Below are positions 1 through 64,000 of a DNA stretch of 64,000 bases, piece after piece. Both the position numbers and the translations under genes were made by a program. Origin of the DNA: Strigamia acuminata (Eukaryota; Arthropoda; Chilopoda; Geophilomorpha; Linotaeniidae); contig OX442324.1 in assembly GCA_949358305.1 (NCBI GenBank), positions 2,531,501 to 2,595,500 of the forward strand. The letters are read 5' to 3'. The notes beneath the pieces were generated by a model. It ran no database searches and was not told the origin of the DNA. It saw only the letters and a list, made by a program, of their open reading frames with translations. How positions within the stretch are numbered: the stretch's first letter is position 1; each line of letters begins with the position of its first letter.

Positions 1-1335
1 TACTTATTATTACCGATTTTATATTAAAAAACGACTAACTAAAAATTTAAAAAAAAAAAAAATTTCAAATTTTTAAAAAAAATTTCGACACATTTTTGTT
101 TTTGTGACAATTATGAAAATCGTGATTAATCATTCTCGGAAGAAGAAATATAAAAATCGATAGTGGATTTTTAGGTCGATGATTTTTTTTGTTTTTTGTT
201 TTGTTTTATTTTTATTTTTGTTTGTATTTTTATTTTTAAGAAAAGGTGTATTATTAGGCATCACTCTGTAACTGAATGTGCGGAATAAATAGCAATGGCG
301 CCGGTGTCGTCTGGGCGCATGACGCGACAGACATTAATAATTTCGAAACATAACACAGCGAACAATTTGATTTATATCCTCGAAATCGAGACGGGGAAAT
401 TTAATAATTTCCTAATTATTATTTATTTATTTTTTTTATTTTTCAAACGGGAAATATTGAACAATTTCGAAATTTCGATAATGAAAATTATTTTTATTTT
501 TTTACATTTGTATTTTTTTTTATAAAAAAAAAAATGTTGTAATCAATTGAATTAAAAATAATTTCCCGTGCACATGACGTCTCGTGACTGATAGCTCTTG
601 TTAACACAACACGTGGCTAATTTTTCGGGCACCAACAATCTGTTGGGTTACGTAAGTGAAAACGCAAGTGCGGGAATGTCTAGCCGCAGACTTTCTCACG
701 TGAAAGCAAACTTGCGCGCTCTCTTTTTTTCGTTTTCCCTTTCAAACAGTGGAAAAACAGGTCGTCTTTTTTTTTTTGTTGATGAACATTTCTTTTTAAT
801 CAAACATCGTTTTACAAATCCTCAATGAACGAAACCATTTGGTCGCCATTGATAATAAATAATTGATAGACACAAATTTGCACTAACCAAACAGTTGAAT
901 CGATAAAAAAAAGAATAAAAAATGTTGGCTTGTGCGAGATTTTGTGTTAGAATAAAGTTAGTAATTGCATTGTTGTCGTTAGAAAGCGAAGTAAGTGACA
1001 ATTACAATATCGCATATTGTAATTGCCGTTTAATTCGCTTTACTTTAATTGAAATTTGAAGTATAAAATATTTATATCATATTATAAAATAGTTATACTT
1101 TATATTGTTGCACTAAAGGCTAGTTTACACTGCAGCGAAGCGAATTCAGAACTGAAAAATTTGAATTTACAATTTACGCGCGCAACGGATTTTCGCGATC
1201 AACAATTCGCAGCATTGTAAACTATTGAGTGCCACGTAAATTTATTGGCCGAGCACTATTTTTCAATACTAAGAGTTGAGGCGTTTCGAATGGAGAAAGG
1301 AGAATTAATTTGTATGCGTTTGTTTATTTTTGTAG
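1..1335. other. Non-coding AT-rich stretch, probably intron of the PIM kinase gene
   Basis: No supported coding exon. The kinase exon at 1336 opens directly after a splice acceptor, so this stretch is probably the preceding intron, with the exons for the glycine-rich loop and catalytic lysine before the window. It contains poly-A and poly-T runs and scattered short ORFs with biased low-complexity translations. I looked for a GxGxxG-type exon and found none. Confidence 0.5.
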
Positions 1336-3993
1336 CTGGACAATAAGAGAGTTCCGTTGGAGATTTGCCTGCTCCGTAAATTATCGCCGGTGTCAGGAGT
1401 GATCAAACTGATCGATTGGTTCGAGCGGCCCGAAGCGTTCATTTTGATAATGGAGTACCCGGAACCGGTCAAGGATCTGTTCGATTATATCAGCGAGAAG
1501 GGGATCTTGGAGGAGCCGCTGGCACGTGCTTTTTTCCGCCAGGTCGTCGAGACTGTGATACAATGCCACAAGATGGGCGTCATTCATCGTGACATCAAGG
1601 ACGAAAATATCCTGGTCGATCTCAAATCGCACGCGCTCAAACTCATCGATTTCGGATCCGGCACGTACCTCAAGGAGTCCCTCTACAGGGATTTCGATGG
1701 TGAGATAGATCATTAGTCGCTTGAAAACATCAATTGAATTTGGTTTTCCCCTCTTTTTTTCGTTTGATTATTGAAAATAAGTGAGAATTCGTGATGAATT
1801 TGTGAGGAAATCACGAATTCTCGCAGGAAATTGAAAAATTGAGGTGAAAAGCGACGTGAAGTCGATGAAAGGTGAAAAATTCAATTGATAAGAGTTTTCT
1901 GCAAGTTTGTTTCTTTTTGGTGGGCTGCTTCTTTTTTTTCTTCTTTTTTCTTTCTTTTTTTGAAAATTCCGATTGCGACCAATCGCGGGGCCGCGAATCG
2001 GTTGAATGGAAGCGGTTTGCGACGCGCGCTTGCCATTGGCTCGGGATCTCTGCACGTGTAAACAAAAGAGATTTGATTTTGAATGCGACGGGGAAATTGG
2101 AAAAGCCTCTGTCCGACGCTACGCGCGACGGCAAACATTGCAGCGCCGATTTTTCTCATTCGATCGAAGAAAAATGCGGGTTTTGCTTCATTAAAATGGC
2201 CAAAAATGGCCACACACACACACATACTCCCCCACTCTTTAATTCTGACATTTAAAAGGTATTGATCCAGCTGCTGCATAGAATCAAATGTAATTTAAGG
2301 TTTGTTTGCTCAACAACTTCCTCCTACGCGTGTGGAAGTGGTCACACTACGTTCGTAGTATCGCCCAGCAAGGAAATTTTCTACTCGATTTTCTCGAGGT
2401 GATTTTTTGATTGGAATTTTTGGCGATAATTTTTTTTTTTTAAATTTTTTTTTGAAAAGAGAAAAAAAAAATACTACGCTTTTGTATATCAATTTCATTT
2501 TGAAGAAAAAGAAAGAATGTTTGGTGTAATGAATGGAAATTTTTCGCTGTGGAATCTGATCTTAAAGGGCCTGTGGCCTGGATTGAAGGTCATGGGCCTT
2601 GAATGCCACTCAAGTGAAGAAAATAAAATGGCAAATTATCAATTGAAAGGGAAGTTTGCAACTAAAATTTTTATTACTGTGGTGATTAAATTTTGGTATT
2701 GTTTATACACAAAGGGGGGAAATGAAGAAAATGAAGTTTTTATTTTTTTTTTATTTTTTATTTTTTTTATTTTTTAAAAAATTGATTTATTTTTTTATTT
2801 TTGTTTTTTTAAATATTTGTTTACTAACCTTGTTCCAATAAATGGAAATAAGGTCATGGATTTTTCTATTTTTTTTTTTATTTATTTATTTATTTATTTT
2901 TTCTCCATCGAGGTGAATTTTTGCAACAATTTTTCATTGAAATTGAAAAATCGATATTGAGCTGTCAGAATTGTGTGAGAAAAGTTGATAACTCGTGATT
3001 GCGAGACTTGAAAAACAATGGTATATATAAAAGTGGCGTTTTAATCACCAGTGATTGAAGTGAAGAAATGCAGTTAAATGCTTTCGGTTTCAACTAACCG
3101 AGAAATATCAACACAAACACGAAACCCAAACAATCGAACAACCCTTGACATTCTATTTATATCATGCGAGTGTAAATTTTGCAATCTCGACTCAAGATTG
3201 CGCATTATCTCGTGCAGTTTATCTCGTTAGCTACGTTTTGTTAAGTCACGATTCAATTAAGCCACGTGTGACCAGTCGCTTCTCACGGATCTTCTGCCTG
3301 CGTCATCGATTACTTTTGATTTATGAAATTTATTTTGAAATAAAAATGTCGCATACCGGTATTTTGAGAGATCTATAATAATAATTTTATTTTGTTTGTT
3401 TCGTTTCGCAGGCACGAGACTATACTCGCCACCAGAATGGATTCGCTACAAATGTTATTACGGCCTGAGTGCAACCATATGGTCGCTGGGCATCCTGCTC
3501 TACGACATGGTCTGCGGGGACATACCGTTCGATAAAGACGAGCAAATAGTCAAAGCGAATCTGGAATTCCGAACACGGCTTTCGGAAGGTACGGAAAACA
3601 TATTTATTGATTTATTAGCGGTTCGTAGACGGTCGCACTTGTCGATTTGGGCTGTCGAGTGATGCGAGACATCAGACGACGGCCTTGCTGCTCGTGCGAC
3701 CGTCTCGATTTCGTTGTTTATGCGTTTTGTATTCGATGAGGCGAGGCGAAGCTAGTCCGTTTGGAATAAATGTTGGACTTTTGTGTTTTTCTTCTCTTCT
3801 AGAATGCCGAGATCTAATTCGTCAATGTCTACAATACAAGCACTCAGATAGACCTTCCTTGGAAGAAATTCTACGTCATCCGTGGATGACGGCTAAGCTC
3901 GAAAGTCCGCCATCGCTAATCCCGGTGCGCCGCTCGAGCGTGGGCCAGCATTCACTAGATCAAAACAGCACTTCGAGTCAAGAAAGCATTTGA
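1336..3993 (+). CDS. PIM-type serine/threonine kinase, C-terminal three exons (partial)
   Basis: Three exons, 1336-1699, 3412-3588 and 3803-3993, join in frame to 243 residues ending at TGA. Splice phases agree at both junctions. The product contains the hinge and D-helix region ([14 protein letters not shown]), the catalytic loop HRDIKDEN, the DFG motif (LIDFGSG), an activation segment without long insert ([12 protein letters not shown]), the C-lobe signature [17 protein letters not shown] and the terminal [13 protein letters not shown]. These match PIM1/2/3 family kinases closely. PIM kinases are known as constitutively active cytosolic/nuclear kinases that phosphorylate basic motifs and are controlled mainly by abundance. 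The N-lobe (glycine loop, catalytic Lys) is outside the window. A Ser-rich tail of about 35 residues follows the kinase fold. The first intron is 1,712 bases, the second 214. A good match to vertebrate PIM, though the exact paralogue cannot be decided. Confidence 0.93.
1700..3411 (+). other. Intron of PIM kinase gene
   Basis: Low-complexity AT-rich intron with long T runs and a short CA repeat near 2210-2224. No exon, RNA gene or transposon end was recognised. Short ORFs on both strands here are compositional. Confidence 0.7.
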
Positions 3994-4361
3994 TCATGTC
4001 TTCGCGCCTAGGCTCCAATAATCGAACATTTCTTTCCTTAATCTAAACTAGGTTCCAATTATTCCGATTATCGAGTATATTTTTGCCCTAAAAACGGACT
4101 ACTTTGATTTTTTTCTTTCGATCTTCGTGTGTTTCGAACGCTTAAACTGAAAAGAAGAAGAAGAAAATATTCTGTCAGCCCTCATCTAGCATTGTACATA
4201 AACTCATGACGTCATTGCGGAAAACTTTTTGAAAAATTGTGTCGCCGCTGCCGCCGCGCCAGTTTTCTTGTTACGTGGATCGAGAACGGATGGGCAATTT
4301 CCCCGACGTCGGTTTCAGTCATAACTAAGCAACTTAAATAATTGTTTTTCTTTTAGTTTGC

Positions 4362-4367
4362 AATAAA
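4362..4367 (+). terminator. Poly(A) signal AATAAA of the PIM kinase gene
   Basis: AATAAA about 370 bases after the stop codon, followed by GT/T-rich sequence around 4384-4450 as expected downstream of a cleavage site. Confidence 0.6.
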
Positions 4368-4389
4368 AACCGAAGTGCGGTGGGTGTTT

Positions 4390-4961
4390 TGTGTGACCGT
4401 ACGTGCCGCCATTGCCATCTGTTCTTGTTTTTGTTTTGTTGTGGACAATTTCTTGCCGGGTTTTTCTCTTTTTTTTTGGTCGTTTTAATTTTAAATTAAA
4501 ACGGATCGTGTGAGTTTTTTGTTTGTTTTTGTTTTAAATTATGATGCGGTTTCGCGAAAGGTGGCGAATGGCTTTAAGAGAAATGAAGAGTTGATGGTAC
4601 TACTTTTTGATATTTGATCAGCAATGTTGAATACTGAATACTATGCAGTCAGATACATCATATTCTGTGTTTGGCGTTGTTGAATTACCTAGTGCTTATT
4701 TAGTTGTGTTGTATAAAAATGTGCACTTTTATCATATGGATAGCGAGTTTGCACGTTTTTATTATGAAATTTGCTCAAAAACAGGCGAAAAAGAGAGAAA
4801 TTAAACCAACTTTGTTTACTCATTGGCATTGCGTGTTTACTAAAGTGCATTAATCTGGTAAAAATCAGACATTTTTATAATAATGGATCGAAATTTTATG
4901 AGAACTTAAAGAAAGGAAAAAAAGCTTACAATCTCATGCTGTTGATATGGATGGATTGTAG

Positions 4962-4995
<34 letters not shown>

Positions 4996-7156
4996 AAATT
5001 TTTAGTTTTTTTTTTCAAGAATGGCAGTTAGGGCTATGCATTGTTATCAGGCGTGTTGAAATTCTGTTTGCAATTGGCAAATTTTTTTTTTTTTTAATAT
5101 AAATTATTTAATTTTTAATAATATATTATTATTATAAAGAAAAAAGTTGATTTGATTTTTATGGGTTCTTTAAAAATGAAAGATAGCTGATTGTGCAATG
5201 TTTTTAAATTTTTGAATGCAAATTTTTTTTTAAATATTTATTTATTTATCTGTAGTTAATGCAACAGGACCAAAGTGTGGTTAAAACATTTGTTTCATCC
5301 CAAATTTTCATAAAGTGAGGGGTTGTAGCAGTACTTGACCAAAAAATTTGAATATTTCATTTTATTTTTTATTTTTTTTTTTTAAATTAAAATTAAAGTT
5401 AGGAAAGATAAAAAATTAAAATAGAAAATTAGAAAAGATAAAAAAAAGAAATTTAAAATTAGAAAAAAAAACATATCTCTAGACAGTTGTTGCAAATATT
5501 TACTTGAGAAAATGATGAATTAAAATTTTTTGGTAAGTACTGCCTAGTTATGATATTTTCAACTAAAACCCAATACACGGCTCAATGTTTTTAATAATAA
5601 TAATAAATGAAAAAACAAATGATTATATTTTTCGAAAATTCGATTATAACAAACAAATCAAAAATTTTGTTTGAAAAATTTGTTTGAAAAATTTAATTAA
5701 ATTTTTTTTTTAAAAAAATTTAGTCAACCAAGTCCTAAGTAGGTCAAAAATTCACATAGTCCTAATCCAGATTTGATTTTTCTTTTAAATTCTTTTCAAA
5801 TATTGTGTTTTAGCTTGAAATCTATGGCTGTTATTGTAAAAAAGATAAAGTTAAAGTAAGAAAGAGAGGTTTGTTGGAAAAAAAAATCGGAGAGACTAAA
5901 TATTAAGCCTAATGTAAATGCTTTTTGAATTTCTATAAACAAATATAATATTACCAGTAAAGGCAAAAAGAATAATATGAAAATTTCAAATTACTCGCTA
6001 TTATAAACGATGGAAACAATTGTTCATGACGAATTTCAATGTAATTTCAAAACTTTAAACGAATTAATCAAATTTTTAGGCTTAAAACAAAGAAAATCCA
6101 ATTTGTGCTTGTTGTTTTTACCATATTTACCGAAAATAACCAATTTTATATATTTACTACAAATTTATAATGAAATGGAAATAATGGAAGGGATTTTTAT
6201 TTATTAAATAATTTAATCTCGGATGTTTTTATTTTCACAATTTTTTGCAAGTTCCTAGGTAGACATTTTATTTTTTCTTCTTTTCTCGTCTATATATATT
6301 TTTAACTTATTGCATTTGAAATGTGTTCTATTTGAAATGTTGATTTTTTTTTATTTATTGAATGGACAATTCCAAATTCTAGCCTTTTTATTTTTTCTTT
6401 TTTAATCGAAGAGTATTTAACTTTTAATTTAATTTAATTTAAGGTGTAAGCGGATAGTTGTACATTCAAATTTATCAGTGACAATATTTGGAATTGCCTA
6501 TTTTTTGTGATTTATTTTGATTTTTGATTTTTAAATCTTATTGATTTTTTTTTTCTTAATAAAAATTAAAAATGTGAAAATTGAAATTTTTAACATTCTC
6601 TTTTGTATATATATTTAAAGAAAAAGAAAAAACAGGAGAACATGATGATGATGATAAATTGAAAGTGTATTTTTTATATTAAAAATGAAAGAAAACCGTA
6701 GTAATAAAAATGGATTCATTTCGTATAATATACTGTATGTAAGCGTGGAATGTTTATTTAAATTGAACGCGGGGTCTCCGTTACAGTGCGGGGTGTAACA
6801 AGAGACGGGGGCAGCTGGAACGTGTCGAAAACATTCCAAAAATGCCACACGTGCTTCCCGACTATTTTATCTGATGGAAATTTATTAGACGAGGACGAAA
6901 TTTAATTAAAAACGAATAAAAATTTCCGCCATTTGCACCAGTTAAGTTGTTGTATCCAACACTCAATTTACTGACAAAAATTTTTTTTTTTTTTTTTTTA
7001 ATATTTAAAGACTGAAACTATGTTGATTGAAGACAGATATATTTCTCTATATATATAATTGATAGCTGTTATCTATGTTTAACAATGAGATAACAGCCAT
7101 TTAGACTTCATATTCCGTTCATTCATCACATTTTGCTTCACAGTTTGAAAAAAAAA
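4390..7156. other. Intergenic spacer, low complexity
   Basis: Between the kinase and the first four-helix gene. It is dominated by poly-T and poly-A tracts (for example 4962-4988 and 6980-7000). Open frames are short and of biased composition. No gene, RNA or transposon end was recognised. Confidence 0.6.
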
Positions 7157-8122
7157 ATGAATGATTTTTACTCGAAAAGCAGGAAAACTATTGGCATAGC
7201 AGCTTATTCAATAGTAAGTTATTAAAATGAGATGTTTTTGACACAAATTAATTTATAGATATTCAATTTTTTCAGGTGTTTTCAATCTATTCAATTGTTC
7301 AAGGTACAATGCTTCTAACGAAACTCCGGAGTATTAGCAAATTCACGGATTACGACAACTTTGACACCGGTAATTAAAATTAAACATCAGATAAATTAAA
7401 GCAATCTATTATGTAATATTTTTTTCTTGCAACAGTTTATGGCGAGTATGGATACACGGTTGTAATGGTTGCAATCGTTCTAATAATTACATCAGTTTTC
7501 GTATTTGTTGGGGTAGCAACTGTAAGTAGAGCACGTTTGTTTTGCTGTTTAATCAAAACTCTAAATCAAAACATTTGCAAAACATTTTAATAGGGGCAAC
7601 GAGGTTTTGTACTTCCTTGGTTGATTGCCAACTGCCTGATAATCTTGCTAGGAATGCCTTGGTTAATTCGTGTTATTGCAACAGGTGTAAGTATCGTATT
7701 CCAGCAATTACGCCCGTTGAATTCATTCGGCGGCGTGGGCAAAATTCTAACTTGATTTATTACCACAAGTTTCTAACTTATGTTGGGTTTCCTAGAATTG
7801 ATGTGCATTTTGTTTACTTAATTACTCTTTATGCATGCGTAGGAGGTGTACATTTGGATGCCTGTATCAACATTCATTGGCCTTGCAATAATGGTAAATA
7901 AACAGTGCAGTGGAATTTCAAAATTACTGTAGAATTTCGAACTGATTTTATTTTTTTCAGATTTATTTTTACATCGTTGTGGTATCATATTACAGAGCTT
8001 GTAATTGCCATTCATGTAAGTGCTAATCAGAACAAGGTGAACAACAAATTGTACAATAATGAAGGTTTGTTTCAGATTTAAACTACAGGAGGAGAGCGGC
8101 CATGTTGACCATATCTTACTAG
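7157..8122 (+). CDS. Four-helix membrane protein, family member 1 (no C-terminal tail)
   Basis: Seven exons (7157-7213, 7276-7369, 7436-7521, 7594-7686, 7843-7893, 7961-8015, 8076-8122) give 160 residues with in-phase GT-AG junctions. Four hydrophobic segments are visible: in exons 1-2 (AAYSI/VFSIYSIVQG), exon 3 (VVMVAIVLIITSVFVFVGV), exon 4 (VLPWLIANCLIILLG) and exons 5-6 (FIGLAIMIYFYIVVVSYY). Exon sizes 86, 93 and 51 and splice phases match the genes at 9149, 11065 and 38559, so these are paralogues. The overall pattern recalls LAPTM4-like and arthropod pasiflora/DUF4728-like tetraspan proteins. Unlike its relatives it lacks the N-terminal Cys cluster and ends soon after the last helix (basic NYRRRAAM tail) without a PPxY motif. 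Function is not assignable beyond a small polytopic membrane protein. Confidence 0.8.
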
Positions 8123-8346
8123 AAGAATTGTGCAACCATCTTGAGTTCAGCAGGAAAGCAGTGCTCATGAAGATACAACTATGTTGTTTTCTGCATATAT
8201 GAATGCTGATAACTAATTACATTTTCAGCAAGTTACAATCAAAGAGAAAGAAAATCATAAAAATGTTGAAAGTATCAAACATGACGAAAGAAACCAATAA
8301 CCTTATGTCCTAAATTGTATACCAAACTGGATCAATGTTTTTTAAA

Positions 8347-8670
8347 TGTTGTGAAATAAACTTAGGCATTGGTGGCAATGTGAAATTTGCAAAACTTGAT
8401 TTAAACATACTTATCCCATACGGTTCAAAAATATATTGCAATGCATTTTGTAATACATTTTTGCAAATGATAATAAAATTCTTTACAATGTATTTGACAT
8501 TTTATAAAATGTGTTCTAAAATGCATTTAAAAGTATTATTGTCGAAATATATTTTTTCAATTGTATTATGAAATGCATTATTTAATGCAAAAATAAAAGA
8601 CTTAATTTCGCAAAATACTATCATTGCAATATAATTTCAATGTATTTTTGAACCATATGGGATGCCTCGT
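8347..8670. mobile_element. MITE-like inverted-repeat element (CCCATACGGTTC family), copy 1
   Basis: 8415-8661 begins CCCATACGGTTCAAAAATAT and ends in its near reverse complement (TTTTTGAACCATATGGG). The interior is rich in ATGCATTT-type words that also pair with each other. Two further copies lie at 18646-19126 and 44918-45102. It has no coding capacity, so it is a non-autonomous DNA transposon or long foldback repeat. It lies in the spacer after the first four-helix gene, downstream of a possible AATAAA at 8353. Confidence 0.7.
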
Positions 8671-9148
8671 ACGTACTGTATACCGTAAAGCGAGATTTTA
8701 CACTAGTTTTCACCTTTAAAGAATAGGATGTGCATGGTTAAATTAAGTTTCGTCTGTCTATCTGTTAACAAGTTATAAATAAATGGTGTTTGGGAGTGTT
8801 TGCCTAAGTTTGCTTATATACAATTTTGTAAGTTAACCAAGTCCCAAACACCTCAGATGTAAATCATGTGATACCACAACAACTACAGCAATACAAGTTG
8901 TGAAATTTTGGCTTTACGTAAGTCATCGCTTGAAATTGCAGAAACATGACTTTTTATCGTTTTGTTTTCTTATCAATAATTTTTTTTCTCCAGTTTTATG
9001 CACTTTTATTATGGAATTGTAATCACTTTAGTTTTATCTGCAGTACTACGTCAATGTTTTAGAGTTTGATCCACTTACCTGATTAAATACAAATCAGCAA
9101 TTTCGCAGTTAGTTTTATAGTTTTATTTCGTGAATAAGCATCTTTATT
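8671..9148. other. Intergenic spacer
   Basis: Short spacer between family members 1 and 2. No gene recognised. It should include the promoter of the gene starting at 9149, but I see no distinctive element. Confidence 0.5.
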
Positions 9149-10234
9149 ATGGGAACTGTAAGTTCGTGTTGCTTTGGGTTCACCTTGGCACAGGGAACCG
9201 TTGCTGCAGGAGTGTTTTGCCTTGTAAGTTTAAAGGGAAAAAAATATATTCTTATTGACTATGAAATTTCATATTTTGTTGGTATTTCAGATTGATTCCC
9301 TTATTACCTTTTCGACAGGTATCTGGGCATTAAACTATTCCCATTCGGCGGAGGGTCATCATCATAACCTCTATAGAAGTGGTGAGAATATTTATCTGAA
9401 ATTTTATTATTTAATTACTCGACAATCAAGTTACATTTTTTTCAATAAACAGATTACACTAACTATGGAGTAGCTGCATTACTTTTTTCTAGCATTGGAA
9501 TCGTAGCAACAATATTTCTCTTTGTTGGTGTTGCCAAAGTATTTCTATCTTTTCCAAAGAAAGGCGATTTAATGTACTAAATGTTTCAAAATTGTTCCGC
9601 AGAAACAACGAGGGTTCCTTCTGCTATGGATAATCGTAGACGGAATCACTTTGATATGCGGATTACCAGCATTAATTTATTTGACAACAAATGTGGTAAT
9701 TCTATATTGTTTAAAGTCCAAGCACAATTAAAATTAATTTTGGTTTTTGTTCCAGTCACGAGAGGTTGCATTATCAGTTGCTCAAGCCATTGGATTTACA
9801 TTTTCGGTATAATAAGAATAACAAATTGCATATTATCAAATTATAACATTAAATTTTTCTTTTTCTTTTTTAGATATATTTGTATATTGTAGTAATTTCA
9901 TACTATAAATCTTACAATCATCAACCAGTCTACGTAAGTTACTGTGAACATCTATTTCTTAAAATATTGATATTATATACATTAAAATATCTTCCTGTAG
10001 AGCACAACCTACAATCAACCAGGGTTTGTAGTGCAGCCTAACGTGGCCTATTACACTACTACTGGAGTAGTTGCGCACACAAATCCTAACACTAAACATT
10101 CAGGCAACTTTTCAACCCATCCTCCCGCTGAATCGTATCACACACCTGGCGCTGTGGCATACCCTACTAAACCAAATGCAAATGTTACTTCTAAATATCC
10201 ATCAGAGCCTCCCGCTTACAACACTATTGCTTAA
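9149..10234 (+). CDS. Four-helix membrane protein, family member 2, with PPAY tail
   Basis: Seven exons (9149-9223, 9291-9381, 9453-9538, 9603-9695, 9756-9806, 9874-9933, 10001-10234) encode 229 residues with all junctions in phase. The start ATG opens MGTVSSCCFGF, with the Cys pair ahead of the first helix that is shared with member 4. Four hydrophobic helices follow, then a cytosolic tail of about 80 residues rich in Pro, Tyr, Asn and Thr that ends EPPAYNTIA. The PPxY-type motif could bind WW domains of Nedd4-type ubiquitin ligases, as known for LAPTM4 proteins; that role is inferred. Exon 3 (86 bases), exon 4 (93) and exon 5 (51) equal those of member 1. AATAAA at 10303-10308 probably ends the transcript. 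It is a LAPTM4/pasiflora-like tetraspan; the exact family is uncertain. Confidence 0.88.
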
Positions 10235-10302
10235 TTCTAAACTTCACACTCTTTCTAATATATCACCTATTTAGAAATGAATTAATGTAACGATTCCTAA
10301 TG

Positions 10303-10308
10303 AATAAA
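10303..10308 (+). terminator. Poly(A) signal of four-helix gene 2
   Basis: AATAAA 68 bases after the stop codon of the gene ending at 10234. Confidence 0.6.
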
Positions 10309-10309
10309 A

Positions 10310-11064
10310 CTACGTTAAGCTAATCTAACTTGATACTGTGGTGGATCGTTTCCTTCTTTTTGCATTCTTTTTCTTATGTGTATCGGTAAATTGACGTAAT
10401 AAGAAGCAAAGAAAATTTGCACTCACTTGTCAGGCAGAACATGTGAACACAACAAGGTTTATTTCAACAATTACAAGAATTTCATTTTCAACAATTGGTA
10501 AACATTGCACAGTGGATTTTTTTTTCTTCTTCTGGTTTTGTAATTATTATCAAACATGGCTGTCAAGTCTGACAAGTGAGAATGATTATTGCCCGTATGA
10601 AATGTCTTTTGTGTTTTGTTCTTTTATCAATTGACCCATCTATTGTCATGTAAAATCTAAAATTTGCATCTATATGTAACAGTTGTAATTTTCAATCACA
10701 ACTAATTGAGCAGCACACACAGCCACTCAAGTTGAACATTTTCAATGAATATTATATCAAACATTTTCTACAGCAAGTAAAAAAAAAGTTGACTATTTTT
10801 AGAAAAGCATTCAAAATATCAATTTTTATCACACTTTTCCTCGAGTAAACGACGAAAATAATTGAAATGCATTTATCTTTTGAATGACATCATGATATTT
10901 TTCTAAACTGATATAATGACCAATTTTCCTACGAAATTAACAACACAGCAATTTCTCATTGTCCCTGATGTTTTTTCCTGTCAGGATATGTTCAAGGTTA
11001 CTGCCTACTCACCTCACACACGTGGGCACCACTCATATTGATTCTTTACCAACAAAACGAGGCC
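10310..11064. other. Intergenic spacer
   Basis: About 750 bases between family members 2 and 3. No coding exon or transposon end was recognised. Short ORFs overlap the 5' leader of the next gene. Confidence 0.5.
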
Positions 11065-14000
11065 ATGTGCCGTGTACAAACATTCTGTTTTACATTCAGT
11101 CTTCGCACTGGTGCCATTATCGCTTCCATTTTAAGCGCAGTGAGTTTTGAACAATTGTTTTAAATAATCTTAATACCTGTTTTTCATGTCTGTCCGCAGA
11201 TTGGCGTCATCCTCACAACCACTATAGGAGTTTATTTCATTTTATTGTGGCATCATGTCTGGGAGGAACACGGAAAACCTTCAAAATATGAGCTTTTACC
11301 ACCTTTAAAAGCAAGTCAAAAAGGTGCAGGTGTTTATTTTTAATTGGGTGTTTTAATTGAAAATAATTTATTTTTATTTTTAGTTCTTCACGCTTCGGCG
11401 GCGATATGCATTGGTGTGGCTGCACTAAATTTAGTTTCTGTGATATGCCTCATTGCAGGAGTCGTAAAAGTATATTTTTTTTATAGAAATTGATTTTTTG
11501 AAACCTTGTGTTGATTTGTGTTTATATTTATTTATAGAACAAAGCTGCAATTTTAATTGTTCCATGGCTGGTGTGCGTAATTTTTGATATTGCGCTTCAG
11601 ATTTTGACGATTATCACATTACTTTCGATCGGGGTAAATATCATTTGATTTTCAGCGTTTGATTTAAATTGAGTATTGAATTGTAATCTAGCGTGATCCG
11701 TACTGTAACTAAGAAACATAGTAATGTTGACTTGCTTCAATTATATAAGTAATCATAAAACTTGATTCAACTTAACCTACATGGTCAGTAGTGTTTAATA
11801 ATTGAAAAATCCGAATTTTACTTTTCTGGAAAATTGATTGGGTAAACATTCCAATTTTGTCAGGAATCTGGAAAACACTGACCGTGTAATTTACGATTGT
11901 CCAGAAAACTGAAAAACTGAATTAAATCTCCCACATCAATATACCATCGTGCATTGCGCTTATTACGAAAAACAAAATGGCTGTCGGTCTATTTCATCTT
12001 GTGACTACCGTACTAAACCAATATAAATTCTCAAAAAAATATTAAAACGTTTCATTTAATCATTTTTCTTTGATTCCATTTTGGGTGCCGTTTTAAATAA
12101 ATCGCACTGTAACTTAACCTAACCTACATAGTTGTGCAGGTGCTTACAGTGCAAACTAAAATGCACAAATTGGATTTTTCACTTTTCTGGAGAACTGTTA
12201 TAGCATTTATGGTTGAATCGAGTGTGATTACAATAATGAAAGAAATATACTGACAGATATGTTCACTAGATTTAGTGAAGTTCAGTGAAATTTAAAAATA
12301 TTTGGTAGTTATGGAGTTTGGAATGATGCTGGTGGTACCTCACTTGGCTACTTTTTCTGAAATAACATAAATTGTATTTCTTCATTTTTGCAGTATTGGT
12401 TAGTACTAGCAAGTTTACCGTTGATTGCATACATGGTAATACATTTATATTTAACTTTGGCTGAAATCTACATCTAACTATTTTTAAATATTTCTTCTAG
12501 ATTTATTTATGGGTGGTCGTGCATTCTTATTACCAAGAATTAAAACCCACTTCTTCGAAAAAAAGGAAATTAAGTTATTTCTGTACGAGAAATAACAGTA
12601 CAAGGTAAATACGACCATTTATACCATTCCATCGAATACTTAAATACCAGAAACATTTCAGAGACATTTCTAAAGATGTTCAGACATTCTGAGGAATTTT
12701 TCCCCAACCAACCCCCCCCCCCCCCGTGTAAACTAAATAACCGCCCCAAACTTTACTTCCCCCTAGTAATGTGTTTGCCCCCCAACCAATTTTACCCCCA
12801 ATAATTTCTAAGGTACCCCCCACGTAATCCCAATATAACGTTGTCTTCTGTGCCAGCCAACGAATTGCTCCAAGTATTCGGCTTCAAAGTAGTCCAAAAA
12901 CAAGTGCGTAGTGTCATTCTCACGCCATTTGCTTAGGAACAAACTTTTAGCGACATCAAACTCCGTGTCACACCTAGCTAACTGTAAGCTCACAATGTCC
13001 TTCCGTACCTCACTCCTGATGTCGGCATCGCTAATCAAGTGTAATTTCTTGTCCACATTCCGGATGACATGGACCCAGCAGTACACACGAACCGTATCAG
13101 GTCCAAACACCCGATCACTGGCATTGGTAATGGCCGATGCACAATCACCCAGAAGTGCCAAGGGTTTGTACTCTCCGCTGTTCGACAAGGCACGGAAAAT
13201 AAACGCAAAGTCGTCTGCCGTCTCGTATTTGCAAACAGCGACACAAATAGGGTGGAAAACTCGGTCCGCATCGGAACATCCAGCAATTAAAACCGGAAAA
13301 CCATTCCAGTTCAACTTATACGTTGCATCGGTTTGCAACATTTTGCTCTTCAACCGCAACTCCATCAACCGGTTGGTAGTGTAGCAAAAACGAAAGAGGC
13401 AGTCTTCGTCATCGTCACTGAGCTGAAACTCTTGACGAATCACAAACGCGTCATCGTCACCTTGTGGTCGCGTACAGTCGGCTTCTATCTTCTTTTGTAG
13501 CTGGCCTAACGACAGAATTGGCTCACGGGTCGTGGAACGAATGACTCGTAGATAGTTGGCCAATTGCTTCGCTGGTGGCTCGGTTAGCCCGCATTCGGTC
13601 AGCTTGCGGAGAATCAACTTTGGCTTCGTGACGCCGTTTGTGTGCAATTCCAAAATTTTCTTACGCACATCTTCTGGAATACCCCTTGCAGTACTCGACT
13701 CGTGTGTGTGCGCAGCAGTAGTGTGGTGGACCTCAACTTCTTCGGAGCTACAACAATACAGCAACAGCGTTTTGGCACTACATTGGGCTGAGAACTTACA
13801 GTCATAAAAGACTTTGTTCCCCTTGGCAGATGGATGCTTCCGCTTGTAAGTCCACATTTTCTCATTTCGGATGTACTCTTTGGCTTCCTCACCCGTAGAA
13901 AAGGTTCGAATTTTCGTCCACTCAAAAGTCTTCCGTTTGGTTGGCGGCTCGTACTCACAACTATCGGAATCGGATTCGGAATCGTTAATTACTAGTCGAG

Positions 14001-14331
14001 TAGGTTCCATTGTGACTACAACTGTACAACAGTGTTTTATGGTTATGTGATTCTTCCAGACCGACTTATATACGACAAAATCTAACCGTAGCCAAGACGT
14101 AACAATGGGGAACGTGTTTGAAACGTATAAATAATTCTTGGGGTTTCGTTCACAAATAAATGGGGGATAATTGGTTGGGGAAAAAATACAATAGTAGGGG
14201 ATATTACAGTTAGGGGGGTCCTTTAGTTTAGTGTACTTACTTTTTATGTAGAATTCATTTTATGCATTTTGTTTAATTTATTTGACAGCTCTAAAGCAGA
14301 TCTTCATTACCATGTTATTCCAACAAAATGA
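11065..14331 (+). CDS. Four-helix membrane protein, family member 3, with transposon in last intron
   Basis: Seven exons (11065-11139, 11200-11323, 11384-11469, 11538-11633, 12394-12435, 12501-12604, 14289-14331) encode 189 residues. The N terminus MCRVQTFCFTFSLRTG carries the Cys/RTG signature typical of LAPTM4- and DUF4728-like tetraspans. Exon 1 (75 bases) and exon 3 (86 bases) match member 2. Exon 6 ends with phase 2, and the acceptor at 14288 continues it in frame to a 14-residue ending, SSKADLHYHVIPTK; without that splice the protein would stop five bases past the donor. The last intron holds a MULE transposon, and intron 4 (760 bases) is also enlarged. There is no PPxY tail, only a basic juxtamembrane stretch (SSKKRKLSYF). 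The terminal exon assignment is less certain than the rest. Confidence 0.78.
12725..14242 (-). mobile_element. Mutator-like (MULE) DNA transposon in an intron
   Basis: C-rich sequence on the left (about 12725-12810: CTAAATAACCGCCCC, then CCCCCCAACCAATTTTACCC) is matched in inverted orientation on the right (about 14155-14242: GGGGGATAATTGGTTGGGG, then GGTCCTTTAGTTTAG). This gives imperfect terminal inverted repeats of about 80 bases around a MULE-type transposase ORF. A target duplication was not resolved because of the long poly-C run at the left edge (12714-12725). The element sits wholly between the donor at 12605 and the acceptor at 14288 of the four-helix gene, in antisense orientation. 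Its GC content is clearly higher than its surroundings, which suggests recent arrival. Confidence 0.8.
12808..14010 (-). CDS. MULE transposase (MULE/FAR1-like), probably C-terminally truncated
   Basis: An intronless frame of 400 residues opens MEPTRLVINDSESDSDS. An N-terminal acidic stretch is followed by a WRKY/FLYWCH-like zinc-binding region (about residues 55-100: KVFYDCKFSAQCSAKT with later HHTTAAH), a helical linker, then the MULE core. The core shows the first catalytic Asp in LQTDATYKL, the second in LLGDCASAIT, and the family CxxH-type block CWVHVIRNV. MULE transposases normally continue well past this block with the final acidic residue and a C-terminal region. Here the frame stops at WGVP close to the left inverted repeat, so the protein looks shortened and the copy is probably not autonomous. 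No zinc-knuckle or SWIM domain is seen. Confidence 0.85.
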   Translation of the reverse strand: MEPTRLVINDSESDSDSCEYEPPTKRKTFEWTKIRTFSTGEEAKEYIRNEKMWTYKRKHPSAKGNKVFYDCKFSAQCSAKTLLLYCCSSEEVEVHHTTAAHTHESSTARGIPEDVRKKILELHTNGVTKPKLILRKLTECGLTEPPAKQLANYLRVIRSTTREPILSLGQLQKKIEADCTRPQGDDDAFVIRQEFQLSDDDEDCLFRFCYTTNRLMELRLKSKMLQTDATYKLNWNGFPVLIAGCSDADRVFHPICVAVCKYETADDFAFIFRALSNSGEYKPLALLGDCASAITNASDRVFGPDTVRVYCWVHVIRNVDKKLHLISDADIRSEVRKDIVSLQLARCDTEFDVAKSLFLSKWRENDTTHLFLDYFEAEYLEQFVGWHRRQRYIGITWGVP

Positions 14332-15000
14332 AAATGGATGGATTTTTACTTTTGTAAGTAATTTTAAAACTAGGAATGATGTAAACAATGTTTGAAATAC
14401 AATTTTGATATTATTCACACTATACCAGAAATTGTACCATTTTAAATAAATATCAGCTATAATTGAACAATATCCTAGTTACGTACATCATTTTCCGTTT
14501 GACAGCAATCAGCATTGTGTTAATTAGGGTGTGGTAAAACTAATAATAAATTAATTTGCTGATCTAATTTCAAGAGTTTATTCTAAATTGAATGAATCCA
14601 TTGTAGATTTGATTTCAAATTATCACATAAAAGTATATATATCTATTAACTATTTCTGGTAGGATTTATCTTTTATCTGATTTTATACTCAGTCAAGATT
14701 ATTTCCTTTTGCATTGAATTAAAAAAGAAATGAAATTGTTTCATTGAAATCGATTTTCAATAACAAATTATCATGTTATTATTTCGCTTTCAATTTAAAA
14801 AAAAAATATAATACCCTAAAAAAAAATTTAAAAAAAATTTAAAACTTGTATAAAATTAAGAAAAATAATAATTTGATAATATTTGTTCAATTTTAATAAA
14901 AACAAAAGAATTTAACACTTGTAATCGTCCAAGATGCAAGCGCCCTCGGTAGGCGAACATTTATCGACATTTCAACTTGCATTCACTACCTCCGTAGAAA
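14332..15000. other. Intergenic AT-rich spacer
   Basis: Follows the third four-helix gene. It includes poly-A rich stretches at 14795-14850. No gene recognised. Confidence 0.55.
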
Positions 15001-15223
15001 ATAGAACGTCCTACGCCTTCTACCGGCCGCTTTCAACTTTCCAATGCACCCAGATTTCCTGTCTGTATTAACCGATAAGCGTAACACGCGGTAGCGGCAT
15101 TATTCTCCCTCCCGTCCTCGTCGTATCACAACAACACAAAAAGTTGCACAATGGCGAAGATTTCGATCCAACTCTTTCAATAATCACAATTCTTTCGAAC
15201 CCGTAACACTCATCGGAAACAAA
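15000..15223 (+). promoter_or_regulatory. Candidate promoter and non-coding first exon of the PH/actin-fold gene
   Basis: A distinctly GC-richer island in AT-rich DNA, ending in a perfect donor (AAA|GTAAGT at 15224). The coding exon at 18487 begins exactly at its ATG after a splice acceptor (TTTTCCAG), which requires an upstream untranslated exon. This island, about 3.3 kb upstream on the same strand, is the best candidate. It holds a 10-codon upstream ORF (ATGGCGAAG... to TAA). Assignment rests on position and splice signal only. Confidence 0.4.
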
Positions 15224-15534
15224 GTAAGTACGTTTCACACCAACTCACTTTCAACCGTTACATTTCAAAAAAAAAAGAAGAAAATTGTTTGTTAATTGCG
15301 GCCCAAACACGAATCAACAAAAACAACAAAGTCAAACAATTTTCATTCCAAATTCACATTTTCCTTCTTTTTTCCACACTCAATATTTAATCACACCAAC
15401 TTAAATATTTTTCAGCTTTATTTTATCACTGAGAGAACCTGTAACCTGTAAACCAGGTTTTTGTCTGACAATTGTCAAGTCATAAAGTTTGCTTTTAAAC
15501 TGGTGTTAATTATTGGAGTGAAGAAACAATAAGA

Positions 15535-15574
15535 TATATATATATATATACTAGTAAAATATATATATATATCT
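15535..15574. repeat. AT dinucleotide microsatellite
   Basis: Two TA/AT runs around a short CTAGTAAA spacer. Together they can fold back on themselves. Confidence 0.8.
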
Positions 15575-15579
15575 TTTTA

Positions 15580-16970
15580 TCTTGACCTTTGATGCATGTG
15601 ACCTGTGATACCCTTTTTGATTAGTATCAATGAGTCATGTGTATTAATGATAGATGGAAGGATTTGTAATTGTTATAGAAAAATGAGAAAATGGAACAGT
15701 TGACATTTATTTTTCAAGTTGAGATGAATAATCTGCTCTATTTTACAGTTGAGAGTTAATCTCCAGTGAATTTATTTGCTCCAAATCAGTTAGAGGCCAA
15801 TTTGTAGGTGGTGAACAGTTTTTTTTGCTGCAGGTCAAATTCCAAGCGTGTTTCTTTGTTAAATACTTGAGTGTACAGTTAGATAGGCCAAGTTGTCCAT
15901 CACAGAGTTTGGAGTCACTTTTTAAGCTGGAGAATTTGAGGGAAATTTCTAGAATAAGCGTGTAAGTGTGACTTGTAAGCAGGGATATTGTGCAATTTTT
16001 CAAAGCAGATAATTTTACAATATCTCTGAGGAAATTTTCTGGAATTTTAGAAAAAAATATATATATATTTATAAAATTTCCAGATTATTTGCTAGACATT
16101 TTTGTGAATGCAAAAAGTATTAGCATAGATGTGCTTTTACTTTTAGGCATCTATATATTAGTAACGCTTGTGTTTATTTCAGTTCTTTCGTTGAATTTTT
16201 TTCATCTAGTGTTGGTTGAATGTTGCATTTTGCATTGGAAGAACATTTTTCAACACTTGGATCGGTGAGAGCCAATCGAATTGCTGCATTGAGTGTGACA
16301 CACATTTCTTTTCATTGCCAACATTACAGCATTGTCAATTAAAATAGGGAATTCAGATATTTCAAGCATACGTTTGAGTTTTAATTACATATACTTGGAA
16401 TTTCTGTTTATTTTTTTCAAAATCAAGCTGGACAACTACTGGGGGTTCACATTTTGTCCTGACAACTTGGCATTTTCTGAAAATTATGGACATCCTTGAA
16501 AATTCCTGTGAATTTTTTTGCTTGGGAATTCACAATAATTTTTTTTTCTTCAAAAAAGTGTTGTTACTGCAAGTATGATTATATATATATATACTGTATA
16601 TATCCTTGAGACTAAATAATGTCAAGCTATTTTTCAAACTGCATTGTCTGTTAATTTGTACAGCATTCGGTATGTGGTCATTCAGTTGAAAATTCTCTTT
16701 ACTCTTGTCTTGAAATGTCATAGTTTAAGAAAATGATGATATTCAATGCTCTGAAATGTGTTTAAATTGCTTTTGTTGGCAGAGGTGGCATTTTTACACC
16801 ACTGCCATTGATTTGTCGCGGCAGCAACACAAGATCAGGGCTGCCCTTGAATTGCCACGGTGCAAATTCAAGGTTTTTCTTTTTGCAACATGAAATTTTG
16901 TATAATGATAGAACAAGTGAAAACGGTAACTTTTTATTGAAGGTGTCCTGTCGGAAAAGCAATAAGTATA
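15580..16970. other. Non-coding stretch, probable 5' intron
   Basis: No exon recognised. It is presumed to belong to the first intron of the PH/actin-fold gene if the island at 15000-15223 is its first exon. Another TA run lies at 16579-16601. Confidence 0.45.
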
Positions 16971-16974
16971 AGTA

Positions 16975-17190
16975 GTGTTACACTTAGCACGGTCATGGTC
17001 CGTAAGTAGAATACTCGTATAGGGATTTAGGCCATGCAAGCTACGATCTGTTGGACGACTTTCTTAAGGACCCAACCTTGCATTTGCACCGCGAGGTAGG
17101 AACACTACAGAAAACCGAGTTGTGGGTGGGTGCCAGATGTTCTTGCCCTAGAAACAATATCGTAATCAGACAAGGATGAGAATCAACTGG
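16975..17190. repeat. Interspersed repeat D1, copy 1
   Basis: Shares long blocks with 43565-44025, for example AGGCCATGCAAG..., GACGACTT..., TTGCATTTGCACCG and CAGATGTTCTTG, in the same order. The second copy is interrupted by a small transposon that is absent here. No coding pattern is kept between the copies. The family is unidentified. Confidence 0.7.
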
Positions 17191-18486
17191 TCGCACATCC
17201 AAGTACTGACTAGACCCAATGCTGCTTAACTTGTGTGTTCTAATGGAAACAGGTGACCAGCATAATGAGCCGTTCCTAGCCGTTAAGTGAGATAATATCT
17301 CTCGGTTCAAGACCTTTGGGAAGCCGCGGAACAACCAATCGTCTGCTTTGAGTGAAAATTTATCCCAATAATTTTCCGTAGGCTTGAATCGACTCGGGGT
17401 GTTATCACAAGTAATACCATGAGTGCAAAATAAATGACCGATAATTTTTTTTAGGACACGGGGTATTGTGCAAGATATAGTAAATATCAGTTTGAAACCC
17501 AGAAAAGTTATCACGAGTAATACCACGAGTGCAAGAAAAGTTATCGGGATAATTTTTGCAGGTTGAACGAAAATTATCCTGGACAGCAACTTAGAAATAT
17601 ACATGGATTATGCAATGTATATTGCATAATATAGCGTTGATTTCAGTTTTTCTGGAACTAAATAACGGTGCTAAGCGGTAGTCACCGATACACAATTTTT
17701 TATTATTATTTAATGTGAAACTTATTGAGGTTGTAGTTAATTTAATAATAAAAAAAACAAATGGATAAAATTCGACATTGTGGCAGGAAAGATGCAGCAC
17801 TAGGCTGTTTAAATAATAATAATTATAAAAAAAAAACTTGAGCAGATACAATGTTCAATTTATTTTAATAAATGTACAAAAGATTTTAAATGGCTTCCAT
17901 GGTGCAGTAAAACATTTTCGATTTAATTTCTTCCTCCATGTCATGCATTAAACATTAATAATACCAGAAAAAGTGTCCGTGGACCCTAAACAAAACAGAA
18001 GGAAATACAGAAGAAGAGGAAAGAGCAGAACTCACTAAACCATCATTCTGTGGTTAGGAGAGGCTTTTATTGTTAATTAGATGTCCATAATGTTTTTTTT
18101 TTAGTAATTTTGATGTTGAAAGTGTCATTTGGCGAGATGGATGTCATTTGTAAACTGTTTTTATTATTATTTTTTATTCCATGTTAAAAGAGGATGTGTG
18201 CAGTGTTGCAAAACAACATTGAGCCAAATGGGTTACGAAAACTAGCTATTCTATTTAATGCATAGGAATAGAATAAAAAGTTGCAAAAAACTAGGTTATC
18301 GGAAAAATTTGTATGGAAAATACGGAAGTTACATCCGTTAGACAAGGTGAAAATACAATAAAAGCAGTCCAAGGTTGTTGGTTAGTTATTCTGGCCCATA
18401 TTTTGAAGTTAATTGTGATTTTTAAGTGAATAAATAAATGAAACATTATTTTTAATTTTTTTTATTTTTTTATTTTTTTTTTCCAG
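17191..18486. other. Non-coding stretch before the first coding exon of the PH/actin-fold gene
   Basis: Contains two direct near-copies of GTAATACCATGAGTGCAA at about 17410 and 17517, probably part of an unidentified repeat. A poly-T tract at 18452-18486 leads into the acceptor. Confidence 0.5.
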
Positions 18487-21400
18487 ATGGAATCTGACGT
18501 GAATCATTTTGATCATTTGGTGTTCTGCAGCGATGAGGATTTTGATCATTCCATTGAAAAACTGACTGCTAGGGTATGCTTGAGTTCCAATACGAAAACT
18601 ACCGAATCAAAATCAAACAGAAAAAGCACTGTTTGTGCACACATACCCAAACGGTTCAAAAATATATTTTACAATATGTTGCTTTTCACTTAACGCATGA
18701 ATTAAATACGGTATATTATTTGTACAGTCGAAACTCTTTATAACGAATCGCGATATAACGAATTATTGATATAACGAATTATTGATATAACGAATATCTA
18801 AAAATGGCTGGTTTGGTTGGTTGGCCGTAGACCACCACGTTAAAAAATTTCGATATAACAAATTCTCGTTATAACAAATTGATTTTTCGGGTCCCTTGCG
18901 ATTCGTTATAAAGAGTTTCGACTGTACATTAAATAATGTCTTTTATAATTGAAAAAATGCATTTGAAGATGCATTTAATAACATATTTTACAAAATATAT
19001 TATCATTTGCAAACCAATAGCGTGCAAAAATGTATTACAAAATGCGTTCTGGTGAAACCCAATGCATTTCGAAATACGTCGCAATACATTGCAATATAAG
19101 TTCAATGTTTTTTTGAGCCATTTGGGTGCAATAGTAACAGGTACAATGCAGTAAATAATTTTAGAAAAACTTAATTTAGCATTTGAGTTTGTGCTTTTTT
19201 TCTTTGGGAGCAGAGAGGTGGTGGCATCTAGTGGTGATATTGGAATAAAATTTTAAATTAATTCTGAATTTTTGTTTTGCTTTTTAATCAAATTTTAAAT
19301 TTTATTTTAATGCAAAGGAAGATTGAAAAAAAAAAAACGTTTTTTTTTTTTTAAAGGAAGACAAGATTCAGAAGTGATGAGTCAGTTGTGGTTAGTTTTT
19401 TGTGTGTAGGGATTAGTTTACAATTCTTGCCATTTGAGACTAGGATTTATTTTATTCAGAGGTGATGAAGAAGGTACTTTGATATGAAAATGATTAATTT
19501 TTTTATAATGCATGTCCTTTAAGAAAACTAAGAAATAAATAATTAAAATAAACTTGCAGTGATTAAATTAAAGGAAACAATCTTGTCTATACAAGATTAA
19601 ACAAGATTTATGGTTAATAAACACTTAGCTTTTTGGCCTTCAATTATTTTAAAGGCTGTTAACACCGAATAAATGAAAGTAAATTGTCTAAATTGAAAAA
19701 AGTCAATTCATATGAATTAAATTTTGGAATAAAAATATGCAACTGCGTGAAAAACTGTACAATGTTATTTTTGAGCAATAATTTTATATTTTCTTTTTTT
19801 GTTTTCTAGGATATGATATCGCTGGTTGCAGGTCTTCAAAATGAAATGTGCAACGAACAGCGCCGCTTTGATGAATTGAGTAAAAAAATTAGCAGCTTTG
19901 TGGGAAATGATGCAAAGGAAAATGAACAACTATCAACAAAGTTATGCATTTCTCAAGCTAGACTAGCACAACTTTGTGCTCGGAATATGAAATGTTTTAC
20001 TCAGGTAACGTGAAAATAATCATAACCATATTTCGCAATTAAGAGCCGCAGCAGCCGTCAGCGGTGACAATATTCAAACGTAGAACGAATGCAATAAATG
20101 CAGCATTTGTTCTACATTTGTAACAAATTTTACATTAACGTAATTCATACAAAAATTGTGAAATTTATCACGAAAGAGACTGGAATTATATTCGTCTCTG
20201 CGGCTCTTATTCGAGGGCGACTCTTAATTGCAGAAATACGATGTTTTGTTGTTTAAATGTCGTGGGTATGTCCACTACGACTGAAAACCGATTAAATTGG
20301 CCGCCATTTTTGAAGTTAAATCGAGACAAGCGGTATAAAAAACAGTTTAAAATGCTTGTTTAGTCTAAATTACTTTACAAATAAGCCTAAAAATGTTTAA
20401 CGGCAATTTTAAACTGACTTTTTGCAAGCAGCTATAAGTGTTTCTTTTAAATGGCTTTGTAGAACTATTAATTTCTTCTAAAGATTCCTATTACATTTTA
20501 AAGAGTATCCACAATGTATATAACCAATGCCAAATAAACCCACATTAAAATACGAGAAAACCGTCAAAGAGATTTACTTTTAGTACTGGTACTTGAATTG
20601 ATATAAAAAAAGGAATTCAAGGTTGTATGATTCTTCAGTTCAATGTGATACTGTTTGAATGCCTCGTGACTTTAAACTACGTTATGAAATAATGTTTTTC
20701 GTGGACAAAAAAAACTTCTCTTTGGTTTAGCTGTTTTAAGTTTATCTGTCATTATTTGCCCGGTCTATCTTTTAATACTGTTGTTAGGGCAAGACGAGAG
20801 ATCGGGTCAAAATTGATGTCATTGAATCTCAATGGAATTTTTATGTCACCTGGTATTCATTTAAGCAAACTTTAAGTATTTGTGCAACCAATTGTACACA
20901 CCTATTGTAATCTTGCGTGTATTTTAACTTGCTTACATATCAATGTTTGTGTGGACCATGTTGACATTGCGTTCATTTTAGTGAGAGATCGGTTAACCCA
21001 TGGAAGTTCAAACTTCTTATTTTGGCATCTAGTCCTAAAGAAATTATCAAATGTTGTGACAGGGTTTTGCTAGAACCGAACATAGTTGTCGGGAGTCCAA
21101 ATTTGGTGATTTTGAAAAAAAATTCTTGAAAGCGAGTTTTTTATGGGAGTAGGAAATGATTAGCTGCATTAAAAAAGGTGTTTCAGAGTTTGTTTTAACG
21201 TTTTTTATTTATTTTTTTATTTTAGTAGCTGTATTTTGAAAGTCATTTAGATTAAACAGCATTTTTAAACTGCTTGAACTAAGGGTTGTCTCGATGCAAC
21301 TTAAAACGGCTGATTTAGTCTGCTTTCAGTGGCAAGATTTAAACAGCAATTTTAAACTGACTTTTCGAATGCAAGGCTACTGTGTTTTCTGCTTGCTTTT

Positions 21401-24400
21401 TGATTGAGTGTTTTGTATGTCCAATTCAAAAGTTGTTTATGGCTAGTTTCAATTGTGGTCCAAAATTGGGAAGAACGACACTGCACCTGTGCTGTATTCC
21501 TGAAGACGTATAAGTGTTAATAATGGGTGTGGCAATTAAGTAACGGCTCTATAAAGTGCCACCAGAGGCTAAAAACATCCCTCTAGGTAGGAAACGCAAA
21601 TGTTGTCGGGCATCTAAAGCCAGAAAGACATTTGGTGGTCGTTACCAGTAAATGTCAAGTTAAATGACCCAATTTTCGAGTTTAAAAATAAATTTCTGTG
21701 TAAATTAATTAGCCCAAATAATAACCATAGTGATGATCATTATTGTTGTTGTTTACTCTAAAAAAAACAATAACTGCTACAAAATTGTTCTTACGATCGT
21801 TGTGACCGATCTAATGAAAATCCAAGATGGCAGCCATCAAGATTTGAGTGAGAAAAGTCGTTGAACGGAGATTTAAACATGGCGTGCAGGTCGTTTCCGT
21901 TTAACCAGTTTACACGTCATTTACACGAATAAATTCGTGTAAATGTTGTGTGTAAACACATTTACACTCGTTTTGATGACTTTTCGAATGCACTCAATGA
22001 ATACATGTTTTTTATTACCGTATTTCTTAGATTGTAAGATGCACCCCATTTTAAAAAAGTGCGTCTTAGAATCGAAGAAATGTGGTAAGTGAAGGAAAAG
22101 TCTAGAAAATAAGTTTAAAAAGTGTAATGTGCGGAAAGTGTAAAATTCATTTTTTTTTTCATGGAAAAAGATGGTGTACAAAAACAATAAAAGACTGTAA
22201 TTTACCACCGTTCCCAGGAAGTGTAGAATTCACTTTTTCTAGGGAGGTAAAATCAGGGGGAAAAGGGGGAAATAATATACCAACTTTGTATTTGTTTACA
22301 TTTTTCGAATAGTTCTGAAAATGGGCTGAGCCAACCACCTCTAAACATTATAATTAAGCCTTAAATAGCTAGCCCATGACCCCAGTGATTGGCCCAGTCC
22401 CAGATGCAATTTTTAATTGGAAGAGCCAGTATAAAATATTTATTTAACAGACTGTAACAATAAAATGAAAAGAAGAACAGCAACACTTTTGGGTGTTTTG
22501 GTTGTTTTCAAACTGTAGTTTACATTCAATCAGTCCTTCCCAAACTTTGTATTGTAGCGGACCGGTAATTTTTGTCCCCGTATCACATTCAGTTGCGGTG
22601 AAATTTTGATGGAACTAGGTCCTAGGTTAACGTTTATGTAAATCGAACCCAATTTTTATGCAGTTCGGATTGTATGAGATTAAATGGGGTTTTTCAAGTT
22701 TATAATGTATGAAACAATGGCGACAACACCACATGAAACTGCATTTAAAGCATTAAGAACAGCATTTGTGACAGTACCAGTACTAGCCCACCCAAACTTT
22801 GCAGAGCCATTTATAATATGAACGGACGCCAGTGCGTACGGACTAGGTGCAATCCTTAAACAAAGAGTGAACAACTACAAACCTACAAGCGGAATCCAAA
22901 CCCAATGGAACGTTTATGTTTTGGCGTGTCTTTCGGCTAAAAACACAAACACTTGAAACGTGACTTTTTGAATGCTATTAGACAATCTAATTGGAGATGA
23001 GAAAGTAGAAAATAAAAACGCATGTCCAGTGAGTCAGCCGATACTCTTAACAGCACTCGGCTAAGTCATGGATCATGACATTGCGTAATAATATTATGCA
23101 TGAGGATGGTGTCACGCTTATTTAATGAAATCAAGTGCTTTGTAATTACAGCAAGGTGAGAGGGACATCGTACTGAGAAATAATACTTGTTAAATTAATA
23201 GGAAAAATTTGGTTATTGCATGTTTGCCCATCAGTGAATCTAACAAGGAAAGTAATTATGTACCGTAAGTTAGTGGAGAAAAAGAAGAATCCAACAATGG
23301 AAAATGGACGTGTGAATTTTTTGTTCACATTAAGGAAAATAGAATAGAATAGAAAGCTAATCTTTTTTCAAAGTGGAATTTATGTCACTGCTGTAATGCA
23401 TTCTTTTCCTTTGCATCCACTATGCAATTTACTTGAGGAAAAGTGCTTTCTAATACTACGGCTTTAAAGAAAATCTTAACTACGATGACACTAATCAGAT
23501 GATTTAAAGTATGTAGTTCAGTGCCCTTCTGTACTCTCAACTTGCTGGGTCAATCAAGGCCTCTTTTCAAATGTGTAAAGGTCTCACAATCTGCATACTA
23601 AGGTTACTCAGAATTGATGCAACTAACTTGATTGTAAAATTATTCAATTGCTAATTGGGTGACAACCTAGGATGGCTACTACACATAACAATGCACACAT
23701 TACTGAAAGGTCAAGGCCATTGGGTGTTAATATAAAATAAATATTACATATTTTCATTTATGTCAATAAAGTGGAAAAGCCGGAGTTTGTTTTTGGTCTC
23801 CGAAATGGCAAGAATTTTTACTTGTTTCGCTTGATAATATTCAGTGCTTTTGACCTTAAATATGGCATACAGAATTGATTAATTGAAATAATTTAATTTT
23901 TAATTAATTATTTTTTTTTAAATGACTGAATTATGTTTTCACAATGTTGTGAAAAAGCAGAGAAAATTACATTTTTTCGTGAGATGTTGCAACTGTATTC
24001 CTAATTCATGGTATTGTCTTTTTACAGCAATCTATCAAATCCCAGCGGCAATGTAGCAATAGCATAATGAGGAAAAAGGGCTTCAAGGATGAAAACGTGT
24101 GCGAGAACAGTTTTTCAAGCCAAAGCAGCCAACCAGAAGACTGGCTGAGTCCAAAAGGTGATGGGGAGACCAGGAAGTCAGATTTAAGTGAAGGTCTTCA
24201 TTCGAAAGACGAGTGCGAGTCTTGGGAAGGCCAACGACACGATTCTTCGGACTGGAGCCACAAGTACGAAGAGGAGGCCAATAGAATAGAATATGAATAT
24301 AATTCTATAGATGAAGGAAAAATTGCACATGAAGTGAAAAAGGAAGTCAAAGTACCAACAGTTGAGGAAATTATTCAAAGTGTTAAAAGTAAGTAAAATG

Positions 24401-27400
24401 GAACAATTGTTTTTTTTTCTCTCTTTTTTATTTGTTTTTAAAAAAAATAAAAAATTAAAAAGTGAGAGAAAGAAATATTTTTATGAAATTTTTTTTTTTT
24501 TATATAAAATTTTCTTAATATAAATTGGTGTGGTTGTGCAGTAGTGCAAATAAAAAGATAAGCACTTTGGTGTTACGTAAAGGTATTAGTAAATGCATTT
24601 GACCCCAGATGTAAATAAACTTCTTGGCCGAGGTAAGTAGTTTGAATCTTAAGAAGTTCAATTACTGCTTAAGTTTGTGGTTGTTTTTTTGACAAATGTA
24701 AGAATGGGAATGCTTTGTATTGTTACTATTGTTGTTGGTACAAACGGCTGTGAATAAGTATGGCTTGTGAGTTTTATCGTTCATCAAATGTGTCAGTCTA
24801 CTTCAACAAAGTTTGCGAGGAAAAAAATCGGATTTTTACTTTTCTGGAAAAGCGATCATGTATACTCAAAAAGGCCCCCAAATCGCATTGGTCGAGCCTC
24901 ATTACTACTAACTTCAGACTGTATACTACCACTAAGAGAAGTATTTTTGATTTTTATTTATTTTTGTGATTGTTATGACCATTTAAGTTAATATAATTTT
25001 GATTTTTCTTATTAAAAAATGTTATTTCCATTCATGAAATATAGTTTTATGCACATATAAAATTATAAATGTAAAACTCATGTTTGTTCTGTTTATTGGT
25101 TGCTTTGTCTGGAAAGCATATAATTTTGAAATTTTGGCCGTTACCTAGGCGATAGATTACAATGTCTGTACATTGTAATGCAATTCTGGTGTTTGGGTCT
25201 ATTTTTTTGGATCACTACACCAGTAAAATGGCTCGACCAATGGGATTTGGGGGCCTTCTTGAGTTCGACAAGAGTATAAACGTATTTTAAATCGGCGGGT
25301 GTCATGTTTGCGGAGTTTGTGCTTCTACTCTCATTTATTTTCTGGCAAGCGGGGGATCTGGGTCCAACTCTCGTCCATTTTGTTTTTTCAGCCACTTTAA
25401 AAATAAATTAGGGTAGAACATAGACGCATTGATGTTTATTGAGTATTGTGTGTTAGTTATGTTCATATTACGGGACGTTTGGAATCTTCGTATTACGAAT
25501 GTAACGCATAAATAACATTAAAATGTAAGTTATTTAAATTTGGGAAGTGAAAGAAATCTGAATGGAACTAAGGTTCAATTCAGATTGTCTTTCTCAATTT
25601 TCTTTTCTTCATTTCTTTAATTCACAATCCACTGTAAATCAGGCCTTGGCTGTATCGCTAAAGGCTTAAAAAGCCGATATACAGATATTGGTCAAAGGCA
25701 TAATTTGATTTCTAAACACATATGTAAGTACAAATATATGTTGTGAGTGTTGAAGTCTTTATTAAGTGACCGAAGTTTTATTTCTCAAGACGGATCTTTC
25801 GAAATAAGGTTTTTAGTCACGAATAGCTTTTTTACTGATAAAGTATATGGTGTTTGTTTCTGAAAACTTTAATTATGTGTGTGATAAGTGTAAGTTAGAC
25901 GTGAAATTCCAGAAGAAGCCGTTAAAGGTCAAGTGTTAACCTCATTTTCAATTGGAATAGATAGTAGGGAGTTTGTGAAGCTCGGATAAAACACATTTAT
26001 AATTTAAATCGTTGTAAATGCGTGTACAAATTGAGTCCCACAAACTCCTAGAGTACTCAGTCTGCTTTCTGGAAGTCTGGAGTGAACTGGTTGTTTACTT
26101 TTAACAGTAAGAACACCTATAATCATCTTGAAAGTGGAATCAGGTTCCCATGCTTATAACTTACACAAGGCAAGTACTGTACACAAGTTGTAATTATGGT
26201 AAAAATAAAACATCCATCCATATTTTTATTTCATGTCTTTGATTTTAATTTTTTGGAATTATAAAGTCCATGTTTACACCATATTGGGTTCATTTTATTT
26301 TATTATTGAGATGTTGGTGATTATTCAATTACATAAGCCAATTGTGTGAAATGATTAAGTAATTGAATAGTCCCCACAGTTCTTACTGTGTGTTTAGTTT
26401 AATTGATGTTTTCCGGCCTGTATGCTGTCAAGTTTCGAAAAAATGAATATAATTGTGTCATTTATTGCTTTTCTTTTTAGATTTGAGGATGATAAAACAG
26501 GAAAATGATAAACAATCATCTTCATCAATAGAGGAAGTTGACTCACATATTTATGAACAGATTGAGCCCATATACAACAATATTCCAGGAGACAATTCCA
26601 TCTATGCAAACATTACAAATGAACCGCTTTACGACATTCCACGCTCTTTATCCGGCAAAGGAGTGATTCTGCAATGTTCTCAGGATGTACTTATCCCTAC
26701 GGCATCTCAGTTGATTCTCCAAGCCCAGTCTGCCGTCGCTAGTGACAGCGACGCTTCCGATTGTGATCGCGATAGTTTAGAGAACGGAGAAAATTCAAGA
26801 AGCGCTCCTGAAATTCCGTCGCCGGATTACGGAAGTGACGAAGAAGATGCCGCCTACGGTGTTTATAATACATACGACGAAAGACCTGTGGAAGCCGCTT
26901 ATTTCCTTGAAGATCAGGGTTTAGAAGTAATAGTGGAGGAGGAAGAAGAGGCCGATGATCTTGCTGAAGACGAAGACGAGGACTATGAAAGTCGGTCCGA
27001 TAGAACTTTAAGTCAAGATAGTCCACCACTCTGTCCGAAGAATAGCGATGAAGGCTATCAGCACAGTGAATCAGGTAGGCTTTTTCCATCTTTGTTCTAT
27101 GCATGGTAAAGTTTCATGATGTTTAGATTAGTCTTAGTACGTAGTAGTTAGGCTTATTTTTGTAGGCCCTTTTGTTCAATCCGCCCCAACGCTTAAGACA
27201 ATCAAATAATTGCACTTTACAAGGAAATAAGTTACAACTGAACCTCAATAACAAAGAATTTGTCTTATTGTCTAGTATGATATCAACTTGTAAGCATTTC
27301 ACACTTTTAACCCTCGGCCTCAACATAAAATTTCAACCTGCAGAGCCCCCAACCTGCGTCATTTTTGAGCCACTCCCAAGCTGGCATTCACATGCCATGA

Positions 27401-30400
27401 CTGATTCCTTCAATTTAATATTAAAATTGCGCCTGTGTTTAGAATCATTTGTTGCAGTAGGTGCATTCAACACTTTTGTTTGGCTTGTTTTTAATGTTTT
27501 GTAAACTGAATGGACAACAAAAGCAGCCATAAATAATCAATCGTCCAAAGCAGACTGGTTTTCAAAATGGCTGCTAACATACCGTATTTCTTCGATTTTA
27601 AGTCGTGCTTTTTTTTTTTTATTTTTCTGCGTCTTAAGATCAAAGCTTTTTTTCTGTTGGTGGTACTGAAATTAGTGTACTACGTCTTACAATCGAAGAA
27701 GTACGGTAATTTAGATCGGGGTCGAATTGAAATTGTTAGTATGCTTTCCATGTGAAGCATCAAGCACCAAAAAGCGTGAGAAAAAGCAGAATTGTGTTCA
27801 AAGAAGTGGGCCATAATTTGTTGGTTGGATGAAATTGAGCGGTTAACTAGTAAAACCCAAAAAAAACCTAAACTACGAAGAAAATAATCTCACGCATGTT
27901 TTTGCCTCCTGTTTTTGCCGTTTATAAAAACACGAAGAAGCACTATTATAGGATGTTTTCGCAACACATTTTCTTGTGTCGCTTTCGCGTTGGATTGAAA
28001 GTCTTTAAGCCAATCATTAAATGAATAATGTGAATGAATTGATTGAGGAAGTTGTATAAGATTAGGATGATGAATATGTAGAACGGAACAAGTTCATTTC
28101 CGGCATTGTAATAATGTTTGTGGGAGACGTTTTTCAAGTAGCATTTTATTGATTTGCTGATATAAATTAGTTAACACATCAGCTAACTCTCCCTTCTTTT
28201 CTCCTTGAAATTGTAGCTGCCTTTCTATTTACTTATTTGCCTTTTCTTTTACATTTGACCAGGAAATGTTTTCTTTGTCTGACCTCTGAGAATTCGCACA
28301 GTATTCTGCCCTTGAAAATGAATTAAATTTAGTTCTGCTTTAATGCTTTCTTGCTCATCAATTTTCTGTTTTCACTCCACAGCTGTAAAGCATTGCTTCA
28401 GTTTTTTCTTTCTTGTATTATTTTGACTTTCCACTGTTGCTTGCAATTGAGAAAAAAATGCACTGTAAGCAAAAGTCTTGGCCTTAAATTAATTTCAGAA
28501 TTATTCAGCACTATCTTGAATACTGTCTTTCGAGGAGATCTGAAGTCATTTTTGCCTTTTAGCGATAAGAAAACCTTGTGGTTAAAGGTGTTTTCTCAAA
28601 CTTAGAAACAGCTAACAAGGAGACTGCAGGAGTGGTTAATCCCACAATTGTTTAAACACACAGTTAAGAATTGTGTGTATTGTAACTGTTTGTAACAATG
28701 TTAGAGGGAGGTGCATTTAAATAAAGAAAGTATTGACTTTTTAGATAATAACAATACTTTAGCTTTACTTTGTTATGTTGACTTAGGACAGGTATTCCCA
28801 ACCCTGGGTCGCTGAAATGCTGTTTAAATATGTTTTTTAAAATGCTGTTTAGTCTAAATTACTTTATGAATGCGCCTACTGCTAGCGTAAACCAGTAGTT
28901 GATCGTTGGGTCGCCTGGAAAACGTGTTTTGGGATTTTGGGTCGTGAGGTAAAAAGGTTGGGAACCCCTGACTTGGGATGACAAGGGTGTTTTGTTTCTT
29001 ACTTCCATTTTTTGGGAGAATCCAAGAAATTCCAAGAAATGTGTGTGGTTTTAGTGGCCATAAATTCCCAAAAGTTTGGGATTAAATAGGAATAATTACT
29101 TGATTACTAGTTAAAGCTTCTTGTTGAATCGTGGTACACTTAAATGTTTCAACAGTTTGATTACAAATCGAGATGGAATTTCTAGATTGAATTGTAAGTT
29201 CACATCTTAAAGGCTTCGACAAACTTGACCTGTTATCTCCAATAGATGTTCCATGCATATGACAGCCTTGGGTCAACACTAATGTGCATTAGAATATCTC
29301 TGGCAAAAATTGGGAGACAGCGGTGTACACCGATGGCCAAAAAAATGTATACAAAGGTGCAGTGTAGAGAGGGTTGTTGTTGTGTTTTTATTGTTGATGG
29401 GAATTGTTTTTTATCGTGGCAGTGTAAATTCCCATATTCATTTCCGTTTCGAGGATTGTCCTGTTAGATCAGGGGTCGGCAAGTAATTTTAAGTGGGGTC
29501 CGGATACTATTGAAAATTTTTATCGAGGTCCAGAAAAAAAAAACTCATCATACTTACTAGTTTTAAGTTTTTATTTTGACTCATTTAAGTAATTATATAA
29601 AACACAATAGGTAGGTATTCTTAGAAATTAGAGAGTTTGCGGGATGCATTTTTCCTTTATTTTGCTCCACGATACACTATTTTAGTGCCATAAGGGAAAA
29701 ATGTTTAGTGTACCGTTTTCAACACTAAATTAAAATATAGCACAGCCAATCAGAATTGAGAACACTATATTGTTAGCTCCGCCCATTGCAAATGGCGATT
29801 ATTTTGTTGTCTCGATCAAACACATCACAGTCATAGGTACGTAGATTGAATGATAAGTGAGGCCCAAAATTGAATTTTAGGCCCAAAACCATACTTTATA
29901 GGCATAATAATGGAATTTTATGCAGAAATTTGCACATTTACGCCCCCAAATTGAATTTTTAGGCCCAAAATTACTAACTGTCAGTAGTTGGCTGAAATAG
30001 TGTAGTGATAAGGGAAAAGTGCAGCCCGCAAAAACTTAATTTATCATTTTTCCCTTACACTATTTTTATACCGTATAGTCTTTAACTGTAAGGGAAAAAT
30101 GCATCCCGCAAACTCTCTATTAATGCGAGAAATTACACCCTACACCTTTGGCAGTCCAAGTTTTGACCTTCCGCGGTTTGTATCCGGATCGCGGTCCGCC
30201 TGTTGCCGACTGCTGTGTTAGATGTAATTCTACGTCAAAAATCTTCACATTCTCTGAGTGAGAAGTTCATGATTCTGTCACCAGTGGCTGGAACTACCAC
30301 TTTATTAGAATCTCTGGGAGATGTGCAACAATATTGTCAGCCAAATGGCATAGAACTAAATGTCTGTGTATCTGTATTGCTGTTTGAGGGCGTCACTGTT

Positions 30401-33400
30401 AACAATTTCACTAAATTCCCACTACTAGACACTAATTATTGCTTTATTTCCATGATAAACTTTATGTAACCCCTAGAAAAGTTTAGCCCTCTGACCACTG
30501 GTGACAGAAACATGAACTTCTCATTCCGAACATGTGTCTATTAGTGTATCTGCCCTTTAAAAAAATAAAGATTCAGATTCATCCTAGAACTACTTGGGGA
30601 GGATTGTTTGTTGTGCTTTTAGTGCCATCTCTTGATGGGAACTGTTTTCCGTCGTGGCATTGTTGTTGGATTGTCCTCTAAGGTGGGTTCACACTTGGAA
30701 GTAAAGTAAAGTAAAGTTCTGCGTCAAAATCCCTGCACGTCTGTGGAATCTGAAATCTGGTGAATTAAATGATGATTGACGCTCAACTTAAGGAAGTGAC
30801 CATGAAATATTGGTTTGGTGCGTGTTCACTCAAGCCGAAATTACAGATTTTATTTCAACTTGTTTAACACTGTAAATTAATTTAAATTATTTTCCTCTCA
30901 TTTTTTTTTTTGCTCATTACTTTCCTTTTCCTTTCATTTTTGTAAAATTAATGGTCTGATGGCGCTGAACAAGTGGTCAACAACCTGGAAAAAAATTGCC
31001 CATGGCTGAAAATTTCTTTTAGGAAAAAAGCTTGAATGCATCTGATACTGCATTAAGACAGTTAACCTGTACACATGACCTTACCACATGGCTACATTCC
31101 ATGCCTGGTATAAGGAAATAACATTTGTTCTTTTACCTTTGGAAGATAACTTATGTAGACAGTTGATAGGTTGATTTATTATTTGTTATGAATGGATTTA
31201 CAAAAAGGCTCCTTTTGTTTTAATAGAGGAAAGCTTTATTAGAATTGACAATGACAATAAGAGAATTCTTGCTGAATGGGATGAAAGTCGATTGATTTTG
31301 ACACTGTGCCCCAAGCGCGCGCTAGCGGTAGTGAGTGGAACTTCTAACACTTAGCTAACTTATCTTGGTGATAAAAGAGAAGGTTGTAGTCTTCCAGGAT
31401 GCTTAAATTACTTTCGTAAAATGTTCTACTTGCAACAGTTTTTCCTAACACCCAAAATCTACCACGTACAACCGAAATTCCATTTCTTCGGAGTTTCGCT
31501 TTGCCAAAAAAAAACATCATCTATTTAATAATACTTCTATTTCAAACAGCATTAAAATAACAATTTTTTTTTGACAATAAAGCAGCTTTTTTTTTATTCA
31601 AAATTAAAACCTTATTTCATGAATTGATAAAATACAATTTTTTTGTTTGTGTTGGTGTATTTTGTGTGGCCGAAGACAATTCCTCCTCTTCCAATGTGGC
31701 CCGGGAAAGTCAAAATGTTGGACACTTCTGATGTAAAGGAAATTAACGCTTTAACTGGTGTTACACCATCAGAACCAAACTCGTGCCGGCTGACTTTCAC
31801 TGCTGGTTATGAGTCAAACTACCAATCCTGCTGCCATTAAATTTGTAAAGGACAATGACACATGTTACTTGCTTCTTTTTATTACCACTAGACCTCAGAC
31901 TTGAATACAAATTGGATGGAAGCAATCAAATAAATTTCAATAAATGAATTCATGAACAACATTGTTTATATTTTAGTTTAAATAATGCAACAATATGTTA
32001 GCACTACTGCGTAAACCATAGCAACGGTTATAGAACTGAGTTGTTGATTTGTGGTGGAAAATTATTTCATCCAGTTTTTCTTTTGGTCAATATGTTTTGC
32101 TGCAGTTTTCCAAAAAAAAGATTGATAATAGGTAAGTACACTAAAATTAGGCTTAAATTTAAAAATAAATAACAGCATTGAGAAAAAATAAACTATAGAA
32201 ACATGTATTAACATTGGAAGTAGGATATGGGCGGCCATGTTTATTCCAAAGCAATAAAATAAGACGAGTTTCCATGACGACAAACAAATTTGTTTATGCA
32301 AATGATTTACAATAAAAAATATAGCAGAATATTTACATAAGCAACAATTTATCACCCGAACTTCGAATACAATTGTGAAAAGAATTTTTTCTGGAATAAT
32401 TGCAACGACGCTTCTTTCCTCGTCCGGAATTCTTTGTGGAAATGCATACATTAAATAATTTTAATAGCTAGCAATTGGAGAGGAAAAATACGATTTCGTA
32501 ACCATTTTCGCGTTTAAATATAATTTTCCACTTGGATCTGGTCGCAACAGTAACCTACCAGAAGCTGTTTATACAGCTTTTTATGAAACTCGTTTCATAA
32601 TCACTTGTATCACACTCGTGAAAGAAATTCGCGCTTCGAATTACCGCTATCCCATCATCCCCCACACGACCATCAACCCCCTGTTGTTATCCAGTCCCTT
32701 AGTGTGCGTTGCTTTGTGGGATATGCTTCACTCGATCTACCTTTTCGATTCGATACGTCGCCACTTGTTCGACGATGTGAATTCGCCTCACAACGAGCAA
32801 GCAGGTTGGTGGCTAAAACCTAAAATATCCCTATTCTCTCGAATTATAAACACACATTTCTATTTATTTGAATAATTTACATACCTTAATACATATTCAC
32901 ATCGTTAATTTCAACTCAAACGCGATTTTAGCATATATTTTTAAAATAAAAACCGAGAAATGCGAAAAAATTTGAATATTTTTTAAAGATAAAATAAAAT
33001 AAAAAATAATTTTTGTTAAAAATCTTTTTAGATGAGGAACATTCATTCCAATACACTTGTTCGAAAGATGCTGAGAATGCAGGTGCTAAAATCGACTTAC
33101 CAGACTCGGCAGTGGATGTAGATGATATTTCCAGCTTGGATGGCAGCACAATATTGGCATCACCCAATGGAGAGGAAGAGAAAAGAGAAAGGTCGTGGTC
33201 TCCCCCTCGAACGAACAAGTTTGACGGCGGAAAAATCATGTTTTCGACACCACGGCCCGTCTCCACCGCATCCGTATTGAATAATCACGACAGCGGAATG
33301 GGCGATTCGTGTCAAATGAATTTGGAGGACAGTAAATGGGAATACGTCGGTTCGAATAAGGGAAACAAGGCTAAAAAGGTGGCCGAAGATGTCGCGAGCG

Positions 33401-36400
33401 AGAAAGAAACGCTGCTGCCGTCGGTGAAGGCACTGAGAAGCCAATTCGAGAAACCGTCGAGCGCGGCTGCCACTTTTCCACGCAATTTTCAGCTTGCGAA
33501 GTCGACGGAAGCGGCCGATTCGCGCCATTCTTCGGGTTCGAAGTACGAGAGCGGGCAGATCCGCCGGTCAAAGTCTGTCGTGGCGGAAAGGGATCAGACT
33601 ATTCCGGAGTTGCTGGACACGCTGAATTTGAGCAATAGTAAAAGCGATTGTTATATCAGCAGCACTTTGCCGAACAAGTTTCGCAATTCGTGGAGCAATG
33701 GGAGTAACGGGAGTGCGGGACTGAGGACTGCCAAGCCCATTTTTTCGCTCGATCAACCGCCGGATCGGCCGATTCCGTCGATTATTGCTCAGTTTGGGAA
33801 TACGGACCGCGTGCATTTGCAATCTTCGACTTTGAGCCAGTGGGATCCAGTAGGTTTACCAATTTAGTTTGGTTTTTTAGAAGAAAAAAATTTAATCTCT
33901 TGAAAGATCAGAATTTTTTTCTCGAAAAATCCGAATTTATATTTTAAAAAATTATAATATATCTCGAAAAGTCATAATTTGTATTCAAAAATTACAATTT
34001 CTTTAGAAAAATTATAATTTTACTTGAAAAATCGACATTTTTCATCGATTCTCTTGAAAAATCGACATTTTTCATCAATTCCCTTGAAAAATCGACATTT
34101 TTCATCAATTCCCTTGAAAAATTGACATTTTTCATCAATTCCCTTGAAAAATCGACATTTTTCATCAATTCTTTTGAAAAATCGACATTTTTCATCAATT
34201 CTTTTGAAAAAGTCGACATTTTTTCATCATTTCTTACAAAAATGTGACATTTCATTAGTCGTAAATACATTACCACATGAATTTAAAACTGTATAATTTC
34301 CTTTCTTGCTTTTTAGACACCACTGCTCGAAGAATTATATCAAATCCAGTCACCACAGCCAGTCCATGAAGCAGAAACAGCCAGTTTTCTGAACATCGAA
34401 GGTTACTTGGACAAATTGCCTTCCGGTAGACGGAAAGCCACCTTCTGGAATGCTTGGAAACGCCGATACTTTCGCCTGAAAGACGGCTATCTCTATTATT
34501 ATCAGGTAAAAATACCATTTTCTCTCTTTTATTCGCACAAAAATAATCCCAAATATATTTTTCGTCAGAATCATTCAGCCGAAAAACCGAGCCTCATTCT
34601 CAATTTGATGGGAGGCCACATTGATTCCATGGATACAACAATGCTAGGAATGGATGATGGGGTATAACTAACAACTAGTTATCACAAAACGCAACATTTC
34701 TCACTACCAAAATATCATTTTCTTTTGTGTACACACACACACAACATTAATTAAACGTCTTCTTTTCTATTTCTTTATCAGAGTAACTTGGATATCACTA
34801 TAGATGATGGGGTAACTAACTCTTATTGCTATTTAACAAAACTGCTATTTTCACACTTTTAACAAACTAATTATTGACTTCCGCCGGTAAATCGACGGAT
34901 GTAGAAGCAGAAAAATAGAAAAATGAATATTTTTTTTTCAATTTTATTTTGCCACGCGGCTTAATTTGCGCTTTTATTGTAGAAAGGACATTACGTTGTG
35001 GTCCGATGCAGCAGTAAGAGCGAAGCAGAGCATTGGAAGACCGCTTTGTGCACGCACATTGTCGAGAAGTTCAATTTAACTTATGCCCAACCGGTGCCCG
35101 CGTATCCACAATTTTATGAGGTAAAATAATTGTGATTTTAACCATTTTACATGTGCAATTATTGATAAACTATTTTTATTCCTTTTAGGACGTTTTAATC
35201 ATAGATTTAGGAAGTTCTTCGGTACGAGCCGGAATTTTGTGTAACCAACGTAAGTTATCCATCTTGTTTTTACTAAATAAGCAACAAATTCAACTGAAAA
35301 TAGTTGATATTACTGAAATGATGATGATTTTTGATAATTTGTTTCGTGTTCAGCGACACTGCCACAAATATTTTTCCCAACCGTATCGTCGATTGATCGC
35401 GAAACGGCGCTGAGAATCTACGGGAGCGAAGCGCTTTCTCCCGTACACAAGACTAGTGGTTCGGTCAATTTTCCATTACGTCCGTCAACAAAGATGACTA
35501 GGGTACGTAACTTTTGTTTATTTAATGAAGCGTGAATTACGATTGATGGATTGATTTGATTTTTTTCTTCTAGTTTTCCGTCGATTTCAATGCCGTTATC
35601 GGGTTACTGACGAAAGTTTTCAATGATTTGAATGTGGATCCATCTGAATTTCAAATTCAGCTTAGCTTGCCCCGTACTTTCACTGTGCAGACGCAAACTG
35701 AAGTGCTGCGAATTCTGTTCGATGACTTCCGCGTTCGATCCGTCAATTTGACATCTCAAACGGTTCTGTCGTTGCTTTCGTATAACACATCGTCCGGTAT
35801 AGTAGTTGATGTCGGTGAACGTCTGGATGTTATACCTATTATAGACGGTTTGTGTCACTTGGGATAAACTTGAGACAAATTCTCTGAGGGTCGCAAGGGG
35901 TTTGGAAATATATTCTGTCGAAGATATTTGGAGTATATAATTTGTTGTTGGTCTATAATGTCATTACTCACAATTAGATAAGCAAAAAGATGAATTTTTT
36001 GTGTGGAAATAATAATTTTTGGACGACAAAACTGCAGATATATGACATTTATAGACCACTAAACGGCGAGAATGCCATTTTTGACGAAAAAACATGGCCT
36101 TTATTTAGACGATAAAATAGCAAAAATGTCATTTTTAGATGACCAAACGACCAAAATGTCATTTTTAGACGACCAAACGGCAAAAATTCTGTTTTTACAC
36201 GACCAAGCCGCAGAAATTCCATTTTTAGACGTTCAAACCTCAAAAATTTTGTTTTTAGACTACAAAACTGCACAATTTCCTCTTTTAGATGACCAAACTG
36301 AAAAAATTCCATTTTTTGATTAAGGAAATCTGCAATTCGATCGCTGAATTTGTCTTAAGCCATGCAAAAATATCAAAGTATTCAAAAAACGAAATTCTAC

Positions 36401-37444
36401 TCTTTATTTTTTTGTTGGATTAGGTTACATAGTTGAAGCTGGTGTTTCACGCATCCCGTACGGGGGCGTGCACGTCATGGACCATCTTCAACACTTTTTG
36501 ATCCAACGCCACTACAATCTCGTATCCGAAGTCGATTCGTATTTAGTTCGTTACGTATTAGAAAACGTATGTTTAGTGTTTTTAAACCATTCAAAAAGGA
36601 TTTTAAATTAATTTTTTTCTTTAGCTCTGTTACTGCGCCGAAAATTATCACGATGAACTCCAGAAATTTTACGACGATCCAGAAAGTTTCGAATCCACAT
36701 GCGAAGTGAAATTTCTGAGCAGTGACATACCCTGGAAGTAAAAATGACCTACAATCATTGAATTTAAATTGGATTTTCCAACTTTTTTTGCTCGTAACAG
36801 CGAAATAGTGCTGGACAACGGGCGCTTTCAAGCGTGCGAAGGTCTGTTTAATCCCGACGCGTGGGGTTTGGATCATCCTGGCGTCCACAAATTAGTTCAT
36901 CGAGCCATTCAAGAATGTAGTGTAGACATTCGTAAAGAAATGACAAGGTGGGTCAAAGTTTGTTTGTGATTTTGGATTATTTAACTATTTTAACGATTTA
37001 TTTGTTTGTTTGTTTTAGGAGTATTTATTTAAGTGGTGGATTAACACTACTGCCTGGATTTTCGTCTCGGCTCGAGTCGGAGGTCAATAACTTAACTCCT
37101 CCGTCACTTGTACCAAAAGTAAGAATAGATTAACAGTTGAATTGACATTATTTTCAATATTTCCCCCATTTTCAATTATTTTTTCCTCTATTTCAAATGT
37201 TTTAAATTATTTTTTCATTGATTTTTAATGTTTTTTTCCAATTTCTGTATATTTGACGAGTTTTGATGAATTAATTTTACAAATTAATTTATTTTTTCAG
37301 GTTCATGCCAGCCCTTATCGTTACCATTCCGCATACTTAGGTGCTTGCATTCTTGCTTCGTCTCCAAGTTTTCAAGAAGCAAAAATCTCTTACGACGATT
37401 GGAAACAAAATGGTGCTCAGTCTTTACGAAAGTGGCATTTATAA
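18487..37444 (+). CDS. PH domain plus actin-fold (actin-related) protein with coiled coil and acidic region
   Basis: Seventeen exons in agreed phase: 18487-18573, 19810-20004, 24028-24388, 26481-27074, 33032-33849, 34317-34505, 34569-34661, 34782-34811, 34983-35120, 35189-35249, 35354-35502, 35574-35847, 36424-36566, 36625-36737, 36801-36947, 37019-37118, 37301-37444; about 1,211 residues. Residues 30-94 look coiled-coil. Residues 215-412 are acidic with repeated Tyr motifs (EPIYNNI, SIYANI, EPLYDIP). Residues 413-700 are Ser-rich and probably disordered. About 705-834 form a PH domain (EGYLDKL, WKRRYFRLKDGYLYYY, HYVVVRC, AEHWKTAL). Residues 835-1211 form an actin fold of actin length: phosphate loop 1 IDLGSSSVRAG, loop 2 GIVVDVGERLDV, adenosine motif LSGGLTLLPGFSSRL. 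PH domains usually bind phosphoinositides or proteins, suggesting a membrane-linked actin-related protein; that is inference. The 18.9 kb span, with a 6 kb intron, means two adjacent genes cannot be fully excluded without transcripts. Confidence 0.82.
18646..19126. mobile_element. MITE (CCCATACGGTTC family), copy 2, interrupted
   Basis: Starts CCCAAACGGTTCAAAAATAT and ends TTTTTTTGAGCCATTTGGG, the inverted counterpart. The interior matches the copy at 8415-8661 but is split by the pogo/Tigger-type element at 18725-18924. It lies in the first coding-region intron of the PH/actin-fold gene, 72 bases after the donor. Confidence 0.75.
18725..18924. mobile_element. pogo/Tigger-type MITE, copy 1 (complete, TA-flanked)
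   Basis: A 200-base element with inverted ends CAGTCGAAACTCTTTATAAC / its reverse complement, bounded by TA on both sides as expected for Tc1/mariner/pogo target duplications. The interior is a chain of GATATAACGAATTATT-type repeats. The terminal CAGTCGAAC...TATAACGAA motif is typical of pogo/Tigger-derived MITEs. Confidence 0.85.
20027..20242. mobile_element. MITE family B (TTAAGAGYCGC ends), copy 1
   Basis: The left end carries CAATTAAGAGCCGCAGCAGC; the right end, reverse complemented, reads GCAATTAAGAGTCGCCCTCG. About 215 bases without coding capacity, starting 23 bases after exon 2 of the PH/actin-fold gene. The related copy at 43693-43943 shares the terminal words and the TA-type flanks. 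Confidence 0.7.
20243..22015. repeat. Intron with fragments of a GTTTAAA/AAACTGACTTTT repeat
   Basis: Blocks such as TTTAGTCTAAATTACTTTAC and GCAATTTTAAACTGACTTTT occur at 20357-20420, again with changes around 21250-21370, and the first also inside the hAT relic at 28840. These are fragments of one unidentified dispersed repeat. A short palindrome, TTTACACGAATAAATTCGTGTAAA, lies at 21921-21944. No exon recognised. Confidence 0.5.
22016..22088. mobile_element. Short MITE, CCGTATTTCTTCGATTGTAAG family, copy 1
   Basis: About 73 bases with inverted ends: left ACCGTATTTCTTAGATTGTAAG, right reverse complement CTTACCACATTTCTTCGATT. The same ends flank 27580-27709. Confidence 0.65.
22530..22620. 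mobile_element. Possible hAT terminus (degraded)
   Basis: CAGTCCTTCCCAAACTTTGT resembles hAT-type ends. No matching right end was found, so this is a weak call. Confidence 0.3.
22705..22990 (+). pseudogene. Ty3/gypsy retrotransposon relic (RT C-terminus / RNase H junction)
   Basis: A plus-strand reading gives TPHETAFKALRTAFVTVPV, then LAHPNFAEPFII, a TGA stop, then TDASAYGLGAILKQR. This is the classic segment of Ty3/gypsy pol after the RT active site (the PVLA.PDF..PF...TDAS..GLGAVL pattern), where the Asp of TDAS begins RNase H. An in-frame stop replaces the residue before TDAS and the frame decays soon after. No LTRs, integrase or gag were seen. It is an old, inactive fragment inside intron 2 of the PH/actin-fold gene. 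Confidence 0.75.
22991..24027. other. Intron remainder, AT-rich
   Basis: The remainder of intron 2 of the PH/actin-fold gene. No additional element was recognised apart from possible further gypsy remnants up to about 23330. Confidence 0.5.
24846..25275. repeat. Inverted repeat pair inside intron
   Basis: Left arm at 24858-24905 (AAGGCCCCCAAATCGCATTG, GTCGAGCC) and right arm at 25213-25265, whose reverse complement reads AAGGCCCCCAAATCCCATTG, GTCGAGCC. The arms are separated by about 300 bases of unrelated sequence. This is probably a foldback or a pair of inverted insertions of an unidentified repeat. Confidence 0.75.
25400..26480. other. Intron sequence without recognised features
   Basis: AT-rich. 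Nothing is supported apart from the acceptor at 26479-26480. Confidence 0.5.
27075..27579. other. Start of the 6 kb intron
   Basis: The 6 kb intron (27075-33031) is a graveyard of small transposons listed separately. In this first part there are short open frames on both strands, but nothing that continues across a splice site or resembles a known protein. Confidence 0.5.
27580..27709. mobile_element. Short MITE, CCGTATTTCTTCGATT family, copy 2
   Basis: Left end ACCGTATTTCTTCGATTTTA; right end reverse complement TTACCGTACTTCTTCGATTG. About 130 bases, twice the length of the copy at 22016-22088. Confidence 0.7.
27710..28788. other. Intron sequence without recognised features
   Basis: No element was recognised between the MITE at 27709 and the hAT relic at 28789. 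Confidence 0.5.
28789..28970. mobile_element. hAT-type MITE with near-perfect 8-base target duplication
   Basis: Left end CAGGTATTCCCAACCCTGGG, right end GGTTGGGAACCCCTG (the inverted counterpart). The flanks ACTTAGGA (28781-28788) and ACTTGGGA (28971-28978) form an 8-base duplication with one difference, the size typical of hAT elements. At 182 bases it cannot encode a transposase. Confidence 0.85.
29470..30215. mobile_element. hAT-type element with exact 8-base target duplication
   Basis: Left end CAGGGGTCGGCAAGT, right end GTTGCCGACTGCTG. The flanks TGTTAGAT at 29462-29469 and at 30216-30223 are identical. At 746 bases, with another MITE (29631-30117) filling most of it, the original hAT relic was only about 260 bases. 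No transposase frame is seen. Confidence 0.92.
29631..30117. mobile_element. TA-flanked MITE nested in the hAT element
   Basis: The perfect inverted ends GAGAGTTTGCGGGATGCATT (left) and AATGCATCCCGCAAACTCTC (right) continue to AAGGGAAAAA. Both sides are flanked by TA. Inner copies of the ends (GTGCAGCCCGCAAA with ATTTTTCCCTTA) suggest internal duplication. It is non-coding. Confidence 0.88.
30256..30527. repeat. Inverted repeat with 40-base arms
   Basis: Left arm AGAAGTTCATGATTCTGTCA CCAGTGG at 30261-30287; right arm reverse complement AGAAGTTCATGTTTCTGTCA CCAGTGG at 30493-30519. It could form a hairpin with a loop of about 200 bases. The element type is unknown. Confidence 0.7.
30761..32470. 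other. Intron sequence without recognised exon
   Basis: Short open frames at 31612-31840 (both strands) and 32062-32451 (minus) have no recognisable family or splice logic. Nothing else is supported. Confidence 0.5.
32472..32804 (+). other. Candidate cassette exon or alternative first exon (111 codons)
   Basis: An open stretch, GC-richer than its surroundings, bounded by a TAG acceptor at 32471 and a GTTGGT donor at 32805. It is a multiple of three and phase 1 at both ends, exactly fitting the junction between exon 4 (ends 27074, phase 1) and exon 5 (starts 33032). Its translation (IGEEKYDFVTIFAFKY, later EAVYTAFYETRF and HSIYLFDSIRRHLFDD) resembles no family I know and is unusually hydrophobic. 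It could instead be an untranslated alternative first exon. Confidence 0.35.
34012..34235. repeat. Minisatellite, about 30-base unit, seven copies
   Basis: The unit CTTGAAAAATCGACATTTTT CATCAATTC is repeated about seven times with few changes, degrading at both ends. It lies in intron 5 of the PH/actin-fold gene. Confidence 0.95.
34782..34811 (+). other. In-frame 30-base micro-exon, probably from local duplication
   Basis: AG|AGTAACTTGG...GATGATGGG|GTAACT encodes SNLDITIDDG. It would add ten residues within the PH domain between exons 34569-34661 and 34983-35120, all phase 0. Its end and the following intron bases (GATGATGGGGTAACTAAC) repeat those of the preceding exon (GATGATGGGGTATAACTAAC), so the exon end and donor appear duplicated. 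It may be optional in the mRNA. Confidence 0.5.
36090..36320. repeat. Minisatellite, about 30-base unit, seven diverged copies
   Basis: The unit TTTTTAGACGACCAAACGGC AAAAATGTCA is repeated with variation. It lies in the intron between 35847 and 36424 of the PH/actin-fold gene and is unrelated to the minisatellite at 34012. Confidence 0.93.
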
Positions 37445-37555
37445 TGCGTTTTGAATACTACATTCTTGGGCTCTCCGAAAGTGCCATTTCTGCAGTTGCA
37501 AACAACAAACACACATTGTAAATGGCACTTTTGTAGAGACCGAGTAAATGGGACC

Positions 37556-37561
37556 AATAAA
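37556..37561 (+). terminator. Poly(A) signal of the PH/actin-fold gene
   Basis: AATAAA 112 bases after the stop codon. Confidence 0.6.
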
Positions 37562-38558
37562 AAGTGATATCATTGCAAGTTAATGGGTAACGAGAGAAAT
37601 GGGTCTTGTCATACAAGTTGCCAGCTTTCCTTGTTCTTTATTACAGTATTTTCTAGTAGTTTGTTGTGCTCAATAACGTGAATTTGTTTCTCATGTGTAT
37701 TGATGGAAGACAACTTTTCTATTTCAAGTTGGATTATTTGCATAAAATGTTCATATTAATTAGTTAATTCGTCTGTTGATGTTACCGAATGTCCGAAATA
37801 TAATTTTGTAAGTAATTTGGTCGATTTATGAACTTGTTAAACCAATAAAAATGCCCATATATAAACAATTGTAGATAATACGGTAATTGTCATTTTGTAA
37901 CCATTCCCACTTGAAAATGAAGTTGTTGAACAAAAAATCCTCTAGGATACCTACTGCTTATCATTTATGTAATCATTCCATTGTTTAATAACTGTCAAGG
38001 ATTAACCTACTGTAAATCCAGAACACTAATTAACATAAACAAAAATTGTCTCTTATATTTTTTTAAATTGTTTTATTTGATTTAACAATTTATGTGCAGC
38101 ATTGTGAAGACCAATAAGATAACGAAGATAAATCTCCCAAGTAACACAATGAACGATTTAACATCAGATCTACATAGATGCGATGTTAAAATGTGTTTCT
38201 CGACATTGATCAACCGATCAAATTGGAAATATTTTTTTAATTTGTAAATTACAACTTTTTACTACACGAAAACGGTATTTTGAATTTTGGTTCAAACCAA
38301 GAAAATTGAAACGGATTTTTTTTGTGCGTAGAATTTTTAGAATTAATTCTTGTTTATTGTGTCTGACAAAATAACTATTTTCCTAACCTCTGAAACGTAC
38401 ATTGTTTGGATCCCCAAATAAAGGAGATTGACCATCAACTAGAAAAATAACCAAAGTGTAAAATTTTGGCGAGATTCAAAATCGCCTTCGAAATACAAAG
38501 CAAAAACTTGTAAATGCAATTGGTTCCGGGAATACACATAAGAATAGGCAAAAGTACA
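37562..38558. other. Convergent intergenic spacer
   Basis: Holds the 3' flanks of the PH/actin-fold gene (+) and of four-helix gene 4 (-). No gene was recognised. 38145-38195 (AATGAACGATTTAACATCAG...) has no coding support. Confidence 0.5.
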
Positions 38559-39885
38559 TCACAAATTTTCAACCTTGACCGCCTCGGAATACGAAGGTGG
38601 GGGTGGGAAGTGAGAATAACTCTCTGCATTGACCATGTAAGCTGGACTCGAAATCGCTTCTGGATACGTCGGCAAGTCGCTTTTTAAAGGCGCAGGACTT
38701 GCCACAGGAGGTTCAATCACGTAGTCGGCTTGCGGGAACGGGGTTTGAATGTTTCTGTTATTCGCCTGAAAAATTTCGCTCATTTAGTAACGCGGCCTGG
38801 CTCAAACTCGAATTAATTATAGTTACAACAGTCGGGATCGGAGTGAGAGATTGCAGAGAATTGTAATACGAATACACGACGATATACAAATACGCCTGAA
38901 AATAAGATAATTAAACTAATTATTATTTTAATTTTTTAATTTTTTTTTATTTTTACCATGATCGCAAGTTCAATTAATCCACGAACAAACGCAACTACAT
39001 CAATTGTCTGAAAAACGTAATTTTTATATTTTTACTAATTTAATTATTTATTTTTTGTTGAAAAATTGCAAGTGGTTGCAATTTGCAATTCGAACTTACC
39101 CCTGAAGATAGGCTGAAAAACAAACCTATTATTACAAGTATAAATGAAATAGCTGTGCAGCCCAACCAAGGAAGCAAATAATTACGCCGACGCTATAAAA
39201 TAAATATAAATAAATAAATAAATATAAATAAATAAATAAATAAATAAACATAAATAAATATAAATAAATAAATCAGCCTAAAATTGCATTTTGTAAGTTG
39301 TTAGAGCAATTTCTGCAAAAACATTAGAGTTTTTCGTGTTAAAAATTGCTATTTGAATTATCATTTTTATTATTCTCACCGTAGATACAGCAACAAAAAT
39401 CAGAACTGCCAGTAACAAATAAATTGCACCAATAATAACATAACCCCAACCATAAGCACGATAAACTGAAATAAAACACCACAAAAATTAATAAATCAAA
39501 TTATTTCAATTTTTCGCAACAAAAATTACCAGTTTTTAATTGATTTTTATCGTATGCCTCCATGCCCCTAACATATTCCACCAAAGTGTATTCCTCTTGT
39601 AATTCCTTCAATTTACGCAATAATGCACCGCCTCTAATCAATGTGACCACGGATTCAATCTAAACACAGAAAAGAGAAGAAATTCGATTAACATACGGCA
39701 TCATGCAGTCGGCAGCTGCGGGTCAAGCTCGCGCCTGGATAAAACGCCACACTAAACCAAAACTGTGAGTTTCATATCATATTTGCAGGGCTTAATAAGG
39801 AAATATATATCACCACAGTGTACACTCCAGCACCGACTGTTCCCTGAGTCAACGAGCAGCAACAACACGAATCCACGGTGCCCAT
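38559..39885 (-). CDS. Four-helix membrane protein, family member 4, with PPPSY tail
   Basis: Seven exons on the minus strand (39885-39814, 39659-39530, 39465-39380, 39192-39100, 39007-38957, 38895-38827, 38765-38559) encode 235 residues. Exons 3, 4 and 5 are 86, 93 and 51 bases, exactly as in members 1 and 2, which links this gene to the 7-14 kb cluster despite 24 kb and opposite strand. It starts MGTVDSCCCCSLTQGTVGAG, nearly the start of member 2 with an expanded Cys cluster. Four helices follow (for example YVIIGAIYLLLAVLIFVAV). The 90-residue tail is Pro-rich with PTYPEA and ends FPPPPSYSEAVKVENL. The PPxY motif fits WW-domain or ESCRT/Nedd4-type interactions known for LAPTM4-like proteins. 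The first donor reads GTGATA, which is atypical. Confidence 0.87.
39193..39272. repeat. AAAT microsatellite in intron
   Basis: A long run of AAATAAAT/AAATATAAAT units in the intron between exons 3 and 4 of four-helix gene 4. Confidence 0.9.
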
Positions 39886-40143
39886 TTTGCCAAAATGGAG
39901 TCAGTTGTTGCTGTAGTGAAAATACAAATCAAATATCATTTCGTTGTTTGCAAGTTGGGATCAGGTATCTAATTAACTTACTTTACGAGAGGGAAAATCC
40001 CTGTAATTTTTTTTCCGCAAAAGGCCTGAACCAACAGAACATGATCCGCCAAACAGACGTCATCAATAACGAGACACGACTCCCGACATGCAACTTCAGC
40101 TGGTATTAGTTCTAGGTTAATTCCAGGTTAATTTTGAAAAATT

Positions 40144-40151
40144 GTGACGTC
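40144..40151. promoter_or_regulatory. Consensus CRE palindrome TGACGTCA
   Basis: A perfect CREB/ATF site about 260 bases upstream of the start codon of minus-strand four-helix gene 4. Confidence 0.5.
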
Positions 40152-41201
40152 ATCGTTTATGCTGGATGGTATTTCTTTATTTATTTCTTTATTAGTTCTT
40201 TATTTATTTAAACACTTAAAAAGAAGGAAATTGGATGCAGCAAATGTTTGTGTGTGATTTGACAAAAGTGTATCATCCATTCGAGCGGGAGAGGAAGACT
40301 GGTAAATGTTATAACGTAATTTACGACAGTACGATGTGACAATTGAGCATATATCATGACGTAGAACTATCACAGCGGTGTGAAATTTGCAGACGATTTC
40401 GCTAAGTTAGTTCAGTTACAAACTGGATCCTAACTTAACTTCGTGTGTCGGTAATTTCGAAACAGTTTTTCACGAATCGGTACGTCTGAATTTATCCGCA
40501 AACAATAACGATCTTTATTTTAAATTTAGAAATTTAGCGCCCTGGTGTGAAAATAGTCAACTGTACAGTTGCCTACCAGAAGCAACTACCCGAAAATCAA
40601 TGTTTAAATCGAAAATATGGCGCATTAGGGCCACAGAATTATATTCAATTTTCAATGTTTAGGTGGCGAATAAGGGCCACAAATTCATGGTTCAATTTTC
40701 AATTCCTAGATTTATTTTCAATTTCTCAAGCTTACAATTTTATCAATTTTAGTTTTACCTTGAAAAGACCAGACAACTGTAATTCATCATTTTGCTTATC
40801 TTATTTTCTGGCCATAAACATATTTCTTTTTGTCTTTTTTATGTTTGCAATAAATTATTTTCAAAAAATAAGTAATTTCAAGAGTGTTTCAACAGCAACA
40901 TGCGCGTTTTATCTGCGCATAGTTTTAGAACTGTCCTTCCTACCAAAACCGTCTGGTGACAATTTAAGGCAGCGCTTGGATCCCGGATCTGTTGACAGCA
41001 AGTTTGGGTAAGGTTCATGATCATCCGAGTTCTTGCTTTTCCATTGTGAATTTAGCTAGAACTACGCTTGAAAATTTCGAAGTTTATATTCCCATTTCGT
41101 CGATAAACCAACTGATCTAATCATTTTGATGATATTTATTACAAGTACCACCATGCAAAACTGTGATAATAAATTCCTCAGTTTCCGTGTGAATCATATT
41201 G

Positions 41202-41256
41202 TGACGTCACATCTTCCCGTTTATTTAACATTGAAAGCCGACGTTGAATGACGTCA
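41202..41256. promoter_or_regulatory. Pair of consensus CRE palindromes upstream of the RRM/RS gene
   Basis: TGACGTCA at 41202-41209 and at 41249-41256, 47 bases apart, ending 86 bases before the ATG at 41342. Two perfect 8-base sites so close in AT-rich DNA, next to a start codon, suggest CREB/ATF control. Confidence 0.55.
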
Positions 41257-41341
41257 GTAATATAACCCCGTTCAGGGTTGTAACCGGCCTCTCGCATTGC
41301 ATTCACAGAGTTCTGTGGCCACAGCCATCTTATCCTTTCTT

Positions 41342-44300
41342 ATGTCCGTTCGAAGTGGAACCAGGGAGGGACGAAGAATGAATCCTCATGTTGTTCCTCC
41401 GAGTCAACACACATTATTCATGCGGGGTTTTCATCCCAACACAGAAATGAATAAAATAAGGTTAGTACGTTGCATTTATTAAATGCGATCGCAATTTGAG
41501 ACTTTGTAGTTAACAAATTTAAGCCTAACCTACATTTTCCAACTACCCAAATGCGATTGTCGAATTCGCACAAAAAATTATTTTAATTTAAATGCAAAGC
41601 ATCTTATTACGCTGCATACTTGCCGATGCGAAATCTGAAATATTTGCCAATAAAAACAAGAAATGACATCGATTTCGGAATGTTTTATGCTTGAATTTGA
41701 TGATAACCATGGTTACAAAGTCGTAGTAAAAATGTTGTTTTACTTAGCGATTTTTGACGAATTATTTATTTATTTATTTTTTTCTACTTTTTTTTTATAT
41801 ATATATACTTTTTTTTTAATTTTTTTTTTCTTACAGAGACTTTTTCACCAAAGAAGGCGGCAAATGTTCATTCGATTTTTTCAAGGTGTCTCAAGATGGT
41901 ACACGATTATTTGTTGCTTTGAGATTCGAAAGCAAAGATGTTGCTAAGGAAATTTTAAGCAGGTGATGAAATATTTATAAAATAAATAAATAAATAAATA
42001 AAAATTCTAATTTGAAAAAATTTGATTTTTAGATACGATAATGCTTCAGTAATTGGGTCTAAAATCACTATAACGTGGTTTAAGGATCTAAGAAGAGCAA
42101 GACTTAAAGGTTACAATACGAAATGTGAATTCAGATGGTTTTAATTCTAATTAGGGGCACTGAGAAACGAATTTGAGGGAATTGAATTGCGTAAAAATGG
42201 GATTGCGTTTGATTAAATCGCACCGAAGCGGTTAAAAATGAACACGATGTGGAGGAAAATAATTTCTGGGATAAATTTAGTGTGTTTCTGAGTGCCCCAC
42301 TTGCAATTTTTAGATTTGTAAAATTGTTATAATGGTTTTGATGCGATTATCTTCCAGCAATGCAGCATGGCCAGCGCTGGAATAACTTTTATGGTCACAT
42401 GAAGAATGGTTATGGCCGGGGTGGTAGTTACATGCACAATAAGTTTGGGAATCGGATGAAAAGTACCGTTTGGAGACAACAGGGAAAAGTAAGAATGCGC
42501 ATTGCGAATTAAATGACAAAAAAGCGAATTTATTTATTTATTTTTAATTTCTATCAGTTTCATGATGAACACCGGCGGAGTTCGAGCTCGAGTCGAAGTT
42601 ACAGTCGCAGCCGGAGCCGGAGTCGGAGTCGTAGCAAGAGCAGAAGCCGCTCACGCAGTCGCAGTTGGACGCGCAGTCGGAGCCACGAACGCAGTGTGTC
42701 GCCCAGGCATTATCGCAGTCGAAGCAGTTCTAGCAGCCGTGCTAGCGGCAGGTAAAAATCTTTTGAATTCGTAAGGTAAAAGTAAATTTTTTAGGAAAAA
42801 ATACGCGAAATTACGGTGTTTTGGGTTTTTTTTTTCTTGTAATTGTGCAACAGCTACGTGGCACACTTGCACTTGTCTATGAAGCGGAGAATTGTAAATG
42901 GTTTCGATCAAGGACTTTTTTGTTGACCGCTGAAAGTAAAAATAGCGCAATCAATTGGTTGGTTTCTCCACTGTCTGCTTCATAGATACGTGTGGTCGAG
43001 GGAATTGAGTTGGTTTGGTTTTTTTCCTAATTACGAAAACTTAATTAAATGAATAAATAAATTTTGTTTGGAATAATTTCCATTTGCTTAAAACGGGAAT
43101 GGTGTATTTTTTTTTTCATTAAAGAGTTGGCATGTGTTGAGATCAATTGTATTGATTATGGAAGCAAGAACAGCTGTTTACTAAACAATAGCAGTTGGCA
43201 AGGTAGAAAGCCTAGCAACCTAGTTTTTCATTAGATGATGTGTGTCATTTTTAAAAAGTATAAAATAGTTTGCTGGTTATTTTCATTTTCATTTTCATTA
43301 TTTGCTCGCCATTTTTTATTTTTTTTAATGACAAACAATTGCACAGAGAGCAGGATTATTGAAAAATAGACCAAATTTTGTGGTAAATTAACAACAGGTA
43401 GGCGGTTGTGTGCTAAGTAGAATGCATTTCTGCTCTGTCTTAAATTGAATGAATGCATCTATTGTTTCTATGGATCACTAGTTCTGTGTGTCCTTCCTGA
43501 AGTCGTTGCACAGAATGCCACTTGTGGGGCTCGATATCTGTGGTATTGCGTGTTTATTGTGTTTTGTTTGTGACACTTAGCATTGTGTGTTGGGCATTAG
43601 GCCGTGCAAGTGGTGATCTATGGGACGACTTCCTCGAGGATCGAACTTTGCATTTGCACCGACCGATAACTGGGAAAACTATAGACAATTTACAGTATTT
43701 TACCGATTAAGAGTCGCCCTCGAATTGTAGCCGCCCACGAATAGTAGCCGTGGCTGAGACACCGAGAATACCGTATTTTTGCAAAAGTACCGTATTGTTT
43801 CCGTATTTAACCTTACAAACGTACGCTTCGTTCGTGACGTTCAGACTTTAAACAAATGTAACAAACGAAAAATCGAAATTTTAATTGCTGACAAAAATGG
43901 CAGTTTTGAATAGGAGCCGCGGCTTTTAATCGATAAAATACCGTAGTTGGAGGTGCGTGACAGATGTTCTTGTTGTAGATGCGGTATCTTGATTAGGCAA
44001 GGAGGATGATGGATATAGGTGCACATAAGGTGGTAGAAAATTAAAGTTTCTTGTTGAATATTATTGTATCACCCTGCTTTGGAGGGAATGCCCTAAAATG
44101 CAAATTCCTACCAGGGAATTGGGGCTCGTTTTATCCGGCACCCTGGTTAGACTTACGATTTTTGGGCATGCCCCAAAAGTGGGGTAATAAGGTTGTAATC
44201 ATGTTGTGTAGAATCACCAGTGCTTGAGATTTGTCAAAGTAAATGAAACTTTTGTGGTTAATTCTGAAACAAAACTCAAAATCTTGATAATTGGCTCAAC

Positions 44301-47300
44301 CACATCCAAGGTTATTCTTCAAGACAAATAAAAGGCTTGTTTTGACCTATAATTACAATTGAAGCAATTAGAAATTATTTCTTTTTAGAAATAAAAGGTA
44401 TGGAGTACTTTTTATACAAACACAAAAAAAAGAAACCGAATGCAAGTTCAGCACCATTTTCATGAAAATTAAGTCTCGCAGTGTATCATGCGAGGCAAGT
44501 TTTTTTGAAAATGTGTGATTAGCAATTTGATCTGTCTTAGCTGGGCACAGGCAAAAATGTTCTTCTCTTTGTGTCCGTTCGGTACTACCCTCTTGTGGGT
44601 CCTGCTTTCTCGAATCTTTGAGTCGGCAAAACTAAAAATAATTCAGGGGCCAGCATATCTATTTTGCAAATACGAGCTGAGAAATTCAAGTGCCGTGGAG
44701 ACCAGGCACCCGGTATTTGTCGACACCTGACGTAGTCCGTGCGGCTAAAATCGGGGTAATTATGTCCGACACGCTTCCGATAAAGGTTCTTAGAAAATTT
44801 CTAAAGTTGAATTTTTCGAATTGGTTTTGAAAGCTACAGAAGTAGCCTGCTATCAAGCAAGGAAAGTATATAAATTATATAAATATAAATATAAATTATA
44901 TAAATTATCTGAGGTTTCCCATATGGTTCAAAAATATGTTGTCCAAAAAATATAGCTTTTTGTGAAATTTAAATATATTATTCCTGCATTAAATAATGCA
45001 TTTCATAATACATTTTATAATAGAATTGAAAATAGATGTTTTGTAAAATGTATTTTGACAATGCATTCATATTTGAGAAATAATATTTTGTACCCATATG
45101 GGTTCAGCGACTTAATAATGAATTCTTTACAGTGATCGACTAAAGAAGCGTTCGTGGAAACATGACACTAGTCAAAAGAACGAGCAATATGGTCCAGAAG
45201 TTGCAGAGAAAAGCGAGGAAGCCCCAGTGAAAGATCCTACCGTTGCTGCGGTGGACGAAGCGGAAGCGAAACCAGAGGAAAACTGGCAAGCGAAGAAAAG
45301 CGAAGCAGCAGAAGCGCAGGGGCCTAGAAGTCCGGCTAGTAGTCAGGAGAGAGCTGCAAGTCGCTCGGATTCGCACAGTCGCAGCACCTCGGCCAGCAGC
45401 CACTCGCACGGAAAAGACCGCAAAAAGAAAAAGAAGAAGCACCATCGATCCAAGCATCGTCGGCACAGGCGTCGTCACCGACATCAAAGAGACTCCAGCG
45501 ATGAGGAAGGACAGGTACGGAGTGTCTAACGATTTGATTTTGCATTGCGGGAACAGGCAACTATCGGATCATTGGATCCGCCACAACTAGCGTCCTCTCG
45601 CCATGCAATGTGGACTTAGGTCCAAATCTCCACGTATCTATTTATTGTGGTCGTTGCGCCACTCACTCGTCACTCACTAGGGTTGTGGAAAGGGAAAGGG
45701 AAACGTAGCAGTTGGTCTGTGTGTGGGACCGAGCACTAGCAATTCTAGACAAGTTTGTTTTCTGATAGGGTGGTGGTGGTCTTTTCCTCTCGGTGTTTGT
45801 GTATAGCCTTATTTTCTTCTCTACGGACTTAAGACTGTTGGCACTGGGGAATGAGAAAAAGAATTCCTCTTCTTCCAGACATGAGTAAGCGAATAAGTTT
45901 TAAGATTACTTTGTCAGTGCCAAGTTGCAGAGATTGTCAACTAAACCAAGACATTTTTGACAAATGTCACAGATTTCAAGTAACCTGCACTGCACCTGAA
46001 ATGTGATTTCTGACTGCAATTTGAAACACGCTTTTCGAATGCGAATGCGAATGCGAATGCGGACCGGAGACCGGACAGGTTTGCCGGAGCCAGCCTGTCA
46101 GTCCAGTCCGGACAAGTTTGTGGGACCCGTCCTCTCCTATGCAGTCTGGATTGAGCGTCGATGCAGGTGTGGAGAGTTACTTAGGACGCTTTGTAGTTCG
46201 TATAAATCTGTCGATTGGTTTGTTGAGCTGCCAATTGCGAGCTAAGACACAAAATCCAGGAGAATTAGGCGCAAGCAAAGGATTTGGCTCGCTGTCCGAA
46301 TAAGCAACCCAGGGCGGACTTTTCCTTTGACTGTATTTCTGATTTCTTTATTGTTTATTGATAGTTGAGTGATTACGAAGAAGGCGAACGCAGTCCCACA
46401 CCTGACCATCATCGTCGGTATCGCAAAAGACGTCGCCAGAGTAGTTCTTCGTCTCAGGAGAGCCAGACGAACAAGAACAAAAGAGGCGAAAGCGATAAAG
46501 GCTCCTCGACAGTGCAATCCAATAATCTGGGTTTTAATATACCGATAACCGAGAGTAATCAAATGCAACAGGATTCGCTCGCTGCTGCAAATGCTCCTGT
46601 AGAATCTGGTGGTCATTTAACTTTACGCACGTTAGACGCGCCTTCTCAGGTGTCTGATGGAATGTCGCCGTTGCATGTGTCTGAAGGCGATGAAGAGGTT
46701 TTACTAGCAAATTGATTTCCGAGCTGTCAGTAATTTATTTAATGTTGTTTTTTTTCTTTTTCTTTCTTTTTCTCCCTTTTTTCTTTTCTTTTCTCCCGTC
46801 TTTATTTGTATAGGAAACCCCGACTTTTAATTTCCGAGGTCCTGGGGTCGATCGGTATGGTGGTGTTATTCCAACAGGTTCAAATCAGCAGGTTTCAGAC
46901 GCAAATGATGCCCAACTAAGGTAACACACGTAAATATTTGTTGTTTCTGTGCTACGTGCGGTTTAATGTTTAAAAAGCATGAGTTTTATTAGTTAATAAA
47001 ATGAGGCGTGTTGAATACGATTCTTAATCGCGATAATAATTGCCGCTAAGAATAGTTTTATGCGTTTTAACCTGGCATCAGGTTGAAATCATTCCATTTG
47101 GGAAGAACACTTTGAAAGTCTGTTCAGTCTGTTGGTCTAGTACTGTGTTGTTGTAGCAGTTGCTTGCCAAAGGAAAGTGCCAAAAGGTAATCACCTTACT
47201 CCATTTCTCGATTTTTAAACACACGATGATATGATTTGCCCCACTCGAAAGTATTGTTCAAGCGAGCGTACAGGTTTCAGTAACATACGAGATGATAAAT

Positions 47301-48560
47301 ATAATAGAGAAAGTTTGGAAAAATTGGGAAATGTATTAATGTAATAATCATTGGTATGTGCAGCACTTGCAATCGGTGGGACGTCGCCTGCATTTCGTCG
47401 CTATTTTTTGGCAATGAAATAGCTTTTCGGTTTAATTTTACCCAAGTTGACCGAGGCGACGAAATGATCGCTGACTAAACGACCCTGCTCACAATTTGTT
47501 TGAGAATCGCTCCACAAAAGTGCTATATTTTGCATCGAAATGATGCAAGCGAGACCTTGGTTGTCTTGTTTGTGTGATGTGGTGTGTCGTTATTAAGTTA
47601 CGATTATTGTAATTCTGACCTGATACATCCTCCATTGATAAATGATTGAAATTGGTAATAGTTTTGTTTATCGACTTTATGACTTCTCTAAACAGGATAT
47701 GACGTTAAAAAAAAAAAAGGAAGTCAACTTGAAAGAATTCAATCGAGAATTCACTTGTTTGAGTGATTTAAGGAGAAGTGAATTTGTCTTTTGAGGACAA
47801 ACTGCAACTGCAATATTCAACATGCTTCATATGTCTTTTGGAAAGAGCAGCTGCATTCAACAAGTGTTAGCTGAAATGTTGAAAAAACAGCACTTGTTGA
47901 ATGTAGCTAAGTGTAATTAGAAAGCGAGTTTTGTAGAATGTTTGTTTGTTACTATTTGAAACAGTAAATTCAGTATGCAGGAAGAACTGGACAACGAGGA
48001 TAAATTGTTGACTGCTACACGCGACGCGTTGTTAAGAGAAGTGCACGAATTGACAGCTTCGGCCACGTCGGGAATCGCACCGAAGACGATGACGCGTCCG
48101 AAAACACCGTCTGGTGTGAAATCCCTTCTAGACAAATTCAAATCCACAATGAAGCCGGCGGGAATGCACGTGGCCGAAATAGAGATGCCCAAGCCCCCGC
48201 TGGCGAAGGCGTCGCCGGTGAAAGCTTCGACGACGACGACGGCTGTAAATTTGCCGCATCTCAGTAGGAGCGAGGGCGAGTCGCACGTCGGACCGCAAAC
48301 TAAGTCGCCGTCCGCACATTATGCGATACGCACAACACAGACGGAGGACACGTCGCACGTCTCAGAAAATGATTATTATGATCCCGAAGAAACAAGTATA
48401 CTGGATGATTCGGCGGACATGAGTCACGAAGGCGCGTCAGGTGATGGTCCGTGTATGGATAAAGGTAATGGGTTGCCGAGAAACGAATTAGTTAATTGAA
48501 TTTAGTAGAAGCAAGTTTGACGGGCAGGAAAAAGTCGGTTTTTTTTGTCTCGTTTTGTTT

Positions 48561-48591
<31 letters not shown>

Positions 48592-50764
48592 TGTTTCCAA
48601 TTCTTTTTAAATGTTCAATAGTAGTGTATTAATTGGTGAAATAAACTGTTGCCACGTGACTTGCTTCTATTTCTAGCTAACAAGTGTGCGGATTTTCTTT
48701 TTCTAGTCACTTTGTTTGGTCATTAAAATTCACCGACACTTTTATTTTTGACAACAAACAATCGATCCCGATTCCCCCGTCCCGTTCCTATGGCCGAAAG
48801 ACAAATTGGGTTTTGTTGATTTGTTTATTTTTGACGATGTGTTGGCAATTTGAAACTCGTCAAACTGGAAAAGTTGTCGACCAATCCATCGAATTGATAC
48901 GTTTACGCCTTTTTGATTATCTAGATTTCAAAAGTACCGTTATGGGTGCGCGTCGTGCAATACGCACTGGAGGTTTAAACCCTGATTCGACACCAGTTTC
49001 GCTACCGAAAGATAAAATCAGCTTAATTAAACGTAAACGGGCGGAAATTGAAGCGGTAAGGTCAATTTTACTTCATCTTAACTATTTTTCTTTATTATAT
49101 TTCTTTATTTCTTTTTCTTTTTCTTTTCTTTCTTTCTTTCTTTATTTATCTATATATATAATAAATAAAGTAGTTAAATTTAAGTGGCTATTAATGAATT
49201 AAAGTTTCACTTTAGGCAGCGAAAGATAAATGCATAACATCGTTATTATTTGTTGAAATAAATTTGAATTTTCATTTTATTTTATTTTATTTTATTTTAT
49301 TTTATTTTATTTTATTTTATTTTATTTAAATTTGTTTATTATTTTATTTATTTTATTTATTTATTTTTTGCAAGTGTTGACTTAAGTTGAACTAATGGTA
49401 TTTATTTCCAGCCATTTATAAATCTTCCGCATTTTTTATATCGAGTAATTGGATATTGGATACTTTGTAATAAATGGATACTCGCCATCATTTCTCATCA
49501 AGCAAAAAAAATTTTGAGCACAATTTCCACCCGACAGTTACAGTTTTGTTTCAGATTACAGTTTAATTCACGGGATTCTTTGTGTTTATATTAATTCTAA
49601 ATGATTATCATATTGTTGTTATACTTACGTTGAGAAAATATTTTATTGATGTTTTATTGAAGAGGATTCTGAGGATTAGTGATTTAATATATCTAGGGGT
49701 AATCAAGGGGTAAGTGGTATTAATCCATGGACAAATAGGTCAATTGTTGAAATTTGTTCAGTTTTAAAACATTGTTCTATTGAATAGTTGAATTGTTAAC
49801 GTTTTAAAATTGTAATTGAAAAAATTTGCAGTGCTGAAAACAACTATTCAATGGAACTTATTGCAAATTTTGTCTATTCCAGAAACCAGCAAAATGTTAT
49901 ATTAATTTTTTAGGGATATAAATCATAAAACTTCACCAGTTACAATGTTACTTTTTTTCTTCTTTTGTCGTGATTTGGATTAATTTAGTTTTTGTTTAAT
50001 TTCAGGCATATCGACAGGATTGTGAAACATTTGCTACTGTTGTCAAGATGTTGATTAGGTGAGAGATGATTTTCATTTAAACCAGGGCTATTCAGCAGTT
50101 TGAATAAAGAAATCTTTGAATTTCTTGTGAGCAGAAATTGCTTCGGTGTAGTGCCGATACGATACCCACATTCGGACAATGGTCTCTAGATCATTTTTAA
50201 AATGTTGCAAACTTTGCACCATTACAGTCGAAACTCTTTATAACGAATCGCAAGGGACCCGAAAAATAGATTCGTCAGAATGAGTTCGTTAAAACAGATT
50301 AGCTAAAAAAAAATTAAATTTTATCATAAACGACATTTATTTATTCGTTAAAATGGTAATTGTTTGAATTAAACTATTGACAGTGTACATAAAAACCTGT
50401 TTGTTATAACGTTATATTGAAATTGGTTATATCGATTCGTTATAAAGTAAAAAGTTAAAAGGTATATATTTCTTTTAATTATTGGTAAATATTGGTAACT
50501 CCCAAAGTTCTGGGCAGTTCATACTTTCTCTACCGGAGAGAATTGGCAAAGATTTGCCGCTCGCCGGTCGAGAATTAGCCCGATTCTCGCATTGATTATC
50601 TATTTGAATTTTTTTTTATGTTTTTGAATAATTACAGAAAGGATTCAAAACTAGAGGAATATATACAAGACAGTCTGCGTCAAAATCTGTACGATATTGG
50701 TCAACTGTGTATCGAGGAGTTAAAACAGTTTGTGGAGGTGGTAGTTTCGACAGATAAGCTTTAA
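41342..50764 (+). CDS. RRM / RS-domain protein with periphilin-type C-terminal domain
   Basis: Exons: 41342-41460, 41837-41962, 42033-42109, 42358-42488, 42558-42751, 45133-45514, 46365-46697, 46814-46920, 47974-48464, an exon ending 49055, 50006-50058, 50638-50764; roughly 775 residues. Start MSVRSGTREGRR. Residues 22-105 form an RRM-like fold (HTLFMRGF as RNP2, RLFVALRF as degenerate RNP1). Exon 5 is an RS domain of SR dipeptides. Exon 6 ends in a Lys/His/Arg-rich block. Exons 7-9 are Ser/Pro-rich. The last exons give RKRAEIEAAYRQDCETF, VVKMLIRKD and LRQNLYDIGQLCIEELKQF, which match the C-terminal dimerisation domain of vertebrate periphilin-1 (known to join the HUSH silencing complex via TASOR). 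Vertebrate periphilin has no RRM. The 5' border of the exon ending at 49055 is unresolved: the apparent frame 48702-49055 does not join exon 9 in phase. Likely nuclear and RNA-bound; a role in silencing is inference. Confidence 0.8.
43565..44025. repeat. Interspersed repeat D1, copy 2, interrupted by MITE B
   Basis: Blocks AGGCCGTGCAAG, GGGACGACTTCCTCGAGGAT, TTTGCATTTGCACCG and, after the insertion, GACAGATGTTCTTG and TTAGGCAAGGA match 16975-17190 in order. Continuity across 43692/43944 with the uninterrupted copy defines the insertion point. Confidence 0.75.
43693..43943. mobile_element. MITE family B, copy 2, TA-flanked
   Basis: Ends CAGTATTTTACCGATTAAGA (left) and TTTAATCGATAAAATACCG (right), inverted to one another, with TA on both sides. 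The interior shares AGTCGCCCTCGAAT with the copy at 20027-20242. Non-coding. Confidence 0.85.
44918..45102. mobile_element. MITE (CCCATACGGTTC family), copy 3
   Basis: Begins CCCATATGGTTCAAAAATAT and ends near CCCATATGGG. The interior has the same ATGCATTT-type words. It ends 30 bases before the acceptor of the Lys-rich exon at 45133. Confidence 0.65.
45515..46364 (+). other. Intron of RRM/RS gene
   Basis: 850 bases between two RS/Lys-rich exons, including a GCGAAT tandem (GCGAATGCGAATGCGAATGC at 46040-46060). No exon recognised. Confidence 0.6.
46921..47973 (+). other. Intron of RRM/RS gene
   Basis: AT-rich intron with a perfect-looking hairpin at 47849-47908, 66 bases before the acceptor. 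No exon recognised. Confidence 0.6.
47849..47908. repeat. 60-base hairpin, ends of the AGCTGCATTCAA type
   Basis: AGCTGCATTCAACAAGTG is followed after a 24-base loop by CACTTGTTGAATGTAGCT, pairing 17 of 18 bases. The ends resemble the terminal repeat TAGCTGCATTCAAAAAATCG of the MITE at 61932-62197. Confidence 0.7.
48565..48592. repeat. ATTG microsatellite
   Basis: Six to seven direct ATTG units in the intron after exon 9 of the RRM/RS gene. Confidence 0.85.
49056..50005 (+). other. Intron of RRM/RS gene, with TTTTA microsatellite
   Basis: Holds a run of about twelve TTTTA units at 49272-49330 and TTTC runs near 49120-49145. No exon recognised. Confidence 0.7.
50059..50637 (+). other. Last intron of RRM/RS gene
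   Basis: Contains the decayed pogo/Tigger-type MITE at 50225-50447. Otherwise nothing recognised. Confidence 0.65.
50225..50447. mobile_element. pogo/Tigger-type MITE, copy 2 (degraded right end)
   Basis: Left end CAGTCGAAACTCTTTATAAC GAATCGCAAGGGACCCGAAA is nearly identical to the end of the 18725-18924 copy. The right side keeps only CGATTCGTTATAAAG. Confidence 0.8.
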
Positions 50765-52246
50765 AAAAAATCATTCGCTTTTTAAAATTTTCTCTCTCTT
50801 TTTTTTTTTTTTTTGTTTTATCCTTTATTTTTTTTTGAAAATTGAAATGTAATATCTTAAATTTGCTTTTTCTTTTAGTTACATTGCCGTAGAGTGTACT
50901 TTAGAATTAATCCCAGACTAATCTGTTTTAAATATGTGTAAGAATATCTGTATCATTGTCCACAAGCGTGTATTGTACTAATGAATTAAATTGATTTGAT
51001 TGGACTTAATTTTGTGGGTGATTGTACGAAACTGCACACAGTTAAGTTGAATTAAATCTCATACTATTCCCTTGTTTCGATCAAAGAAAATTTGGATTTT
51101 AAAGAGAAATTGGGCTCAATTCAAGTAGCGCCAGAAATTGACAAATTATGACCAATTTGTTTTAAATGGGAATATTATGTACTATAAACTGAAAAATAAT
51201 TGAATTGTTCAAGGTTGCAGTTTTATTTTTTAGGGTTTTCGGCTTTGAGTTTGCAATTGAAAATGACTTCAACCTTAGCCTTTATTGGGCGGGGCTTTTA
51301 CACGGGCTTTTCTTGCTCTGAAACACAGATTGTACAATTTATTTTATTTGTTGATTTTTTTATTTATTTTGAAAACCTTCAAATGAAATTAATAAAAATA
51401 AATCTATATAGACAACTGTTTTAGTTTTCAATGGGTGCGTTTATGGATATACCTGCCTACCGTCCTGGTATCTTGATGCCAATATGCAATTAATACATGA
51501 TTTTTAGACATATTATTCGTGTGCAGTTAACAATTTTAGGCTTAAGTGTTTTTGTGGGTCAAAAATTGAATTTAGTGCTTTGAATTTGGCATCAACATAC
51601 CAGGCGCAGACTGGTTTTGGCGTGGCACATGTGCTGTACCTGCATTGGCATGTGATCTTTGAAGACCTATAAGAAGAGCGCACAAATTTGGACTGACATG
51701 TATTTAAATTCAAGTAAATTTTTTATTTTTTTATTTTTTGAGTAGCAAGTAACTTAATTTTATATTTTATGTAGAAATGTCGACGATGAACTCCGAATAG
51801 TGAAACAATTGCATGTAAATATACAAGTGTTTTTCAGAGGATGGAGGAAAATTGTTTCAACTCCATAATTTAGCGTAAAAGTCGCTTTCATGTGTAGCAA
51901 AGTAGGTCCAGATATAAAATGCTTGTTCGCGTTGCTGAGATAACACAATGCGTTATTTTTTTGGACATATTCATGACGTTTTGGTCATTTTTCTGCCTAA
52001 ACGTGACTGAAACGTCACTAATAATTATTTTTGCGGTTTTTGTGATCTTATTTTGTCCATACCGCAACGCACATGCCTATTTAGTAGCGTGCACTTTTCC
52101 TCCATCGCGGATTAGAAGAATTTTTTAATTGGAAATGTCCTCAATTAAAGACCACCTGATTCTCAAAAACGCATCGGACAAAGGTAATGGAACTCAAACA
52201 AAAATGTACGAACCTCGTAAATATTTAGTACAAATATTTGCATCAT
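50765..52246. other. Intergenic spacer
   Basis: Holds the 3' flank of the RRM/RS gene and sequence before the duplicated thioesterase fragment. Short open frames on both strands are unsupported. No transposon ends recognised. Confidence 0.5.
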
Positions 52247-52997
52247 TGCGGTAGAGTCGCAGAAAATTGGTGTCGATGTGTCGCATTTAATTATGTTGGA
52301 CGGGTCGCCCGATTATCTTCGGCTTCCTTTTGTTAAGATTAACGAAAAATGCGGGTTTTTCGAGTCGCAATCTGTTATGGACACCGAGAAATTGATCGCG
52401 TTTTTTCAAATTTATGGAAATGTTGAAGTGAAAAGCATCAGAGCTGAATTGATGAAATGTGGCGATAGGACGGAAAGGTTTTACGTTGCTGTCAATTATT
52501 TAATGGCCCGCGAGTCTCAGAGGTAAAAAAAAAAATTGAGTTTTATTTAATTTTTTTGTTTTACAGACGAAAGTGAACCGAAATTAGAATTAGTGACTGC
52601 CGTGAGCGAAGACTTGCTGAAACAAAAACTTCAAAGAACAAATGCGTTTTTAGCCAATATGGATTTGATTGATTCGTGGCCTGGGCCGACCGCGGAATTT
52701 AAATGTATATAATTCGAAATGTTGTGTTTTTTCGAGTAATTTGATGGAATTTTGCATTTTTTTTTCGAGTAATTTAAAGAAATTTTTATTTATTTTTTAT
52801 TTTTTTTAAATTTTTTTAGGTGATATTTACTTGTTTCGAATTGAGGATCCACCAGTCCTAATAACTGATACTTAAACAATGAAATTTATAAAAAATATAA
52901 AAAAAAAAAAATGTTAATCGTACGAATACATCTTTCTCTGAATTAATAAACTAAATTTTAACTCCCAACCGCCGGTTTTTCATTCAAAATCAAAAGC
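52247..52997 (+). pseudogene. Broken partial duplicate of the FAS-like gene 3' end (thioesterase)
   Basis: Matches 59823-60822 through three exons, the introns between them and the 3' flank, so it is a DNA-level duplication, not a retrocopy. Exon-24 equivalent 52247-52522 keeps DVSHLIMLDGSPDY and AELMKCGDRTER almost unchanged. It begins after the catalytic GYSYGA serine, which is absent. The next exon equivalent (from 52567) does not follow in frame, its donor is lost (TTTAAATGTATA instead of TTTAAAGGTAAA), and the last exon (from 52820) is deleted after GATCCACCAGT, jumping into the 3' UTR and removing the catalytic His. It has no promoter or start. The flank CGCCGGTTTTTCATTCAAAA is shared with 60791-60810. 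Confidence 0.9.
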
Positions 52998-53099
52998 GAA
53001 CGAAGTTTTTACTCGTTGGAAAATTTTACGACGAATTAAAGACGTCCCATTATGGATTTATTTTCTTTTAAAACACAAAACTATTTAGTGCTCATTAGT

Positions 53100-53461
53100 G
53101 CTCATTCCACGCAACGGACGCCGCCATTACCGGAAGTTTATGTTACAGAACTCTCCACAAGACACCGCCAGGAAACCTCGGCGTTAGGGATTGGCTGTTT
53201 AATCATCACATCATACGGCGGTATAATCGACGGCAAAAGGTGAGCAAATATCCTTTATATAATCAATTCTCAGTCAATTATCTCCGACTTTACTAAAATA
53301 TAATAAATAATTAATAAAGCAATCGGAAAAGAAATTTTCCAAGCGTTGTATGCTAATTTATCGTTAAACAAATTTGCATAATTTAGTTTTCTTCTTTAGT
53401 AAAAAAATTAATCGCAATCAGTTCTTATTTGGCTGTCGCAGCGTCGAGTTCTCTCGCCGAT
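53100..53461 (+). promoter_or_regulatory. Candidate promoter/5' leader of the FAS-like gene
   Basis: A GC-richer stretch with CCGCCATT, CCGGAAGT (ETS-type) and GATTGGCT (inverted CCAAT) at 53120-53192, about 270-340 bases before the chosen ATG. The same stretch is open for about 60 codons from 53052, but no acceptor links it in frame to the KS exons, so it is read here as promoter or leader. Confidence 0.35.
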
Positions 53462-56400
53462 ATGTCTGCCGTGGTAAATTAATTTGATTGGAAAAAAATA
53501 ACTTAAATTTAATTTAAAATTAATTCCAGCTACATGGAGCTTCGCACGACGATGGAGTTTACGTTCTCGGAATGTCCTGCAAACTAGGAAATGCCAACAA
53601 CCTCGAGGTAAACATTTATACATTTATTCTGAATCGCTTGTTTAAAAAAATCAATTCCTACATTAGGAGTATTGGAAAAATTTAATAATGGGCGTCGACA
53701 TGGTTGGCCAATCGGAACCAAGATGGCCGAATAACGTGTACGGTCTTCCCGAAGGATTATCCGTCATCGAACGCCTCGATCGATTCGACAGTGAATATTT
53801 CGATTTTTCGAATGAAAAGGTGAAAATCCGAGTCACAAACAATAAGAAAACTCCAATTCTACATTAATAAATGACAATTTTATTAGGCAAACGATATGGA
53901 CCCACAAATTCGACTTTTACTCGAAGTTGCGACCGAAGCGGTTCTAGATTCCGCAGTGATACCGTTCGACCTTTCCAATTCGAAATGCGGTGTTTACACC
54001 TCGGTTTATAAATCCGAGGTTCAGTCACTCAATTATCCCATCGAGCACTGCTCAACAGCCATGCACGCGGCCAAACTAGCCACTTTTTTCAACCTAAATG
54101 GCCCGTCAATGTGCATCGACAGTGCTTGCAGTTCGTCGTTAATCGCGACTAACTTGGCGTTTAACGATTTAAAATCGAATAAAATCCAATACGCTCTAGT
54201 CACCGGTAAGAAATGACACGAATCGATGCGGATCTTCGTTTATTTGATGCATTTTGTCCTAAAAATAGCGACATCTTTGATGTTTTCGCCGAACCAAAGT
54301 CTTCAGAACTTCCGACTGGGGATGACCTCGAAAACCGGAAAATGTCACACGTGGGACGAGACGGCTGATGGATATGTGCGAGCAGAAGGGATCTTTGCAA
54401 TTCTTCTGGGTCGAGGATCCGCACATCCTCGTCTTTACGCGGAAATCGTCGCCGGTGCGAGTAATTCGGACGGGTACAAACCGGAAGGTCGGAATTTTTT
54501 TTTTTTTAATTTCTTTTAATTATAAAAATGATGAAAATAATTTTCAGGCATTGTCCATCCAAGTAGCGGCGCGTTGTTGAGTTTATTCCGAGAGGTTTAT
54601 TCCAAAGTTTCCCTTTCGGAATTGGCGTACATGGAATGCCACGCAACCGGAACGCAGGCCGGAGACGTGGCAGAAACGAGCGCGATCTCTGATATTTTGA
54701 AAGAGAAAAACATGCCCGGGCCTCTTCTGATCGGCTCCTGTAAATCCAACTTGGGACACGCAGAATGGGCTGCTGGTATTAAAATAAAACAAAACTAATA
54801 AAATTATTTAATTGAATCATTTTAAATTTATTTTTCAGGTTTGGCAAGTCTGATCAAAGCAGTTCTCTGCTTATCCCGTAAAACGATTCCGCCAAACATA
54901 AATTTGGACACCCCAAACCCAAAAATAACCGGAATAACGGAGGGAAAGCTTGTTCCGGTTACTAAACTGCTCATCCTGCCTGGTAATTTCGTGAAAAATT
55001 GATAAAATCCATTCAAATAATTAAATTTAAAATAAAAAATTGCAGATGGTTTAGTGGGAGTGACAGCGATGGGATTTGGCGGATCAAACTGCCATTTGGT
55101 CCTGAAAGCCGTGAACGCTTCTGATTTCCAAGCTCCGCGTAAATAAAAACACAAAATCGCTCATTTCGACTTGAAATTGAATTTAAATATTTCTTGTAGA
55201 GAATCTGCTGGTGTTGACCGCGAGTAGAACTGCTGAAGGATTGGACGAACAAGATAAAGTGATGTCGAAGATGTACGATCCGCAATGCCTGTCTTTCGTG
55301 AGCCAGGTTTTCGCGTCCACTTTGTGCGGCTCGATGTTGCATCGCAGAGCTGCGATACACAGTGGAAGGGACAATGTGTACAACCGAGTGGAATTTCTCG
55401 CAAATTCTCACATTCATAATCTGCGACAAGCGGAGGAGGTGTTTATCATCGTGCACGACGTCGGAGTGGTTTGGTCCGGCGATGAATGTTCCATGCCGTG
55501 TATTGACGCCGAAGATGATAATCCGATGGAATGTGCGATATTTAAGCATTGGTTTGAAGAAATTAAGGAGAGTTATTTGGCGTATGGGATGCCGGGCAGG
55601 AGTATGGGAGACGGAGATGATTGCTTAAACGATGTGCTCAGCCGCAGCGCCGCTTACATTTTAGGTGAGAAAAAATCAAAAGTTTGGAAAAATTGAGAAA
55701 ATCGAGAGAAAAATCGAAAGAATTGAAAAAATCGCGATATATTTGGGAGAACCAAAAACAGAAAATTGAAAATAATTGAAAAAAAAATGGAATTAAATTT
55801 TGTTTTCTTTTGTAGCCGTTGTGTGCATGTTTGATGAAGTTGGTGTAATCATCAACGGAAGTGTAGGAGCTGGTTTAAGTGATTTAATCGCCGGTGCTAT
55901 CGCTAATTGCCTTCATCCTTACAACGTTATAAGTTTATTGAAACTTATTTCGAGGGAGTTGGACACTGAAAGTATGATTGTGGATAAAATTTATTACTTC
56001 TGTTTAATTTAATTTCTTTTAAACAGCTTCTCATCAGGATATGTACGCATTAGAAGTCGACTCGGATTTCGAAACACTAGCGACATTATTTCTGTTGGAT
56101 ATTCGCATTGTTTGCATGAATACGTTCTATTCGACCACCATTTCTTTTAAAGCTGGCCAACAGGAAAGGATTTTAACGGAACTAGATAATAGAAGTAAAT
56201 TTACTACAGAAAAATCGATAAAAATTGCAAATTAATTAAATATTCATCATTTTGTACAGATATTTCGTACCGACCGATTGCGTTAGTTCATCCCGGCCTC
56301 TACACCGAATATTTGTGGAAGTTTTCCAAATTCTTTGTTGGTGGACTTAATTCGAAGCTGATTATGGGAGAAACCGATAGAACAATCCGGTTAAAATTTC

Positions 56401-59400
56401 AACAAAAATCAAATCAAATTCAAAAAAATAATTTTTTAAAATTAAATTTCAGGAATAAAAGCTGGTACAATCCTTCATACACCGCTAATTACGATCACTT
56501 GTATCGTGGTAAACAGATCACCCCGGCCGATATCGGCACGCTTCTCGGCTTTACAATTCACCTGAACGGGGCGATAGTGAAAATCCCATTAACCTGTACG
56601 CAAGTGCACATAGGGATGTGCAGAAAACCAAACTGGGTTCCAGACGACGCTGTGTACATCAATGCGTCGAGTTATCGTAGTATTCTGCACGCATTTGCTA
56701 CGCTGTATCTCAAAGGTAATAAACTTCAATTTTAATATTTTAATTTTTAGACATTTTTCTTTTAGGTTTCAATTTAAATCCTATAAAATTGAACAATTTG
56801 ACTCAAGTTAGCGGAAACTGTCCAAATATCGGACAATTTGTACAATGGGATCATTCGTGCCAATACTCCGTCCCACATTGGCTCCAGTTTTCAGCGAGTG
56901 GTAATTTTATATTTATTTCTTGTTGTTTGGATGGTAATTGAATGAATTTTTACAGAAGGACAAGAAAAACCTAAAAATTGTTTCAGGATTCAGTGTGAAG
57001 GCAATTTGGAATCTCTTCTTTGGGTGATTTGGAAACGAATCGCAGTCAGTTTTTGCGTAAGACTTTACCAATTTTTTTTTTAATTCAAAAAATTATAATT
57101 TTCTCTTTTTTCCCCGTAGAAAATTGAGTCTGCCATCGAATTATACAATTTAGATTTATTCCCGGATAGAATAAACGTGACAAATCACATCAACGTCGTT
57201 TTAGAAGTGTTAGAAGCTTCGAAGACATTCAAAGCTATTGAACGTAAATTTTAAAACAAACAAAATTAAATTAAAAATTAAAAATTTTATTCGCAGTGAC
57301 AGAGTCCAAGACGCTCGTCAAAGGCAGTTACAAGTTAGAAAATTACACGTACACAAACACGAGTGTTATTAACACGCTTGAAATTGACGATCTGAGGAGC
57401 AACAAGTAAAATTGCAATTTTTGTGCAGTTATTTGTTTGGGATTTGATTTTTATTTTTTTCCAGGCCGATTATGTTTGAGGTGACTTGGCGAGGCGACGT
57501 GCTCGCGTGTGTCTCTTCCGTTTTTGAAAAGTTGCAACAAATGATCGATGTTCACGACAGACGATTGTGCATCCAGTCTTTTGGGTTAAGGTTCTCGAAT
57601 TTCCCGACAAACGATAAAATCGACACCCAAATTAGTTTTTCGGCAGAGTTAACGACCGGTGAATATTTAGGCCTAAAAAAAGTATACCAGTCAAGTTGTG
57701 AACGGCACTTCCGGTTTGAAATTTGATCGCAAATTCACAACTGTGCTGGAATTTGTACCAACTAGGCCGTTTTTGTAGTTATTTATGAGTTTTTGTTTTT
57801 CTTTTGCAGGTTTGTGTCAAGGGAATGGTTTTTACTTCAAAATGTCGCCCGTGTGCATCCAAGAAAGTTATTACCAACGTACGAGTAGTAATTTGAATAT
57901 TCCACTTCTGGCGCTCGATTTAAGCGACATCGCTTCTCCAACCACGCCGCGCACTTCAATCGAAATTCATGTCATCAGGCTGTATCAACTGCAAGATGGT
58001 AAAGTCTAAGTAAACTTCATTTTTCTTTGCAACAAAAACTCAACGAAAACAACTTGCAAATAGCTTTAGAACACAACCGAAGTTTGGTTTTGGTTTACTG
58101 TCGAAGCCACCCAACTCACGCCCACAACATCGGGATTAGTTTGATCACAAAAAGTACGCGATCAAATTGACGACAATGTCGAAAAATGCGTAAAATTCTG
58201 CTCAATTTCAGATAAAACCACTACATTATTGAATTTGCCGATAACAGCGAAAATATCGTGTCAACACGCGGTTGGTGTCGTAATACCACATCTGCTCGCT
58301 TTCTCGGTCGTTGAAAAGCTGAAAAGCAGCGCGATTAATGATTTGTGCATCTTTGCCGCACAATCAGGTAATTGAAAAAAAAAAATAGAAAAACGTTTAT
58401 TTTTAATAATTTTATATTTCTAGATTATCTCGTAACGAGTCTTCTATTCCTGTGCCAACCAATCGCACAAAATGCATTTGTCGTGATCGAAGGTCACACT
58501 AGTGACGATTCCACCGCTTCGTCATCATCAAAAATCACCGATTCGTCCGGAAAAATTTCGGAAATGTCTTGCCACTCAAAAGACAGCGACGAATTCAAAT
58601 ATTTAAGCGATTCCAGTTATCCCGCCGACGAATCGGACACGCACACTGATATTACATCGCCAATCAGCAGCGTCAGTACCGTAAGTTTGTCAATTCGCGA
58701 AGAATTGTTCCCGGAAGTTAGCGTTTTACCATACAACGAAACATCCACAACACTCATCCAAACTCAAGCCACGAACAACGAGATCAAACACGTCGTTAGT
58801 TTCCACCCAGGTTTCAAAAAATCAAATTTTTATAATTTTTAAATTTTTATTTATTATTTTTTTGTCAGATCTAGCCAAAACGTGCAAACTGCTAAGTTCC
58901 GGTGGCACATTAATCCATATGGGTGAAGTCGACTCCGAAAACCTCGGAATCGGAATCTGCGCCCAATTCGGCACCATTTTGTCCTTAAACCCCATTTTCT
59001 CCCTAACTCGAACAGTCGGCGACCTAAACGACTCTTTCCTCACCGCGGACGAAACCAACGACTGGCGGAACACCCTGTGGACGATGTACAACCACACGAA
59101 GGAAGTCGCGCCATTAAACGGCGAAAACAACTCCGTGTATCGCAGCGGTGCGACAATCTCAACGATCATTCCTGTAGACTTGCACGAGATACACAACAAG
59201 CTGACGAACCATTTAAAAGAAAACTCGCTAACAAATTTGGACGATCTCGACTGGATGGGCAATTTGCTCTCTCTGGTGCACTCTTCCAAGACCAAACGCA
59301 TCACCCGCCTCTTCCAGAGCCCTAAATACGCGCCGGACGCGTCAACCCCTGTCAACTTACGCTTCAAATCGTCCAATCCCTTCGTCCATCTTCACCAACA

Positions 59401-60637
59401 CGTAGCAACGGAGAAAAGAGGTGGCGTCCAGTTTGGTTTGAGCGACGAGGCACCGGTACTGAGTCCCGTAGTAACCGTATCGTTATCGAGACCCGATGAA
59501 TCGGCTTTGGTCAAGATGAACGACGTTTTGCAAGGCGTGCCCGTCTTTTTGATTCATCCCGTCACCGGAGTTTTGAATTTGTTGAGACATTTCGCTAACG
59601 AACTTTCGGTTCCGTGTTACGGACTGCAACAGACGTCGAATGTGCCGGCGGATTCCCTTCAAGTCCTCGCGCAGTAATTTATTTTTTGATTTTTTTTAAA
59701 TTAATTTTTTAATTTTTTGTTTATTTTTAGGTTTTATCTGGGGTTGTGTGCGAAAGTAATTAAGAATAATCCGTTACGGTTGATCGGGTACTCGTACGGC
59801 GCTTGTATCGCTTACGTGATGGGTATAGAGGCGCAGAAAATTGGTGTCGATGTGTCGCATTTAATTATGTTGGACGGGTCGCCCGATTATGTTCGGTTTC
59901 CTTTGGTCAAAATCAACGAAAAATGCGGGTTTTTTGAGTCGGCATCGGTTATGGACACCGAGAAATTGATCGCGTTTTTGCAAATTTATGGAAACGTTGA
60001 AGTGAATAGCATCAGAGCTGAATTGATGGATTGTGGCGACAGGACGAAAAGGGTTGACGTTGCTGTCAATTATTTAACGTCCTGCGATTCTCGTAAAAGC
60101 GATCCAAAGTAAAAAAAAAAATTTAAAAATAGTGATTTTTTTTTAAATTTTTTGTTTTAAGGTTTCAGAATAAATGGCAAAAGGCGTCCCGACAGATTAT
60201 AGACCAGCGTGAACCGAAATTATTGACTGCTGCGTCAAAAATCTTACTGAAACAAAGAACTCAAAGAGCTTATGCGTTTTTAGCCAATATGGATTTGATT
60301 GATTGGTGGTCTGGGCCGACCGAGGAATTTAAAGGTAAAATATTCGAAATTTTGCGTTTTTTTGAGTAATTTGATGGAAATTTGCATTTTTTTTTAGAGT
60401 AATTTGAAGAAATTTTTATTTATTTATTTTTTTAAAATTTTTTTAGGTGATATTTACTTGTTTCGAATTGAGGATTCACCAGTGCACTGCCCAGATTTGG
60501 CCGAGGATTACGGTCTGGCGAAATTGGCAAGTGGAGAAGTTCATATAAAGTCGTATAACGCGACCCACGAATCTCTAGTCGGGCTCAAAAACGTCCCTCG
60601 GTTGGTGCGCGATGTTATGTTACTGTTTATAGTTTAA
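53462..60637 (+). CDS. Fatty-acid-synthase-like protein lacking KR and carrier domains
   Basis: Twenty-six exons from 53462-53473 to 60447-60637, all junctions in phase, about 1,819 residues (animal FAS about 2,500). The start MSAV then GVYVLGMSCKLGNANNLEEY parallels the FAS N terminus. KS: Cys162 in CIDSACSSS, His292 in ECHATGT, His331 in KSNLGHAE. MAT-like: Ser586 in INGSVGAG, His689 in LVHPGLY; the GQGSQ block is replaced. DH-like: H737 in HLYRGKQITP, the HxxxGxxxxP motif. About 1123-1450 aligns with the FAS enoyl-reductase region, but the NADPH glycine loop is replaced (CIFAAQSDYLVTS) and a Ser/Asp-rich insert (about 1200-1290) follows. KR and the DSL-type carrier motif are not found. TE about 1545-1819: Ser1594 in GYSYGAC, Asp1621 in MLDGSPDY, His1797 in NATHESL. 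Known FAS needs the carrier for chain shuttling, so ordinary fatty-acid synthesis by this chain alone is unlikely. Cytosolic; no targeting signal seen. Confidence 0.9.
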
Positions 60638-60766
60638 AAAATTGTTTTTTTTTATACTAATTTATTTGTTGGAAAATTTACCTTATAATAACTGATACTA
60701 AAACAATGAAATTTATAAAAATTATAAAAAAAAAAAAAAAGAATTTTTATCGTACGAATACGAATT

Positions 60767-60772
60767 AATAAA
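60767..60772 (+). terminator. Poly(A) signal of the FAS-like gene
   Basis: AATAAA 130 bases after the stop. The same motif and flanks recur after the broken duplicate near 52945. Confidence 0.6.
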
Positions 60773-60822
60773 CTAAATTTTAAATACCAATCGCCGGTTT
60801 TTTATTCAAAATCAAAAGCGAG

Positions 60823-61735
60823 TCTAAAATATTTCATTTTCTCATTTCGAATAGAAAATAAAAAAATAAAAATTTAAAAAATCCAAAAAATCTTTATTTT
60901 TGGTTATGATCCATACATTTGCCGGTTAACTGCAGATTGGTCCCCATATGACACAACTGTCTTATGAGTGATGCTAAACTTGTATATATATTTTTTAAAT
61001 CCCTCTAAATGTAAATTTTACATGTTAAAAATATAAACAGGTTTCTAGTGTGACAATACCTTTCATTTACAGAAAGAACAGGACTGCTAGAGCACATCGC
61101 AAGCCGATGGTGATTTGAAAAAAATTGTAGTTACAATGGAATTCAGAATATTTTATATCTAGTAAATACTCATTTTTGATCATCTGAAAACATATGCGAA
61201 ATTGTGAAGTTTGTGGGAACATTAATCACTTCACCAATTTTATTGTTCGTTTCAAGCAGATGCCAAGCTGTTTTTTGGTGAAAAGCATTGCCACAAAATA
61301 TTGGTCAATTTGAGAAAAATTGTGTGAATAAATTTTTTTGTTTTTATTAAGTTTTTGGTGTTGCATTACTTGTCTCCGACGCGTTTTGAGGTGGTCCTCA
61401 AATGAAGAGAGAATATCCAATAAAAAAATTCTTTTAATCTGCGCTGAAGGAAGGTTACATACTACTAAAATTGCAATGATTTTATATCTGCATGATTTGG
61501 TGTTCAAACCACGAAAAATGGAAGCCATGCTTCAGAAATCATCATAAGGCACTAATTCACCACCTCATGAAAACTTCGTGACTTTAGTGATGTTTTCCGT
61601 CACGATTAAGACAAGTCTCCGTTAATTAATCACGACACAATTTTAAATTTTAAAGGTTTTGGAAGCCATGAGGGGAAGGGGGCATTTTATTTTCTTATTT
61701 TTTAAAATATATCAATTATAAAATGAGTAAAAGCA
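60823..61735. other. Convergent intergenic spacer
   Basis: Between the FAS-like gene (+) and the SLC37-like gene (-). Short open frames on both strands, e.g. 61226-61547, have no family resemblance. Nothing else recognised. Confidence 0.5.
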
Positions 61736-64000
61736 CTATAAACTTCGACTAATTGGATCTGAAAGTATTTCTCCCGATGTGTTGATTGGTGACCCAAAGC
61801 GTTGCGAACGCAACCTTATCCAATAATACCTTGCATCACGTACAAAAATTGGACATATGCAGATTGCTGTTAATAACATCTGTAATGAATTGAAAATCAA
61901 ATGTAAATGGATTCCCAAATAGCTCGAATAGTAGCTGCATTCAAAAAATCGTGTTTTAAATGTTTTCGTTGTATGTGCGTTTATTTTTGTATCTTTGAAG
62001 ATCACAATAGAAAACACCTATACAGTCGAGCCTCGTTATAACGAATCGCAAGACACCCGAGGAATCGGTTCGTTGTAACAAAAGTTCGTTGTATCAAAAC
62101 TTTTTAACACGGTGTTCTATGGCCAACCAAGCCATTTTAAGTATTCGTTATAACGAGGTACGACTGCAACACTTATACGATTTTTTGAATGCAGCTAGTG
62201 TTATTTTATGACTTGTTTCTATCGTTAAATAATCTACTTACCATTGCTATAAATAAATAAAAAACATAACTCCAGCTATCCTTTGATTGATTGGATATAA
62301 CTGGAATGATCATCTAAAACAGAAACATAAACAAAAATCAATTTGGCATTTAAAGAATTTTTTTTTCTTCCAATTTTACCATTCCAATAGCAGCTCCAAA
62401 ACTTCCAGTACCATCTATTATTCCAGTAACTGTAGATAACGCTTTGCTGTTTCCTCTCAGAACTGGTTGTCGCCCAAGATCAGCTGCCACGGCAGTACTG
62501 ACAATATTTGCCGCTCCGTTAACAAATACTCCAACCAAACTCATTAATATAGCGTTTGTAGTTTTATTGGCTGGCGAATCTAAATGGTATCAGTAATGAA
62601 TTAACTTTAACCTCTCTATCATTTCATAACTACTTGCCACTATAAATCAGTAATGTAATGGGTGAAATGATCAACATTGCCATGACAGTTGGTGTACGTC
62701 TCTTCATGTGGTCCTAATGAAATATAACAAAAATAAAATCTGTACTAAAAGCAAAAAAAAAAAAAATTTGGCATTTAAACATTAAAGTCGAGAAAACGAC
62801 AAGGGAAATACATCAGTGAACGTCATTGCAATGTGAACTGCAACCAATACAATATAGAGAGATAAACATTCAACCAAAAATAAAAATACTTCTTTTAACA
62901 ATTTTAGTTTAAATTTTGAGGGCGAGAATTTTAACTATTTTATAAAAATGGCAATATATGTATTACTTATTTATGACATCATTGGTCGCATCATTGAGAC
63001 GTCATTTTTGTTTTAAAATTGAAATAAAACACAAAATATTTTAATTTTTGAATGCAGCTACTGTATGCCAGCTGCTGTACTTTTCAAAGTAAGATTAAAA
63101 ATTTTGTATAATACCGTATATACCTTTATTAATCTCTAATAAAAAAAACTAAGATTAAAAATGTTTTCTTTAATTAGGATTAACAATTTTTCCACCTTGT
63201 ACACCTTTGCTGCACTTGTGAACGCGTTCTCGGAACGGAACTTGTTCGTATGTAGGGGACTTTAGTATAAACCAGGTGGCCCAAATAAAACTGGCCCAAC
63301 AATAGCAACCCTCCTTGCATTGTTGGAATAGGTTGTAGGAATATGATCCCAAAAAGGGGCTTGCACGCAGCATCCTGCTAAAACGAAGTCATAATTACCG
63401 ATATGTATCCACTGACAATAGCACCTGCTATTCCTCCAACATCGTACCAAGTGGACAGTTGATCAGCTTGCGCTTGGCCCCAGTTGAATTTAATGGTCAA
63501 GTAGTATGGAAGCCAGAAGAAAAAGGAGTAATTTACCATTTTCAAACAGGCATAAGCTAATGAATACTAAAAACAGACCAAGTATTGTAATCAGGATAAA
63601 GTCAGAGCTAGTGGGAACGGCGGAAAACTTACGGCTAAAACACCAGGTAGACAAATCGCCTTGAAAAAACTAACCGGCTCTTCGTTCGAAGGAGGCCCGA
63701 CAAGTGAAACATTCATACCTGATTCACAAGGTTCACTTAGTAATGGCACTGAAACATCAAGACGCCACAAGTGACACTACAATACAGATAATACAGACAA
63801 CAGTCATTTACTTACCTGTTGATTCTGCATCATTGTCTATTTCAATTTCCTCTTCATCATCAACAGGTAATGGAAGACCTAATAATGGTAGCAGCGGAAA
63901 TATTAGGTCAGGTGTTTGGAATCTTTATTGGGTTAATTACCTAATTCTGTAGGCGTTGTTACTAAAGTAAAAAAGATTATAATTCCGCCGGCAAAAAGCA
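61736..64000 (-). CDS. SLC37-type sugar-phosphate/phosphate antiporter, C-terminal part
   Basis: Minus-strand exons 64000-63941 (partial), 63878-63816, 63718-63633, 63566-63399, 62713-62638, 62579-62380, 62313-62242 and 61879-61736 join in phase to about 289 residues. Visible are an acidic cytosolic loop (VDDEEEIEIDND) between helices 6 and 7, then FFKAICLPGVLAYSLAYACLK, YSFFFWLPYYLTIKFNW, LSTWYDVGGIAGAIVSGYIS, DHMKRRTPTVMAML, the SLC37 signature VAADLG with NSKALSTVTGIIDGTGSFGA, and a final helix with a 33-residue cytosolic tail. These match SLC37A1/A2-like major-facilitator transporters, which exchange glucose-6-phosphate or glycerol-3-phosphate for phosphate, usually in the ER. The N-terminal six helices lie beyond the window. 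The intron after 62638 starts with GC (GTG|GCAAGT). Which paralogue it is remains open. Confidence 0.92.
61932..62197. mobile_element. MITE with perfect 20-base ends, containing a nested MITE
   Basis: TAGCTGCATTCAAAAAATCG at 61932-61951 and its exact reverse complement at 62178-62197. The interior is split by the pogo/Tigger-type copy at 62033-62166. It lies in the last intron of the SLC37-like gene. Confidence 0.85.
62033..62166. mobile_element. pogo/Tigger-type MITE, copy 3
   Basis: Left end CAGTCGAGCCTCGTTATAAC, right end GTTATAACGAGGTACGACTG. About 134 bases, shorter than the 200-base copy at 18725, with a related interior (GTTCGTTGTAACAAAAG, TGGCCAACCAAGCC). Flanked by TA on the left and CA on the right. 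Confidence 0.85.
62714..63398 (-). other. Intron of the SLC37-like gene, with possible alternative terminal exon
   Basis: 685 bases. Next to the upstream exon, minus-strand 63378-63172 is open for 69 codons directly after a TTTTAG, in phase with the preceding exon, then stops. It has no SLC37 resemblance. The rest is AT-rich and holds TGACATCA/GACGTCAT words near 62966-62997. Confidence 0.4.

What the first reader, a model, noticed from the sequence alone, without database searches (positions are those of the whole stretch)
53462..60637. FAS-like megaprotein with intact KS and TE triads but no carrier protein or ketoreductase
Hand assembly gives about 1,819 residues. KS residues Cys162/His292/His331 fall almost exactly at the positions I know for human FAS (161/293/331), and MAT Ser586/His689 are close to 581/683. 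The N-terminal two thirds is therefore collinear with FAS. The HxxxGxxxxP dehydratase motif and the thioesterase Ser/Asp/His are also present. Yet there is no phosphopantetheine DSL motif and no reductase nucleotide loop. A condensing enzyme that cannot tether its substrate would have to work on CoA esters, use a carrier in trans, or act as a thioesterase or non-catalytic partner. This combination is the most unexpected system in the window.
Basis: partly seen in the sequence, partly recalled or inferred. Interest (0 to 1): 0.78.

Follow-up and report, generated by a model that had tools for sequence, protein, structure and literature searches.

The report
Carrier-less fatty-acid-synthase relative in centipedes
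This centipede gene encodes a large relative of fatty acid synthase that has kept only its first and last working parts, the condensing domain and the thioesterase, and has lost or disabled the rest, including the carrier arm; a matching gene in another centipede suggests it does a new job rather than being a dead copy.

Summary
The gene is open: 26 GT-AG exons, 1,819 residues. Pfam finds ketosynthase (KS) and thioesterase (TE) only. No intron exceeds 151 bp, so no carrier or ketoreductase exon is hidden inside.

"MAT Ser586/His689" are misaligned: the catalytic columns hold Gly590 and Tyr693. HxxxGxxxxP lies 100 residues before the WDHS mark and is not conserved. Collinearity with FAS is shown only to about residue 860.

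The only close relative found is a Strigamia maritima protein, 61% identical over 99%, with the same domains. Between the two species KS is as conserved as in canonical FAS (80% vs 76%), the MAT remnant is not (50% vs 72%). Against an intact paralog 0.4 Mb away Ka/Ks is 0.46, 0.26 in KS-LD, and lowest (0.17) in a central region with no recognised domain. The genome also holds a canonical FAS.

Best reading: an old, maintained KS-TE protein with a re-lined acyl pocket, working on thioesters supplied in trans. Chemistry and expression are untested.

The parts
53462..60637 (+). Gene for the 1,819-aa KS-TE protein, 26 exons: 53462-53473, 53530-53607, 53667-53819, 53887-54205, 54269-54487, 54548-54775, 54839-54982, 55046-55138, 55200-55664, 55816-55971, 56027-56194, 56260-56389, 56453-56715, 56766-56900, 56956-57056, 57120-57243, 57297-57405, 57465-57658, 57810-57998, 58064-58153, 58212-58367, 58424-58810, 58869-59673, 59731-60108, 60162-60334, 60447-60637
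   Evidence: Hand splicing; the aligner script returns the same exons from this protein and, for exons 2-26 apart from one 6-bp shift and the ends, from the Strigamia protein; all 25 introns GT-AG, 50-151 bp. The 12-nt first exon is inferred; it also aligns in the four paralogs.
53554..55351 (+). Ketosynthase and its C-terminal extension, residues 13-466; Cys162, His292, Lys326, His331, Glu333 and Phe395 kept
   Evidence: PF00109 E 1.6e-47, PF02801 E 1.4e-29, PF16197 E 1.9e-15; residue table
55454..56845 (+). Disabled MAT remnant and linker (about residues 501-836): catalytic Ser column is Gly590, His column is Tyr693
   Evidence: Global hhalign of residues 412-870 to canonical FAS: probability 98.3%, E 1.5e-13, 422 columns; residues 440-740 alone match MAT only weakly (local, probability 7.4%, E 0.0048, still the best of eight domains); MAFFT columns; Ka/Ks 1.68 against the intact paralog
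56846..56857 (+). WDHS landmark at the start of the DH region (residues 837-840); the DH catalytic loop that should follow about 43 residues later is missing
   Evidence: hhalign E 7.3e-07 to the start of canonical DH; three-way alignment; spacing
56970..59485 (+). Central region, residues about 860-1510, no recognisable domain, but constrained (Ka/Ks 0.17 for residues 1031-1510)
   Evidence: No Pfam match; residues 1031-1525 no significant hhalign match to any of eight FAS domains, residues 721-1045 match at WDHS only; 261 of 470 residues identical to Strigamia in 1031-1510
59540..60634 (+). Thioesterase, residues 1529-1819, Ser/Asp/His triad kept, with an insertion of about 30 residues in its second half
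   Evidence: PF00975 E 7e-13 for residues 1529-1627; hhalign to canonical FAS TE 100%, E 1e-43
52229..52869 (+). Broken 3' fragment (parts of the last three exons) of an upstream tandem copy
   Evidence: Direct repeats D1-D3, 86-92% identical to stretches of 59826-60483; spliced alignment
52727..60900 (+). Extent of the segment shared with the intact paralog on the same contig (G000:C12, near 2.17 Mb, other strand)
   Evidence: blastn 95.4% over 8,203 columns

Best explanation
The gene encodes a working, selectively maintained KS-TE protein of the animal FAS family. It has no KR and no carrier, its MAT and DH are disabled, and its ER region is not recognisable. I infer that it takes an acyl (and perhaps malonyl) thioester supplied in trans, either a CoA ester or a thioester on another protein's carrier, loads it on Cys162, carries out one condensation or decarboxylation without any reduction, and that the TE releases the product as a free acid. 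The KS pocket is re-lined (Lys at the Gly113 position, Asn at the Phe200 position, a 9-residue deletion beside the helix that faces the partner KS), so the substrate is probably short or polar and not a long saturated chain. Shown here: gene structure, domain losses, retained residues, conservation, Ka/Ks. Inferred: catalysis, substrate, source of thioester, product.
For: Open 26-exon frame and an open 1,819-aa paralog, L009. Strigamia relative 61% identical over 99% with the same four Pfam domains. Between the two species KS is 79.6% identical (323 of 406) and TE 65.0% (199 of 306), close to the canonical FAS of the same pair (KS 76.3%, 313 of 410; TE 65.7%, 174 of 265), while the MAT-linker stretch is 50.2% (167 of 333) against 72.4% (246 of 340). 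Columns invariant in the canonical rows and kept in all three short proteins compared (window, L009, Strigamia): KS 75 of 120 (18 rows), TE 21 of 30 (15 rows), LD-MAT-linker 17 of 85 (18 rows). Ka/Ks window vs L009: 0.46 overall (300 bootstraps, 0.34-0.63), KS-LD 0.26, TE 0.45, MAT-linker 1.68; the decayed copy L012 gives 1.01 and 0.95 in KS-LD against the window and L009, and the contrast in KS-LD substitution counts is significant (Fisher p 0.0009). The six KS residues checked (C161, H293, K326, H331, E333, F395) are kept; the changes at 113, 132, 137, 200 and 393 are the same in window, L009, L011, L012, L013 and Strigamia, L012 alone lacking the Cys. Genome-wide searches find no PP-binding match (E <= 1) and no KR match (E <= 0.001) on contig C12. 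[quoted passage not shown]
Against: No transcript, protein or activity data. Lys at position 113 and the deletion could equally mean a blocked acyl tunnel and a KS without condensing activity; position 113 is variable in canonical FAS (Gly in 5 of 22 rows) and Thr at 137 occurs in 1 of 22. Without MAT and ACP, loading in the known enzyme is slow. Ka/Ks rests on one open pair with 73 synonymous differences, 0.46 is not very low, and the truncated copy L013 (0.44 against the window; KS-LD 0.28) and the frameshifted L011 (KS-LD 0.38) give low values too, so part of the signal predates the damage and does not prove present function. The lowest Ka/Ks (0.17) is in residues 1031-1510, not in KS or TE, so the main function may lie in the unrecognised part. 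The Strigamia protein is itself a gene prediction.
Confidence: 0.42

Rival explanations
1. Thioesterase effector: the TE is the only active site and the KS is kept as a dimerisation and substrate-docking platform, so that the protein hydrolyses acyl thioesters like a type II (editing) thioesterase.
For: TE triad and 21 of 30 TE-invariant columns kept; KS pocket carries Lys at position 113 and Asn at position 200, positions that in mouse FAS lie in the acyl tunnel or gate it (PMC13303079 and PMC6954729, passages seen).
Against: KS is the best conserved part of the protein between the species (80%, TE 65%) and keeps the six residues checked although KS identity to the canonical copy C6a is 39%.
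Confidence: 0.2
2. Client or regulator of the canonical FAS: it forms a heterodimer with the full-length FAS through the KS interface and uses, or competes for, that protein's carrier.
For: Canonical FAS is present in the same genome; animal FAS dimerises through KS (PMC6954729, passages); a missing carrier could be supplied by the partner.
Against: The helix-turn-helix that faces the partner KS is changed in the short copies (9-residue deletion beside it; R137 to Thr, M132 to Ile); the KS is only 39% identical to that of C6a. Not tested directly.
Confidence: 0.15
3. Non-enzymatic protein that uses the FAS scaffold for binding or structure, with the central region as the working part.
For: MAT and DH disabled, ER unrecognised, KR and ACP absent; long stem branch (1.8-2.7 changes per column) before the present constraint; residues 1031-1510 show the lowest Ka/Ks (0.17).
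Against: Catalytic residues of the two terminal domains are kept while those of MAT are replaced.
Confidence: 0.15
4. Pseudogene family or splice-model artefact.
For: Three of the five copies found with the LD-MAT region are damaged: L011 frameshift, L012 lacks the KS Cys and most of the middle and has a frameshift, L013 lacks the TE; TE-end fragments lie beside two copies.
Against: Two copies are open over 26 exons; Ka/Ks bootstrap 0.34-0.63; 61% identical relative in another species over 99% of the length.
Confidence: 0.05

Closest known systems
T1IZ10_STRMM, 'Fatty acid synthase', Strigamia maritima (centipede), 1,829 aa
   Same: 61% identity over 99%; same four Pfam domains; KS and TE catalytic residues; same 9-residue KS deletion and the same changes at 113, 132, 137, 200 and 393
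   Different: The UniRef name says only fatty acid synthase; my searches found no published description.
Animal type I fatty acid synthase (FASN), e.g. T1ITL1_STRMM and the copy on G000:C6 near 1.72 Mb
   Same: KS-LD-MAT-linker order, TE at the C-terminus, one intron position and phase shared with all five canonical-type FAS loci of this genome
   Different: No recognisable psiMT, ER or KR, no ACP; MAT and DH disabled; 1,819 residues against 2,476 in T1ITL1
Animal FAS-like polyketide synthases (AFPK; Lin et al. 2024, PMC10764717: abstract, sections 7 and 10, and a term search seen)
   Same: FAS-derived KS that may stand outside the canonical FAS clade; AFPKs are numerous in arthropods
   Different: That paper says arthropod AFPKs have a domain architecture similar to FAS including TE; here MAT, DH, ER, KR and ACP are lost or disabled. 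Centipede, myriapod and chilopod do not occur in its main text.
Chain-length factor (KS-beta) of type II polyketide synthases (recalled, from no call)
   Same: KS fold without own carrier
   Different: The active-site Cys is kept here

Membership tests
Animal type I FAS (FASN) | KS with Cys-His-His triad | tested here: met
   Cys162, His292, His331, also Lys326 and Glu333
Animal type I FAS (FASN) | Active MAT (GHSxG Ser, His) | tested here: not met
   Ser column Gly590, His column Tyr693; no PF00698 match
Animal type I FAS (FASN) | DH with HxxxGxxxxP | tested here: not met
   Loop absent after WDHS in both centipede proteins; no Pfam DH match
Animal type I FAS (FASN) | ER and KR | tested here: not met
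   No Pfam match; no significant hhalign match; KR hits in the genome lie on other contigs
Animal type I FAS (FASN) | ACP with phosphopantetheine site | tested here: not met
   No PF00550 match in the protein or on contig C12 at E <= 1; introns at most 151 bp
Animal type I FAS (FASN) | C-terminal TE with Ser-Asp-His | tested here: met
   hhalign E 1e-43, triad aligned
AFPK | KS in an AFPK clade (ar-clades 1-4) | tested here: inconclusive
   With PKS rows the short KS stands outside the sampled animal FAS rows on a long stem; without them it falls outside the arthropod clade at an unresolved place; AFPK reference sequences of that paper were not at hand
AFPK | FAS-like domain set including a carrier | tested here: not met
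Chain-length factor (KS-beta) | Loss of the active-site Cys | tested here: not met
   Cys kept in window, L009, L011, L013 and Strigamia; lost only in the decayed L012
FAS pseudogene | Disrupted frame, relaxed constraint over the gene | tested here: not met
   Open frame, Ka/Ks 0.46, bootstrap 0.34-0.63; MAT-linker part alone is unconstrained (1.68)

The most novel reading that the evidence does not exclude
A carrier-independent animal condensing enzyme: an old branch of the animal FAS lineage, found so far in two centipedes, in which a KS with a rebuilt polar pocket condenses CoA-bound (or foreign-carrier-bound) units without reduction and an attached TE releases the product. That would be an animal type I megasynthase remnant working in the manner of carrier-free condensing enzymes.
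Probability: 0.25. Interest if true: 0.85.

Novelty: new variant of a known kind. Interest (0 to 1): 0.6.

Why it matters
Type I megasynthases are thought to depend on their tethered carrier. A conserved relative that has dropped the carrier but keeps the first and last catalytic centres under constraint gives a natural test of whether KS and TE can work on thioesters supplied in trans, and may lead to an unknown metabolite or a FAS regulator in centipedes. It also warns that a 'Fatty acid synthase' label in a myriapod proteome can hide a protein that cannot make fatty acids alone.

Tried and rejected
Hidden exons: rejected inside the gene, largest intron 151 bp. Sole FAS of the genome: rejected; there is one clear full-length canonical FAS (C6 near 1.72 Mb; 68% identical to T1ITL1_STRMM) and four further FAS-like loci, of which C6c runs to the edge of the fetched stretch and C1b carries one stop and one frameshift in my alignment. 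Further relatives: a search with residues 430-1520 of the Strigamia protein returned only itself among 6,922 candidates at E <= 10; that tool needs shared 5-residue words and similar length, so absence elsewhere is not shown. ER homology of the middle: suspected by eye, not supported. Structure of the middle: AlphaFold2 on Strigamia residues 840-1540 alone gave mean pLDDT 32.7, useless; no fold search was run; the second job was not used. Loci L025 and L026 (weak PF00109 hits) gave only low-scoring alignments to KS; by eye the matched stretches look like thiolases, which no profile search tested, and I dropped them. Placement of the KS: unresolved because of the long stem; rows jgi3131, Legionella_PKS, Phypoly and Nezara were dropped for the second tree, and L013s, lgn1853 and the remaining four PKS rows as well for the third. 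For the TE column count three of 18 canonical rows (P0129, P0155, P0191) were dropped because my anchor motif was not found. My first MAT limits (501-720 in the short protein, 491-820 in the canonical one) were not matched; one search repeats the comparison with matched limits and is the one cited. Literature: six searches on FAS or KS terms and two on centipede defence chemistry listed nothing that by title or abstract describes a KS-TE-only animal FAS relative; only open-licence PMC papers are covered, and of the listed papers I opened three (PMC10764717, PMC6954729, PMC13303079). On adding in full I lowered the main confidence from 0.45 to 0.42 and raised the non-enzymatic rival from 0.12 to 0.15.
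Full report
What was checked. The window is G000:C12:2531501-2595500 of a 237.5-Mb genome in 157 contigs. The best protein matches of the two FAS-type proteins searched are to Strigamia maritima, so the source is most likely a centipede; its name was not given.

Gene model. All 25 introns are GT-AG and 50-151 bp long. A spliced-alignment script returns the same exons from the same protein, and aligning the Strigamia protein to the DNA returns the same internal boundaries apart from one 6-bp shift, starting inside exon 2. There is no room inside the gene for a ketoreductase or carrier exon.

Domains. Pfam at E <= 10 lists PF00109, PF02801, PF16197 (KS and extension) and PF00975 (TE), plus two hits below cut-off that look like chance. 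As a positive control, the canonical FAS of Strigamia (P0122) run through the same tool shows MAT, DH, pseudo-KR, ER, KR and carrier families, while the short Strigamia protein P0002 shows only the same four as the window gene. In the whole genome, the PP-binding matches (11 at E <= 1) and KR matches (12 at E <= 0.001) lie on other contigs; these searches score only the best candidates and read exon by exon.

Dead parts. A global profile alignment of residues 412-870 to canonical FAS is collinear over 422 columns (98.3%, E 1.5e-13). Much of that strength comes from the WDHS stretch (local E 7.3e-07) and the MAT part alone is weak (local, residues 440-740, probability 7.4%, E 0.0048, the best of eight domains compared). 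By this alignment and by MAFFT in two modes the catalytic Ser of MAT is Gly590 and the His is Tyr693, in Strigamia as well. Residues 1031-1525 match no FAS domain significantly, so collinearity over two thirds is too wide a claim.

Live parts. In KS, Cys162, His292, Lys326, His331, Glu333 and Phe395 are kept in window, L009, L011, L013 and Strigamia; L012 has lost the Cys. The TE triad aligns with that of FAS. Columns invariant among the canonical rows used are kept in window, L009 and Strigamia at 75 of 120 in KS, 21 of 30 in TE and 17 of 85 in LD-MAT-linker. Against Strigamia, KS is 79.6%, MAT-linker 50.2%, the central 1031-1510 55.5% and TE 65.0% identical; for the canonical FAS of the same two species KS is 76.3%, MAT-linker 72.4% and TE 65.7%. 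KS and TE are thus about as conserved as in the canonical FAS and MAT is not.

Copies. At least five copies with the LD-MAT region exist. Two are open (window; L009 on the same contig, other strand, 95.4% identical over 8.2 kb). L011 has a frameshift, L012 lacks the KS Cys and the middle and has a frameshift, L013 ends before the TE. TE-end fragments lie upstream of the window gene (52229-52869) and of L009. Window against L009: Ka/Ks 0.46 overall (bootstrap 0.34-0.63; 121 N, 73 S); KS-LD 0.26 (21 N, 23 S), MAT-linker 501-836 1.68 (55 N, 9 S), 837-1030 0.83 (13 N, 4 S), 1031-1510 0.17 (16 N, 27 S), TE 0.45 (16 N, 10 S). Introns differ by 4.8%, 5.0% after correction. L012 gives 0.95-1.01 in KS-LD against the window, L009 and L011, and 0.74 against L013. 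Against my reading, other damaged copies also give low values: window against L013 0.44 overall and 0.28 in KS-LD, window against L011 0.38 in KS-LD (0.86 overall), so part of the constraint is older than the damage. Fisher tests: KS-LD window-L009 against window-L012 p 0.0009; MAT-linker against the rest of the gene p 1.5e-6. The MAT excess fits no constraint or positive selection; I did not test which. That the lowest value lies in the unrecognised central region means that this part matters too; I have no mechanism for it.

Origin. The KS is 32-41% identical to the animal FAS and FAS-like rows used (39% to C6a) and 31-35% to the bacterial and protist PKS rows. In the two trees with PKS rows the short type stands outside the sampled animal FAS rows (support for the others as a group 95/82, 91/62). 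Without PKS rows it falls outside the arthropod clade (99/97) at an unresolved place among lophotrochozoan and deuterostome rows. Its stem is 1.8-2.7 changes per column. Grouping it with centipede FAS is rejected with PKS rows present (AU p 0.0225) and not rejected without them (p 0.108); long-branch attraction is likely in play. One of its 14 intron positions in the first 880 residues is shared in position and phase with all five canonical-type FAS loci of the genome, which speaks for common descent with intron-bearing FAS genes and an old split.

Pocket. In mouse FAS, Gly113 lies in the acyl tunnel near C8 and larger residues there shorten the product (PMC13303079, passages seen); Phe395 and Phe200 gate the active site, and residues 132, 136 and 139 face the partner KS (PMC6954729, passages seen). 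In the short type position 113 is Lys, 200 is Asn, 132 is Ile, 137 is Thr, 393 is Met, with a 9-residue deletion between 113 and 132 against the three canonical rows printed; these are the same in both species, while position 263 is His in this genome and Phe in Strigamia. Position 113 is variable (Gly in 5, Lys in none of 22 canonical rows) and Thr at 137 occurs in one of 22, so single changes should not be over-read.

Mechanism. I favour a working KS-TE enzyme fed in trans (0.42), over a thioesterase with a KS platform (0.20), a client or regulator of canonical FAS (0.15) and a non-enzymatic protein (0.15). [quoted passage not shown] All steps of catalysis are inference.

Novelty. The protein is in public data as a Strigamia 'fatty acid synthase'. 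Six searches of open-licence papers on FAS or KS terms listed no description. I call it a new variant of a known kind.

Noticed in passing
52229-52869: Remnant of an upstream tandem copy of the gene: only parts of the last exons survive, 86-92% identical to the intact copy; L010 holds a similar fragment beside the other open copy.
   Followed up: yes
56970-59485 (residues 860-1510): Unrecognised central region; its part 1031-1510 has the lowest Ka/Ks of the gene (0.17) between the two open copies. Function unknown.
   Followed up: partly
L012 (G000:C11:8095001-8104000) 2627-6213: Decayed paralog with a large in-frame internal deletion that fuses the KS-LD part to the linker and TE; it lacks the KS Cys and has a frameshift.
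   Followed up: partly
55454-56845: MAT remnant and linker change faster than the rest of the gene between the two open copies (55 non-synonymous, 9 synonymous differences); relaxed constraint or positive selection.
   Followed up: partly
L017-L024 (G000 C6 and C1): Four further FAS-like loci besides the canonical one; the two on C1 are close copies, with an Asp where the canonical KS has the HGTGT His (EADGTGT), C1b also with one stop and one frameshift in my model.
   Followed up: partly
12808-14259, minus strand: MULE transposase domain (PF10551, E 2.6e-09) in a 483-aa open frame.
   Followed up: no
1336-1713: Protein kinase exon (PF00069, E 9.5e-29); by eye like a PIM-type kinase (recalled).
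   Followed up: no
50579-50761: Exon matching the periphilin C-terminal domain (PF25234, E 1.6e-10), upstream of the gene.
   Followed up: no
63378-63566, minus strand: Exon with a weak MFS transporter match (PF07690, E 0.0016, below cut-off), downstream of the gene.
   Followed up: no
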